IMG/VR virus record: IMGVR_UViG_3300035199_000815
Span: 1-43,588 of that record
Direction: 5' to 3' (one strand)
DNA: 43,588 nt
Origin: a virus
The translations under genes were made by a program, and so were the position numbers. The notes beneath the pieces were generated by a model. That model was not told the origin of the DNA, searched no databases, and saw only the letters and a program-made list of their open reading frames with translations. Positions 1 through 43,588 of the stretch are shown here, in pieces. The stretch's first letter is position 1; the number at the start of each line of letters is the position of its first letter.

Positions 1-567
1 GGCTGATGCGGATGCATCAATAAGTGTTTGGGAGTAGGCGCTGGAGGTTCCATAGTATAAATAAGAACCGGTACCCACCGTCATGCTAAAGGTGCCCTTC
101 TTGATCTGCTCCTTCATAATAAGGCGCGAGAGCGTAATAAAGAAACAGGATGTCATTTGGTTATCATCGTCACCGATGTTCAGATCACTTTCAAAAATCT
201 CTGTGGTGTTGGCACTGCCTGTATAGCCCAACAGAACCTGAGACATTTGATTATACATGTTGATCTTCTTCGAAGCCTGGACGCCATAGAGGTTTGCGGA
301 TGACGATAAAGTTCGAGTAGCGTCCCCGGGCTCCGTAGCACCCTCATCAAAGCCCATTGTTATATCAAAGATGTGGTTAGCCGAAGAACTCAGATATGGA
401 TAATCATACACGGACTGAAACATGCCGTGCGTATAATTCTTGATGTTGTTGTCGGCATATGTGCCGGAGACGATGGTTCCAGTCATCGGGATCACTTCAT
501 GAAGCAATGTCCGAGTGGTTGTCACATCTGTGTTTGTGTCAATAATTTCATAATTTTGTACAGGCAT
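1..567 (-). CDS. Virion structural protein, partial (C-terminus off left edge)
   Basis: An open frame of 189 codons begins at ATG (565-567) and runs without a stop to the left edge, so only the N-terminal part is seen. The protein begins MPVQNYEIIDTNTD and is rich in Thr, Ser, Asn and Tyr, with no signal peptide or membrane segment. An AGGAG ribosome binding site lies about 8 bases before the ATG, in the 15-base gap after the 329-aa gene, and supports this start. It is the most downstream gene seen in the structural-gene series. I do not recognise the family; a tail or fibre-associated virion protein is inferred from location and composition only. Confidence 0.7.
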   Translation of the reverse strand, partial: MPVQNYEIIDTNTDVTTTRTLLHEVIPMTGTIVSGTYADNNIKNYTHGMFQSVYDYPYLSSSANHIFDITMGFDEGATEPGDATRTLSSSANLYGVQASKKINMYNQMSQVLLGYTGSANTTEIFESDLNIGDDDNQMTSCFFITLSRLIMKEQIKKGTFSMTVGTGSYLYYGTSSAYSQTLIDASASA

Positions 568-582
568 TCATAAACTCCTAAT

Positions 583-1572
583 TTAACTTGCTTTCCTGGT
601 GATTCTAATCGGCAACTGGATTACTTGCGCACTATTGCTTCCGACAACATAAACGGTAGTATCAATATAGTCATAAGTATTGCCATCGCTGAAAAGGTTT
701 TGTCCTGTGGCGCCATAATCTACGTAGGAACTGTCTCTGGTGACAGTGTCGCCCAGTCCGCCCACAACTTGGAATTGTACGCCTCCAATGGTTCCACATG
801 GACCGTCTAGTGCAGTCCATATGGAAGTGCCCGAGTCGGTATCGGTGATTGAATTGGTGAGTCCAAGTACCGAATAATCACTATAATTGGTCAATCCGGT
901 TGATGCTACGCCGGTGCCGGCTGCTGCAGGGCTCAACGTCTCAGTTAATTCATCACTGCTATTGTTTGTAAACACACCTCCTGTTGCGAGTCCATTTACG
1001 GTCGCAACAAATCGAGCATCTGCTTGAATAGTGAAAGAGCTGTCAATCATATCAACAGCAACGAGATAGGCACTCCGGTTGGCGGTGGTGGCCGAAATCC
1101 TGCTCGAATCGATTCCCGACTCAAACAAAATAATGCGAGAGGAAGTACTATAGCCGTTGAGTACAAATTTTGAGCCGTCCAACGCGGTCGAAGCTTGTAA
1201 TGCTGTGTGGGTATCAAGATTTGCCGCCACATAGTAAATGCCGCTTGTCGCAAACATTGATTCGTCGTCCAATTTTTCATTGACTTTAATAGCGGGCATA
1301 TAAAGAATATTGGGATTGGTGATGGCCAATAATCCATAATTAATGTTAGAATTCATTTGGGTGGTAGATTCTAATACGGGTGTCTGAAGAATCTCTAGAT
1401 CGTAATATGCCGAGCCCGACGCGTGATTCTTGTTGTAGGTTGTATAGTTAATCTCGTCATCGCCTAGGGCGAATTTTGCAATCGAAAAATTGCCGTTTGC
1501 TAATTTCTTTCGACCGGTCTCAGTTAATACTGCATCAAGAATGATGTCGCCGGAGTTATCCAAAAAAGCCAT
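583..1572 (-). CDS. Structural protein, LT..G / DD.I.Y family (329 aa)
   Basis: The 329-aa protein begins MAFLDNSGDIILDAVLT and carries the signature LT-x2-GR...G-x-F...FALGDDEINY in its first 45 residues. The next gene upstream (342 aa) has the same N-terminal signature, so the two are tandem paralogs that diverge towards the C-terminus. The end again resembles its neighbour (YDYIDTTVYV versus YDYIDTTIYI, then a ...LPIRI/VPLRI strand). It has no signal peptide or membrane segment and is beta-rich by composition. The start is ATG at 1570-1572 with a GAGAGGAAG ribosome binding site. A virion role is inferred from the surrounding structural genes; the exact tail location is unknown. Confidence 0.8.
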   Translation of the reverse strand: MAFLDNSGDIILDAVLTETGRKKLANGNFSIAKFALGDDEINYTTYNKNHASGSAYYDLEILQTPVLESTTQMNSNINYGLLAITNPNILYMPAIKVNEKLDDESMFATSGIYYVAANLDTHTALQASTALDGSKFVLNGYSTSSRIILFESGIDSSRISATTANRSAYLVAVDMIDSSFTIQADARFVATVNGLATGGVFTNNSSDELTETLSPAAAGTGVASTGLTNYSDYSVLGLTNSITDTDSGTSIWTALDGPCGTIGGVQFQVVGGLGDTVTRDSSYVDYGATGQNLFSDGNTYDYIDTTVYVVGSNSAQVIQLPIRITRKAS

Positions 1573-1591
1573 TTATTTCTTCCTCTCTTTC

Positions 1592-1598
1592 ATAAATA
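1592..1598 (-). promoter_or_regulatory. Candidate late promoter, TATTTAT motif
   Basis: On the coding strand this 71-base gap contains CTATTTATG, 19 bases before the ATG of the 329-aa gene and just upstream of its ribosome binding site. The same heptamer recurs at a similar distance in the other larger gaps. It is the reverse complement of the T4 late promoter core (ATAAATA), so assignment as a promoter is an inference from recurrence and spacing. Confidence 0.4.
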
Positions 1599-1643
1599 GT
1601 TGTTATTTTGTTTGTTCTACTTATATAAGCACTTTTCTTTGTT

Positions 1644-2672
1644 CTATGTGCCAGCATATCTAATGATCCTTAGTGGCACCTGAAGTCTAGCGTTGCTCGA
1701 TAGTCCTTCAATATAAATAGTAGTATCGATATAATCGTACAAGTCTGTTCCTCCGAAAAGAGCTTGCGATCTCTTTCCGAAAATATAATATTTGTCCCCT
1801 GCATCAGACTGGGAGTCTCCTCTTAGTTCGTCGAAGATATTAAAATTGAGTGCAAGGATGGTGCCCCGGGGTCCATTAAGGGCTGAATGTTGTCCGGTGG
1901 GCGTCACAGGTTTCCAGTTATAAATCTGGTTGTCGACAGCTTCAATTTTATAGGTATCAAACTTGTCGGTGACCGATGCCAAAGAAACCTTTATATTTCG
2001 TTTCAAGGGTTCGAAATTCATATAGATCTGTGATTCCAATACACTATCCTTAATGTATGAGTCCATATGACAACTTAACACATTTTCTATAAAACGTGAA
2101 TCACAATAAACCATAAAATATAGATCATACAAATTCATATTTAAAATATATCTTTCTTTTGCCAACTTATCAGTGAGAAGATTTGCGCCGAGGGTCTCCG
2201 CGGAGGGGGTATTAATCCCACTTTCAACTAAGAGTTTTGTCTTTGTTAATTCATTGCTCTCTAGTGTCCCTTCGGTTCCCATCACTGCTTTGAGTTTTTC
2301 TGTTGTTTCATCGTTCACGGAGATGTGGTAGTGTCCAGACCTTACGCTTGGGTATGGGGTGGCACTCTCATCTATTCCGGTGTGATTTATTACAAGTTCA
2401 GGCACATAATATACATCCATGCGGTCATAGCTTACCAGCCCATAATTAATTGCCGCATTTTCAGCAGCGAATGCCTCAAAAAGAGGCGTATTTTTAAGAC
2501 CTGCGTGGGTGCTAAAACTATCTTTGCTGGGGCTTCTGAGTTCATAGTTAATTTCATCATCTCCTAGCGCAAACTTGGTAACTTTGAAGTTTCCTTGAAC
2601 CATTCTTTTGCGTCCAATGTCTGTTAAAACTGCGTCTAGGATGATGGTGCCGGCAGTATTTTGAAAAGCCAT
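1644..2672 (-). CDS. Structural protein, LT..G / DD.I.Y family (342 aa)
   Basis: The protein begins MAFQNTAGTIILDAVLTD and continues GRKRM...GNFKVTKFALGDDEINYE, a close match to the N-terminus of the 329-aa gene downstream; the C-termini also match (YDYIDTTIYIEG, then VPLRI). It has no signal peptide or membrane helix. The ATG overlaps the stop codon of the 913-aa gene (TAATG), and its ribosome binding site GAGAGGAAG lies inside the last codons of that gene, so the two are likely translationally coupled. The function is not known. A repeated tail, neck or fibre-associated component is inferred from context. Confidence 0.8.
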   Translation of the reverse strand: MAFQNTAGTIILDAVLTDIGRKRMVQGNFKVTKFALGDDEINYELRSPSKDSFSTHAGLKNTPLFEAFAAENAAINYGLVSYDRMDVYYVPELVINHTGIDESATPYPSVRSGHYHISVNDETTEKLKAVMGTEGTLESNELTKTKLLVESGINTPSAETLGANLLTDKLAKERYILNMNLYDLYFMVYCDSRFIENVLSCHMDSYIKDSVLESQIYMNFEPLKRNIKVSLASVTDKFDTYKIEAVDNQIYNWKPVTPTGQHSALNGPRGTILALNFNIFDELRGDSQSDAGDKYYIFGKRSQALFGGTDLYDYIDTTIYIEGLSSNARLQVPLRIIRYAGT

Positions 2673-5413
2673 TATTTTATTACTTCCTCTCTTATTCTAT
2701 AAGTAATGTTCAAATCTATTTTTTTACCAGTTTTGCGGGACGTCAGACGAATTTTAAAGGGCTGGTCCCAAATGGTTTTTTCAACACCGGTGCCTACCCC
2801 CAGGTTGTCTAATTGAGATTCTGCCGATTCTGAATAGTCTACGTTGGTGTCGTCCATTAGAACATGTTGTGCATTCGGTATAATGCGCAAAAGCTTTTTC
2901 ATTGGCTGGAAAACTTCTAAATCGTTTTGTTCGTCAAATTCAGTTTCATACATTACATCAAATTTAGCATATTTGTAGCCCCCATCGTTCACAAGTTCGG
3001 CGACATATATGGGAGAAAGAAACCCAGGAATTCCGTGCTCATTGACGAATCTAAACAAGTAATAGTATTTTTTATTTGTTGCAACCATCTCCTCATAAAA
3101 GCAATTGGTTTTTGTATATTTATAACCAGAAAGGGTTAAATCTTTACTTTCTACAAGGGCTCCCGCAAAATCAGAGATGGCTGTTGGTTTTGTATCTAAA
3201 CGATAAACCTCTAAGAAGTTTGCTCTAGACACCGATGATTCTTTAATTCTTTCTCCATCAAGAAGGTTGTATGAACGCAAATAATTATCCTTATACGTTT
3301 GTTCGTCAGACGTCATCAAAGTGGGGAAGGGTGCAGGACTAGTATCCTTGGAATCGCGACCTCCCTCCTGATTCGCGTAAAACCCGATGATTTGAGAGTC
3401 GTCCATTCTTTGATATGGTGTAATATCTACAGCCGACGGCATGTGATCTAAAATTGTAATTTGCTTGGTTCCTAATGAAACTTCCATAATCTTCCAAGAA
3501 GGTTCTAAGCTTAAATTAAACTCAGCCATATAGCGATCTTCGCTCAATACTTGGGCATTTGTAGCATATTCATTTTGGGCCATGAGTTCATTCTCTTCTG
3601 CTGAAACTAGCAATTGCTCAGCAGTTTGTCCCGTAGAAAGATTATAAAACTCTAAGCAGTAGCTATCAGGCAACGAGGTGGGCGCCAAGGCGGCGCCACC
3701 CAGACCTTCAATGGCTGTGAATCCGAAGGGTGTTCCAATTAGCCTTGTCGCTCTTAAGTCCGAATATTTGTAGTTATAACCCTTTACGAGTACGTAGGCA
3801 AAAATCTCATAGTTGTAGGTGGCGCCATAGCGCACTTGTGAGTCATAATAATTTAAACTGGTGCCGAGGGCGGATGTATTAAGAAAAAACGTATCCTGCA
3901 CTGTCGTCTGTGTCTCAGTGGGGGCAGTGGGGAACGTTCCCACCTTGTTGATCCGGAATGCCAGCGTGTCCCCCTCGCCTGCCTCATCGGCCATCTGGAG
4001 AAAATCAAACATGTTTCCCGTGGACCCATCACTCACGCAATCGAGGGGCATTATATACATTTGTTCTATTACGGTATTGAGCATATCAAACGTAGGAAGA
4101 GAGTGAGTATATCGGTAGGAACCATAAGCATTTCGGAGCGCTTTAATCTCCGCAGTGAGCGGTTGCATAAAATATTGATCGGCTGGCGTATCAGTAACTG
4201 ATAAATTAAGAGAATTCAAAAGCATTCTGAGAAAATCGGCACTCCGATAAGATGTGTTGGTAGTGACGGTTTTTGATACGACCGAGCCAGACTCTGCTGT
4301 GTCAAAGGTTGTGGCAGCAATGGTGGGATAGTTGACTGTGCCCACTTGGTGTCCTGTAAACTGCTGGCGCAGAGTGGATAAAAACAATTTATCATAATTA
4401 GCTACTTCCATCTGCGCCACGAGGGCGCTGCGATGAGCATCGGTCGGCACATCAAAAGAAACATAATAGGGGAGCCGCGGCAAAACCTGATCCTGTAGCA
4501 ACGCAGGCGAATATTTATCCATTGTCGTGCGATCAAACAATAGATTGGGGGTGCGATTTACGATGAATTGAGCCGTTGAGGCAGACAAAGTTTCATTGAC
4601 GAGGGTGCCTGTTAGATAATCTCGCAGATTCTTTGTCTTGTCGTTATACATGCCTTCAGCAATCGTTGGGTCGCTTTCTGTCTCTACATAAGGGGGAGGA
4701 TAAAGAGTTGTCGTGTCTCTCAAAATCAACGTCGGATTATGGGTCGCCTCCATAGAGACAAATCTTCCGATCTCCTCATCGACCGCGAAATCTGGATCAG
4801 AGTGCCACATCTCTCCAGGACTGAGGGTTGCTGATTGTCTGAACATTTCTAAGAGGTAAAGATTGGGGATCAGCAGATCGCTGCTGCGGGAAGCCATCTT
4901 GTCTTCATAGGCGGGATAATATTCTTGATAATTACACCTCACTTCATAATAAGGATATGTGCCATAGCTAGCGGAATCTATATTCTTAGCATCGAGCAAT
5001 GAGTAGGGGGTATTTATAACAAAATTGTGACAGTCAAACGTTCCTTCGCTTAAAAAGCCTTCATATGAGGCAGTCCCCCACGTGCCTCCTTTTAAAATCG
5101 CTTTCCACTCGGCATCATCTTTAATGAGATCTGGATCTCCCAAAATCCTAACAGGAAATTTGTAATTGGGGATGATAGAAGTTGCCGAAGCTGTAACATA
5201 TGCGCTAGCTGGTGCTACACTAATATCTGCTGCGTGAATAGCGTCGACCCATGTGGATCCGTCATCTTCGGGCGCCTCGGAGAATACGAGAGCGGAACCA
5301 TGCTCTGTCGAATCAGATATGGTCCAGTACCCTCCGATAACATTTCTAACTTTATCGCCAGAACCCGACATCAGGTTGGTATCAATATTTTTTATTTCTA
5401 CTTTATCGCTCAT
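2672..5413 (-). CDS. Large virion structural protein (913 aa)
   Basis: A 913-aa protein without signal peptide or membrane segments. It is rich in Tyr, Thr, Ser and Asp. The region around residues 500-600 and 740-810 has aromatic beta-strand patterns (for example TYNYEIFAYVLVKG and KKYYYLFRFVNEHG) that resemble fibronectin type III-like strands, but I cannot assign the fold firmly. The C-terminal 50 residues are more charged. The start ATG at 5411-5413 has no strong ribosome binding site; it is preceded by GTAGAATAAATT, a context similar to that of two other large genes here. It lies 23 bases after the 266-aa gene and overlaps the 342-aa gene at its end. A tail or fibre component is inferred from its place in the run. 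Confidence 0.75.
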   Translation of the reverse strand: MSDKVEIKNIDTNLMSGSGDKVRNVIGGYWTISDSTEHGSALVFSEAPEDDGSTWVDAIHAADISVAPASAYVTASATSIIPNYKFPVRILGDPDLIKDDAEWKAILKGGTWGTASYEGFLSEGTFDCHNFVINTPYSLLDAKNIDSASYGTYPYYEVRCNYQEYYPAYEDKMASRSSDLLIPNLYLLEMFRQSATLSPGEMWHSDPDFAVDEEIGRFVSMEATHNPTLILRDTTTLYPPPYVETESDPTIAEGMYNDKTKNLRDYLTGTLVNETLSASTAQFIVNRTPNLLFDRTTMDKYSPALLQDQVLPRLPYYVSFDVPTDAHRSALVAQMEVANYDKLFLSTLRQQFTGHQVGTVNYPTIAATTFDTAESGSVVSKTVTTNTSYRSADFLRMLLNSLNLSVTDTPADQYFMQPLTAEIKALRNAYGSYRYTHSLPTFDMLNTVIEQMYIMPLDCVSDGSTGNMFDFLQMADEAGEGDTLAFRINKVGTFPTAPTETQTTVQDTFFLNTSALGTSLNYYDSQVRYGATYNYEIFAYVLVKGYNYKYSDLRATRLIGTPFGFTAIEGLGGAALAPTSLPDSYCLEFYNLSTGQTAEQLLVSAEENELMAQNEYATNAQVLSEDRYMAEFNLSLEPSWKIMEVSLGTKQITILDHMPSAVDITPYQRMDDSQIIGFYANQEGGRDSKDTSPAPFPTLMTSDEQTYKDNYLRSYNLLDGERIKESSVSRANFLEVYRLDTKPTAISDFAGALVESKDLTLSGYKYTKTNCFYEEMVATNKKYYYLFRFVNEHGIPGFLSPIYVAELVNDGGYKYAKFDVMYETEFDEQNDLEVFQPMKKLLRIIPNAQHVLMDDTNVDYSESAESQLDNLGVGTGVEKTIWDQPFKIRLTSRKTGKKIDLNITYRIREEVIK

Positions 5414-5419
5414 AATTTA

Positions 5420-5479
5420 TTCTACGTTAATCATCGTTAGCTGTAAGATGATTCTTCTTCTACGTTGGTCATCGTTAGC
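5420..5479. repeat. Short direct repeat across the stop codon of the 266-aa gene
   Basis: Two 22-base copies (5420-5441 and 5458-5479) differ at two positions and lie 38 bases apart. The inner copy encodes LTMTNVE at the end of the 266-aa protein. The outer copy spans its stop codon and would encode LTMINVE then stop in another frame. The offset of 38 is not a multiple of three, so the second copy is out of frame. It looks like a small tandem duplication followed by a frame change. Confidence 0.75.
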
Positions 5480-6237
5480 CCCAGGCTCACTCCTTGTCCG
5501 ACTTCTCTTGTTCTAAATGCTCTCAAGTTGCCATCCAACAATCTCGGGTGTTTTGCTTTGGAAAAGTGAAGCTCTGTGCTTGGGAATGTTTGCAAAACTT
5601 CTTTTGCCATGCTCAACATTTCCTGTTCAATAATATCTTGGGCTGTCGTACCCGAGGGGAGGTAGGGAAAACTTTTGGCTAAGCCCTCGATTTCATCCGC
5701 GTCATATTCAATATGCCAATCTTCCGTAGCAACTCCGGATGGATTGGGAGCGATGACTGGCGATTCGGGATTAAAGTTTTGGAACGGCGCATACAGCCGA
5801 AAAGTTGTTTCTGTATAACCTGTCTCATCTGACCACTCGCTCACTCCTCTCGAATGTACGATTTCACCAGCATGCTGTTGAGTAAAAATGCCCATGGATT
5901 CATTGCCAAAGTCGTCAAGACCAAGTGCATCAGTCGCTGAGTACTCGCTAACAGAGTCGGCATCCAGTTCCTCGCCGGCGTATTCCGACGCTCCACCAAC
6001 GGTGCCTGCGGCGGTGGCGAAAGTGTTCTGATATTGAAAAGCAACGTCTACGCCGTTGCCCGCTACTATTAGCCCCTCACTATCTATGCTGGTGCTGGGG
6101 ATTCCCGCAACAACAGAAAGCTCTCCTTGTGGACCAGTGGTTAGTGATCCGGCCAACTCGCTTGGGGCTGCTTCTTCCGCGCCGACGGTGGATTCGCGGT
6201 CTGAGCCACCTCCTCCGCCGCCATATGGATCAGCCAT
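5437..6237 (-). CDS. Hypothetical virion protein with Gly-rich N-terminus (266 aa)
   Basis: The 266-aa protein begins MADPYGGGGGGSDRE and has an acidic, Gly/Ala/Ser-rich first third followed by a more ordered acidic region (residues about 100-260) with no signal peptide or membrane segment. The start ATG is 1 base after the stop of the 191-aa gene, and a strong GGGAGGAGA ribosome binding site is embedded in the last codons of that gene (the final GRR), which strongly supports both the start and translational coupling. I do not recognise the family. The C-terminal seven codons before EESSYS are duplicated out of frame beyond the stop. Its place between large structural genes suggests a virion or assembly role, which is an inference. 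Confidence 0.7.
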   Translation of the reverse strand: MADPYGGGGGGSDRESTVGAEEAAPSELAGSLTTGPQGELSVVAGIPSTSIDSEGLIVAGNGVDVAFQYQNTFATAAGTVGGASEYAGEELDADSVSEYSATDALGLDDFGNESMGIFTQQHAGEIVHSRGVSEWSDETGYTETTFRLYAPFQNFNPESPVIAPNPSGVATEDWHIEYDADEIEGLAKSFPYLPSGTTAQDIIEQEMLSMAKEVLQTFPSTELHFSKAKHPRLLDGNLRAFRTREVGQGVSLGLTMTNVEEESSYS

Positions 6238-6238
6238 T

Positions 6239-6814
6239 TTATCTCCTCCCTATGCCATAAGCTCTTATGGTCTTTTGAGAAGAAGAATTGGCTTGTTGAA
6301 TCATCTTCACAGCAAGCGCTGTAAGATCGGGTGCCGCCTTCTCCTCTGCTTTTCTTATTTGTTTTTGCTTGCTTGTTGATAGCGGTCCATCAGAAGTATA
6401 GAATGGATCGCCTGGAAGAGCAAACATCGTTTCTAGCGTTATTTTGCGCTTTTCAATATCTCTATATTCTGAAGGGTTTAGAATGCTAGGGTTCTCAATA
6501 ATTTCAGTATCGAGTTGTGTGTGGATGAGGGAATAATTCTTTTTTTTCTGTTCTGGCAGTGTTGCGAGGCTTATGCCGGCGACTCCCAGTGCATCTGAAG
6601 CTAATTGTGCGATAGGTTGGGATTGATTGCTTCCGGCTTTTAAGCCGTTTCTTTGTAAATCTTGGTTAAAGCGAGCAATTAAAATTTGATCGGCTCCGGT
6701 GGAGGGCGAATAAGCTACTCCCTGAAATACCTGTATTGAGCTTCGCTCGGCGAGCGCTTTTCGAGAAGCTGGTCTTGATAAAAATCCTGAAGTTACTGTT
6801 GTTCGTGCTGCCAT
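6239..6814 (-). CDS. Hypothetical protein (191 aa)
   Basis: A 191-aa protein, basic and Gln/Ala/Ser-rich, beginning MAARTTVTSGFLSRP. It has no signal peptide, membrane segment or recognised motif. The ATG at 6812-6814 follows an AGAAGGAG ribosome binding site, and a TATTTAT promoter-like motif lies 23 bases upstream, so it probably heads a transcription unit that includes the 266- and 913-aa genes. The C-terminal codons double as the ribosome binding site of the next gene. The family is unknown; a small structural or assembly protein is inferred from context. Confidence 0.65.
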   Translation of the reverse strand: MAARTTVTSGFLSRPASRKALAERSSIQVFQGVAYSPSTGADQILIARFNQDLQRNGLKAGSNQSQPIAQLASDALGVAGISLATLPEQKKKNYSLIHTQLDTEIIENPSILNPSEYRDIEKRKITLETMFALPGDPFYTSDGPLSTSKQKQIRKAEEKAAPDLTALAVKMIQQANSSSQKTIRAYGIGRR

Positions 6815-6837
6815 TTGTTTTGTTTCTCCTTCTAAAA

Positions 6838-6844
6838 ATAAATA
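6838..6844 (-). promoter_or_regulatory. Candidate late promoter, TATTTAT motif
   Basis: The 51-base gap between the 1222-aa and 191-aa genes reads CTATTTATTTTTAGAAGGAG on the coding strand. The heptamer ends 23 bases before the ATG. Same element as in the other larger gaps; promoter function is inferred. Confidence 0.4.
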
Positions 6845-6865
6845 GAAAGCTCTTGTTTTTTAAGC

Positions 6866-9800
6866 TTACGGAAGATCTCCATTCCACGTCTCGCTGCTCT
6901 TGTTCCATTGAGGATCGTTTTCGAAAATGCTATCTTCCCACTGAGAGGTGGGGGATTTCGCATAAAGTCCATGATTCGAGTCGCCTGAATAGGAAACTGA
7001 AGTGGTGCTGCCGCAATCACATCGCAAAATATAACGAGTGTATTTGGTTGGCATCGAGCTTCCAATCGCTTGTCCGCTGGTGCTGCCGAGGGTTCCTTCG
7101 AGTTCGTCTTCGATGTGTTCCACGCCAGCAGGCACCTTGATTCTCTTTGTGACGAAGACCTTCGTTGCGTCCGTGGCGCCGTAGGGCCCAGCGCCTGTGC
7201 AGTCGGCGCGTGCATGCCATGTAATGCTATATTCTATACCGGCATAAAGATACACCGTCCGATATCTTTCGCTATTGGGTTTGCATTCGCCGCGCTCGAA
7301 ATCCCATCTGCTGTTATAGAGTTTTAAACCGTCGGACCGGGACACGTCGCGACTAAGTTTGTCGGTGATCATCGACGTGGTGGGGTTGGATGGGTCACTT
7401 CCGTCGGGCAATTCGCCAGACTCTCCTACCACGGTGATTCTTATCCAACCATCGGAGCCACCACTCTTGGCGCCGCAGTCGGGGATCTGCTTGAATCCGA
7501 AGCCCATTTTAACCATGCGGATCTCTCCGCGGGTTTCCGCTGTCGCGGCTGCGGCGGCTTCGGCGCTGCCATCGTCGAGGCTGGTCCACCCCGGCGGTAA
7601 ACCGGTGGTCTCGCTCATGCAAAAACCCCAGGTGCCGTCAGTATCGATCCCGTGGGCATCAACATATTCCTGCGAGACGTAAACATGACCCGGGTCAAAG
7701 CCCCATGGTCGGTCCACTATATACTGTGACGCGGCGCTAACCCAGCGACCGGGCTTCCAGACTCTCCCGGGAATGCACGTCTCCGGCGCGGAGATGTGAT
7801 CAGATTTTACCAATTCTATATAGGCAGCCCCAAAAAGATAATCAGTTTGAAGTTCCGGCAGCGGATATTTTGCGATGCGGTTCCCAGATCCACCATCGTC
7901 GCCAGAGTTAAATTTTCCAAATACAGCAGTGTAATTTTCGAGACCTTCAGAAGCCACAGCAATATCGCCGCTGGAAGGTTCGTAATGGGCTGTGTAGAAA
8001 TCCTTAAATTTCTGCCAAAATTCTTGCAATCCTTCTAATCTTCCAGTGGTTGGGTTTATTAGCTCACTGTCTCGTATTGCGGCGTCAATAATTCTATCAC
8101 GAGAACCACCATGGGCATCTGTTAGCAAATCCGCATGAAAGTGATATATCGTGGGAGCTAAAACCCATGGCGCTGTTTCGGGGAGTCCTTCATACTTTTG
8201 AAGCATCGCATTAATAAAGAATGTGTTGAAATATCCTTCTGGACTATTATAGCTGCAGTATTCTGCCGCGGCTTCTACATATTCTTGAAGGCTTCCGGTT
8301 GCCATGGAACTATACGCCCCCACGAAGGCATCATAAATATTCATAGTTCTGTCGCGAACCGCCACGCTAAATGTAAAAAAGTCATTGAAGGTGGGTTCAT
8401 AATCAATATTGGTTTTTTGATTATGGCAAAGATCTTGAAACTCCATGGCCATGAGCCGATAAGGCTTATCATCAATGGTGAGACCGTTAGCAAATTTAAA
8501 ATTTCTTAAACAATCATAAGTATATTCTGTTTTATCGGAATCGATGCCGAGCAGAGATTCATCATAGCCGCCGCCCTCTCCGGTGTCGGTGTCGATGGCA
8601 GGTGGGTTTATTTCACCGGTGTTCATGGACTTCCACGTGCCTCCTCCGTATCCGGAATCGCCTTTATAATCTGAATTTGTCCACACATCGCTATACTCTA
8701 AGTCAGGATATGGGTTTGTTGAATTAACATCATATCTTGCTTTAGAGAGAGAAACTAGTGGGGTGGGATTTGTCAGATCTCCATGATCATTAGAATCGGG
8801 CCATGAGGCCGGGCGGGTTGTTCCGTAGCGATCATTTATTTCCCCATCCGTCTCTGAGATTCCGACTTGCTGCAGGTCACCGGCTGCGTTAACAGTATAT
8901 TCCATATGGTTCTGGATCCGTCGACGGCGCCGGCGATTCGTCTGCTTGAGCCGGAAACTATCATTTATTATCTCTTGGCCAAACCAGCTTTCTATTCTGT
9001 CTATTGGTAACAATCTTGAAAGATTGCTGCCCTTTCGAATAGCCCGTTCGTAATCAAAAAACCAATATCCCGAGGTATAAATGTCCATAGTATCCATTTC
9101 CGCCGACGATTCAGGACGGGTGCTAAATTTACTTACCAGCACCATCGATGGATTAATGTAGTTATATGTCATGGCAGCGGTGCCCACCTCCCATCCATCC
9201 ACCAAGCCCCTATATGGCGCTGGGGTGATGGTGCGGCGATCTTTTACAACTGGGCTTTTAATGAGTTTCTTCATGAGAACAGTGCCGCTTTCAACAGCAT
9301 TGTTGGCATTGTAAATCATAATTTTTACTTTTTCGTACATTCGACCGCCTTCGGTGGTGGTACTCTTTTCAGGGAAGGTTTTTCTAAAAAAGTTTAATTG
9401 CACCAAAAGGTCGATACTGCTTCCGTGCTCTTCCAAAATATAATTTATATTGTCATACATATTCTGGACAATGCTGTTGTTGCTAATTCCAGTTCCCACA
9501 AATTCTTTGAAAAGGGCAACAATATCGCTTAGGGCAATCTCTGTATCTCCATAATAAAGTCCATTGATTGCCTGGATGGGGGTTTCGTCGTACTCTTCTC
9601 CGTTGGGCATTACATAAATCAGAATAGGATCGCTTACGATTTCTCCATAGTGGGTCATCTTCTCGTAGGTGGCGTCAGAAACTTGAGCTTCGTAGAGCTT
9701 CGCTCTGCCTTTGTTTTTGCGGGATCCCATAAGTATATTATCATAGCCAACATCCATATCTCCAATTTCAAGTGGCGATGTAAAAGTTACCATACTCACA

Positions 9801-10534
9801 TCTCGCAATCGGTGAAGTTGAGCAATAAAATTGATCATTGTAAACTTCCATTCAGAAAGTTCGGTTAACTCAAAAGTATCAGCAACCATATCAATCGTGG
9901 CTATAAACTTATAAATGGGAGAACCATCAGTATTGTATAAGACCTCTGTGCTGTCAAGATCAAAATCTGCAAATCTAAACATTTTAAAATTTTGAGATTT
10001 TCCACCAAATTTCGGATAAAATACCACTTTGCCGGTGGAGGAACTGGTTCCGTCGGATCCTCGGACCTGTTCATCGGTGAAATCGCGGTTGGACTCCCCT
10101 GGTGACATGTCTCCATCGTACATAAACACATCAGCGGGACCATACATTGCGCCTGACGAAGAGTCGCCAATATACTGACTCGGACCATATCTTACTAAAT
10201 CGAAAACTGTCTTGGTTCCTCCGATTAATTGGTCTAATCGGTGGGTTCCTCCGACCCCAATTTCATCAGGAGGGTAGTAATTTTTGAGCCTTGTCTTAGC
10301 TTCAGACCACGCCGAGTTCACCTCCCCTTCGGCTACAAACATAAGATAATAGTTTAACTTCTCCAAATAGCCGGTGTTTAGGGTGAAAGTGTCGTCCTCT
10401 CCCTCGTTGGCGTTCACATACATTGCCACTCGGACTGATATATATGAGTCGAAAATATTCACTCGTTCCAAATATAGGGTTGGCAACGTCGTACCAAATT
10501 TATTAATAGTGTTTCCGTGAAATTTTACAGGCAT
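6866..10534 (-). CDS. Large virion structural protein (1222 aa)
   Basis: A 1222-aa protein without signal peptide or membrane helices. It begins MPVKFHGNTINKFGTTLP. The middle (about residues 540-680) is rich in Gly, Asp, Ser and Asn with a short Arg stretch (NRRRRRRIQN near residue 540). The region around residues 690-870 looks helical and aromatic, and the last 250 residues are Gly/Ser/Cys-containing and beta-rich. The ATG overlaps the 3' end of the 346-aa gene by 10 bases, so the two are likely coupled. Nothing identifies an enzyme. A large tail, baseplate or fibre-network component is inferred from the surrounding genes. Confidence 0.75.
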   Translation of the reverse strand: MPVKFHGNTINKFGTTLPTLYLERVNIFDSYISVRVAMYVNANEGEDDTFTLNTGYLEKLNYYLMFVAEGEVNSAWSEAKTRLKNYYPPDEIGVGGTHRLDQLIGGTKTVFDLVRYGPSQYIGDSSSGAMYGPADVFMYDGDMSPGESNRDFTDEQVRGSDGTSSSTGKVVFYPKFGGKSQNFKMFRFADFDLDSTEVLYNTDGSPIYKFIATIDMVADTFELTELSEWKFTMINFIAQLHRLRDVSMVTFTSPLEIGDMDVGYDNILMGSRKNKGRAKLYEAQVSDATYEKMTHYGEIVSDPILIYVMPNGEEYDETPIQAINGLYYGDTEIALSDIVALFKEFVGTGISNNSIVQNMYDNINYILEEHGSSIDLLVQLNFFRKTFPEKSTTTEGGRMYEKVKIMIYNANNAVESGTVLMKKLIKSPVVKDRRTITPAPYRGLVDGWEVGTAAMTYNYINPSMVLVSKFSTRPESSAEMDTMDIYTSGYWFFDYERAIRKGSNLSRLLPIDRIESWFGQEIINDSFRLKQTNRRRRRRIQNHMEYTVNAAGDLQQVGISETDGEINDRYGTTRPASWPDSNDHGDLTNPTPLVSLSKARYDVNSTNPYPDLEYSDVWTNSDYKGDSGYGGGTWKSMNTGEINPPAIDTDTGEGGGYDESLLGIDSDKTEYTYDCLRNFKFANGLTIDDKPYRLMAMEFQDLCHNQKTNIDYEPTFNDFFTFSVAVRDRTMNIYDAFVGAYSSMATGSLQEYVEAAAEYCSYNSPEGYFNTFFINAMLQKYEGLPETAPWVLAPTIYHFHADLLTDAHGGSRDRIIDAAIRDSELINPTTGRLEGLQEFWQKFKDFYTAHYEPSSGDIAVASEGLENYTAVFGKFNSGDDGGSGNRIAKYPLPELQTDYLFGAAYIELVKSDHISAPETCIPGRVWKPGRWVSAASQYIVDRPWGFDPGHVYVSQEYVDAHGIDTDGTWGFCMSETTGLPPGWTSLDDGSAEAAAAATAETRGEIRMVKMGFGFKQIPDCGAKSGGSDGWIRITVVGESGELPDGSDPSNPTTSMITDKLSRDVSRSDGLKLYNSRWDFERGECKPNSERYRTVYLYAGIEYSITWHARADCTGAGPYGATDATKVFVTKRIKVPAGVEHIEDELEGTLGSTSGQAIGSSMPTKYTRYILRCDCGSTTSVSYSGDSNHGLYAKSPTSQWEDSIFENDPQWNKSSETWNGDLP

Positions 10535-11565
10535 ATCTCGGGCTCCGTCACTGGTCCGTATATATCATTATAAACGGATTCATAAGTTTGTGTATCGCAT
10601 TCAAAGTCTAAATCAATATAATAAGAATCTCTATTGTAAATGTCGGCACCTTTGCATGCCACTTCAGATGAGATCTCAAAGTCGTGCATTACATCAAAGT
10701 AATAATCGACGCTGCTAGTTGTCATAAATAGATTATAATTTGGAGATGTGTATCTACTCTCGTTTATAAGTCCGCCTTGAATGCGTTCGTAATCTTTCTG
10801 GAAGTATTTTCTGCTTAAGATGTCAGTTGCGGAGGCGGTGCGTTCGAGAGGGGTTCCTTGGGTGCCCATAATGGCACCGGTTAAAATTTCAAATATTTCA
10901 ACATCAAAATTCTCTGTTAAGAGTACAGTGTTTAGCTCTTCAGCATATACCATCAAATCTTCACTAATAAGTTTAATGACGTTTCCATCTGCAAATACGT
11001 TGCTGACTTCGATGGTGTTTCGATAGTCGGAGCTTTTGAGATCTCCGACAATATCATCTTCTTCGACCTTTTTAAAATAATTTAATTCTATATTGAGTTG
11101 AGGAATCTTAACATTATTTACTGAATCTTCAGCGGATGATGACTTAATCGTTCCGTCAAGAGTTACAACCTTCCATGCGGGAGCCTTTTGTGTATTTCCT
11201 TCAAGATACGCATCTCCAATCATCCCTTCAACCCGAAAAATATCTGCTCTCGGGTGCTGCATTGTCGGAGTAATATCAATTTCAAAATAATTACCAACCT
11301 CATTATCAACATACGTGTTGTTGCCTTTTTCAATATCTTCAAAAATTGCCCAGCCTTCAAGGTACTGAGTCTCTTGTTTGATGCGCTTATGAATATTGTT
11401 TTGGGTTTCGTTGGTTGTGCCGGCGTATTCAGCGTCATAAATTATATTATCGTCATAGAAGCCATAGAATTCCGGCTTAAACTTGCCAACAGAAAAAAGG
11501 TAATGCCCATAAGGAGTTAACTTGAATTGATAGACGTTTTCTTTTTTATTAATAAACTTAGCCAT
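10525..11565 (-). CDS. Structural protein, divergent LT..G / DD.I.Y member (346 aa)
   Basis: The 346-aa protein begins MAKFINKKENVYQFKLTPYG and continues with SVGKFKPEFYGFYDDNIIYD. The pattern LT-x2-G...G-x-F-K...F...DD-x-I-x-Y matches the N-terminal signature of the 342- and 329-aa proteins, so I group it as a distant member; the rest of the sequence is not obviously alike. It is acidic and has no signal peptide or membrane segment. Its ATG overlaps the stop of the 3954-aa gene (TAATG) and its end overlaps the 1222-aa start by 10 bases. A virion component is inferred, perhaps connecting the large proteins on either side; the precise role is unknown. Confidence 0.75.
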   Translation of the reverse strand: MAKFINKKENVYQFKLTPYGHYLFSVGKFKPEFYGFYDDNIIYDAEYAGTTNETQNNIHKRIKQETQYLEGWAIFEDIEKGNNTYVDNEVGNYFEIDITPTMQHPRADIFRVEGMIGDAYLEGNTQKAPAWKVVTLDGTIKSSSAEDSVNNVKIPQLNIELNYFKKVEEDDIVGDLKSSDYRNTIEVSNVFADGNVIKLISEDLMVYAEELNTVLLTENFDVEIFEILTGAIMGTQGTPLERTASATDILSRKYFQKDYERIQGGLINESRYTSPNYNLFMTTSSVDYYFDVMHDFEISSEVACKGADIYNRDSYYIDLDFECDTQTYESVYNDIYGPVTEPEICL

Positions 11566-14500
11566 TATTCGGTGCCTCCACCTGTTTCGCCAAAGTCGGG
11601 TATTCCGCCGCCAGCGCCGAACTTGTCAGCAAGTTCTTCTGCGGACATCTCCGAGAATTCTGGCGGCTTATACAAAATCTCCGCATCCATTTTAATCAAC
11701 TCTACAAAAGATACATAATCATAGGGCCAATTGTACTGTAATCTGTCCAGAGGGCTCTCTGGAGGTTCTACGGAAGCCATGGCATACTTTGGAGTTGCGA
11801 TTTCTGAGGAGACTTGCCCCGGAATGAGATCCCAGTAGGTCTTTGTGGCGCGCTGTTTCACTTTAAATACCATCCATCTAAGGTTTTCATTCTCAGCAAG
11901 AATACTCTCATCCAACAATTCTGTGCTAACCAGTTCGTGGGCGACTGACTGTGCTTCAAAGGTAATCTTCTTGTAGTTTCTCGGCGCTATATTTTGCCAA
12001 ATATAGGATAAATCATCTCTATCTAACTTATATTCAAATTCGAACAAATACATCACATAAGGAGGGATCCTATCATCATTGAGGAAATCCATATTGGGAG
12101 GTATTACATATCTTTTCATCTTTTGAAGCTGCTTCCGAATCGAGGCTCCAGCGGCGTCGAGCGAGTCTCCTTCTGCACTAAGAGTTCCGCTCATGGCTGC
12201 GCGGAATCGCTCTGGAGGGATTTCTACGAACTTCTTTCGTGTGAAGGTCGCGGCTGAGAAGCTGGCGCCGCCCACTTCGATTGTTTCTAGAATATAGGGG
12301 ACCGCCACCACGGCTTCTCTGAGTGTGCGACTCTCTGCAAGTTCTCCGAGGCGGCGAGATGAGGCTTTTTTTCTAAAACCAACGAGATCGGGAAGAGATT
12401 TAACCTCTTTCCAAAGAGGACTAAAGGCGCCTCCAGTTAGAGTGGGAATATAATCATTATAGATACTTCCAGTATTGAGCATCAAATAGTGATTTCTCAG
12501 CCATCTTCTGGGAATGTCTCCTATTTCCATAAAAACTCCCACCGAAGGCTTATCAGGTATCACGCCAAATTGATGCCACATTCCTCGTGGTACCGAGGCA
12601 GACATGTACGCCGGCACGGAAATATATGATGCCGTACTGTAAATTGCCGCCAAGGGGTCGGCGGGGTACCCATCTTTGCCGCTGTCGGGCTGACCTCCGT
12701 GCGCGGCCGCTCTGGCAGCAGGATTGGTCAGTGGGCGAGTTCCCTGATCGTTGAAATTGAGCATGGGAGTTTCAAACTTGGGTTTAATGACCCATCTTTT
12801 GCCGGAAGGTGCCGCGTGGGTCGTTACGACTGGCGGGTATTTCGTTGTCTCGGTGAAAGGAACGTCTTCAATCCCAAATATATTAATGGCGGCAGTAACT
12901 TGCATGGCATTGCGATTAAGCTGGTTGCCGCTATAAGGATTACGTGACCACATGTGGCTCAAGAAGGCAGGATCTACAGAGGGTCCCGGTGCACCGGAGG
13001 CGGCCATGCCCGGGGATGTCATCATGGTGGGATAATCGCCATGAATCAATCGATTATTATATTTCCAGAAGGTCCCCCATGCGTGCGTGAATGGGTGGTA
13101 CGCGCCGGACATCTGCCCAGCGTCCACACGCCAATGTACGGCTTTAGTTTCTGCCATAATCTGATCAAGATCATAGCTCTTAGTGTGGGAAGGTCTAAAG
13201 ACTAGATCCACCCAACCTTCACCATTATAATAAGGAGGAGTATAAGCCCAATTAAACCCATTAAAAGAATCTAGAGGGAAAACCTGTTCCGAGTGTGTCG
13301 CCGATGAACTGTACGCTCGCCCAGCGAGAGCGGGACCAAATGCCGATGGTCGACTGTACATGGTGAAAGTTTCATGGACGTTAGAGAATACAGGATCTTG
13401 CGGAAGTGGGAAAGTCGATCCCGTTCCAATGCCTCCTGAGTGAAAAGACCACTCCGGAGAAGGACCGTAGCCGGCGAGAGTCCACGCCGTGGAGCCCGTA
13501 TCTTGATTGTAGGCTAGTCCGCCATCGCGCCCATAGGGGTTAACGGACCATGTATGGTATACTGGACTCAAAACAGATTCAGAAATATAGTTTCTAGAGC
13601 CAGAGATTGATCTTCGGAGTTTGACGCGCCCCATGAACACCTGACCAGCTTCAAATCTTTGATCCGAAGTGACGACGTCGGATTTAATACTCGTATAGTC
13701 TTCTCCTTTGAGGAAAAATTCTCCCACTTGTCCAAAAAAGTTTTTCGCCATTTTTTCATAAATAGCGTCATCAGCATCTCCCGAAAAAGTGCCTGTAAGC
13801 TGGTGGACAGACGCAGACGGGTTTGGCTCCATATCATAAAAAATAGTTCCATCTAGAACACCCGCAGGATCAAGAAGTGCCTCAAAAGGAATTCTTTTCT
13901 CAAAAAAGCTTCTATTAATATCGCTACCACCTGAAACAGTTATGACCGGAGTAGCTGTGGGTCCAAATGATAGAGCATAGTTTTGTTCAGAAGTGGTACC
14001 GATCTTCATTCTGGCTACATCATTATAACCTGTAGAGTTTCCTCCATGCCATTCTGGGCGCGTGTATCCATTCATCCTTGCAATCGGATAATCCACCGCT
14101 AACCCCGATTTAATAGAGTTGTATAACAACCCGGGGGAGAATAGAGCATTAGCAATTGGCCTCGCTAACACCGCCCCCATCATGGGGAACGGCGCAACAC
14201 TGCTCATCCCCGTCGGAAAGAACATTTCGCCCTCAGCGGTGCCCCCTTGAGATTCGTGATCTCCTCCAAAGGGATCTGAGCCCGGCGAGACATGAGGAGA
14301 AGAAAAGAAGGAGTTAAAGCAGCTTTCATATGATGTTCTAAATTGCTCGACTAATTGTACAGTCCTTTGAGCGGGATAAAATCCCTTGTAGGGGTTGAAT
14401 CGGATAGCTGCCGAACACACCAATCTAATCTGTCGAGCATTAAGAAGCGTGTCTTCTCTAATTTTTAGAAAGTCTTGCAAGAATTCTGAATTTGAATAAT

Positions 14501-17500
14501 CTACATAGAAATTCGGCTGTCCCGAAATTGAGGCGACTGAGCTTGTGGGGTTCAATGGAATTCGAAGGGCGCCCGGGATCTCTAGCTCAAGAGTGTTTGG
14601 CATACCATACTTCTCATATTCATCAATATGTTCGCTTATTCTATATTCCGGAACTATAGCATAATCCTTGGCCATCAATTTAAGTTGATATCGGAAATCT
14701 CCATAGGTATCAAACCAGGGCTCAGATGCGCTGAGTTGAAATTCGCTCTCGTATGTGCCAAGGGATGCATTCTTTACAGTGGACGGCACTTTTCTCATCA
14801 CTCCGGCTGTCTCTCCCGCCTCCCAAAGAGCTTCGCCGCCACCAATAGGCACTATTTGATTTCCGACCCAGTTTCCTGTTAGCCATGCATTATTGGTCCA
14901 CGTTGGTGGACCGTCCCAAATGTTCATTCCCCCTGTTTGGATGTTGGTAATTCCAGTCCGCGATACAAACGAGCGAGGATTGGAGATCAGGTGCTTTCGA
15001 GCATAAAGAGGTCCGGCTGTAGAATATAATATTCTGTGGGGGTCTGCCCACTCGGCTTTCCACTGGGCGCTGAAATGTCCCGTGAAGGCAGTTCCGGAAA
15101 AGAAGTTAGTATATGTATTTTGTAAAACGCCCGCCGAGCCTGTTTGTCCTTTATAGTTCACAAATACGTAGAGCAAATTGGGCTTGCCGAGCAGCTCCAT
15201 CTTGCTCAGGGAAGGTGGTCCGCTGCGGCTCATGAAGTTGTTGGGAGCGTCAAGGGGCCACGAGCTTTCTTTAACCCATTGGTTCAACGGATTAACAGAT
15301 GCAAAATTTCCATTCTCAAAAAAATCAAACAACCAGGAAGGCGTGGACGGGATATCTGTTAGAAGACTCGCCGTTACAGCGTTCTTGATATCACGTGCTA
15401 CTCTGCCGGCGCGCCAGAATCTATTATCGTAATTCAAGCGCTCATTTGAACCAGACGTAAACTCATTACGCACTGACGGGAAAAGCTTCTGAGTGTACAT
15501 CACCCAATTAAAGGGTGCCAAGGGGCTGACATTGAGATTTCTAACACTGCGAACAAGCTGCTCAAACGGTGTATCATAAGAATCGAAGTCGATGTCGAAT
15601 TCATTGCTCATGTCAACCGATGTGAAATATACCGATTCATTGTTATGGGTTGCGATGGCAGTAACATCCTTGCCGTCCGATAGGTCAAAGTTTGCAACGA
15701 CTGGTCGACCTTCCATGGAAACGGGGGGCATATTATAACGTGCTAGCTCTCCCCGGGGGAGTGTGTGGCTAACCATTGAAACAACATTGGCTTTACGCTG
15801 CGCTTGTAAAATGGGATTGTCTGCATGCCGCATTTGTTGCCACGTGGGATAACCAAAGAACCCGCTGCGTTTGGTCATAAGCGCATTGAAGAGCGCCTTT
15901 TGCGTGGAGAACGTGCCCACAAAGGTGCGATTTGCATATTGCGAATCAGTAGAAGTCGCGGCGTACAAAGGAGTCGTCGTAGCATAACCTAAAGTATTGG
16001 TATCGCTATCAACCAGATCTGTTAAAGTGGTATTAAGGGTAGGTGGGTTTGGTGCAAAAGCCGCCACATACGCTGGGTCCGCCGCCGCCACCGCGCCGCT
16101 GGTGGCGCCATAGGTGCGCGTACCTGAATCTTTATACGTTCCAAAATCACTCTCGCTCACAAACTGGTACGCGCCAACAGTTCCACCAGTCGATGAACTG
16201 ATCATGAAATCTCTCGGTGTGAAGCCGATCCAATTGCGATCACTTACGAGTGCTCCGGTGAGCCACTTGTATTGTCGAGATGATCTTGGAATTGGATGTT
16301 TAACGAAGAAGTTATCGTACACATTGTCAGTGGTTATGTAGGTAGTTGTGGTGGTTGCGCCGGTGATCACTGGAACACAGCCTGGGGGTCCGACGGTGGG
16401 GACCATGTCGTTGTTTCCGCCGTTCATCGCCACAGGCAGGTATTGGTTGCCACCTTGTCCTACGACTGAGTTAACGCCCGAGGACCATGTCCCGGGATTT
16501 GTATTGCGAATAACCGCCTCGGAGACGTCGACTCCCGATTGAAAGGGAATCCAATCATAGAGTGGTGCGCCATTGAGATAGGGAGAAGATTGAGTGATAT
16601 CGCACGGAAAGCCATTATTATAAATCTTAGAGATATCGCTAGCGTTGAGGGCTTGCTTCCATATCGTAACTTCATCCATGGAGCCCGAAAAGACATTTAC
16701 TGCACCAAAGTCCCCTCCAATAAACAGTGCATCGTTATTAACTGCACTGATGGAGCCGAACGCTCTCACGCTAGCAACTGTGGCTGCTGTATTTGCAAAA
16801 TAATCAAATCCGGATCCGGAGACATCAAGTGCTTGTTCAACTCCATTAAAGTAGATTTTTGCCGGATTCGTGCCACCAATTGCTCCGTCGACGTCGGCAT
16901 GCCAAGTCACAGCAAAGTGATTCCAAGAGCCTGTCCATGGGGTGGACCTCAACTCTGCGGGGGTCCAAGACGCAGATGCAATCAGCCAACTTTCCGCTGT
17001 TGGGGATGCCAGCGTATCTTGCGTTCTTGCGCGCACAAAAAAGGTCCAGATGTTGGGGTTGTTCAGTTTTTTGGCGATGGTGAAGGCGGGCACAGGTCCA
17101 TCGCGCACTCCCAGCGAGAAAACTGGCTCTTCGGCGCCTATGCTCTTGGCTCCAAAATTAAGCCAGCCCGTCCACGTGAAACCTGCTGACTGGGCGCCGG
17201 TCGAACCTGTCACTGCACCCACTAAGGCTGATATGCCGGTAGTGGTGTGTGCCAGCAGCGTAGGAGCATAATTGGTCGGCTCATAAAGTAATCCGGTTGT
17301 ATTTTCATAAGATACAGTCGAATATCCATAGGTAATTGTTTCAACCGGCTTAATTCTCTGCAAATTGTTGCGATGAACTTTGTGGAAGCCCGGAAGCTGG
17401 TCGTAGGTTGCGCCGGGTGCTGGCAGTCCGCGGATGTCTCCAGCGGAGGAGCTTACCATGTATAATGCTTTGGCATCGTCTGCCGTGAGAGTCGTATTCC

Positions 17501-20500
17501 AAACCGCTATGTCTGCTAATTGTCCCTTAAAGGCACGGTCGCCGGCGGCTCTATTGCCAATCGCACAATCAGTACCACCAATTCCATAAAAATCCCCCAC
17601 TGGCACCGTGCTTCCAGCATTCCAAGACACGGGTGCGCCGTTAATATAGAGATCCGGCGTATTTGAAGCAGTGGTAGCGTCATATGACATTACTATGTGA
17701 TCCCAGCCACTTAATTGAATTGCGCTAGAATCCGTATACCAGGCTGCGTCTGTTGTGGTGAATTCTGCAGCCATATAGAGTCGATCTGAGGTGCTCCCAT
17801 ATAAAGCTATATCATCTTGACCAAAGGAAATAATTCTTCCAGTGCCACCACCGCCGTCGCCTCCCTTATAAATCCACCCGGAGATAGCCATCTTAGATGT
17901 ACCCCCGGATCCGGTGCCGATAATGTTGTTCCACTCGGCTTCTGAGCCGATGTTTGCTCCGTCGTCGGTTCCATCCCATGTACAGCTTGCTATTTGAATA
18001 TATTGGGAAGGATACAAAACGGTGGAGTAGCCCGGTCGGTCGCCGGCGGCATCGAAACTACCTGTTCTACCATATCCACTATGATCGTGGACGATGCCGG
18101 CAGACGAGACATTTTCGTTTAATCTCCACCATGCTTGCAACCCGCCCTTTCCGGAATACGCTCTCGCGCCGTGACCGCACGTAATGCGCATGTTGGTGGT
18201 AAGATCATAAGGAACTGTCTGAAGTGCGACAGAATCTCTGCCGAAGCGTGCTGTATGTCGTGAGAGATGCGAGCGCAACCCATAGTCGCTGTTGTGGATG
18301 TCGGAAATGCGAATGCCGTGACATTCGGGGTGCGAGCCGCTAGGACCCTGCGAGGGTCGGGTAACCATTAGGTTCTTAAAGTTGAGCGAATTGTAAACTG
18401 AGTATTCAGTTGATCTAAAGTCCTGGTGGCCGCGTGATTCCACTTCTGGTCCACCGAAATTTGAGAATCGGTTAATTATAATCGACGAACCTATATTGCC
18501 GGTCAGATAAGATGTTGAATAATCATCAACAAATGTAAAGTGCTGATCCTCGATGGTAGCTGGGACAGTTCCTGCCCGCAGGAAGCGTGGCATATCTAAA
18601 ATAGTATTTGTAGAAGTGGCGCCGGTGGCGTTGTTCTGGAAGACATTAGATGGCAATGCTGGTTGATTATCAATAAAGTGGCGAGGGTTGGACCACGCAC
18701 CGACGCTCTGCACAATCTCTCTCGTTTGACGATAGTTGCCTAAAATGGTCGAGCCGGTGGTGAGCCGGATATTCCTAATATTAACCGGGCTCTTGGCGAT
18801 CATGTCGCGATAATAAATTGCCTTTTGAGATAGCGTGGCGGGATAAGGGGGAGAAGACGCCGTATTACCATCGGGAGTGGGATAATCTGGTCCCACCATG
18901 CCGATGGCGCCAGAGGGTCCAATACAGCGACCCAGCAAAATCTTCCAAGCTTCTGGTCGAGTGCTCCAAGTATCAAGTGGGCGTGTGGAACTGCTGTAGT
19001 TGACAGCTACGTGCCGGGACTGGTGTCCACCAACAGCATAGTTGGTGAAAGGTCCCTGCAGGGGCACCTCCATGTCGCTACCATATACATCATTGTGTAG
19101 GTTGGTGATTGCGATGCTCTGGGAGAGTTTTTCGTAGACTTCCTTTTGGTAGCCCGTCTTCAAAGCCTTCTGTGCAAGATTGCCTGCAAGTGTGTCAGAT
19201 TGTGTTACAGGGCTAATCAGATTGAAGGGAAATACGATTGAAGATTTAGCATCTTCGTAGTCTGCGCCGGACGTGGAGCCGCGGCCGTGATGAACTTTCA
19301 AATAACGCTTAATCTTTTCGGTCGGGAGCTTTGGATCGTTATCATAGGGAAGCTTTACTATATCTTCCATGAATGCAAGCAAAATATTTTGAGGAACGAA
19401 GCGTCCGCCGGCTTGGTCAATTGGACCTCCGGGGTGCAGAGCAGCATAAGTAAAGTGAATATTCTTGTTGGCATCGAAGTTTGTGCCACCCTTCAGGGCG
19501 CCGTGAGTATTATAGTCGCGATGGACTTTAAACTTTTGGAGACGTGCCAGGGTATTAATTCTAAATTCATTTCCCGTATAAAGGCTCGTCGTCCCTACAT
19601 CGAAAAATGTGGGCGCTGATCGGCTCATGTGCGGTGCAGAGACAATGACTTTTCTAAACTTTTCGCGCTGGGCATCAATGATTGCTGCCGCGGCGGCGCC
19701 GACGAATCGATCAGCAGAGATTTCCGCCGCCGAACGGATTGCGCGGTTCTTCCAAAAGGGGATGTGGAGCCGGGTGTCGCGAGGAGAAGATTCCACAGGA
19801 CTTGTGCCTGCGCGTGCGTCCCAAGTCGCGCCGGCTTCTCCTACTGCCACTCCTTCTGGATCGGGTGGCTTGGCTTCTAAGGTGGGGTATTTGGTTTCGT
19901 ATTTGGGTCTTTCGAGAACAGTGGGCTCAATTGTGTTGAGAATACCGGTAATAAGATCAGACGATGCCGGCACAAGCTGTGAAATGATTTCTGATATCGC
20001 ATCATCGAACCACTTATAGTATTCAACGAACTTTTCAACTTCGGTGATGGTGGTTACTCGACGGAAGAAGGCTTGTCGTAGCTTTTCCAAAGTCTTGTAG
20101 CGGTCTCTATAGCGATTAATGGGCTCACCAATAACGTTATTAAAGTCAATGACACCCGCGAAGAACTTGAGCATTTCTTCGGAAATGGCTTCATATTGGC
20201 TCTTCTCAATTGTATAGATAAAGTTGGGTACAGTTTCAACCACTCCAAACACTTCATCATCTTTGTCAAGAATTTGAATCATATCTGCCGACACAGCCTG
20301 TTCGGGATCGATGAACTTATACATGTTTGTAAGCTGCTTTTGCACAACCTTGGTGTCAGACGCAGGGAAACCATATCCATAGCCAGAATGTTGCCATCCA
20401 ACGACGTTTCCAAGCCATCCATACTTGGTTCTCTCTGCATAAGACCCTGAACTAAAATCTGTGGTTATGAAGTTACCGGTACCATCGGATGTCGTTACAT

Positions 20501-23429
20501 TTCCAAAATTCCATTCAAGAGCGAGTGTCCTGGCATTCGTTAAGTCGTGCTTAATGCGCTGTCCGGACTCAGCATCTTTTGGTGAGATATCTCGGTACGA
20601 ACCTGAAACGCCGGCATTCTCGGGATCGTATAGGTGTTGATCGAGAGAGGTGTTACCAATAAACTTGGTCCAATATTTAACATTATGGAATCTTACATCT
20701 GTTTGATTGATAACGGCGCCAGTAATGTTGGTGCGCCTGGCGCCAACATAAAGCCTCTTGGCAGCGCGCAGGAAACTAGATCCACTTGTGTAAGAATCGA
20801 TCCAACCGGTCGTAGCATCCTTGCCGCCGGCGACGGCGCCGGAAACTTCAAAAGAGTTCCTAATTGTGCCAAGAATAGTGTTGATGCCGCGGAAAACCAC
20901 ATCGTAACCAAAACGCAAGCCTGCGCCGGTGCCCGAAACCTCGGTCGTTAGTGGATAAATCGTTGGCCTTAATCTTACAGAAATATTCCAGTCTGAATCG
21001 TCGTAAACTCCTAAGAATACATCACTTCTCAAGGTGGGAAACGGATTCGGATCAATAGAGGACGTAAGCTTGAAGTAGACATTCTTCGAATATACGCTGT
21101 CGCGAACTGCCATTACTTGAAAGTTTGCCCGGTCGTATGCCCGAGTCGTCGTGATCACGCCAGTTCTTTCGTCGGCACTTCCGGTTTTTGCTTCATATAA
21201 CCCAAACAATGAAGATGTAATAAACGTTCTATCAAACTTATCTTGCCCTGAAAAGAATTTCGGGAAAGTGAGAGAGGCTTCAATCGTGGCTCCAAACGGT
21301 GCCTCAATATATTCTTTACCGGTTGTTCCTCGGGAAGCCGACAGATATCCTCTTGAGTTTGCGTTTGTGGTGTCTTCTGCCTGATAAACGACAGCCGAGA
21401 TGTTGCCCGATTGGTTATAATCCAGCGCTGAACGGTCAAGCATGTATTGCGCAATATTATTTTTAAGCTGGTATGTGTGGTTCTTGTTATAAACCTTCAG
21501 TCGAACTAAAGAATCGTCGAGGTTGAAACATCTCAACACATTCCGAAGTGCCTTCTCGGTTCCTTTCGACTTGTAAATGCTTGTTAAGTTGTTATAAAGA
21601 TTGAGATAAATCAGGTTTTTGGCTTCGTTTAACTGACTCTCGAATAATGCCTTCTCAGTTCGATTCTCGAACCTTTCTAGAATGGTCGCATCCACAAAGA
21701 TTTCGGGAGAATATAGACCAATTGACTGAGGCAAATGGGATGCGAACGGAACCGGCGCGTGTGAAGCGGTCGTATAGTTTAACTGACGCAATCCTGGCAA
21801 CTGGCTTGTGAGCAGATACATCTTGTCAAAATATGTACCCATAATGTGGGAGATGATCTTTAAGTTATCATTTCCTTCGTTTTCGTGATCTTCAATAACC
21901 CATGATGGCGCATAATTGAGGAATTGAGAATTGTTGTTTAAATCGTGGAAGGAGCCGCTTTCAAGCAAATTGGTTTTTAACGTGGAAACCAGCGTGTTTG
22001 AGGCGCGCATGATGGGATCACCGATTTCGCGGCTGGCTGCGGAGGCTGAAACAATTGCTGAACCAGTGTTTCGGTGTGTCGAGGCATAGCCAGTCCAGGC
22101 GCCGTTCGTAACACGACCTGCATAGTCCAAAACTATGTCGTCAATGGTGTCAGTTCCCGTTATACCCTCGTTAAATTTGTAATAGACACCAAGGGTCGTA
22201 TTAGAAATATCTCTGTTTGTGCCGCCGCCTACGTGCGTAAACCAGTTTTCTCCGATTTGTTTGGCGTCTCGCGCAACTTTCCAATATCGGAATTCATCAA
22301 GAGATGCGGATAATCTAGCATCACCGTTTCGAGCAGAACTGGCACTTGGAGGCACAGCGGCTTGCCACCGGATATTGGTCGGATTGGTAAGCAGCGCTCC
22401 GATGCGCCCAATCATGCTTCCTGTAGCTCCTGTTCCCGTGATCTCCCCCAGGCTCCCAGATGTACTTCCACCTGACGAGAACGACGAAGTGGTGTCATTA
22501 AGATAACCGTTAACATAAAGCTTAGTTTTGAGCATTGAGCCAGAATTTTGGAGCACAAACGCATAGTGACCCCATGACTGAAGCGACGAGGGAGTGAGCC
22601 CCGTACCAATCGATTGTGTAACGAAAGAAGCTGATATTGTGCCGGATTGTGCTGTTACCAAGAAGGGGGTTGCGCCGGCATCCGCGCCTTGCAGCGTGAT
22701 CGTTAAACGCCCATACTCAGGATTTGTGTAACTCGCACTGTTCCAAAGATCAAAAACAACTTCTTTTTGTGATGTTCCAGTAGCAAACCCGGGCTTTTTG
22801 AGCCAAAATTCAATCGTTACGCCAGTGTCAAAATTGGCCTTAAGGTTTGACTGGCGCGTGCCCTTTCCATAGTCGCTCGGGAGACCTTCAGTTATATAAA
22901 TTGATGTATCATAAACGTTACTGTAAGTGAACTTATCGGAATATGGATTAGAACCCTTAGAGACCAGGCTGCTGCCGGCAGAGCCTGTGCCGGGTCCGCC
23001 CTTGAGCGTGATATACTCATAAGAGTTGGGGGTTCCATAGCCATCATCCGTCTGAGGACCAACACCCGTGTAGCCGTCGGGGCTTAAAATCGCATATCCT
23101 GTTGACTTGGGGTATAGCTTGTCGAAAACATACTTTTCAACTTCCAAAAGCTTGTTATAGAATTCGTTCTTTTCAGCTTTCGAGCCATCATAAGGATAGA
23201 AATCAATAATGCGGTTCATTGCGCCGCTATAATAAAGATAACCAGAACCGTATCGAGCGAAATTCTCAGGTTCTGCGTAGTCTATCTGCGGAACAAAGGT
23301 ATTTTGCTTTAGATGAATCGCTTCCGCATTTCTGGCGGACTCTACCGGCTCAAAAGCTTCCTTTTGTGTCTTGTAGTCGCTGTACTGTAAGTCGTTGGTT
23401 GCTGTATCAAAAAGCTTTTTAATACTCAT
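11565..23429 (-). CDS. Giant LamG-domain virion protein (3954 aa)
   Basis: A single uninterrupted frame of 3954 codons, among the longer phage genes. Three LamG / concanavalin A-like lectin domains can be recognised: residues about 200-400 (TIEFWLKKPGF ... HYAFVLQNSG ... KLYVNGYL ... DEFRYWKVARDA), about 1760-1990 (AWWRLNEN ... ISGWIYKGG ... WDHIVMSYDA ... LYINGAP ... DIAVWNTTLTADDAKALY) and about 2080-2275 (FTWTGWLNFG ... WNHFAVTWHA ... IYFNGVEQAL ... DEVTIWKQALNASDISKIY). Such domains bind glycans or proteins. No signal peptide or membrane segment is seen. The start overlaps the end of the 642-aa gene by 11 bases. A tail-fibre or receptor-binding scaffold is inferred from the lectin domains and from its position after the baseplate genes. 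Confidence 0.88.
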   Translation of the reverse strand: MSIKKLFDTATNDLQYSDYKTQKEAFEPVESARNAEAIHLKQNTFVPQIDYAEPENFARYGSGYLYYSGAMNRIIDFYPYDGSKAEKNEFYNKLLEVEKYVFDKLYPKSTGYAILSPDGYTGVGPQTDDGYGTPNSYEYITLKGGPGTGSAGSSLVSKGSNPYSDKFTYSNVYDTSIYITEGLPSDYGKGTRQSNLKANFDTGVTIEFWLKKPGFATGTSQKEVVFDLWNSASYTNPEYGRLTITLQGADAGATPFLVTAQSGTISASFVTQSIGTGLTPSSLQSWGHYAFVLQNSGSMLKTKLYVNGYLNDTTSSFSSGGSTSGSLGEITGTGATGSMIGRIGALLTNPTNIRWQAAVPPSASSARNGDARLSASLDEFRYWKVARDAKQIGENWFTHVGGGTNRDISNTTLGVYYKFNEGITGTDTIDDIVLDYAGRVTNGAWTGYASTHRNTGSAIVSASAASREIGDPIMRASNTLVSTLKTNLLESGSFHDLNNNSQFLNYAPSWVIEDHENEGNDNLKIISHIMGTYFDKMYLLTSQLPGLRQLNYTTASHAPVPFASHLPQSIGLYSPEIFVDATILERFENRTEKALFESQLNEAKNLIYLNLYNNLTSIYKSKGTEKALRNVLRCFNLDDSLVRLKVYNKNHTYQLKNNIAQYMLDRSALDYNQSGNISAVVYQAEDTTNANSRGYLSASRGTTGKEYIEAPFGATIEASLTFPKFFSGQDKFDRTFITSSLFGLYEAKTGSADERTGVITTTRAYDRANFQVMAVRDSVYSKNVYFKLTSSIDPNPFPTLRSDVFLGVYDDSDWNISVRLRPTIYPLTTEVSGTGAGLRFGYDVVFRGINTILGTIRNSFEVSGAVAGGKDATTGWIDSYTSGSSFLRAAKRLYVGARRTNITGAVINQTDVRFHNVKYWTKFIGNTSLDQHLYDPENAGVSGSYRDISPKDAESGQRIKHDLTNARTLALEWNFGNVTTSDGTGNFITTDFSSGSYAERTKYGWLGNVVGWQHSGYGYGFPASDTKVVQKQLTNMYKFIDPEQAVSADMIQILDKDDEVFGVVETVPNFIYTIEKSQYEAISEEMLKFFAGVIDFNNVIGEPINRYRDRYKTLEKLRQAFFRRVTTITEVEKFVEYYKWFDDAISEIISQLVPASSDLITGILNTIEPTVLERPKYETKYPTLEAKPPDPEGVAVGEAGATWDARAGTSPVESSPRDTRLHIPFWKNRAIRSAAEISADRFVGAAAAAIIDAQREKFRKVIVSAPHMSRSAPTFFDVGTTSLYTGNEFRINTLARLQKFKVHRDYNTHGALKGGTNFDANKNIHFTYAALHPGGPIDQAGGRFVPQNILLAFMEDIVKLPYDNDPKLPTEKIKRYLKVHHGRGSTSGADYEDAKSSIVFPFNLISPVTQSDTLAGNLAQKALKTGYQKEVYEKLSQSIAITNLHNDVYGSDMEVPLQGPFTNYAVGGHQSRHVAVNYSSSTRPLDTWSTRPEAWKILLGRCIGPSGAIGMVGPDYPTPDGNTASSPPYPATLSQKAIYYRDMIAKSPVNIRNIRLTTGSTILGNYRQTREIVQSVGAWSNPRHFIDNQPALPSNVFQNNATGATSTNTILDMPRFLRAGTVPATIEDQHFTFVDDYSTSYLTGNIGSSIIINRFSNFGGPEVESRGHQDFRSTEYSVYNSLNFKNLMVTRPSQGPSGSHPECHGIRISDIHNSDYGLRSHLSRHTARFGRDSVALQTVPYDLTTNMRITCGHGARAYSGKGGLQAWWRLNENVSSAGIVHDHSGYGRTGSFDAAGDRPGYSTVLYPSQYIQIASCTWDGTDDGANIGSEAEWNNIIGTGSGGTSKMAISGWIYKGGDGGGGTGRIISFGQDDIALYGSTSDRLYMAAEFTTTDAAWYTDSSAIQLSGWDHIVMSYDATTASNTPDLYINGAPVSWNAGSTVPVGDFYGIGGTDCAIGNRAAGDRAFKGQLADIAVWNTTLTADDAKALYMVSSSAGDIRGLPAPGATYDQLPGFHKVHRNNLQRIKPVETITYGYSTVSYENTTGLLYEPTNYAPTLLAHTTTGISALVGAVTGSTGAQSAGFTWTGWLNFGAKSIGAEEPVFSLGVRDGPVPAFTIAKKLNNPNIWTFFVRARTQDTLASPTAESWLIASASWTPAELRSTPWTGSWNHFAVTWHADVDGAIGGTNPAKIYFNGVEQALDVSGSGFDYFANTAATVASVRAFGSISAVNNDALFIGGDFGAVNVFSGSMDEVTIWKQALNASDISKIYNNGFPCDITQSSPYLNGAPLYDWIPFQSGVDVSEAVIRNTNPGTWSSGVNSVVGQGGNQYLPVAMNGGNNDMVPTVGPPGCVPVITGATTTTTYITTDNVYDNFFVKHPIPRSSRQYKWLTGALVSDRNWIGFTPRDFMISSSTGGTVGAYQFVSESDFGTYKDSGTRTYGATSGAVAAADPAYVAAFAPNPPTLNTTLTDLVDSDTNTLGYATTTPLYAATSTDSQYANRTFVGTFSTQKALFNALMTKRSGFFGYPTWQQMRHADNPILQAQRKANVVSMVSHTLPRGELARYNMPPVSMEGRPVVANFDLSDGKDVTAIATHNNESVYFTSVDMSNEFDIDFDSYDTPFEQLVRSVRNLNVSPLAPFNWVMYTQKLFPSVRNEFTSGSNERLNYDNRFWRAGRVARDIKNAVTASLLTDIPSTPSWLFDFFENGNFASVNPLNQWVKESSWPLDAPNNFMSRSGPPSLSKMELLGKPNLLYVFVNYKGQTGSAGVLQNTYTNFFSGTAFTGHFSAQWKAEWADPHRILYSTAGPLYARKHLISNPRSFVSRTGITNIQTGGMNIWDGPPTWTNNAWLTGNWVGNQIVPIGGGEALWEAGETAGVMRKVPSTVKNASLGTYESEFQLSASEPWFDTYGDFRYQLKLMAKDYAIVPEYRISEHIDEYEKYGMPNTLELEIPGALRIPLNPTSSVASISGQPNFYVDYSNSEFLQDFLKIREDTLLNARQIRLVCSAAIRFNPYKGFYPAQRTVQLVEQFRTSYESCFNSFFSSPHVSPGSDPFGGDHESQGGTAEGEMFFPTGMSSVAPFPMMGAVLARPIANALFSPGLLYNSIKSGLAVDYPIARMNGYTRPEWHGGNSTGYNDVARMKIGTTSEQNYALSFGPTATPVITVSGGSDINRSFFEKRIPFEALLDPAGVLDGTIFYDMEPNPSASVHQLTGTFSGDADDAIYEKMAKNFFGQVGEFFLKGEDYTSIKSDVVTSDQRFEAGQVFMGRVKLRRSISGSRNYISESVLSPVYHTWSVNPYGRDGGLAYNQDTGSTAWTLAGYGPSPEWSFHSGGIGTGSTFPLPQDPVFSNVHETFTMYSRPSAFGPALAGRAYSSSATHSEQVFPLDSFNGFNWAYTPPYYNGEGWVDLVFRPSHTKSYDLDQIMAETKAVHWRVDAGQMSGAYHPFTHAWGTFWKYNNRLIHGDYPTMMTSPGMAASGAPGPSVDPAFLSHMWSRNPYSGNQLNRNAMQVTAAINIFGIEDVPFTETTKYPPVVTTHAAPSGKRWVIKPKFETPMLNFNDQGTRPLTNPAARAAAHGGQPDSGKDGYPADPLAAIYSTASYISVPAYMSASVPRGMWHQFGVIPDKPSVGVFMEIGDIPRRWLRNHYLMLNTGSIYNDYIPTLTGGAFSPLWKEVKSLPDLVGFRKKASSRRLGELAESRTLREAVVAVPYILETIEVGGASFSAATFTRKKFVEIPPERFRAAMSGTLSAEGDSLDAAGASIRKQLQKMKRYVIPPNMDFLNDDRIPPYVMYLFEFEYKLDRDDLSYIWQNIAPRNYKKITFEAQSVAHELVSTELLDESILAENENLRWMVFKVKQRATKTYWDLIPGQVSSEIATPKYAMASVEPPESPLDRLQYNWPYDYVSFVELIKMDAEILYKPPEFSEMSAEELADKFGAGGGIPDFGETGGGTE

Positions 23430-25347
23430 AATTTTCTACTCGGAATTTAAACGTTTCGTCTTGCTCGCTCCACGTGCTGAGTTCGCTATTATAGAATGCA
23501 AATTTTACCCCGTATTCATATCCAGGCTCTAACATTTTCATGTTTAGGTCAAAATAATTTCCGGAAACATCATAAGAGAGACCTGTTTCGTAGTTGGAGC
23601 CGGTTCCGTGTGGAATGGCGGGATAGCCGTCTAGCACGCGATAGACGCGATAAGATGCGCTTTGAATCGCAGTGGTTGGAGCGTTGGTGTTGGCTTGTGT
23701 GTAAATGGTGGGATTCCAGTTCTTGTCTCGCACGTACAAATACATACGTGCAGTTTCATCTGCACGATATTCATTTTGTAAGTTCGTAATGTTCAAGTAA
23801 TAAATGGGCGTTCGTCGCGTCATTTCACCAGTTTGGAGCACGGGCACAATGGACCCGGTGAAATATTCGGTGGTGCCATCGTGCCAAACATCGAACAAGT
23901 GAGTGATTGATGAAGAAGCGATCCCTATGTCGCAAGAATAAATACCTGTTGAGACATATGCGCCTGTTATGTTTTTGGCGCCGGCGCCGACGGGGGTACT
24001 GGCAGCGATGGACGATAGTTTGGAGCCGGTTGGGGCAGAATTGTCCGAAGAGCCGGAGTAAAGGCTCACATAAGGATTGCCAACTCCGATGTTCGGAATG
24101 TTTACCAAGCGACCGCGGACGTAGTTATAAAGATAAATTGTGTTTAAATTGTCTGCGGCTGGGGCGGCGGAGGCACTATAGTAGAAGTCGCCACGATTGT
24201 CTCTAAATGTCGAGTCCCATCTCGCTTCAAGGCGCGGCCGCTTAAACCAATACTGTGATCCTCGCGCAAAGAAGCGCTTTGTGTAATAAGATTTGGTTGC
24301 GCCGTCTGTAATGTTAAGAACGCTGCCACTGTTCTCGCCGTCAGAGCCAGAGAAATAAGCTTCATACGAGTTTGACAGGTGCACACCCATGCCGTAGTTC
24401 TCATAGGTGCCGGCAATCCAGCTTTCGATCAGTGAAGTGATGTCTATTTGCAAATCTTCTAGCCCCGTCTCAAACGACTGTTCAAAGAACGGATAAGAGC
24501 CGCCAGTCAAATAGCTTCCACCGACTGCTTGCCAGCGGGTGGCAAAGCCGCCGTCCTGCGGAGTGGTGATTGTCAAGTCGCTCAGGGTACCCTCAACACC
24601 CGTATTAGTTGAAGAACCAGAGGTGCTAGCTGTTACATAAACTGTGGCTCCATCGATATTGGCTGAGAAACCACTTTGCGCAGATGCTGTGGCTTGGAAG
24701 ACACCCGCAATGGCGGCTGCTGAGCCTAATCCGTTGATATCGACTCGGATCTCTGTTCCGTCAGCGCTCGGGAGTGTGTCGGCGCCGGTATCTTTAAACC
24801 AAAAATTGTAGCGAGTAGAAGTGTCATAAAGCTTTACATAGTTTTCTCCAGAGCCGGCAGCATAATCATCTGGAGTGTCGGAACCAAACACAAGCTTTGT
24901 GATCTCAGGAACATCAGCGCTGATCCTATCGATCCAGTTTGCGCCAGTGTTGCCTTTTGTGTAGTCTTTATAGCCTTCTAAGTCTAATCCGACTCCTTCT
25001 TCCCATGACTGCGAAACAGCGTAGGTTACAAGCTTATAATCTCTCGGTACCGTTTTGGCGATCTGAGCGTTGTAGAGTCGCAAGATGAAGCGGACGCTGC
25101 CGCTAGCCGGCACAAGTCCGGCGGTACGGTCTTCTGTGATTCCCGTCAGTGGGAATTTAATAAGCAAGCGTGATAATTCTTGAGATCCCTGTGCGGCAGA
25201 ACTGCTAGGCGTTTGTCTTCCATAGATGGAGAATACTTCCATAACATCGGCCATGCCCATATTTGCGCCCGTCCCGCGGGTTTGCAAGTTGGGCTGAAAA
25301 GCATTTACTATTGTCGTATCTGCCGAAGCTGTATACTTTCTAATCAT
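23419..25347 (-). CDS. Virion protein, DNRLRE-like (642 aa)
   Basis: The 642-aa protein starts MIRKYTASADTTIVNAFQP and has the pattern of DNRLRE-type domains in its first 180 residues: an ADTTI opening strand, a Gly/Asn-rich stretch, SRLLIKFPLTGI, then strands leading to the VSQSWEEGVGLD motif. Such beta domains occur in extracellular and phage fibre proteins. The remainder is beta-rich and Ser/Thr/Tyr-rich. There is no signal peptide or membrane segment. The start is ATG at 25345-25347, 6 bases after the gp6 stop, and the end overlaps the 3954-aa gene. The DNRLRE match is by eye, so it is moderate. A tail fibre or baseplate-attached protein partnering the LamG giant is inferred. Confidence 0.75.
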   Translation of the reverse strand: MIRKYTASADTTIVNAFQPNLQTRGTGANMGMADVMEVFSIYGRQTPSSSAAQGSQELSRLLIKFPLTGITEDRTAGLVPASGSVRFILRLYNAQIAKTVPRDYKLVTYAVSQSWEEGVGLDLEGYKDYTKGNTGANWIDRISADVPEITKLVFGSDTPDDYAAGSGENYVKLYDTSTRYNFWFKDTGADTLPSADGTEIRVDINGLGSAAAIAGVFQATASAQSGFSANIDGATVYVTASTSGSSTNTGVEGTLSDLTITTPQDGGFATRWQAVGGSYLTGGSYPFFEQSFETGLEDLQIDITSLIESWIAGTYENYGMGVHLSNSYEAYFSGSDGENSGSVLNITDGATKSYYTKRFFARGSQYWFKRPRLEARWDSTFRDNRGDFYYSASAAPAADNLNTIYLYNYVRGRLVNIPNIGVGNPYVSLYSGSSDNSAPTGSKLSSIAASTPVGAGAKNITGAYVSTGIYSCDIGIASSSITHLFDVWHDGTTEYFTGSIVPVLQTGEMTRRTPIYYLNITNLQNEYRADETARMYLYVRDKNWNPTIYTQANTNAPTTAIQSASYRVYRVLDGYPAIPHGTGSNYETGLSYDVSGNYFDLNMKMLEPGYEYGVKFAFYNSELSTWSEQDETFKFRVENYEY

Positions 25348-25353
25348 GGAGTG

Positions 25354-27150
25354 TTACCTAATCTTTCCTTTGATGTCTACTGAAGGATACTTGATTTCAA
25401 AAATGGCGTTGCGGGGTGCGATCAGCGAACCACCATCGGGTGATAGATTCTTTTGGACTTCGAACGCGACCGAGGAATAGCTTCCACCCAGCTTGTTATA
25501 AAGCTTAACTGTCACGACATCTAAGATATCTCCTACCTTGTTCAATTCGTTATAAATGCCGCTAATAGAAATCTCTTCCGCAATAAAAAATCCTTCTTGA
25601 AACTTTGCCGTGAGTGCATTAACGGCATTGTTAAGAACATCAGCGCGGTGGGCGCCGGGGACTGGCTTAATTACAAAGTCAATTCCCATATTAATAATAT
25701 AAGGATCGAGAATATCAACAGTATCATTAATCATTCTATACTGTTCGAGCCAAGTTTTTAAATTATTTTTAATGGAAGAGTTGGTTTTAGTGAGCAATCC
25801 GAAAGAATCTTCAGAAATCACATACATATTTAAGTTTCGTTTAAGAGAATCTTGATCTTTTTGAACGGATACGCGCTTGATAGAGCCATATTTAGCAGGC
25901 ATTCTATAAGCTAAATTTTCATAATCAGCCTGTGTCACCGCACGATTCTGTGTGGGGAAGGTGTCGAAGATTCTCCTCTTTATTTCTCCCGTCGAAGGGG
26001 TAGACACGTCGCCAACGATAGGCTCCTCATTAGACACTTCCAAAGATTGAACAATCTCCTGTACAGTTGTATCACTTAGGATGGTTCTATCTGCGAAATC
26101 CATCATAGTGCTGGATACTGTGTCTAGGGCGCCGGCTGATACGTTTGAGTTCGCCGGGTTGGTGGTACGATAGGTTACAGTTAAAGTGGTGTTGGCGGGG
26201 CAAATCCCAAAGTTCTTGTTTTTAGAAAGTCGCGTAGGGTCAAATGCCGTATCGGTAACATAGCTCTTCCCAAAAACATCAATTGCTACTTGTTGAGGGT
26301 TTGCTACCACATTTGACTCAGCAGCATTGCCGCTTCCAAACTGCAAGTATGCGATATCTCGACCGCGCTCAACAATAAACTTTCGAGAAACCAAGAAAGG
26401 CTTTAAAATAGAGGGGACATTGTCGCTTTGATAGTTAGTGTTTGCCAGTTCTTTAAAGATCATATCTTGTGCCAAATACTCAACTTCAAAATATTGATTA
26501 CCTTCGGAATCAAATACTGAAATAATTTCGGAGATATTTGTGCTTGCTAATTGAATTCTTTTAAATCTCTCAAAAGCGCCGACATCGACTGTTTCTTGAC
26601 CAAAGTGCCCGGAAACCACATTCCCATATGCTTTGATTGCATAGTGGGTGGGGGCACCACTTTCGGCGTCCACCTGTGCAACCACCGTCTGGTTGCTGGG
26701 ATCAGAAAAGGATACGTTCTCTGTCAAGACAAAGGCTAAACCGTTTTGTGAGCTAAATGTAGTGCCTCGGGATAGTGTAGGTATGTAAGAAGGATCGGGA
26801 CCCATACCAGTTGTGATGGTAGGAACTTGAATATACAAAGCGACTGGACCAAAGGTGGATGGGCGGCCGAGGTTTTTATACCCCAACACTCTTCCGTGAC
26901 GGACCACATTACTATATTGATATGCGGTGTCTAGGAAAGACTCGTTAACGTTATAATCCAGATAGAGCGCAAGCTGGTCACCGACATATGCGACGGCATC
27001 CAGCATCATAGCACCGAAGGAAGCTTCACTAAAATCTTGAAAGTTTTCAGGATAGAACCTTTCGGCCATTTGAAGCAAGTCGCTACGTATACCTTCGAAC
27101 TCTCTATGAGTGTAGTTAATCGGTAAAATTTTCTTTTGATCATCAGCCAT
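25354..27150 (-). CDS. 6: Baseplate wedge protein, gp6 / baseplate J family
   Basis: The protein of about 598 aa matches the T4 gp6 family. The N-terminus has YTHREFEGIRSDLLQMAERFYP, then FSEASFGAMMLDAVAYVGDQ and NESFLDTAYQ. The C-terminal half has the baseplate J pattern GEIKRRIFDTFPTQNRAVTQADYENLA followed by an alternating alpha/beta domain. gp6 dimers form the inner ring of the baseplate wedge in contractile tails. The frame is also open from a TTG at 27153, but the ATG at 27148-27150 with a GAGG site upstream is preferred. It follows the gp25 gene by 15 bases, the usual pairing. Confidence 0.92.
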   Translation of the reverse strand: MADDQKKILPINYTHREFEGIRSDLLQMAERFYPENFQDFSEASFGAMMLDAVAYVGDQLALYLDYNVNESFLDTAYQYSNVVRHGRVLGYKNLGRPSTFGPVALYIQVPTITTGMGPDPSYIPTLSRGTTFSSQNGLAFVLTENVSFSDPSNQTVVAQVDAESGAPTHYAIKAYGNVVSGHFGQETVDVGAFERFKRIQLASTNISEIISVFDSEGNQYFEVEYLAQDMIFKELANTNYQSDNVPSILKPFLVSRKFIVERGRDIAYLQFGSGNAAESNVVANPQQVAIDVFGKSYVTDTAFDPTRLSKNKNFGICPANTTLTVTYRTTNPANSNVSAGALDTVSSTMMDFADRTILSDTTVQEIVQSLEVSNEEPIVGDVSTPSTGEIKRRIFDTFPTQNRAVTQADYENLAYRMPAKYGSIKRVSVQKDQDSLKRNLNMYVISEDSFGLLTKTNSSIKNNLKTWLEQYRMINDTVDILDPYIINMGIDFVIKPVPGAHRADVLNNAVNALTAKFQEGFFIAEEISISGIYNELNKVGDILDVVTVKLYNKLGGSYSSVAFEVQKNLSPDGGSLIAPRNAIFEIKYPSVDIKGKIR

Positions 27151-27165
27151 CAAAAAACCTCATTA

Positions 27166-27531
27166 TTAAATAGTAAATTCTAATAAATCTGCTATTCCTA
27201 TGGCGGGTATTGTGTAATCAATCCGTACCGACAACTTATTTAAATCTGGCTCAATGCCAAAATCGAGTTCCGTAATAGAAATTGCAGGAATATAAAGCGA
27301 CGTCTGTTTTAAGATTTTGCTACGAACTTGTTCGTGTACGTTTTCGCTATAATTTAAAAACAAATAGGTCCTAAGCCCACACCCAAAATCTGGATCCATC
27401 ACTCTTTCGCCGGGATCCGTTAACAAAAGCATCTTAAAATTTTGCTTCAGGGTTGACTGAATGCTTTTTAGCATTGTAAACCCATCGGCTGAGTTGTGAG
27501 TGATGGGCAGTCGCACGCCTATTGAAGCCAT
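27166..27531 (-). CDS. 25: Baseplate wedge protein, gp25-like
   Basis: A 121-aa protein of the GPW/gp25 family. The features are a helical start (MLKSIQSTLKQNFKMLLLT), the conserved DPGERVMDPDFGCGLR turn (T4 gp25-like proteins have a G-x-R...P-x-F-G-x-x-L core), and the amphipathic helix FLNYSENVHEQVRSKI leading to beta strands. gp25 binds gp6 and starts sheath assembly at the baseplate in T4-like phages. The length (121 aa) is normal for the family. The start ATG at 27529-27531 has a GAGGA ribosome binding site and a TATTTAT motif 17 bases upstream. Together with gp6 it is firm evidence of a contractile-tail phage. Confidence 0.93.
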   Translation of the reverse strand: MASIGVRLPITHNSADGFTMLKSIQSTLKQNFKMLLLTDPGERVMDPDFGCGLRTYLFLNYSENVHEQVRSKILKQTSLYIPAISITELDFGIEPDLNKLSVRIDYTIPAIGIADLLEFTI

Positions 27532-27548
27532 TTTGTATCCTCTATGCT

Positions 27549-27555
27549 ATAAATA
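27549..27555 (-). promoter_or_regulatory. Candidate late promoter, TATTTAT motif
   Basis: The 25-base gap between the 2271-aa gene and the gp25 gene reads GTATTTATAGCATAGAGGA on the coding strand, 17 bases before the gp25 ATG. On the other strand this is the T4 late promoter consensus TATAAATA, but that would drive transcription away from gp25 into the upstream gene in antisense. Same element as elsewhere; function inferred. Confidence 0.4.
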
Positions 27556-27556
27556 C

Positions 27557-30500
27557 TCACTTCTTGCATAATTGCCCGTCTGAATTAAATGGATTCGTTC
27601 GGAATGGCGTAAACCACCCAAACAGGTTCATTCCTACCGGTGGATACATTGAAGATTTTAGATTATTTATCAAAATTTGTGAAGGCTTAAAGTCATCATC
27701 ACCAGTGGGGTTGAACTCTCTTGTGTTATAGTAAGCTTTAAAAAGGCGTTTGATGCGGGCTTTGGAGTTGCGCAGGAGTATCTGATCCCAGTTGTCCCAT
27801 TCTTTAACCCCCCAGTAGTCGCTGCGGCGGGGGGCGGAGCCTCCATATTGCCAGCCGTCGGTGCTGCCGTAGCTAAGGGATTTGTCGTCCTGGACGGTGA
27901 TCCGCATACCCGGCTTTTTGCTCGGCGTACTTGAATTCTGTGCTGTGCCGTCGCCGAGCGCTCCCCAACCTGGGCGCGGTGTAGTCTTTTCTCCGATAGA
28001 GGGCATGAATCCCACATCGTTATACATTGCCAAGATCGCTGTCATCTTGGTTGTGCTGAAAATATAACGAGAGAGCAATCTAAATGTGTTATCCTTTTTA
28101 AGTAATTTGATGAGACAAAGTAATATCTTGGTATTAGGAGCCAGCTTTTTAAAGGCTTTAACGGGCAGGTCAAGAGCATCTAGCTCTATTGATGTGAGGA
28201 GAAGCTTTTTCGCCCCCATCACCACAGAAAGTTCGAGTCCATATCGTACTCCCATTTCTCCCGTAATTCCTACTACTCTTTCCTTTTCTTCTCCGGTGTG
28301 ATCATCGATCACTACCGTTTTAACTGTTTCTAGGGTGCCAGGATAAATATCATGTAAGTTGGCTTCGGGATCGTTGGCGACAATCTTATCATAAGCATCT
28401 TCTGTATTGTATCTGCTCCCATTAATACTAATGTACTTCTCTATTATAAAGGGTTTCTCCGAGTCGGGGGCGACAGTCACCGCGTCATAGTCGGCTATAT
28501 CGCCGAGATCTCTCTCGCCCCAAGCCGTTTCCACTTTCACCACTACTTGGTGAGCGTAAACAGTTAATTCTCCATGAGGTGTGTCGGAGTGCTCTTCACC
28601 CTCCATATAGATAATGTTGCCCATTTCATCTTTGGTTATATGATAATAGCCCACATAATCATCGCCGTCAGGTTGTGTGGATAGCTCGCCACCATCAGTA
28701 TAATACGGTCCGTCGGCGTCCTCGTTCTGTTCGTAAGGCACTTCTGGAAGGGCTTCAGCTTTTTCAACAAAATCACCCTGAAGCTGAATGCTGCCGCCAT
28801 CGGAATCGGAGCCGCGACAGAAATACTGCATAAAGTAATAATCCATATCTTTATACTTAGGGTTGAATCCCACTCCCTTCAAGTTGTCTATAAACTTCTT
28901 ACCCATAGTGTTCAACTCTGTCATCACTATTTCTTTGAGAACAAGTTTCGCGTCTTCTTCCGTTTGTTGAATTGCTTCATAATTCTTTTCGGTGCGGAAG
29001 GACGCTAAGGTATCGAATGGCCAATCCTGGGCTTCATTAGTATCGCGGGCTGCCTTTAGTTCTTCCTCATAAGCATAATTGAAGTTTTCTTGCATATCGT
29101 TAATGCGAACAAGTGCATCGATGACGGTTTGTGGTGCGTCAGTTATTTCTTCCGCATCTACACGGCGTGAATACGTTTGAACCGCTTGCTCTAAAAACGA
29201 ATACCAAAATTCTTCATCTTTAAACGTATTAAAAAATTCCCAGCCGGCGGTTTGTGCATCTTTAAATCCTTCTTCCATGACTTCTACAATATAGCTTGCG
29301 TATAGAGCGCTATATGTTTCAGGAAATTGAGGATAAAAGGTACTAAAAGTTGCTAAGCCCTTAACTAAATGTGTGCTAGCATAAATTCTACATGCTGCCG
29401 AAATTAGCCCCTGGATACCTGCCTTGTTGGGGCGCATAAGGATCCTGTTATATGGCAACTCAGTCATACATTCGGGATCGTTTTTTAATCTGTCGTCTTC
29501 GGGTATTGTGGAATAAGCTTGGCTAATTTCTCCTTCAATGCTGCTAAAATCAACTAGATCTGTCAACTGTGGTTTGCAAGGGCTTAATTCAGGGAACAAA
29601 ACCTCAGTCATTCCCAGCCACCCGGTGTTCTTTAAGGGCTTCACATAAACGGGAGGGTTAGAAAAGCTTCCTCCATATGTGCCGGGGTCAAGATAAAAGA
29701 CACGATTTTCGCGAGATTCGCCCAGGTGATCTTGTCGCCACTGCATCGCACTGATCCCCAAAATACCATCATCGTTTGTAATCTTTACTTCTTCACCTTC
29801 TCCGTCTAATATATACGCATCTCCATATTCTGTTCCGCCGGCGCTTTCGGTTTGTCCGGGCTTTACGACATATTCTATATCCGCTTCAGTCAAATCATCA
29901 TACTTGGCGCCATACTTCCATCCTTGCGTGTTCTCAACAATTGCAGTTCTAAAATTCTGAAGAATTTTTGACATGAAAGAGTCATGAAAGTCTTTTATGG
30001 CAGCTTCGGTTCCGGTATATCCAGCATTAGATAACATATTGTACAACAATATTACTTGTGGCATGTATCTACCCTTTGTTCCAAAGGATTGCAAGAAGAG
30101 TGGGTATTCGGAGGTATCTACCTCGTGAAGCGTATTATCGGTCCCTACAAATTCATATTTGCGATCTTTAATTATCATTTCGCCGGAAGCCTCTGCTGCT
30201 TCATCCTCTAACTCTGCAATTTCCTCGTCTGATAATCCGGCTGAGGGTATGTTGGGGACCGCTTGGTTCCTGAGTGTGACAATACTTACGCGAGCATTGT
30301 CCGCAAATACATTGTGAATTGTTTCGACTGGAGTGCGCGTGCCCAATGCGCTCCCATCAGCCCTTTCAATTTGAACACCCTCGGCGGTGACCAGTGACTC
30401 GACCATCTTTGTCCCGGTCACTATAGAACTTGCCGCACTTAATCCCGCAGGAGGGGGTCCCTCAACGAGATCAGAAAGGTAGAGATTAACATTATAACCC

Positions 30501-33500
30501 CATGACCATGGAGTTACTCCTTGAGCGCGTTTTCCTTTATTGTTGTTCTTGAATTGTAGCTGAATGTCCGTATGATCTTTTCGTCCGGCGCGGGTGATGG
30601 TAACCTCTTCATCTTCATAGTCTACTCCAAAGCTTACATTATATCCGTATTCGGGCATTGCCAATAAGTTTATGTTTAGTGTGCCAAACCATCCCTCAAA
30701 TCCCAAGTCTTCAAAACTTCGTGTAAATATTTCAGGTTTTTGCCAGTCGTTGTTGGAATCAAAATTTAATTCAAGTCCTGTCATTTGATCCTTTAGCCAG
30801 CCGGCTACCCACTTGGGAAATTGTCCTTGTTGTTGGTCGACGGAGACCGGATCTGGGAATAGGAGGTCCCACCAGTCGCCGTCCCAGGTTGGCTGTTGCA
30901 CAAAATCTACTCGTTCTCTATCTCCAGAAGTCCGTCTTCGGTGGGCTGAGAGTGGCATCCCAGAGGTATCTGCAAGAATCATGTTGATGAATCCCCAGTC
31001 TGAATCTCCAGCAAACAAGCCACCGTTCCCCAGCATATCTCTCGAAAAATCAACCTTAAGGTGCTCAAGCGCATCGCTCAATACCTTGCTCGTAACTTTA
31101 ACTGCTTCTTCTGACTCAAAAGGAATCAATCCATCATCGCAGCCAGGAGTTGATATAAAGGGAGGCAGAGCGTCCGCTAGCGCTTCTGGGGTGCCCTTCT
31201 GAAGCCAATCTCCGATATTATCCAAATCTTCTAACATTTCTTTTTGCATGTCGTCAAACATTGTTCGACACTGCGTTGGAGTTGCGCGCCCTTCCAACAG
31301 TGTGCACCGCAAGTCTCTAAAATTATTAAGATCTTCTTCAGTCGCACACAAGGAAGGGTTGGCTGGGAACATCGCCGATTCTGGCATGTCGTCTAACATG
31401 TTTCTCATGGAATCTCGAACGTCTGCTGGAAAGAGATTACCCATGGAGCCAAAGAAGTCGGCCAATCCTTGTTTGTTGGGAAGCCCATCTCTAAATTGAG
31501 GATACTCATAATCTAGCAGATCCTCAGCCAATTCCAGAAACTCGTCTGAGGGATCTCCGAGCAGTGCGTTTGTTAGTTCGTCGGCGGTTACTGCCGAAGA
31601 TAGGTCCCCTGCAAAATTCATTACGGCATCGCGGTCAGCTAGCGCGGCGCCGCCGATACCGAGCTTTTCAAACATGTCTGCGATGGTGTCCTCAACTTTC
31701 TGGTCGGAGGCGTCCTCGCCGCAAATAGATTCACGTATAACGTCTGCAAGCTGCGTGCGACCCGTTACGAGTCCCGGGAGAGAGGCGGCAACGTCACCGA
31801 CAACGGCGAGGGCGTTACAAATGGCATCTCCAATTAATTCACATAACTTAACAATCAATTTTATTAGAATGCTCATGATTGTCTGCATAACTACAATCTT
31901 AAAGATTTCAAAGATTTTCTTCGCGAGATCCCAAAAATCTGGGATCCACCCAAAGGGGTTTGTCAGCCCTGGCAGCGTGATGTCGTTTATGTTTTTGCAA
32001 AACGGCAGTTCGATGCTTTTAATAAAATCCATGAAACTGGGGTCAAAGAGCGGTGGGCGCGGGCAATCGAACATAGCGATAACACTAGCAATCAACTGGG
32101 CGCCAGGATACTTATTGAGCATGTCTATGAGTCCAAGAAAATCCTCGGCATATTCCTCTAAGATTGCTGCCGTATAAGCCTGAAGAACGACATCAGAGGC
32201 GGCGCTGGGGCTTTTATGTGCTTGTTCGTATTGTTGTGCGAGAGTGCGTTCTTGTTTGGTGGACGGTCCGCTTTCCTGGCGCTTTTCGGCTTCAAGAGCC
32301 TCTTCGTCGTCCCATGGAGCTACAAAGTTTATTTTTCCAAAGAGCGGCAGGTCGTTCTCGGTACCGGGAGCGGCGCCTTCTTCGATTCTGCGAGATAACC
32401 TTTCGCCTCCCGATTGAGCTTTAAAGAAATCTCCCTCGTTGAGTTTTTGTTGTACTAGTGCGTTAAGCTTGTCTTGTTTCTCCGGAGGCAATCCCACGAA
32501 TAGATCGCCGTAAGTGGTGATATTCATATTCTCCAGAGCTGCTTTTGCTACGCTTGCCAATGCTTGCTCAAGAGTAATTCCTTTGAACAGACATTTAATG
32601 GCATCAACAAGCATCCCTTGCAGTCCACAATTCTTTACTTGTGCCAAAGGTCCATCAAAAAGGTTATCGAGATGCCGCATAGGATTGGGGGGAGCCGGGA
32701 TGGCGCTAGCGAGGTCGGGAGAGTTTTTCTTTGCGGCTGCTATGCGTTGTTCTTGTTTTTCTTTCATGCCGCTGAGTGCGATCATTTCGAGAGTGGCTGC
32801 ACATACTTTTGTAAATACCTGCTCTTCTTTGTTAAGTTGTTTATAGGCTTGTTCACGAGCAAGAAGAAGCATAGGCTTGTGCCCTTTCTCCCCCTTCTTT
32901 GGGTTGGTGGGATCCCACGTTATTCCTAATTTGTTAGTGGCATCAATGGCTTCTTCAACGTCTTTCTTGCATATATTTTTATTGAAAGCATACGCCAGAG
33001 CATCCCCTAAGCCAAAAACATCATCCATGATATCTTGACCAAGTTGCTTCATTTCTTTATCAAGCGCCTGCCCAACGCACCCCAAAGCATCAGCATTAGC
33101 ATTATCCACTTCTTCTCTGGGATAGTTAAACTTTGATACCACCTTAGGCCACGTATAAGTCTCGACGATCTCAGTCCATGGAGTTTCTACTCGTGACTGA
33201 AGAGCACCATCAAGTTTGTCTAGTTGAGCAAAATAGGCGCATGCGGTCGGATCTTTCCATGCTTCTGTTGCTCTCAAACTATCCAGACTTTTATTATATA
33301 ACAATGGAGTCTCGGGGCATCCTTGCACCCAGACTCTAAGTTTCGTTAGCTTATATTCTTTGTTAAATGTAAATTCGAGCTTTTCTGCGCGCTTGATCCC
33401 GAAATTAATAACAATATCGCCAACGCCAAAAATGTTTAATCCTTTTCCATTAAGCCATTCGTCCAATCGCTGCAACAGCGCATACATAAGACTGCCTCTG

Positions 33501-34372
33501 TCGCCCAAACCATCGCCATATTTATCAAAAGCGCTTTTGGTGAATACTTTTCCGGTCAAAGGCGCCTGATCAAAAACGAAGACCCCGTTATCGATAGCAT
33601 TAAAAACGCGATAATAACGAGAATATAAATCCATGGCGCGCCGGAAGCGATTTAGCTTGGGAGCAATCTCGTGCGCCACATACTCGACTACAGTATCGCC
33701 GGCCTCCTCTTCTTCTTCGTCGCTATCGTCTGACGCCTCCTCAATCGAGGCAAAATCCTCATAAGGTATAGTATAAAGAAGCCTTACGCGAGCCGTGTTA
33801 CGCGGGCTGAGGTAGTACTTCGTGAATTGAACAACCTTTGATAGCTCATCGCGAGTAAACTGATCGTTCTTCTTGGTAAAGTTTTTTAGTAACGATTCAA
33901 TCGCCGCTTCTCTATACTCTTCAAAGATTCCTCTAACAAATCCTTCTGCTTCTAGATCCTCTCTCTCGATGGCTTCCAGATCTGGATCTGCCGGCATCTC
34001 GATTGCAGAATAGGCGATAGGGACATTCCCTTCAGTCATAGAGATCGTGGGGTCCCCTCGCCCGCCCATGCCAGCTTCAGACGTCAAATCTATAGTGGGT
34101 ACGCGGACGATATCGCCAATAGTTTGCTCTTTTACTGTGGTGTATTTCGTAACAACCGCCACTTGGTAAGTGCAATATTTCTCGTTAAACCAAGGTTCGT
34201 GAATCTTCTTCTTCTTCCAATTCGGAAGAACTGCGTTTGGATTTCGTCTACAAGGGGGACAATTTTTTACTTCTGCGACAATCTCATCGTCAGGGCATGC
34301 ATCATGTTGAAGATTGCCGTTCTTATCCTGCCATTTTAAAATCTCGGATTTGTTTTTAGTTTCGCCTGCCAT
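27557..34372 (-). CDS. Giant virion structural protein (2271 aa)
   Basis: A 2271-aa protein begins MAGETKNKSEILKWQDKNG. The N-terminal 80 residues contain several cysteines (DACPDDE, NCPPC, EKYC). The first 700 residues are mostly helical and charged. A strongly hydrophobic helical stretch lies at about residues 815-865 (KIVVMQTIMSILIKLIV, then LCELIGDAICNALAV). The later part has Glu-rich and Asp-rich segments. No known catalytic motif is evident. Its place between the hub lysin and gp25/gp6 suggests a central baseplate, tape-measure or hub-scaffold role. The start ATG has no strong ribosome binding site (GTAGAAAATT precedes it) and lies 11 bases after the 352-aa gene. I cannot assign the function. 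Confidence 0.82.
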   Translation of the reverse strand: MAGETKNKSEILKWQDKNGNLQHDACPDDEIVAEVKNCPPCRRNPNAVLPNWKKKKIHEPWFNEKYCTYQVAVVTKYTTVKEQTIGDIVRVPTIDLTSEAGMGGRGDPTISMTEGNVPIAYSAIEMPADPDLEAIEREDLEAEGFVRGIFEEYREAAIESLLKNFTKKNDQFTRDELSKVVQFTKYYLSPRNTARVRLLYTIPYEDFASIEEASDDSDEEEEEAGDTVVEYVAHEIAPKLNRFRRAMDLYSRYYRVFNAIDNGVFVFDQAPLTGKVFTKSAFDKYGDGLGDRGSLMYALLQRLDEWLNGKGLNIFGVGDIVINFGIKRAEKLEFTFNKEYKLTKLRVWVQGCPETPLLYNKSLDSLRATEAWKDPTACAYFAQLDKLDGALQSRVETPWTEIVETYTWPKVVSKFNYPREEVDNANADALGCVGQALDKEMKQLGQDIMDDVFGLGDALAYAFNKNICKKDVEEAIDATNKLGITWDPTNPKKGEKGHKPMLLLAREQAYKQLNKEEQVFTKVCAATLEMIALSGMKEKQEQRIAAAKKNSPDLASAIPAPPNPMRHLDNLFDGPLAQVKNCGLQGMLVDAIKCLFKGITLEQALASVAKAALENMNITTYGDLFVGLPPEKQDKLNALVQQKLNEGDFFKAQSGGERLSRRIEEGAAPGTENDLPLFGKINFVAPWDDEEALEAEKRQESGPSTKQERTLAQQYEQAHKSPSAASDVVLQAYTAAILEEYAEDFLGLIDMLNKYPGAQLIASVIAMFDCPRPPLFDPSFMDFIKSIELPFCKNINDITLPGLTNPFGWIPDFWDLAKKIFEIFKIVVMQTIMSILIKLIVKLCELIGDAICNALAVVGDVAASLPGLVTGRTQLADVIRESICGEDASDQKVEDTIADMFEKLGIGGAALADRDAVMNFAGDLSSAVTADELTNALLGDPSDEFLELAEDLLDYEYPQFRDGLPNKQGLADFFGSMGNLFPADVRDSMRNMLDDMPESAMFPANPSLCATEEDLNNFRDLRCTLLEGRATPTQCRTMFDDMQKEMLEDLDNIGDWLQKGTPEALADALPPFISTPGCDDGLIPFESEEAVKVTSKVLSDALEHLKVDFSRDMLGNGGLFAGDSDWGFINMILADTSGMPLSAHRRRTSGDRERVDFVQQPTWDGDWWDLLFPDPVSVDQQQGQFPKWVAGWLKDQMTGLELNFDSNNDWQKPEIFTRSFEDLGFEGWFGTLNINLLAMPEYGYNVSFGVDYEDEEVTITRAGRKDHTDIQLQFKNNNKGKRAQGVTPWSWGYNVNLYLSDLVEGPPPAGLSAASSIVTGTKMVESLVTAEGVQIERADGSALGTRTPVETIHNVFADNARVSIVTLRNQAVPNIPSAGLSDEEIAELEDEAAEASGEMIIKDRKYEFVGTDNTLHEVDTSEYPLFLQSFGTKGRYMPQVILLYNMLSNAGYTGTEAAIKDFHDSFMSKILQNFRTAIVENTQGWKYGAKYDDLTEADIEYVVKPGQTESAGGTEYGDAYILDGEGEEVKITNDDGILGISAMQWRQDHLGESRENRVFYLDPGTYGGSFSNPPVYVKPLKNTGWLGMTEVLFPELSPCKPQLTDLVDFSSIEGEISQAYSTIPEDDRLKNDPECMTELPYNRILMRPNKAGIQGLISAACRIYASTHLVKGLATFSTFYPQFPETYSALYASYIVEVMEEGFKDAQTAGWEFFNTFKDEEFWYSFLEQAVQTYSRRVDAEEITDAPQTVIDALVRINDMQENFNYAYEEELKAARDTNEAQDWPFDTLASFRTEKNYEAIQQTEEDAKLVLKEIVMTELNTMGKKFIDNLKGVGFNPKYKDMDYYFMQYFCRGSDSDGGSIQLQGDFVEKAEALPEVPYEQNEDADGPYYTDGGELSTQPDGDDYVGYYHITKDEMGNIIYMEGEEHSDTPHGELTVYAHQVVVKVETAWGERDLGDIADYDAVTVAPDSEKPFIIEKYISINGSRYNTEDAYDKIVANDPEANLHDIYPGTLETVKTVVIDDHTGEEKERVVGITGEMGVRYGLELSVVMGAKKLLLTSIELDALDLPVKAFKKLAPNTKILLCLIKLLKKDNTFRLLSRYIFSTTKMTAILAMYNDVGFMPSIGEKTTPRPGWGALGDGTAQNSSTPSKKPGMRITVQDDKSLSYGSTDGWQYGGSAPRRSDYWGVKEWDNWDQILLRNSKARIKRLFKAYYNTREFNPTGDDDFKPSQILINNLKSSMYPPVGMNLFGWFTPFRTNPFNSDGQLCKK

Positions 34373-34382
34373 AATTTTCTAC

Positions 34383-35441
34383 TTATGTGGAATATACATT
34401 CCTGCTTGTGACATATTTGTATCCAATGGGGTATGCATAGTTAAGCTCCCAAACAATTTTATTAACTCGCGTATGCCATAAAGAATTTTGAATGATTGCA
34501 CAATATTGAACTCCTGTGAATCCCTGCATTATACCATAGTGGGGCATCCGCCAATTAATTCCAACGATGGAGTTGAATGCATTCTGTAGCAAAGTCATCA
34601 TATATACAGTCCCAATGAGTTGTCCTAAAATTTTTGATAGTGACCGGAATGCATCTCTAGTATTTTCGCCCTTCGCCACACCCTGTAAATTATTAACACT
34701 CATTTCGGGGAGCCAGTTGGTGGCAGCATACTCCGAAACGCCATCGTTATTTCCTGCTAAAAGCTGAATGGGGGGCGCCGGCATGCTGATTTCGCCGCCA
34801 CGTGAGTTCTTCTCGCCGCCCTTGCCGGCTTTGAACGCAAACGAGCGACCGGTCGTTAGCTTAATTCCCTCTCGCCCGACAAGTCGAACAGCATCTGCTT
34901 TAATTGCAACAGCGGATTGTGCCATCTGCTCTGTCGTCCTACCTTTGGCGATACCAAAGTTTATATCAACGTCTGTAAGTTGGCTAATATATATGCGGGC
35001 GGCGTCGGTACAAATCGACGGGCTTACCGTTGAAACCTCTCCGGCGGGCCCGGAGCCCGGCGGAGTGCCAGCGGATGACATACGTCCTACCACAATGTCA
35101 ATTGTGCTGCATTTATTGCAACCTTGAGCACCGAAGCCGCTAGCAAGACTAGCCGGACGATCACGACCAAATACAATTCCTCCTGCGGCGCCGCCAGGAC
35201 CTAATTGAAGTGAATCGGGTGCCGCTTCAAAATTCATCGGAAGCTCGGGGCCGGCTGTGTGAGCGATTCCCGATTTAGGGGGAACAAATGACGCTAAAGC
35301 GTCGGCTTCCTGATCGATGCCAGCTTGCTCCCAAAATCCCGCCGAGTCCTCAACGCCCATCAATAATTGATTGGACTTTATCAGGGCGCGCTGGCGCTTA
35401 TTCAGAGCCTTTAAGTTTAATAGTGGTATTTTCTTTGCCAT
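34383..35441 (-). CDS. Baseplate-region structural protein (352 aa)
   Basis: The 352-aa protein has no signal peptide or membrane segment. It has a basic N-terminus (MAKKIPLLNLKALNKRQRAL), a Gly/Ala/Pro-rich segment at about residues 70-100, then alternating strands such as ARIYISQLTDVDINFGIAKG and AVAIKADAVRLVGREGIKLT, which resemble the repetitive beta-helix parts of phage spike and hub proteins. A CNKC pair lies near residue 110. It sits right after the hub lysin, so a spike or hub-associated component is inferred. The start ATG follows a weak ribosome binding site (AGAG) in a 70-base gap that also contains a TTATTTAA motif. Confidence 0.72.
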   Translation of the reverse strand: MAKKIPLLNLKALNKRQRALIKSNQLLMGVEDSAGFWEQAGIDQEADALASFVPPKSGIAHTAGPELPMNFEAAPDSLQLGPGGAAGGIVFGRDRPASLASGFGAQGCNKCSTIDIVVGRMSSAGTPPGSGPAGEVSTVSPSICTDAARIYISQLTDVDINFGIAKGRTTEQMAQSAVAIKADAVRLVGREGIKLTTGRSFAFKAGKGGEKNSRGGEISMPAPPIQLLAGNNDGVSEYAATNWLPEMSVNNLQGVAKGENTRDAFRSLSKILGQLIGTVYMMTLLQNAFNSIVGINWRMPHYGIMQGFTGVQYCAIIQNSLWHTRVNKIVWELNYAYPIGYKYVTSRNVYST

Positions 35442-35461
35442 AGGTTTTCTCTAACTTTACC

Positions 35462-35469
35462 TTAAATAA
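35462..35469 (-). promoter_or_regulatory. Candidate late promoter, TTATTTAA (weak match)
   Basis: In the 70-base gap between the hub lysin and the 352-aa gene, the coding strand reads AATTATTTAAGG, about 20 bases before the ATG. It departs from TATTTAT at one position. It is included because of its equal location in the gap, not because of sequence alone. Confidence 0.28.
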
Positions 35470-35511
35470 TTATTAATTTGTATGAAATTGTGCACATTTT
35501 CCTGTAAATGT

Positions 35512-36918
35512 TTATCGGGATGCGAGGGCGCTGCACATGGCGGATCCTTTTTTCCAATAATAAGTGCTTGGCAATGTGCCGTTTCCGTCGGTCACTTCAG
35601 AGCCACCCTCGCGCATTCCAATGGCACCACAGGGCTTGCCGCCGGCTGATCGGCAGCTTTTCCCGCCGGAGCCGGCGAGATGGGCGGCTCCTAGCATCCC
35701 GGCGACATCCGCAACGTTATTTAAATCTACATGCCCCTTTATTGAATTGAATTTGCGCTGCACCAACGCATCCATGGATTTCTCTTGAGCGGAGTCGTTT
35801 CCTAAATATTGATTTACGTGATTGACGCCGGCGGTGCCTCTCCAGTTGTTGGTATAGCGTTCCGTAGTTGGCTTACCGTCCGAATCTAGTTTAAATGCGA
35901 GTTCTCGATTTTCGAGAATGCTCATAACGCACGACTTGGATCCCGCATGCTGTCCGCCGCATTTTGACCGAACATGTTTCCACACTCCTTTTTGTAAAAA
36001 TCTAGTATCTTCAAGTGCTATGACACCAAATTGGTATTTGCCTAGATATGCTGCTTGATTGTTGGAGTTAACATCTCCTTCTGTTTTGGCAATGGATTTT
36101 TTGAAATCTTTCCAAGCTGAACCAAAATAGGCTTTTATGTTTGTGGCTGAGGCATCGGCCGGTGGGGGCGCGCACGGTAGGGCGGCTTTGATGGCAGCAA
36201 AATCTACATTATACCGTGTGGACTTCGCCTTTTTGTATAGCGATAGGGATCCGGGGCGTGCATTTGGTAGACCAGCACTACCGCCGGACCCACCACCACC
36301 AGTACCACCAGCCATCATGGAATAATCTAATTCGAGAATGTCTCCGAGTTCCGTATAATCAAACTGGTCAAATTGACCTTTCAAATTTGTGCGGCACATC
36401 TTATCAACATCAGAACCCTCACCCACTGACTCCAGTGAATCAAAAAAAGCATATTGAAGATTGAATTTAAAATCGCCAGGCATAATTGTAACCTTTACTC
36501 TGTCACCAATATCCGGGATTTTCCCTTCGAACTTCTCGCTAGAGAAAAATTTGGTATGCCAAGAACATATCTTAGAGACACAGCCTGCTTGTTTCGCACT
36601 AGTAACCAAGCAAGGGTCAGGGACTGTCACATGTGGCGATGGAGCATCTCCTCCCTCAGACAATATTCGACCCATAAAAACAATGCGAGCAGTCTTGCTG
36701 TTTTCCCACAGTGGGTCTTTTGCCTTGGAGGCTGCCATAACTGCCTTAAAATCGTTTACACTCAAAGGGAGCGGCCGCGTTAAAACTCTTACAATGAACG
36801 TGCTGCGAGATCCATATATATCGGGAGCAACAGCTTGGCGAATTGAGTTCATTCTAAACTGACCAGCGCCGTGTGGCGTTGTCATTAAAGCGCGATCATA
36901 TTTTCTTTTTACTGACAC
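35512..36918 (-). CDS. Baseplate hub protein with lysozyme-like domain (468 aa)
   Basis: The N-terminal domain of roughly 190 residues (APDIYG ... FIVRVLTRPLPLS ... IVFMGRILSEG ... IPDIGDRVKVTIMPG ... QYAFFDSLESV) is shared with the 579-aa gene next door and contains a strand pattern suggestive of an OB fold, as in tail hub proteins. After a Gly-rich linker, the C-terminal half carries a lysozyme/transglycosylase-like domain: a likely catalytic Glu at about residue 280 in AKTEGD, then YLGKYQFGVIAL. Cysteines later in the domain may form disulfides. This fits a gp5-like hub that digests peptidoglycan during infection. The start is GTG at 36916-36918 with AAAGGAG 7 bases upstream; a longer frame to 37020 lacks this support and does not align with the paralog. 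Confidence 0.85.
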   Translation of the reverse strand: MSVKRKYDRALMTTPHGAGQFRMNSIRQAVAPDIYGSRSTFIVRVLTRPLPLSVNDFKAVMAASKAKDPLWENSKTARIVFMGRILSEGGDAPSPHVTVPDPCLVTSAKQAGCVSKICSWHTKFFSSEKFEGKIPDIGDRVKVTIMPGDFKFNLQYAFFDSLESVGEGSDVDKMCRTNLKGQFDQFDYTELGDILELDYSMMAGGTGGGGSGGSAGLPNARPGSLSLYKKAKSTRYNVDFAAIKAALPCAPPPADASATNIKAYFGSAWKDFKKSIAKTEGDVNSNNQAAYLGKYQFGVIALEDTRFLQKGVWKHVRSKCGGQHAGSKSCVMSILENRELAFKLDSDGKPTTERYTNNWRGTAGVNHVNQYLGNDSAQEKSMDALVQRKFNSIKGHVDLNNVADVAGMLGAAHLAGSGGKSCRSAGGKPCGAIGMREGGSEVTDGNGTLPSTYYWKKGSAMCSALASR

Positions 36919-36935
36919 GACTGTTCTCCTTTCTA

Positions 36936-36942
36936 ATAAATA
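36936..36942 (-). promoter_or_regulatory. Candidate late promoter, TATTTAT motif
   Basis: The 68-base gap between the two hub genes reads GATATTTATTAGAAAGGAG on the coding strand. The heptamer ends 17 bases before the GTG start of the lysin gene. Same element as in the other larger gaps; function inferred. Confidence 0.4.
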
Positions 36943-36986
36943 TCTCGGTAGTATGTTTTTTAGGCTATACTTTTCAAAATCCGAGG

Positions 36987-38726
36987 CTATAGGTCCTTCC
37001 ATGCCGGATGTTTGCCGCAAGTGGCATAATGCCCATCAGCGCGAGAGACCCAACCCCAGTCCTTTCCTTCTCTGCCTGGGCAACCACTGGTGTTATTACA
37101 CTTAGACTGAGTACATTTTTCGCCAGAGGCGATGGCAAGAGCTTCACTCTCAAATTTGCCGCCTCCCCATGGACTCTTGGCTGAGGCGCCGGGCGCTACT
37201 CCCAATTTGCTCTGGGCTTCGGGATTAGAACATGCGCCGGCGCCATAGCAAGACGGGTGGCGTTTGCAAAAACTTTTAAAGGGATAAAAAGCCTCCAGAT
37301 ACTTCGCATACTTCCAGTTAGCGTTCTCATTTAGTATAATTTTTCCGGACGATCTTCGTGTATAATAAGGAATTCCATTATTGCTCTTGCATAAGTATGT
37401 TTCCCAGCTATTAAACCTTTTAGTGTAACTCCAGAGGTCCTCGGGGCTGGGCGTCGTGCCGGCTTGACGGTCGGCTAGTTTTCCCGGGATCGTCTTTTGC
37501 CAAGGGCTGGCTTGTGCGGTGGTCTCGCGGGGTAGACCGGTCTTGCCAGAGGGGGCTGTGACCATCATCTGAGCATTGGCGCCCTTTGAAAGCCATGCTG
37601 CCACCATAAAGCCTGTCCGATCCGCGCCGTGCGTGCAGTGAATCAAAGTATTGCCGACATCAAAAAATGGCATTACTTTTTCGAGGGACTTGACATATCC
37701 CCTGCCGCGTACAAAACCTGATTGCGCATAAATATAATGGAATTTTGCTTTCGTTCCCGGAGGAGACCCGGCGGGATGTAGGCTTTCTGCATATGCTTGT
37801 TCCAAAGCGTGGGAAACACAAACACCATAATTTTTATCATGACTATACGAGATATCGTTTCCGGTATTACCGTTCATTTTTATTATATCAGTAACTCCCT
37901 TTACTTCAATAAGCCACTTTAAATCTTGCAAGTGAGGCTGCTGGTATCTCCAGTTGTTATTTCCAAACATCTGCAACATTTTAGATTTTGTTCCTGTAGA
38001 ATTCGGATAGGTTGGAGGAGTTTTAACCTTCGAAAACAAATCCCCTACAGTTGTGGGATCTGTTTCTTGTGCGCATTTACCTGATTTATTTAGCTTGGCG
38101 CCGGATGCGCCCCCCGTAAAGCGAGCCGTCACCGGAGGATCGACTGTGGGGAGCACGTCTCCCAAAGGATTATATGCAGAAGTGTCAAATAGTGCACGAA
38201 AATACTTGCACCTGTCGTCCGTCGCGGCTGCTGTTATAGAGTCTAGCGATGTGAAAAATGCGTATTGAAGATTGTATTTAAACTGGCCTGGCATAATCGT
38301 CACTTTAACGCGGTCTCCTATGCTGGGTAAAAGCCCTTCGTACTCTCCCTCTGAAAAAAACTTAGTATGCCATGATATTATCTTGGCAGCGCATCCAGGG
38401 TCGGCGGAGAGGGCGGGGTCGCAAGGATCCGGAATTGTCGAATGGGGGGAAGGGGCGTCTGTTCCTTCCGACATAATACGCCCCATAAAAACAATACGCG
38501 ATGCAGTGGATCCTGCTAACGCATATCCTTCGCTTCCTATGGCGCCCATTACCGCCTTAAAATCATTTGCGCTGAGGGGCATTGGTCGAGTTAGGACTCG
38601 CACAATAAACGTTTCTTTATCTCCATACACATCAGGTCGAACTGCATCTCGTAAAGCCTCATTGTCTGCTTGTTCGGCCTCATGTGGCGTGGAGAATTCC
38701 GAACGAGCAAAGACGCGATTAGCCAT
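36987..38726 (-). CDS. Baseplate hub-like protein fused to Cys-dependent phosphatase domain (579 aa)
   Basis: The N-terminal domain (to about residue 195) is paralogous to that of the lysin gene: IVRVLTRPMPLSANDFKAVM, IVFMGRIMSEGTDAPSPH, IGDRVKVTIMPG and LQYAFFTSLDSI. The C-terminal part has the phosphatase P-loop IHCTHGADRTGF, with nucleophile Cys364 and Arg370 (C-x5-R), preceded by FFDVGNTL and followed by a helix, as in tyrosine/dual-specificity phosphatases of the HC-x2-G-x-DRTG type. The last 110 residues are Cys-rich with Lys, Gly and aromatics (CKRHPSCYGAGAC, CTQSKCNNTSGC), perhaps disulfide-bonded or metal-binding. The substrate is unknown. It overlaps the start of the preceding 100-aa gene's end by 8 bases, and its stop is 68 bases from the lysin start. 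Confidence 0.82.
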   Translation of the reverse strand: MANRVFARSEFSTPHEAEQADNEALRDAVRPDVYGDKETFIVRVLTRPMPLSANDFKAVMGAIGSEGYALAGSTASRIVFMGRIMSEGTDAPSPHSTIPDPCDPALSADPGCAAKIISWHTKFFSEGEYEGLLPSIGDRVKVTIMPGQFKYNLQYAFFTSLDSITAAATDDRCKYFRALFDTSAYNPLGDVLPTVDPPVTARFTGGASGAKLNKSGKCAQETDPTTVGDLFSKVKTPPTYPNSTGTKSKMLQMFGNNNWRYQQPHLQDLKWLIEVKGVTDIIKMNGNTGNDISYSHDKNYGVCVSHALEQAYAESLHPAGSPPGTKAKFHYIYAQSGFVRGRGYVKSLEKVMPFFDVGNTLIHCTHGADRTGFMVAAWLSKGANAQMMVTAPSGKTGLPRETTAQASPWQKTIPGKLADRQAGTTPSPEDLWSYTKRFNSWETYLCKSNNGIPYYTRRSSGKIILNENANWKYAKYLEAFYPFKSFCKRHPSCYGAGACSNPEAQSKLGVAPGASAKSPWGGGKFESEALAIASGEKCTQSKCNNTSGCPGREGKDWGWVSRADGHYATCGKHPAWKDL

Positions 38727-39021
38727 TGGCTGGATCGTCCCCTTGAATCAAATCAAAGAGACTGTTTTTATCGTCTTCAGTCAGCATGACTTGCGCTCCG
38801 ACTTTCTTCTGGCGCAATCCGATAAGCTTGACTAATTGTTCGTTGGAGCGCTGCAGCGACTGAACGTGCTGTGCGGCGACCGGGCTTAAGTATTTATTTT
38901 GGGTCGCGTCAGAAGCAATCTGGTTAGCGATCTCATTCAAAAACTCACGTGCTATTTTACGATCATTACGAATATTATCCAAAGCTTCATCGATTAATAT
39001 TTCTAAATCTTGGTGGTTCAT
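38719..39021 (-). CDS. Small protein next to the late sigma factor (100 aa)
   Basis: The preferred start is ATG at 39019-39021, giving MNHQDLEILIDEALDNIRND. It overlaps the sigma factor stop as ATGA, so the two are translationally coupled; an upstream in-frame start at 39039 lies inside the sigma gene and is less likely. The protein is mostly helical, acidic, and has a Gln/Arg-rich middle (VQSLQRSNEQLVKLIGLRQKK) that could form a coiled coil. I see no clear similarity to the T4 late co-activator gp33, although the neighbourhood makes a partner of the sigma factor conceivable. Its 3' end overlaps the 579-aa gene by 8 bases. The family is unknown. Confidence 0.7.
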   Translation of the reverse strand: MNHQDLEILIDEALDNIRNDRKIAREFLNEIANQIASDATQNKYLSPVAAQHVQSLQRSNEQLVKLIGLRQKKVGAQVMLTEDDKNSLFDLIQGDDPANG

Positions 39022-39722
39022 AATGTGCCGGACTCCCAATCAACTCTAAAATGCTCATACTTCTTGCGGAACTTCTTCAAAGAGTTTACGATTTGCTTGG
39101 TGTTGAGCCCCGTAATCTCTCGAAGGTATAGATAAATAGCTTTTTTATTAAAAATTTCGATATCTTCCTTGGATTCAAAAAGAATAATAATAGCTTTATA
39201 TACTTTTAAATCGTTATCCTTCATTTGAGATACGTCCCAGGACTTTAGCTCACCATAAAAAAGTTCCCAAAACTCTTCTTCTTCTCGTATTGTAACATAA
39301 GACTCACTGGTGGAGAGGTATTCCTCTTCATAGCTTTTGGATATGTTGTCATAATCTACCTCGCGGCGATTACGTTTTTGTTGCCTTTTTACTTTATGGA
39401 TAAACCAATTTTTTGTTATGACCGAAAAGTAAGAAAAGGCTTTAGAGCCTTTGTTGGGATCGTACTTGTCGAGAATGGTCATTAACCATATCTTACACTC
39501 ATCACGGAGAGAGTCACAATTAGGCAAATTGGTAAACTTATAAGTAAAAACTATTTTGTCTACCATTTGATTGAATGCGGGACCGATCCATTTAATATAC
39601 AGGTCGGTGCGCTCTCTTGAACAATTAGTTAGCGTATAGCGAACAATTGCATCTTCATGGTCTTGTGTAAAATAATGATTTTTTGGGGCTTTTTTTCTTT
39701 TTCTACGGGGTTTCGTCGTCAT
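39018..39722 (-). CDS. 55: T4 gp55-type late-transcription sigma factor
   Basis: The 234-aa protein has a very basic N-terminus (PRRKRKKAPK). Residues about 50-115 match sigma region 2 as in T4 gp55: NQMVDKIVFTYKF, then LRDECKIWLMTILDKYDPNKG, then KAFSYFSVITKNWFIHKVKR. A C-terminal helical segment (about 195-222, IYLYLREITGLNTKQIVNSL) resembles a helix-turn-helix. gp55 directs host RNA polymerase to phage late promoters. I do not see the clear C-terminal clamp-binding hydrophobic motif of T4 gp55, so how it contacts the sliding clamp is open. The gene overlaps the upstream 117-aa gene by 20 bases and is coupled to the 100-aa gene downstream. Confidence 0.88.
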   Translation of the reverse strand: MTTKPRRKRKKAPKNHYFTQDHEDAIVRYTLTNCSRERTDLYIKWIGPAFNQMVDKIVFTYKFTNLPNCDSLRDECKIWLMTILDKYDPNKGSKAFSYFSVITKNWFIHKVKRQQKRNRREVDYDNISKSYEEEYLSTSESYVTIREEEEFWELFYGELKSWDVSQMKDNDLKVYKAIIILFESKEDIEIFNKKAIYLYLREITGLNTKQIVNSLKKFRKKYEHFRVDWESGTL

Positions 39723-40056
39723 CTAATAATTCTTCTTCAGATTCCTCGTCTTCTACGTCGGGATCTTTTTCTGGTTCTGTTAATGTGTAAATGTACTCAA
39801 AGGTTTCCATTTGTTCACTAAAAGATGCAGCATGATCAAGCAGTGAAGCCAAAGATTGATCACCATAAAACATTTCAAGATTGTAGATGTCACTGAGATG
39901 AGTCGTAAATGCGTTTATCATTTGCTGTAGGTCTCCCAATTCTTCTGATATAGAGAGAAGCCGAAGCAGTGTGGCTCGGGCATACAGGACAACGCCCACA
40001 TTAAACAGGAACGACACAAAGAGTGTGGCTGATAATATTACTTCAAGACGGGTCAT
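39703..40056 (-). CDS. Small membrane protein with acidic tail (117 aa)
   Basis: A 117-aa protein with one predicted membrane helix at about residues 5-27 (VILSATLFVSFLFNVGVVLY), a helical middle, and a strongly acidic C-terminus (EKDPDVEDEESEEELLDDDE). The helix could be an uncleaved signal anchor. The gene overlaps its upstream neighbour (FmdB-like) by 14 bases and the sigma factor by 20 bases, so all are expressed together. The function is unknown. Small single-pass proteins of this shape are common in T4-like phage genomes, but I cannot name this one. Confidence 0.7.
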   Translation of the reverse strand: MTRLEVILSATLFVSFLFNVGVVLYARATLLRLLSISEELGDLQQMINAFTTHLSDIYNLEMFYGDQSLASLLDHAASFSEQMETFEYIYTLTEPEKDPDVEDEESEEELLDDDETP

Positions 40057-40318
40057 AGGTTTCCTTTTTCGCTTTTTCTCGTTCTTTTTCTAACAACGTG
40101 CGATTTTCCTCAATATATTGTTGGGTGAGTTCCCCCACCTCTTGATTGTTTGTGCTGTTTGTGTTGTTTGCATTTTTAATGGCAAATGAATTCGTAAACA
40201 GCTTTTTCATAGAATCTATTGATTCGCATGTTGAGCACGTGCTGTGTACTTCGTTCATTCCATGGAGAATAGTTTCCACTATTCCGCACTCCTGGCACTC
40301 GTAAAGGTACCGTGGCAC
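40043..40318 (-). CDS. FmdB-like zinc ribbon protein (91 aa)
   Basis: The 91-aa protein begins with the FmdB-type pattern M-P-x-Y-x-Y-x-C-x2-C-G and has paired cysteines C8-x2-C11 and C28-x2-C31, a small zinc ribbon. The rest is a Glu/Lys-rich helical tail, after an Asn/Thr-rich stretch (NANNTNSTNNQ) encoded by a short tract of GTTTGT-like repeats near 40147-40170. The start is GTG at 40316-40318, directly after the stop of the 73-aa gene; no ATG gives the ribbon. FmdB-like proteins are thought to be small regulatory or nucleic-acid-related factors; the role in phages is unknown. Confidence 0.75.
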   Translation of the reverse strand: MPRYLYECQECGIVETILHGMNEVHSTCSTCESIDSMKKLFTNSFAIKNANNTNSTNNQEVGELTQQYIEENRTLLEKEREKAKKETYDPS

Positions 40319-40540
40319 CTACTTTACCATCTTTTCTAGGTCTGCGGTGCTAATTTCGCTATCGTCGGTAAAGCGCACTGTTGGCGGGTTCATAACCGTA
40401 AGTCCGTCGTCTCCATCTTGAAGCTCGAAGCCTTGTAAAATCGGCACAATGTCCAGTTCGTTTAGCAGGGATTCCTGCAAAGCCATCATAATCGCGCCAA
40501 GGGCTTGATTGGATAGCTTTAGATTGCTGTCGGTTTTCAT
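40319..40540 (-). CDS. Small hypothetical protein (73 aa)
   Basis: A 73-aa acidic protein beginning MKTDSNLKLSNQALGAIMMA. The N-terminal half is a predicted amphipathic helix (QALGAIMMALQESLLN) and the second half has short strands. The start ATG at 40538-40540 has a clear AAGGAG ribosome binding site 6 bases upstream, and the stop abuts the GTG of the FmdB-like gene. No motif or family is firmly recognised. The gene sits in the block of small genes before the late sigma factor. Confidence 0.65.
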   Translation of the reverse strand: MKTDSNLKLSNQALGAIMMALQESLLNELDIVPILQGFELQDGDDGLTVMNPPTVRFTDDSEISTADLEKMVK

Positions 40541-40556
40541 ATTAATCTCCTTATGA

Positions 40557-41390
40557 TTATTTGATGGATATAGCTCTTCCCAGCATGGAGAGCCAATCCT
40601 TTTCTTCTCTAATTTCTAAATTCTTGTTCCATGCGCATTCTAGTACGCTTGGGTCTATGCCTTGTTGTTTGGCAAAATATATTAAACAATTCAAATCTTT
40701 GGGGAAACAAGTTCCACCAAATCCAAGTATACCATCTGGGCCCGGAACTTTTAAGTGACTATTTCCAATTCGCTTGTCAAGCAGCGCTAAATCCTTTACG
40801 ATATCGTATTCAACATCAATTGCATTGCAAATTTGGTTTATCTCATTGGCAAAAGAAACCTTGCACGCAAGGAAAGTGTTTATAAAATACTTCACCATCT
40901 CAGCAGTGCGCCAATCTGTCTGTTCATATTGTTTATTTGGAAAAACTTCCTGCATCATGGCAACACAAACGGCGGTATGCTCCGGGGCGCCACCAAAAAT
41001 AACGCGATTACATGTTTTAAAGTCTTCCACGGAGTTGCGTTCTGTCAAAAACTCTGGGCTAAACACAATTTTTATCTTAGGATTGCGCATAGCTAAGTCA
41101 TCACATGTACCCGGTGGGATTGTAGACTTGATGATTACAATATTATTGTTATACCAATAGGAAATTTGTGCCATTACATTATAAATGATTGATAAATCAC
41201 ACTGTCCGGTCTCTTTCATTGGCGTTGGAAGCGCCACATAAATGATATCAGAGTTGTGACACACATCTCTAACGTGCCCGCACGTCGAACGAGATGCATC
41301 TTTGTCGTAAACGGCAAACGGATAGCTATCTTTCATGTTTTCGTAGATAGCATTTCCTACAAACCCTCTTCCTATCAATCCTAATTTCAT
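40557..41390 (-). CDS. UDP-glucose/GDP-mannose dehydrogenase family, short form (277 aa)
   Basis: The N-terminal Rossmann motif is GLIGRGFVG (residues 4-12). The NAD-domain strand IVIIKSTIPPGT and the family segments FSPEFLTERNSVED and AEMVKYFINTFLACKVSFANE follow. The catalytic cysteine is Cys228 in GFGGTCFPKDL. This family oxidises UDP-glucose or related nucleotide sugars to uronic acids with NAD. At 277 aa it is much shorter than the usual 390-450 aa because it ends soon after the central helix, so the C-terminal nucleotide-sugar-binding domain is missing. Short forms may still act if a partner or altered substrate binding compensates, or may be inactive. It is 9 bases after the GT29 gene. 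Confidence 0.88.
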   Translation of the reverse strand: MKLGLIGRGFVGNAIYENMKDSYPFAVYDKDASRSTCGHVRDVCHNSDIIYVALPTPMKETGQCDLSIIYNVMAQISYWYNNNIVIIKSTIPPGTCDDLAMRNPKIKIVFSPEFLTERNSVEDFKTCNRVIFGGAPEHTAVCVAMMQEVFPNKQYEQTDWRTAEMVKYFINTFLACKVSFANEINQICNAIDVEYDIVKDLALLDKRIGNSHLKVPGPDGILGFGGTCFPKDLNCLIYFAKQQGIDPSVLECAWNKNLEIREEKDWLSMLGRAISIK

Positions 41391-41399
41391 AATTGTGCC

Positions 41400-42074
41400 T
41401 TATTCATGAATGTTTATTATACCATTCTTTTGTAAAAGTGAAAATATTTTCTTTTCATTGTCAAAATCGTGCCCTGCGACCATGTTATAACTGTTGATTT
41501 CATCGAAATAGTGCTTCTTAACAGCCGGATCATAGAACGAAAACCCATAACAATCAATCTTGGAGTAGAACCGGAGTGCCATTAGCAGCCCTATGAAGCC
41601 GTTTGTCGCCTCTTTACCCCCATTTAGCTTGTTTCCTAACTCATAAAAGTCCTTGTGGATGAAATAAACCTCATTTTTTTGCCTTACTTGGTCTAAAATG
41701 TGGGTTTTTTGCCACAATTGCCACGTCGGATCTGTCTTAAAAATGATGATTTCACCCTCTATTTTATACAAAAGCTCCCTATCAAGCTGTGGATGTCGTG
41801 CTTTTTGCTGTGCAAAATAGGCGTTATCTTCGATATTGAGGATACTGTGGCAGTTCATGAGGCGAAAAGTGGTTCGAGAGCCTGCATGCTTCTCAAACGA
41901 GGCAGTTTTTGCGCCGTTAAACCTAATGACATCATCGCTGCTGTCGATGTCGGTCCCGTGCTCGTTATCTAACAAATTGCCAGAGCTTCCCACGATAGAA
42001 CACACACTCCCCGGTGTAAATTCCCTTTCTTCTCTTAAGAAGTTCGTCTCTTTTATTTTGTCTATCAGTTTCAT
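41400..42074 (-). CDS. GT29-type sialyltransferase, compact (224 aa)
   Basis: All four sialylmotifs of the animal-type GT29 family can be found. Motif L is at about residues 25-72 (CSIVGSSGNLLD, then GTDIDSSDDVIRFN, then GSRTTFRLMN). Motif S is at about 156-178 (ATNGFIGLLMALR...IDCYGF). Motif III is H188-Y-F-D191. Motif VS is H202-x4-E207 (HDFDNE). GT29 enzymes transfer sialic acid from CMP-sialic acid to glycans. No membrane anchor or signal peptide is present, so a cytoplasmic enzyme is expected. The ATG overlaps the dioxygenase stop (ATGA). NeuB two genes upstream suggests a matched donor pathway. Transfer from a eukaryotic or marine bacterial source is possible but not shown. Confidence 0.85.
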   Translation of the reverse strand: MKLIDKIKETNFLREEREFTPGSVCSIVGSSGNLLDNEHGTDIDSSDDVIRFNGAKTASFEKHAGSRTTFRLMNCHSILNIEDNAYFAQQKARHPQLDRELLYKIEGEIIIFKTDPTWQLWQKTHILDQVRQKNEVYFIHKDFYELGNKLNGGKEATNGFIGLLMALRFYSKIDCYGFSFYDPAVKKHYFDEINSYNMVAGHDFDNEKKIFSLLQKNGIINIHE

Positions 42075-42829
42075 GTTTGTCTATTGTGATAATAAATGGC
42101 CATTCGATCCCGACTTTCGTCTTTAAGAACGCCGCCACCGTGCCATACATCAGTGTTCAATACCAATAAGTCGCCCGGAGAGGCGCCAATGTATACTTTG
42201 TCGTCTTCGGTATATCGCGACTCAAAAAGTTCTTGATAATCTATAAATCGATGAGAGAATCCCTTTTTAAAATTTGCCTTGTGCTGCAGCATATTCTCGC
42301 GGATGTGTTTTCCCTCGTCATGAGAGCCTGGGATTACAAAAAGGGCTCCGTTATTTTCGTCGGTCTCCTGCAGCATCACTGCAAACTTTAACGCAGGGTA
42401 GGGGTCGAAGTGCAGCCATGAATTGCGGGGCACTTCATCACCTTCAGTTTTCTTGTATTCGTGAGTAGTAAAGACTTGCATTAGTTTTCTATTGGGCGGA
42501 GGATAAAAGTGATTAAGAAAGTCATCCAAATATGGATCCTCGGCGATAAGGGAAATTGTTTTTCCAAACATCGGGTAATATTGGGGATTGATAATTCGCA
42601 TGGCTTTGCCGGTTTCGTGAGTGTTATGCTTTTTAATACCCCCGAAGCCAAACTCGACGTTGGTGAAATCGGGAATCTTGTTGTATATGATGGTAAGTTC
42701 ATCTTTAACTTCTTCTAACTTTTCCGTATCAAAATACGATATTACTTTAAGGGCTCCTATCTCACTAAAAATACTTTTTGCTATAGAGCTATCTTCCTTA
42801 AATTCTTTTCCGCTTATGTCGAAGGTCAT
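42071..42829 (-). CDS. Phytanoyl-CoA dioxygenase-like Fe(II)/2-oxoglutarate oxygenase (252 aa)
   Basis: The iron-binding triad is visible: H140-x-D142 in WLHFDPYP and H230 in VWHGGG, with a 2-oxoglutarate-binding Arg nearby (R240 or R242 in SRDRMA). The motif NNGALFVIPGSH is typical of the phytanoyl-CoA dioxygenase family. These enzymes hydroxylate small molecules or lipids using 2-oxoglutarate, oxygen and iron; several members modify sugars or secondary metabolites. The length is normal. It overlaps the cupin by TAATG and the GT29 gene by ATGA, so the three are one translationally coupled unit. A role in modifying a nonulosonic acid or other glycan is an inference from context; the substrate is unknown. 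Confidence 0.82.
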   Translation of the reverse strand: MTFDISGKEFKEDSSIAKSIFSEIGALKVISYFDTEKLEEVKDELTIIYNKIPDFTNVEFGFGGIKKHNTHETGKAMRIINPQYYPMFGKTISLIAEDPYLDDFLNHFYPPPNRKLMQVFTTHEYKKTEGDEVPRNSWLHFDPYPALKFAVMLQETDENNGALFVIPGSHDEGKHIRENMLQHKANFKKGFSHRFIDYQELFESRYTEDDKVYIGASPGDLLVLNTDVWHGGGVLKDESRDRMAIYYHNRQT

Positions 42830-43227
42830 TAGTCACCCTTTAAGATCCGATAACTATCAGTATCGTAATGTGTCGTGGAGAACTCAAACAATTCCGAATC
42901 CTCCAGTGCCACCATCTGATGTCGCAAGCCGCGATAAACGTGGAAGTTGTCGCCGGCATTGAGAATCAATTGGTTGGCGTTCCTGATATCATCTTCCTTA
43001 GAATAATATATCATCATCTTACCAGATTGCAAATAAAAGACTTCATCTTTAAGTTCGTGATAATGCCAAGAGCACCTTTTTCCCCCTTTGAAGTAAAGAA
43101 GTTTGCCGCAATACTCTTCGTTATTGACGACCCAACGCTCCCAGCCCCAGCCTTTGTCCACGTGTTTCATCGGTAATTCGTGCCTATTGCATGCATTACA
43201 AACGATATCTTTTGGCTCTTCTCCCAT
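42829..43227 (-). CDS. Cupin-fold protein (132 aa)
   Basis: A single-domain cupin. Motif 1 follows G-x5-H-x-H-x4-E-x6-G exactly: G49, H55, H57, E62, G69 in GKRCSWHYHELKDEVFYLQSG-type spacing. Motif 2 gives G92 and H103 (GDNFHVYRGLRHQ), so the usual metal ligands His/His/Glu/His are present. The N-terminus has CNAC (C10, C13) and a Trp-rich KGWGWERW segment that resembles the start of sugar-isomerase-like cupins of capsule loci. The function could be isomerase or epimerase on a sugar precursor, or a regulatory sensor. It is 1 base from the NeuB gene and overlaps the dioxygenase gene, so it belongs to the glycan unit. Confidence 0.8.
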   Translation of the reverse strand: MGEEPKDIVCNACNRHELPMKHVDKGWGWERWVVNNEEYCGKLLYFKGGKRCSWHYHELKDEVFYLQSGKMMIYYSKEDDIRNANQLILNAGDNFHVYRGLRHQMVALEDSELFEFSTTHYDTDSYRILKGD

Positions 43228-43228
43228 C

Positions 43229-43588
43229 TTACTTGGTCACCCAATAGGGTGTAGCCAATTTATCGCGGTGTACTTGCTCAAAATCGTTTAGAATTTTCTC
43301 ACCGCTACCCATAGCCGCGTCAATAATTCTAATGTCTCTAACCAGCCTTATAAGCCCGTCAGGCTCAATAGATGCGGCCTGGTCGGACCCATACATTGCG
43401 CGGTCTAAAGTGATATGACGCTCAACAGATGTGGCACCCATTGCAACAGCCGCGAGCGAAATCTGAAGACCTTTCTCGTGACCGCTATATCCTACATTCT
43501 TGGCATAGCGCCGGCGCAGGGCGGGAATCATGCTAAGGTTCGCTGTATCGTTCTTTAACGGGTATGCCGAAACACAATGCATCAATTC
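43229..43588 (-). CDS. neuB: NeuB-type nonulosonic acid synthase, partial (N-terminus off right edge)
   Basis: The reading frame is open through the right edge, so the N-terminal part of the gene lies outside. The visible C-terminal 119 residues match N-acetylneuraminate/legionaminate/pseudaminate synthases: LMHCVSAYP, then VGYSGHEKG, then AAVAMGATSVERHITLDRAM and GSDQAASIEPDGL. The TIM-barrel core of this family condenses phosphoenolpyruvate with a hexosamine. The protein ends at YWVTK soon after the barrel, without the SAF (antifreeze-like) domain that normally closes NeuB. The exact sugar product cannot be told from this part. It is 1 base upstream of the cupin gene. Confidence 0.88.
   Translation of the reverse strand, partial: ELMHCVSAYPLKNDTANLSMIPALRRRYAKNVGYSGHEKGLQISLAAVAMGATSVERHITLDRAMYGSDQAASIEPDGLIRLVRDIRIIDAAMGSGEKILNDFEQVHRDKLATPYWVTK

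Follow-up and report, generated by a model that had tools for sequence, protein, structure and literature searches.

Can the hub of a contractile phage tail carry a phosphatase and, if so, what would such an enzyme do there? To our knowledge, the tail-tip enzymes described to date act on peptidoglycan or on surface polysaccharides. The question is raised by a gene of a 43,588-nt viral stretch of DNA (IMG/VR record IMGVR_UViG_3300035199_000815, analysed over its whole length and referred to below as the window), whose product an earlier note had read, from the sequence alone, as a baseplate hub domain fused to a tyrosine/dual-specificity-type phosphatase.

The C-terminal module is a predicted phosphatase domain of PTP/DSP fold

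The gene, designated here hub-phosphatase, lies at 36987..38726 on the minus strand and encodes, from an ATG start, a 579 aa protein; the ORF agrees exactly with its description in the earlier note. An N-terminal domain (residues 1–200; 38127..38726, minus strand) is followed by a phosphatase domain (residues 242–489, about 245–490; 37260..38003, minus strand), which was delimited by homologues, profile and AlphaFold fold and displays the predicted catalytic P-loop HCTHGADRTG (residues 363–372; 37611..37640, minus strand) with Cys364, Asp369 and Arg370. The protein ends in a Cys-containing tail that starts at Cys487 (36990..37268, minus strand) and has the form FC-x5-C-x5-C; a related three-Cys motif is present in six relatives (L111, L113 and L118–L121).

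Cys364 and Arg370 stand at the residues that had been named (H363-C364-THGAD-R370-TG), and the segment has the HCx5R[S/T] P-loop of the PTP/DSP superfamily. Over the six reading frames of the window the HCxxGxxR[S/T] form occurs once while plain Cx5R gives 205 matches, so that the plain motif carries little weight and only the long form is meaningful. The earlier note had proposed an HMM search and a structure prediction as checks. In the former, the window protein itself falls just under the Pfam cut-offs (Y_phosphatase3, 21.6 bits vs 22.2; DSPc, 17.7 vs 33.5), while relatives of the domain exceed them, either for Y_phosphatase3 (L116, 24.4 bits; L118, 22.4; L119, 23.0) or for Tc-R-P (L123, 36.5 vs 27). 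A profile built from 14 phage relatives matches solved PTP/DSP chains, with the best E-value (2.6e-7) for a viral RNA 5'-phosphatase and an E-value of 4e-6 for the periplasmic TpbA. The AlphaFold model of the phosphatase part (pLDDT 74.5, pTM 0.75) displays the PTP/DSP alpha/beta fold around the P-loop, whose helix is followed by a long insertion modelled with low confidence. The best fold matches of the model are Siw14 and AtPFA-DSP1 (VIA Z 12.6, Siw14 over 139 residues), with TpbA at Z 10.9. Since relatives pass the Pfam cut-offs, the profile matches solved chains and the model agrees, we regard the PTP/DSP fold as settled. The structure prediction thus did not give the outcome by which the note would have been refuted, namely the lack of such a fold at the motif. 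Fold, motif and homologues thus uphold the phosphatase call on the C-terminal module, which by sequence and model is a phosphatase domain of PTP/DSP fold with predicted catalysis.

The window copy has no Asp or Glu in the usual WPD/IPD-type general-acid loop, and in most hub versions neither residue was seen there; predicted activity therefore rests on the Asp of the P-loop. By analogy, C364 would be the nucleophile and R370 would bind phosphate, with D369 the probable general acid: an Asp at the equivalent position is catalytic in MptpB and acts as general acid in myotubularins (PMC3091653). These three residues and the flanking HCTHGADRTG are unchanged in 14 of the 14 aligned sequences, whose relatives are 22–47% identical to the window copy, an invariance that is partly a selection effect because HCTHGAD served as search pattern. 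Two scans with other alignments, in which a second pattern outside the P-loop was added, gained no relative lacking the P-loop. Finally, dN/dS is about 0.1–0.3 in four pairs of phosphatase-domain relatives, showing purifying selection at the sequence level on these relatives, from which alone the ratio comes because the pair formed by the window and L006 is saturated.

The N-terminal domain and the gene neighbourhood point to a baseplate hub

The N-terminal domain had been described as common to hub-phosphatase and a neighbouring hub lysin, and this is borne out, with 55% identity over residues 4–192 (E 9e-69). The paralogous hub-lysin gene (35512..36918, minus strand) joins the shared domain to a lysozyme-like one, which matches phrog_27932 ('baseplate hub subunit and tail lysozyme', E 4e-5) and also the lysozyme region of phiM9 gp068. 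Its start is likely the GTG at 36918, which follows an AGGAG, rather than the TTG at 37020, and the overlap of hub-phosphatase with the TTG-started ORF is thus probably not real.

Both genes are part of a baseplate cluster on the minus strand, in the order late-sigma-factor-like gene (39018..39722; phrog_234, 3.8e-5), small ORF, hub-phosphatase, hub-lysin, a gene for a 352-aa protein (34383..35441), a gene for a 2271-aa protein (27557..34372, given no function by Pfam or PHROGs), a gp25-like baseplate wedge gene (27166..27531; PF04965, 1.3e-11; phrog_261, 6e-17) and a gp6-like one (25354..27153; phrog_219, 1.7e-18). Hub-phosphatase therefore lies with the gp25 and gp6 wedges, as a T4 gp5-type hub would. 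The 352-aa protein, kept after the hub genes in relatives and matching no Pfam or PHROGs family, is by its position a candidate central spike. Downstream of the wedge genes we also noted a 3954-aa ORF (11565-23429, minus strand).

The N-terminal domain was modelled with a mean pLDDT of 66, and its nearest folds are OB folds, matched weakly (Z about 6.5); in BFVD the best fold match is a 'Peptidase M23B' protein of a marine virus. Neither PHROG nor Pfam has a named family that it matches, these libraries holding described families only, and the phrog_27932 match of the neighbour is limited to the lysozyme part. A PHROG profile search with 15 N-terminal domains likewise gave chance-level matches only. 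According to Pfam, the domain carries VanY in two relatives (L011 and L015) and Phage_lysozyme2 in the second hub of L006, and in L111 there are weak SLT and glucosaminidase matches; no identification was obtained for the cargo of L017 or of the second L113 hub. The latter paralogue (L113:2284-4107) contains a hydrophobic region that by eye resembles the pre-toxin segments of polymorphic toxins, with no Pfam support. As to the earlier assignment to a baseplate hub, position, lysin cargo in relatives and the weakly OB-like fold speak for it, while no PHROG or Pfam family match does. Because no family model names the domain, its assignment as a hub subunit is a strong positional inference rather than a proven identity.

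The hub–phosphatase architecture recurs in other phages

The same architecture was found on five other phage contigs (L006, L007, L111, L112 and L113). As L006 hardly differs from L007, nor L111 from L112, these contigs represent three lineages besides the window, and such recurrence argues that the fusion did not arise by chance. Counted on IMG/VR contigs, which are fragments, the window, L006 and L113 each have a pair of hub paralogues, whereas L111/L112 have three. The family of the N-terminal domain extends to further phage contigs, where cargo is often carried on two or three tandem paralogues.

The hub-phosphatases do not form a single branch in the tree of N-terminal domains, on which the label has to change three times or more; the tree thus does not support a fusion that was inherited vertically from one event, and cargo shuffling or within-genome homogenisation of the N-terminal domains appears more likely from the sequences. 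In more distant wedge relatives the hub N-terminal domain has no sequence match, and the positional equivalents carry M23, GDSL and VanY/M15-like domains. One distant phage has at the hub position three tandem ORFs with a common N-terminal domain (L104:12026-15350, minus strand), two of which carry M23 and GDSL/SGNH.

Y_phosphatase3 was found in none of 18 further related phage records. Annotated phages hold no relative of the whole hub-phosphatase protein or of the L006 version of the phosphatase part, and they gave chance-level matches only to the phosphatase part of the window. A cyanophage host was considered and gained no support from psbA, which was not found in 26 related contigs.

The phosphatase domain also occurs outside hubs

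A scan of viral contigs with the phosphatase alignment gave a set of 15, which two scans with other alignments reproduced. Hub fusions account for five of them. Four (L118–L121) join the domain to a lysozyme/endolysin and PG_binding_1, and three (L123, L124 and L125) to a muramidase-like module, with weak muramidase matches in L123 and L124. In two (L116 and L117) the protein is short, with a signal-like segment at its N-terminus, and one contig is of another kind (L122). The protein of L124 and L125 has, by eye, a C-terminal SGNH-like stretch, which Pfam did not confirm. No relative of the compact or muramidase-fused proteins was found in annotated phages, none of which covers the L119 and L123 architectures. 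L118–L121 adjoin a helicase gene and look like endolysins, not like parts of a tail, and there is a portal gene near L122; the domain is thus not exclusive to hubs. Most of the ten bacterial relatives found have Sec, Tat or lipobox-like N-termini, as judged by eye. The common theme, as far as the sequences suggest, would be action on the envelope alongside wall-cutting enzymes.

A phosphatase and a lysin may be brought to the periplasm together

In the reading that we favour and consider fairly probable, a multi-enzyme baseplate hub brings a phosphatase and a lysin to the periplasm, where the phosphatase removes phosphate from the envelope; location, activity and class of substrate are what we infer here. 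Of the two paralogous hub subunits, one would bear the phosphatase and the other the lysozyme, and the shared N-terminal domain would place each in the tail tip, as the OB domain of T4 gp5 does. Upon tail contraction both enzymes would enter the periplasm, by analogy with T4 gp5-gp27. The phosphatase might then take a phosphate monoester off a host envelope molecule (an LPS/lipid A phosphate, a phosphorylated wall glycan or a lipid phosphate), and dephosphorylation could ease the passage of lysin and tail tube across the envelope. The exact substrate is the least certain part of this explanation. Delivery of the phosphatase at injection is quite plausible, and the case for it is strengthened because the domain is fused elsewhere to peptidoglycan-lytic modules and because bacterial relatives mostly have export signals, as judged by eye. 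The earlier note had proposed delivery into the periplasm or the cell; of the two, the periplasm is favoured.

Two narrower forms of this reading can be set out, whose probabilities consequently overlap with its own. The first, to which we give some credit while thinking it rather doubtful, is that the phosphatase clears a phosphate substituent off peptidoglycan, or off a glycan linked to the wall, and so opens it to cleavage by the partner muramidase, in the manner proposed for O-acetyl esterases, which would unmask wall glycans. The fusions of the domain to muramidase-like or lysozyme and PG-binding modules are consistent with this, as are the GDSL/SGNH and M23 domains on the tandem hub-position paralogues of the distant phage and the L124 protein, in which muramidase-like, phosphatase and (by eye, Pfam not confirming it) SGNH-like parts are combined. 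However, DSP-fold enzymes normally hydrolyse monoesters, and most known wall phosphates are diesters.

The second form, which we judge unlikely, places the substrate in the outer membrane, where removal of LPS core or lipid A phosphates would loosen the membrane at penetration. A tail-tip enzyme meets the envelope first, the bacterial relatives mostly have export signals (by eye), and a possible precedent exists in the Caulobacter phosphatase CtpA, hypothesised to dephosphorylate lipid A (PMC10331486). Against it, the modules to which the domain is repeatedly fused, peptidoglycan-binding and muramidase, speak for the wall instead.

It is less likely still that the phosphatase is an injected effector which dephosphorylates a host protein or signalling molecule, either in the periplasm in a TpbA-like manner or in the cytoplasm. 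TpbA works on the periplasmic part of TpbB (PMC4409338). The P-loop studied here is like those of protein and RNA phosphatases, and some relatives match Tc-R-P, the Pfam family of polymorphic-toxin phosphatases; yet the fusion to a hub domain and lysins suggests a role at the wall or in penetration, and we know of no hub enzyme that reaches the cytoplasm. That the fold is degenerate or structural and retained for binding only is very improbable, for although the usual general-acid Asp is absent in most hub versions and the window copy has its long low-confidence insertion, the P-loop is invariant across divergent relatives, the second-pattern scans added none lacking it, and dN/dS is low in relatives.

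The favoured reading, in which phosphatase and lysin reach the periplasm on one hub, can tentatively be extended. Some contractile-tailed phages may have a mixed-enzyme hub made of two or three tandem paralogues with the same N-terminal domain and different cargo (for example phosphatase, lysozyme and glucosaminidase-like), by which envelope decorations, phosphate or acyl, are removed first and the wall is then cut. Such a hub, if true, would give the cell-puncturing device a new layout and make the phosphatase a new class of virion enzyme. A conserved hub phosphatase recurrently tied to lysins would also mean that phosphate in the envelope is a genuine obstacle to injection, and would point to a new enzyme with which lysins could be paired. 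With paralogues in tandem, the make-up of the hub, normally three-fold, can be put to a direct test.

Relation to known phosphatases and hubs

Siw14 and AtPFA-DSP1, the best fold matches (Z 12.6), differ from the window domain in being eukaryotic atypical DSPs that act as inositol-pyrophosphate phosphatases, and identity is 14% over the aligned part. TpbA of Pseudomonas aeruginosa shares the PTP/DSP fold (Z 10.9) and has a similar P-loop (HCKHGNNR vs HCTHGADR), and it is periplasmic; however, it acts in signalling as a protein on its own, fused to neither hub nor lysin, and its proposed general acid is Asp105 (PMC4409338). Like the MptpB-type lipid phosphatases (HCXXGKDR; PMC3091653), the window domain has an Asp at P-loop position 6 and no WPD loop, whereas its architecture is different and position 5 is Ala368 instead of Lys, so that the defining MptpB signature is not matched.

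The T4 gp5-gp27 hub passes into the periplasm on contraction (PMC3004832). An N-terminal hub domain followed by an enzyme is common to gp5 and hub-phosphatase (OB in gp5, weakly OB-like here). The window differs in its phosphatase cargo, in having two adjacent hub paralogues and in encoding the spike-like protein by a gene of its own. The hub of cyanophage A-1(L) is trimeric with dual hydrolytic activities (PMC10966104). It resembles the hub proposed here in bearing more than one envelope-degrading enzyme; in A-1(L), however, lysozyme, endoglucanase and peptidase are on one polypeptide and there is no phosphatase. Enzyme-bearing and multi-enzyme hubs are thus already known, while phosphatase cargo was not found in the literature searched. 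Phosphatases go unmentioned in a 2017 review of virion-associated enzymes (PMC5380687), none of the papers listed in the search dealt with a dual specificity phosphatase together with bacteriophage, endolysin and peptidoglycan, and the literature on muramic acid 6-phosphate gave no lead. The earlier remark that no tail-delivered phosphatase of this form had been described held in the literature searched, apart from a Crassvirales review which mentions that possible phosphatase domains figure in the annotation of some tail-spike subunits (PMC10136315); this annotation, which concerns spikes and not hubs, is the nearest precedent.

A sugar-metabolism island lies beside the tail genes

Beside the tail genes we observed a sugar-metabolism island (41400-42074, minus strand, with 40557-41390, 42071-42829, 42829-43227 and 43229-43588). 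It includes a GT29 sialyltransferase-like protein (PF00777, 7.5e-32), a UDP-glucose/GDP-mannose dehydrogenase and a cupin; inspection by eye adds a sialic-acid-synthase-like fragment and a protein resembling dioxygenases. The same island is found at the same place in L006, where the sialic-acid-synthase-like and cupin parts, which are two ORFs in the window (42829-43588), form one 419-aa ORF (L006:2616-3875).

Follow-up and report, generated by a model that had tools for sequence, protein, structure and literature searches.

The stretch of DNA analysed here (the window) spans the whole of an IMG/VR virus record, 43,588 bases long. Genes for two baseplate wedge proteins (minus strand, 25354–27531; phrog_219/6 and phrog_261/43) and a late sigma factor-like protein (minus strand, 39018–39722; phrog_234, E = 3.8e-5, and a tblastn match to Flavobacterium phage immuto) were found in the window, which bears out the phage origin proposed in an earlier note on this sequence, and one further protein was weakly related to a tail-lysozyme family. 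Judged by its gene content, the window is a fragment of a contractile-tailed phage. No terminase was identified in the 43.6 kb. A protein encoded among the tail genes (36987–38726) includes a dual-specificity/tyrosine phosphatase-like stretch that fell below threshold.

The late and tail genes are adjoined by a sugar island that runs in the same direction. Toward the contig end, and all on the minus strand, the gene order is UDP-sugar dehydrogenase, GT29, PhyH, cupin and neuB. The last gene of the island (40557–41390) encodes a UDP-glucose/GDP-mannose dehydrogenase-like protein (Pfam PF00984 and PF03721), and the adjacent open reading frame, which has an ATG start and occupies exactly 41400–42074, encodes a GT29-family sialyltransferase-like protein of 224 amino acids (aa). 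Beyond it are genes for a PhyH-type Fe(II)/2-oxoglutarate dioxygenase (42071–42829; PF05721, E = 7e-11), possibly a sugar-modifying enzyme, for a cupin-domain protein (42829–43227; identified by domain search and by comparison with a sister phage), and for the C-terminal part of NeuB, a PEP-dependent ulosonate synthase truncated by the contig end (43229–43588; PF03102, E = 6.8e-34). The association of the GT29 gene with neuB described previously therefore holds, but the two are not immediate neighbours as the PhyH and cupin genes intervene. The start of the GT29 gene and the stop of the PhyH gene share 4 bp, an arrangement that suggests translational coupling.

GT29 is a sialyltransferase family best known from animals, and accounts of sialic-acid biology mostly concern animals together with a small number of pathogens. 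The 224-aa protein matched Pfam Glyco_transf_29 (PF00777) with E = 7.5e-32 and a score of 111.2 bits (cut-off, 23 bits), covering profile positions 49–272 of 272, and the match was reproduced when the search was performed on DNA. Single-sequence phmmer searches of the PDB retrieved ST3GAL1 (5e-12), ST6GAL1 (1e-11), ST6GALNAC2 and ST8SIA3. GT29 was the sole family found by Pfam and no PHROG or NCBIfam model was matched, and other transferase families were ruled out as there was no second match in any of the three. The catalytic domain starts approximately 20 residues after the N-terminus, and no hydrophobic N-terminal stretch that could serve as a type II membrane anchor was seen when the sequence was judged by eye, consistent with the earlier description of the protein as anchorless.

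All four sialylmotifs (L, S, III and VS, the last in the form H-x4-E) were present in order, as had been claimed. Motif L, C25–N74 (CSIVGSSGNL...IDSSDDVIRFNGAKTASFEKHAGSRTTFRLMN; minus strand, 41853–42002), was located by alignment with pig ST3Gal1 and the phage homologues, and includes R51-x-N53 and GSRT at 65–68, which align with ST3Gal1 and ST6Gal1. Motif S, A156–F178 (ATNGFIGLLMALRFYSKIDCYGF; minus strand, 41541–41609), was located from alignments using the numbering in PMC6884586, and retains ATNG...YGF with a degenerate P-S-T part. Motif III, HYFD (H188–D191; minus strand, 41502–41513), and motif VS, HDFDNE (H202–E207; minus strand, 41454–41471), include H188 and H202, predicted to be the catalytic acid and base, respectively, from the roles given in PMC6884586. 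In human ST3Gal1, these roles belong to H299 and H316, and E321 lies in motif VS (PMC6884586); in that numbering, H299, Y300, H316, E321 and N170 correspond to H188, Y189, H202, E207 and N53 of the phage protein. R51, G65, R67, T68, G159, Y189, H202 and E207 are invariant across 22 phage homologues, and N53, H188 and G177 are conserved in more than 90% of them. As to the motif spacing, described earlier as near ideal, the glycine of YGF in motif S is 11 residues from the motif III histidine, as in human ST3Gal1, and the histidines of motifs III and VS are 14 residues apart compared with 17 in the human enzyme.

The disulphide that joins motifs L and S in animal enzymes (C142–C281 in human ST3Gal1) cannot form in its usual place because, although C25 aligns with C142, the residue aligned with C281 is Y170. 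C25 is also not conserved among the phage relatives. The ST3Gal1 residues that contact Neu5Ac (S268, T269 and Y191) are replaced by T157, N158 and N74, and the donor sugar may thus not be Neu5Ac. At the position of N147 in ST3Gal1, where an N147S substitution strongly lowers activity (PMC6884586), the phage protein has S30, and serine is found there in ST6Gal1 too.

An AlphaFold2 model of the GT29 protein, built from an alignment of 17 viral sequences, had a pLDDT of 82.1 and a pTM of 0.85. A fold search of the PDB gave 30 matches with E ≤ 0.001 (1e-9 to 1.6e-6), every one a mammalian GT29, and the first match beyond the mammalian GT29 chains had E = 0.09. As all significant matches are GT29, the model is in keeping with the GT-A variant 2 Rossmann-like fold and active-site histidine looked for in it and, together with the Pfam result, upholds the original assignment to GT29. 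In a fold search of viral models, the best match was A0A516M7H5 (BFVD; 49% identity, TM 0.92), the nearest relative seen outside IMG/VR, and further matches comprised GT29 encoded by viruses of eukaryotes and a protein of an uncultured Caudovirales phage that already bears the name GT29. The label 'animal-type' given to the protein in the earlier note overstated its rarity, as bacterial GT29 that are anchorless and free of the disulphide were reported in 2018 (PMC5811610) and GT29 is also known from eukaryotic viruses and the uncultured Caudovirales phage. The label is also misleading because the phage protein, like these bacterial enzymes, has no anchor and lacks one of the two cysteines that form the disulphide of animal enzymes.

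A GT29 protein with 85% identity to that in the window is encoded by a sister phage, which was recovered from two metagenomes with no difference across 20.7 kb. The dN/dS ratio between the two genes is ~0.05, with synonymous sites near saturation, and the gene is under purifying selection. The E-values, the near-invariance of key residues in the 22 phage homologues and this ratio together exclude a chance match, and the 224-aa protein is a genuine member of GT29. In the sister phage, the gene order is neuA, neuB-cupin, PhyH, GT29, UDP-sugar dehydrogenase, and the gene for a CMP-sugar synthetase, absent from the cut window, is found beside neuB. The sister island further on carries genes for this synthetase, two SDRs, a xylose isomerase-like protein, a TylF methyltransferase, a PIG-L protein and GT4-type transferases. 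Cupin and NeuB are encoded by a single fused open reading frame in the sister phage, and in the window by two, divided by a TAA stop and a following ATG; in a comparison of window positions 43190–43260 with positions 8820–8900 of the locus extracted from the sister phage, a repeat of ~14 bp, ATTGGGTTACCAAG, shifts the frame in the sister and removes the stop. The sister-phage cupin is ~60–73% identical to cupins adjoining heptose genes of cyanophages.

NeuB was encoded in 13 of the 20 nearest GT29 records and a CMP-sugar synthetase family member in 18 (17 above the cut-off), compared with 8 and 16, respectively, of 33 more distant records, though the records are not independent, some being near duplicates. 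In the 17 IMG/VR records having a synthetase gene, the nearest one was always on the same strand as the GT29 gene, and the distance between the profile matches was less than 3 kb in 16 and less than 450 bp in 12. When the phage NeuB served as a tblastn query against 50,697 phage records, NeuB was reached in 3, one of which is actually bacterial; outside the GT29 records, NeuB is thus very uncommon in named phages. As different search methods underlie the two sets of figures, this contrast should be read only as a guide. FPLJ01000048.1, listed among the phage records, is not a phage but a contig of Moritella viscosa that carries a capsule cluster for sialic acid. Cyanophage AG-345-L05, examined as a reciprocal check, has NeuB and gave no match to GT29, and the protein encoded after its NeuB had no Pfam or NCBIfam match. 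In the cyanophage record MH319754.1 (Kyanoviridae; 4998–6813 of the extracted locus), NeuB is followed by a 224-aa protein without a family match, which by eye shows a resemblance to a GT42/GT29-like motif S and may take the same slot as GT29.

One marine phage contig (5813–10206) includes genes for NeuB, NeuC, a Polysacc_synt_2 protein, a NeuA-type synthetase, GT29 and a nucleotide-sugar dehydrogenase in one operon. Its NeuB includes a SAF domain and scored 388 bits, just below the cut-off, and its NeuC scored 374 bits against a curated cut-off of 235.9. The operon is predicted to provide a full set of enzymes for CMP-Neu5Ac, or a close relative, plus its transfer. This conclusion does not carry over to the clade of the window, as the NeuB there is without SAF and no NeuC was seen.

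GT29 relatives are encoded on ~70 IMG/VR contigs in total, after four further scans of viral contigs, and 28 of 28 representatives of the distant set matched Pfam GT29. A tree of 38 viral GT29, rooted against a single outgroup sequence (a fragment of pig ST3Gal1), had long branches that diverge deeply; high support was largely confined to nodes close to the tips, and the deep nodes were weakly supported. A recent capture from an animal was rejected, as the protein has its closest relatives among phages and the viral tree is deep-branched, albeit with this weak deep support. No bacterial donor of GT29 was found in a scan of genome contigs, in plasmids or among 300 Bacillota, a sample from which Proteobacteria were absent. 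The two NeuB-bearing genomes examined also had no GT29. The loci L047 (5001–8687) and L048 (4989–8627) encode a SAF-less NeuB with 63% identity to that of the phage beside an apparent fusion of a KdsC-like phosphatase with a phosphoheptose isomerase-like domain and an apparent ThDP enzyme, and possibly represent an unusual ulosonate pathway. In the huge phage LR756508.1 (307694–331432), GT29 genes number at least five; several of them form tandem arrays, and genes for NeuB, GDP-mannose/fucose-type enzymes and a synthetase are close by. An unannotated GT29-like gene, AAY80_202, was also found in the cultured Stenotrophomonas phage DLP6 (GenBank accession number KU682439; 6001–6792 of the extracted locus), a possible laboratory system for phage GT29. 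No direct report of a phage GT29 or a phage NeuB was found in the literature searched.

We infer, with a probability of roughly 0.8, that the 224-aa protein transfers an ulosonate from a CMP donor with inversion and so caps a glycan whose synthesis is encoded in the sugar island of the phage itself. NeuB would join phosphoenolpyruvate to a sugar to form an ulosonic acid, a NeuA-type enzyme would activate this product with CTP to the CMP-ulosonate, and the GT29 protein, soluble and cytoplasmic, would move this acid, either sialic acid or one closely related to it, from the CMP donor to the glycan as a cap. The reaction would be a one-step inversion, with H188 as the acid and H202 as the base. 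The GT4-type transferases, dehydrogenases and PhyH protein of the island would build or modify the remainder of the glycan, leaving transfer by GT29 as the last step.

Whether 'sialyltransferase' describes more than the family is evenly balanced, as the donor may be an ulosonic acid other than sialic acid, such as Kdo, Kdn, legionaminic acid or a novel heptose- or mannose-derived sugar. The NeuB of the window clade, being without SAF, scored 251 bits against a NeuB_NnaB cut-off of 399.65, no NeuC was seen in the island of this clade, and the best model for the synthetase was PseF, at a sub-threshold score. The nearest counterparts of the cupin partner are encoded in heptose clusters of cyanophages, and the nearest bacterial NeuBs (63%) are, on our reading of the sequences, adjoined by a KdsC-like phosphatase fused to a phosphoheptose isomerase-like domain. 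For plant GT29, Kdo has been put forward as the sugar transferred (PMC5811610), and the donor-contact residues differ from those of ST3Gal1. However, in a related phage clade, NeuC, a SAF-containing NeuB and NeuA are encoded beside GT29, which is the classic Neu5Ac route. As to the target, a glycan of the virion, modified late in infection, appears the most likely and is somewhat favoured over the host envelope because the island adjoins and runs with late tail genes and no flippase or polymerase was seen in the parts read, though this evidence is weak. Modification of the host LPS or capsule, which would mask a receptor, block superinfection or hide the infected cell, is a less probable alternative. 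It is consistent with the view that bacterial GT29 and NeuB/NeuA serve surface polysaccharides (PMC5811610 for LPS), and with the GT4-type transferases and UDP-sugar dehydrogenase in the island, but a membrane protein was likewise not recognised in this non-exhaustive reading of the island, which is co-directional with the tail genes beside it.

That the gene is decaying or encodes a catalytically dead protein retained by chance is very improbable: S30 replaces an asparagine important in ST3Gal1, but the dN/dS ratio is 0.05, the motif residues are kept across the phage family and the operon is intact in independent phages. It is less credible still that the contig is bacterial or chimeric, or that the GT29 match is spurious. 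Though the window is a 43.6 kb fragment without an identified terminase, it includes the baseplate wedge, late sigma-like and tail-lysozyme-like genes, the same gene order recurs in a second phage that is identical in two metagenomes, and GT29 is also present in the isolated phage DLP6. We consider it an even chance that diverse marine tailed phages have a self-sufficient ulosonate-capping system (NeuB, in one clade also NeuC, NeuA and GT29) that coats virions or the infected cell with a sialic-acid-like sugar, and that phage GT29, instead of having been captured recently from animals, are a separate radiation that is both old and diverse. A widespread branch of phage GT29 linked to the synthesis and activation of its donor would extend sialic-acid biology to marine phages and provide deeply diverging sequences with which to ask how eukaryotic GT29 originated. 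Small phage enzymes that are anchorless and independent of disulphides should be easier than human ones to produce in bacteria, and decoration of virions or infected cells with acidic sugars by phages becomes a testable idea.

The fold of the window GT29 is shared with mammalian ST3GAL1, ST6GAL1, ST6GALNAC2 and ST8SIA3 (TM 0.57–0.68 by query length), as are the motif order and catalytic histidines. However, identity is only 18–23%, there is no Golgi anchor or disulphide partner, and the phage protein is ~40–95 residues shorter than the solved mammalian chains. GT29 from Alpha-, Gamma- and Epsilonproteobacteria likewise have four sialylmotifs without an anchor or a conserved motif L/S disulphide (Petit et al. 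2018; PMC5811610), and phages are not mentioned in that report. Coccolithoviruses encode GT29 (PMC5371807), and GT29 of the ChoanoV1 mimivirus, herpesviruses and squirrelpox virus are represented in BFVD; these viruses have eukaryotic hosts and the named proteins share at most 22% identity with that in the window. AAY80_202 of DLP6, annotated as hypothetical, matched GT29 with E = 1.2e-7 and lies in a phage sugar cluster, but is 19% identical to the window protein, and NeuB was not found in the DLP6 genome. LR756508.1 combines GT29 with NeuB and a CMP-sugar synthetase as in the phage cassette, its best tblastn match having 26.8% identity. The bacterial sialyltransferase families GT42, GT38, GT52 and GT80 would also use CMP-sialic acid, but were not matched by the window protein in Pfam. 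GT6, found in bacteria and two cyanophages (PMC3961637), is a precedent for a transferase family known from vertebrates occurring in phages, though family and donor (UDP-sugars) differ. GT29 is already known from bacteria and eukaryotic viruses, and one protein of an uncultured phage carries the name. Within the literature searched, the apparent novelty is that GT29 without an anchor or the disulphide have radiated broadly among phages, in many cases tied to NeuB and NeuA. From their gene content, some phages thus appear equipped to add sialic-acid-like caps to glycans on their own.
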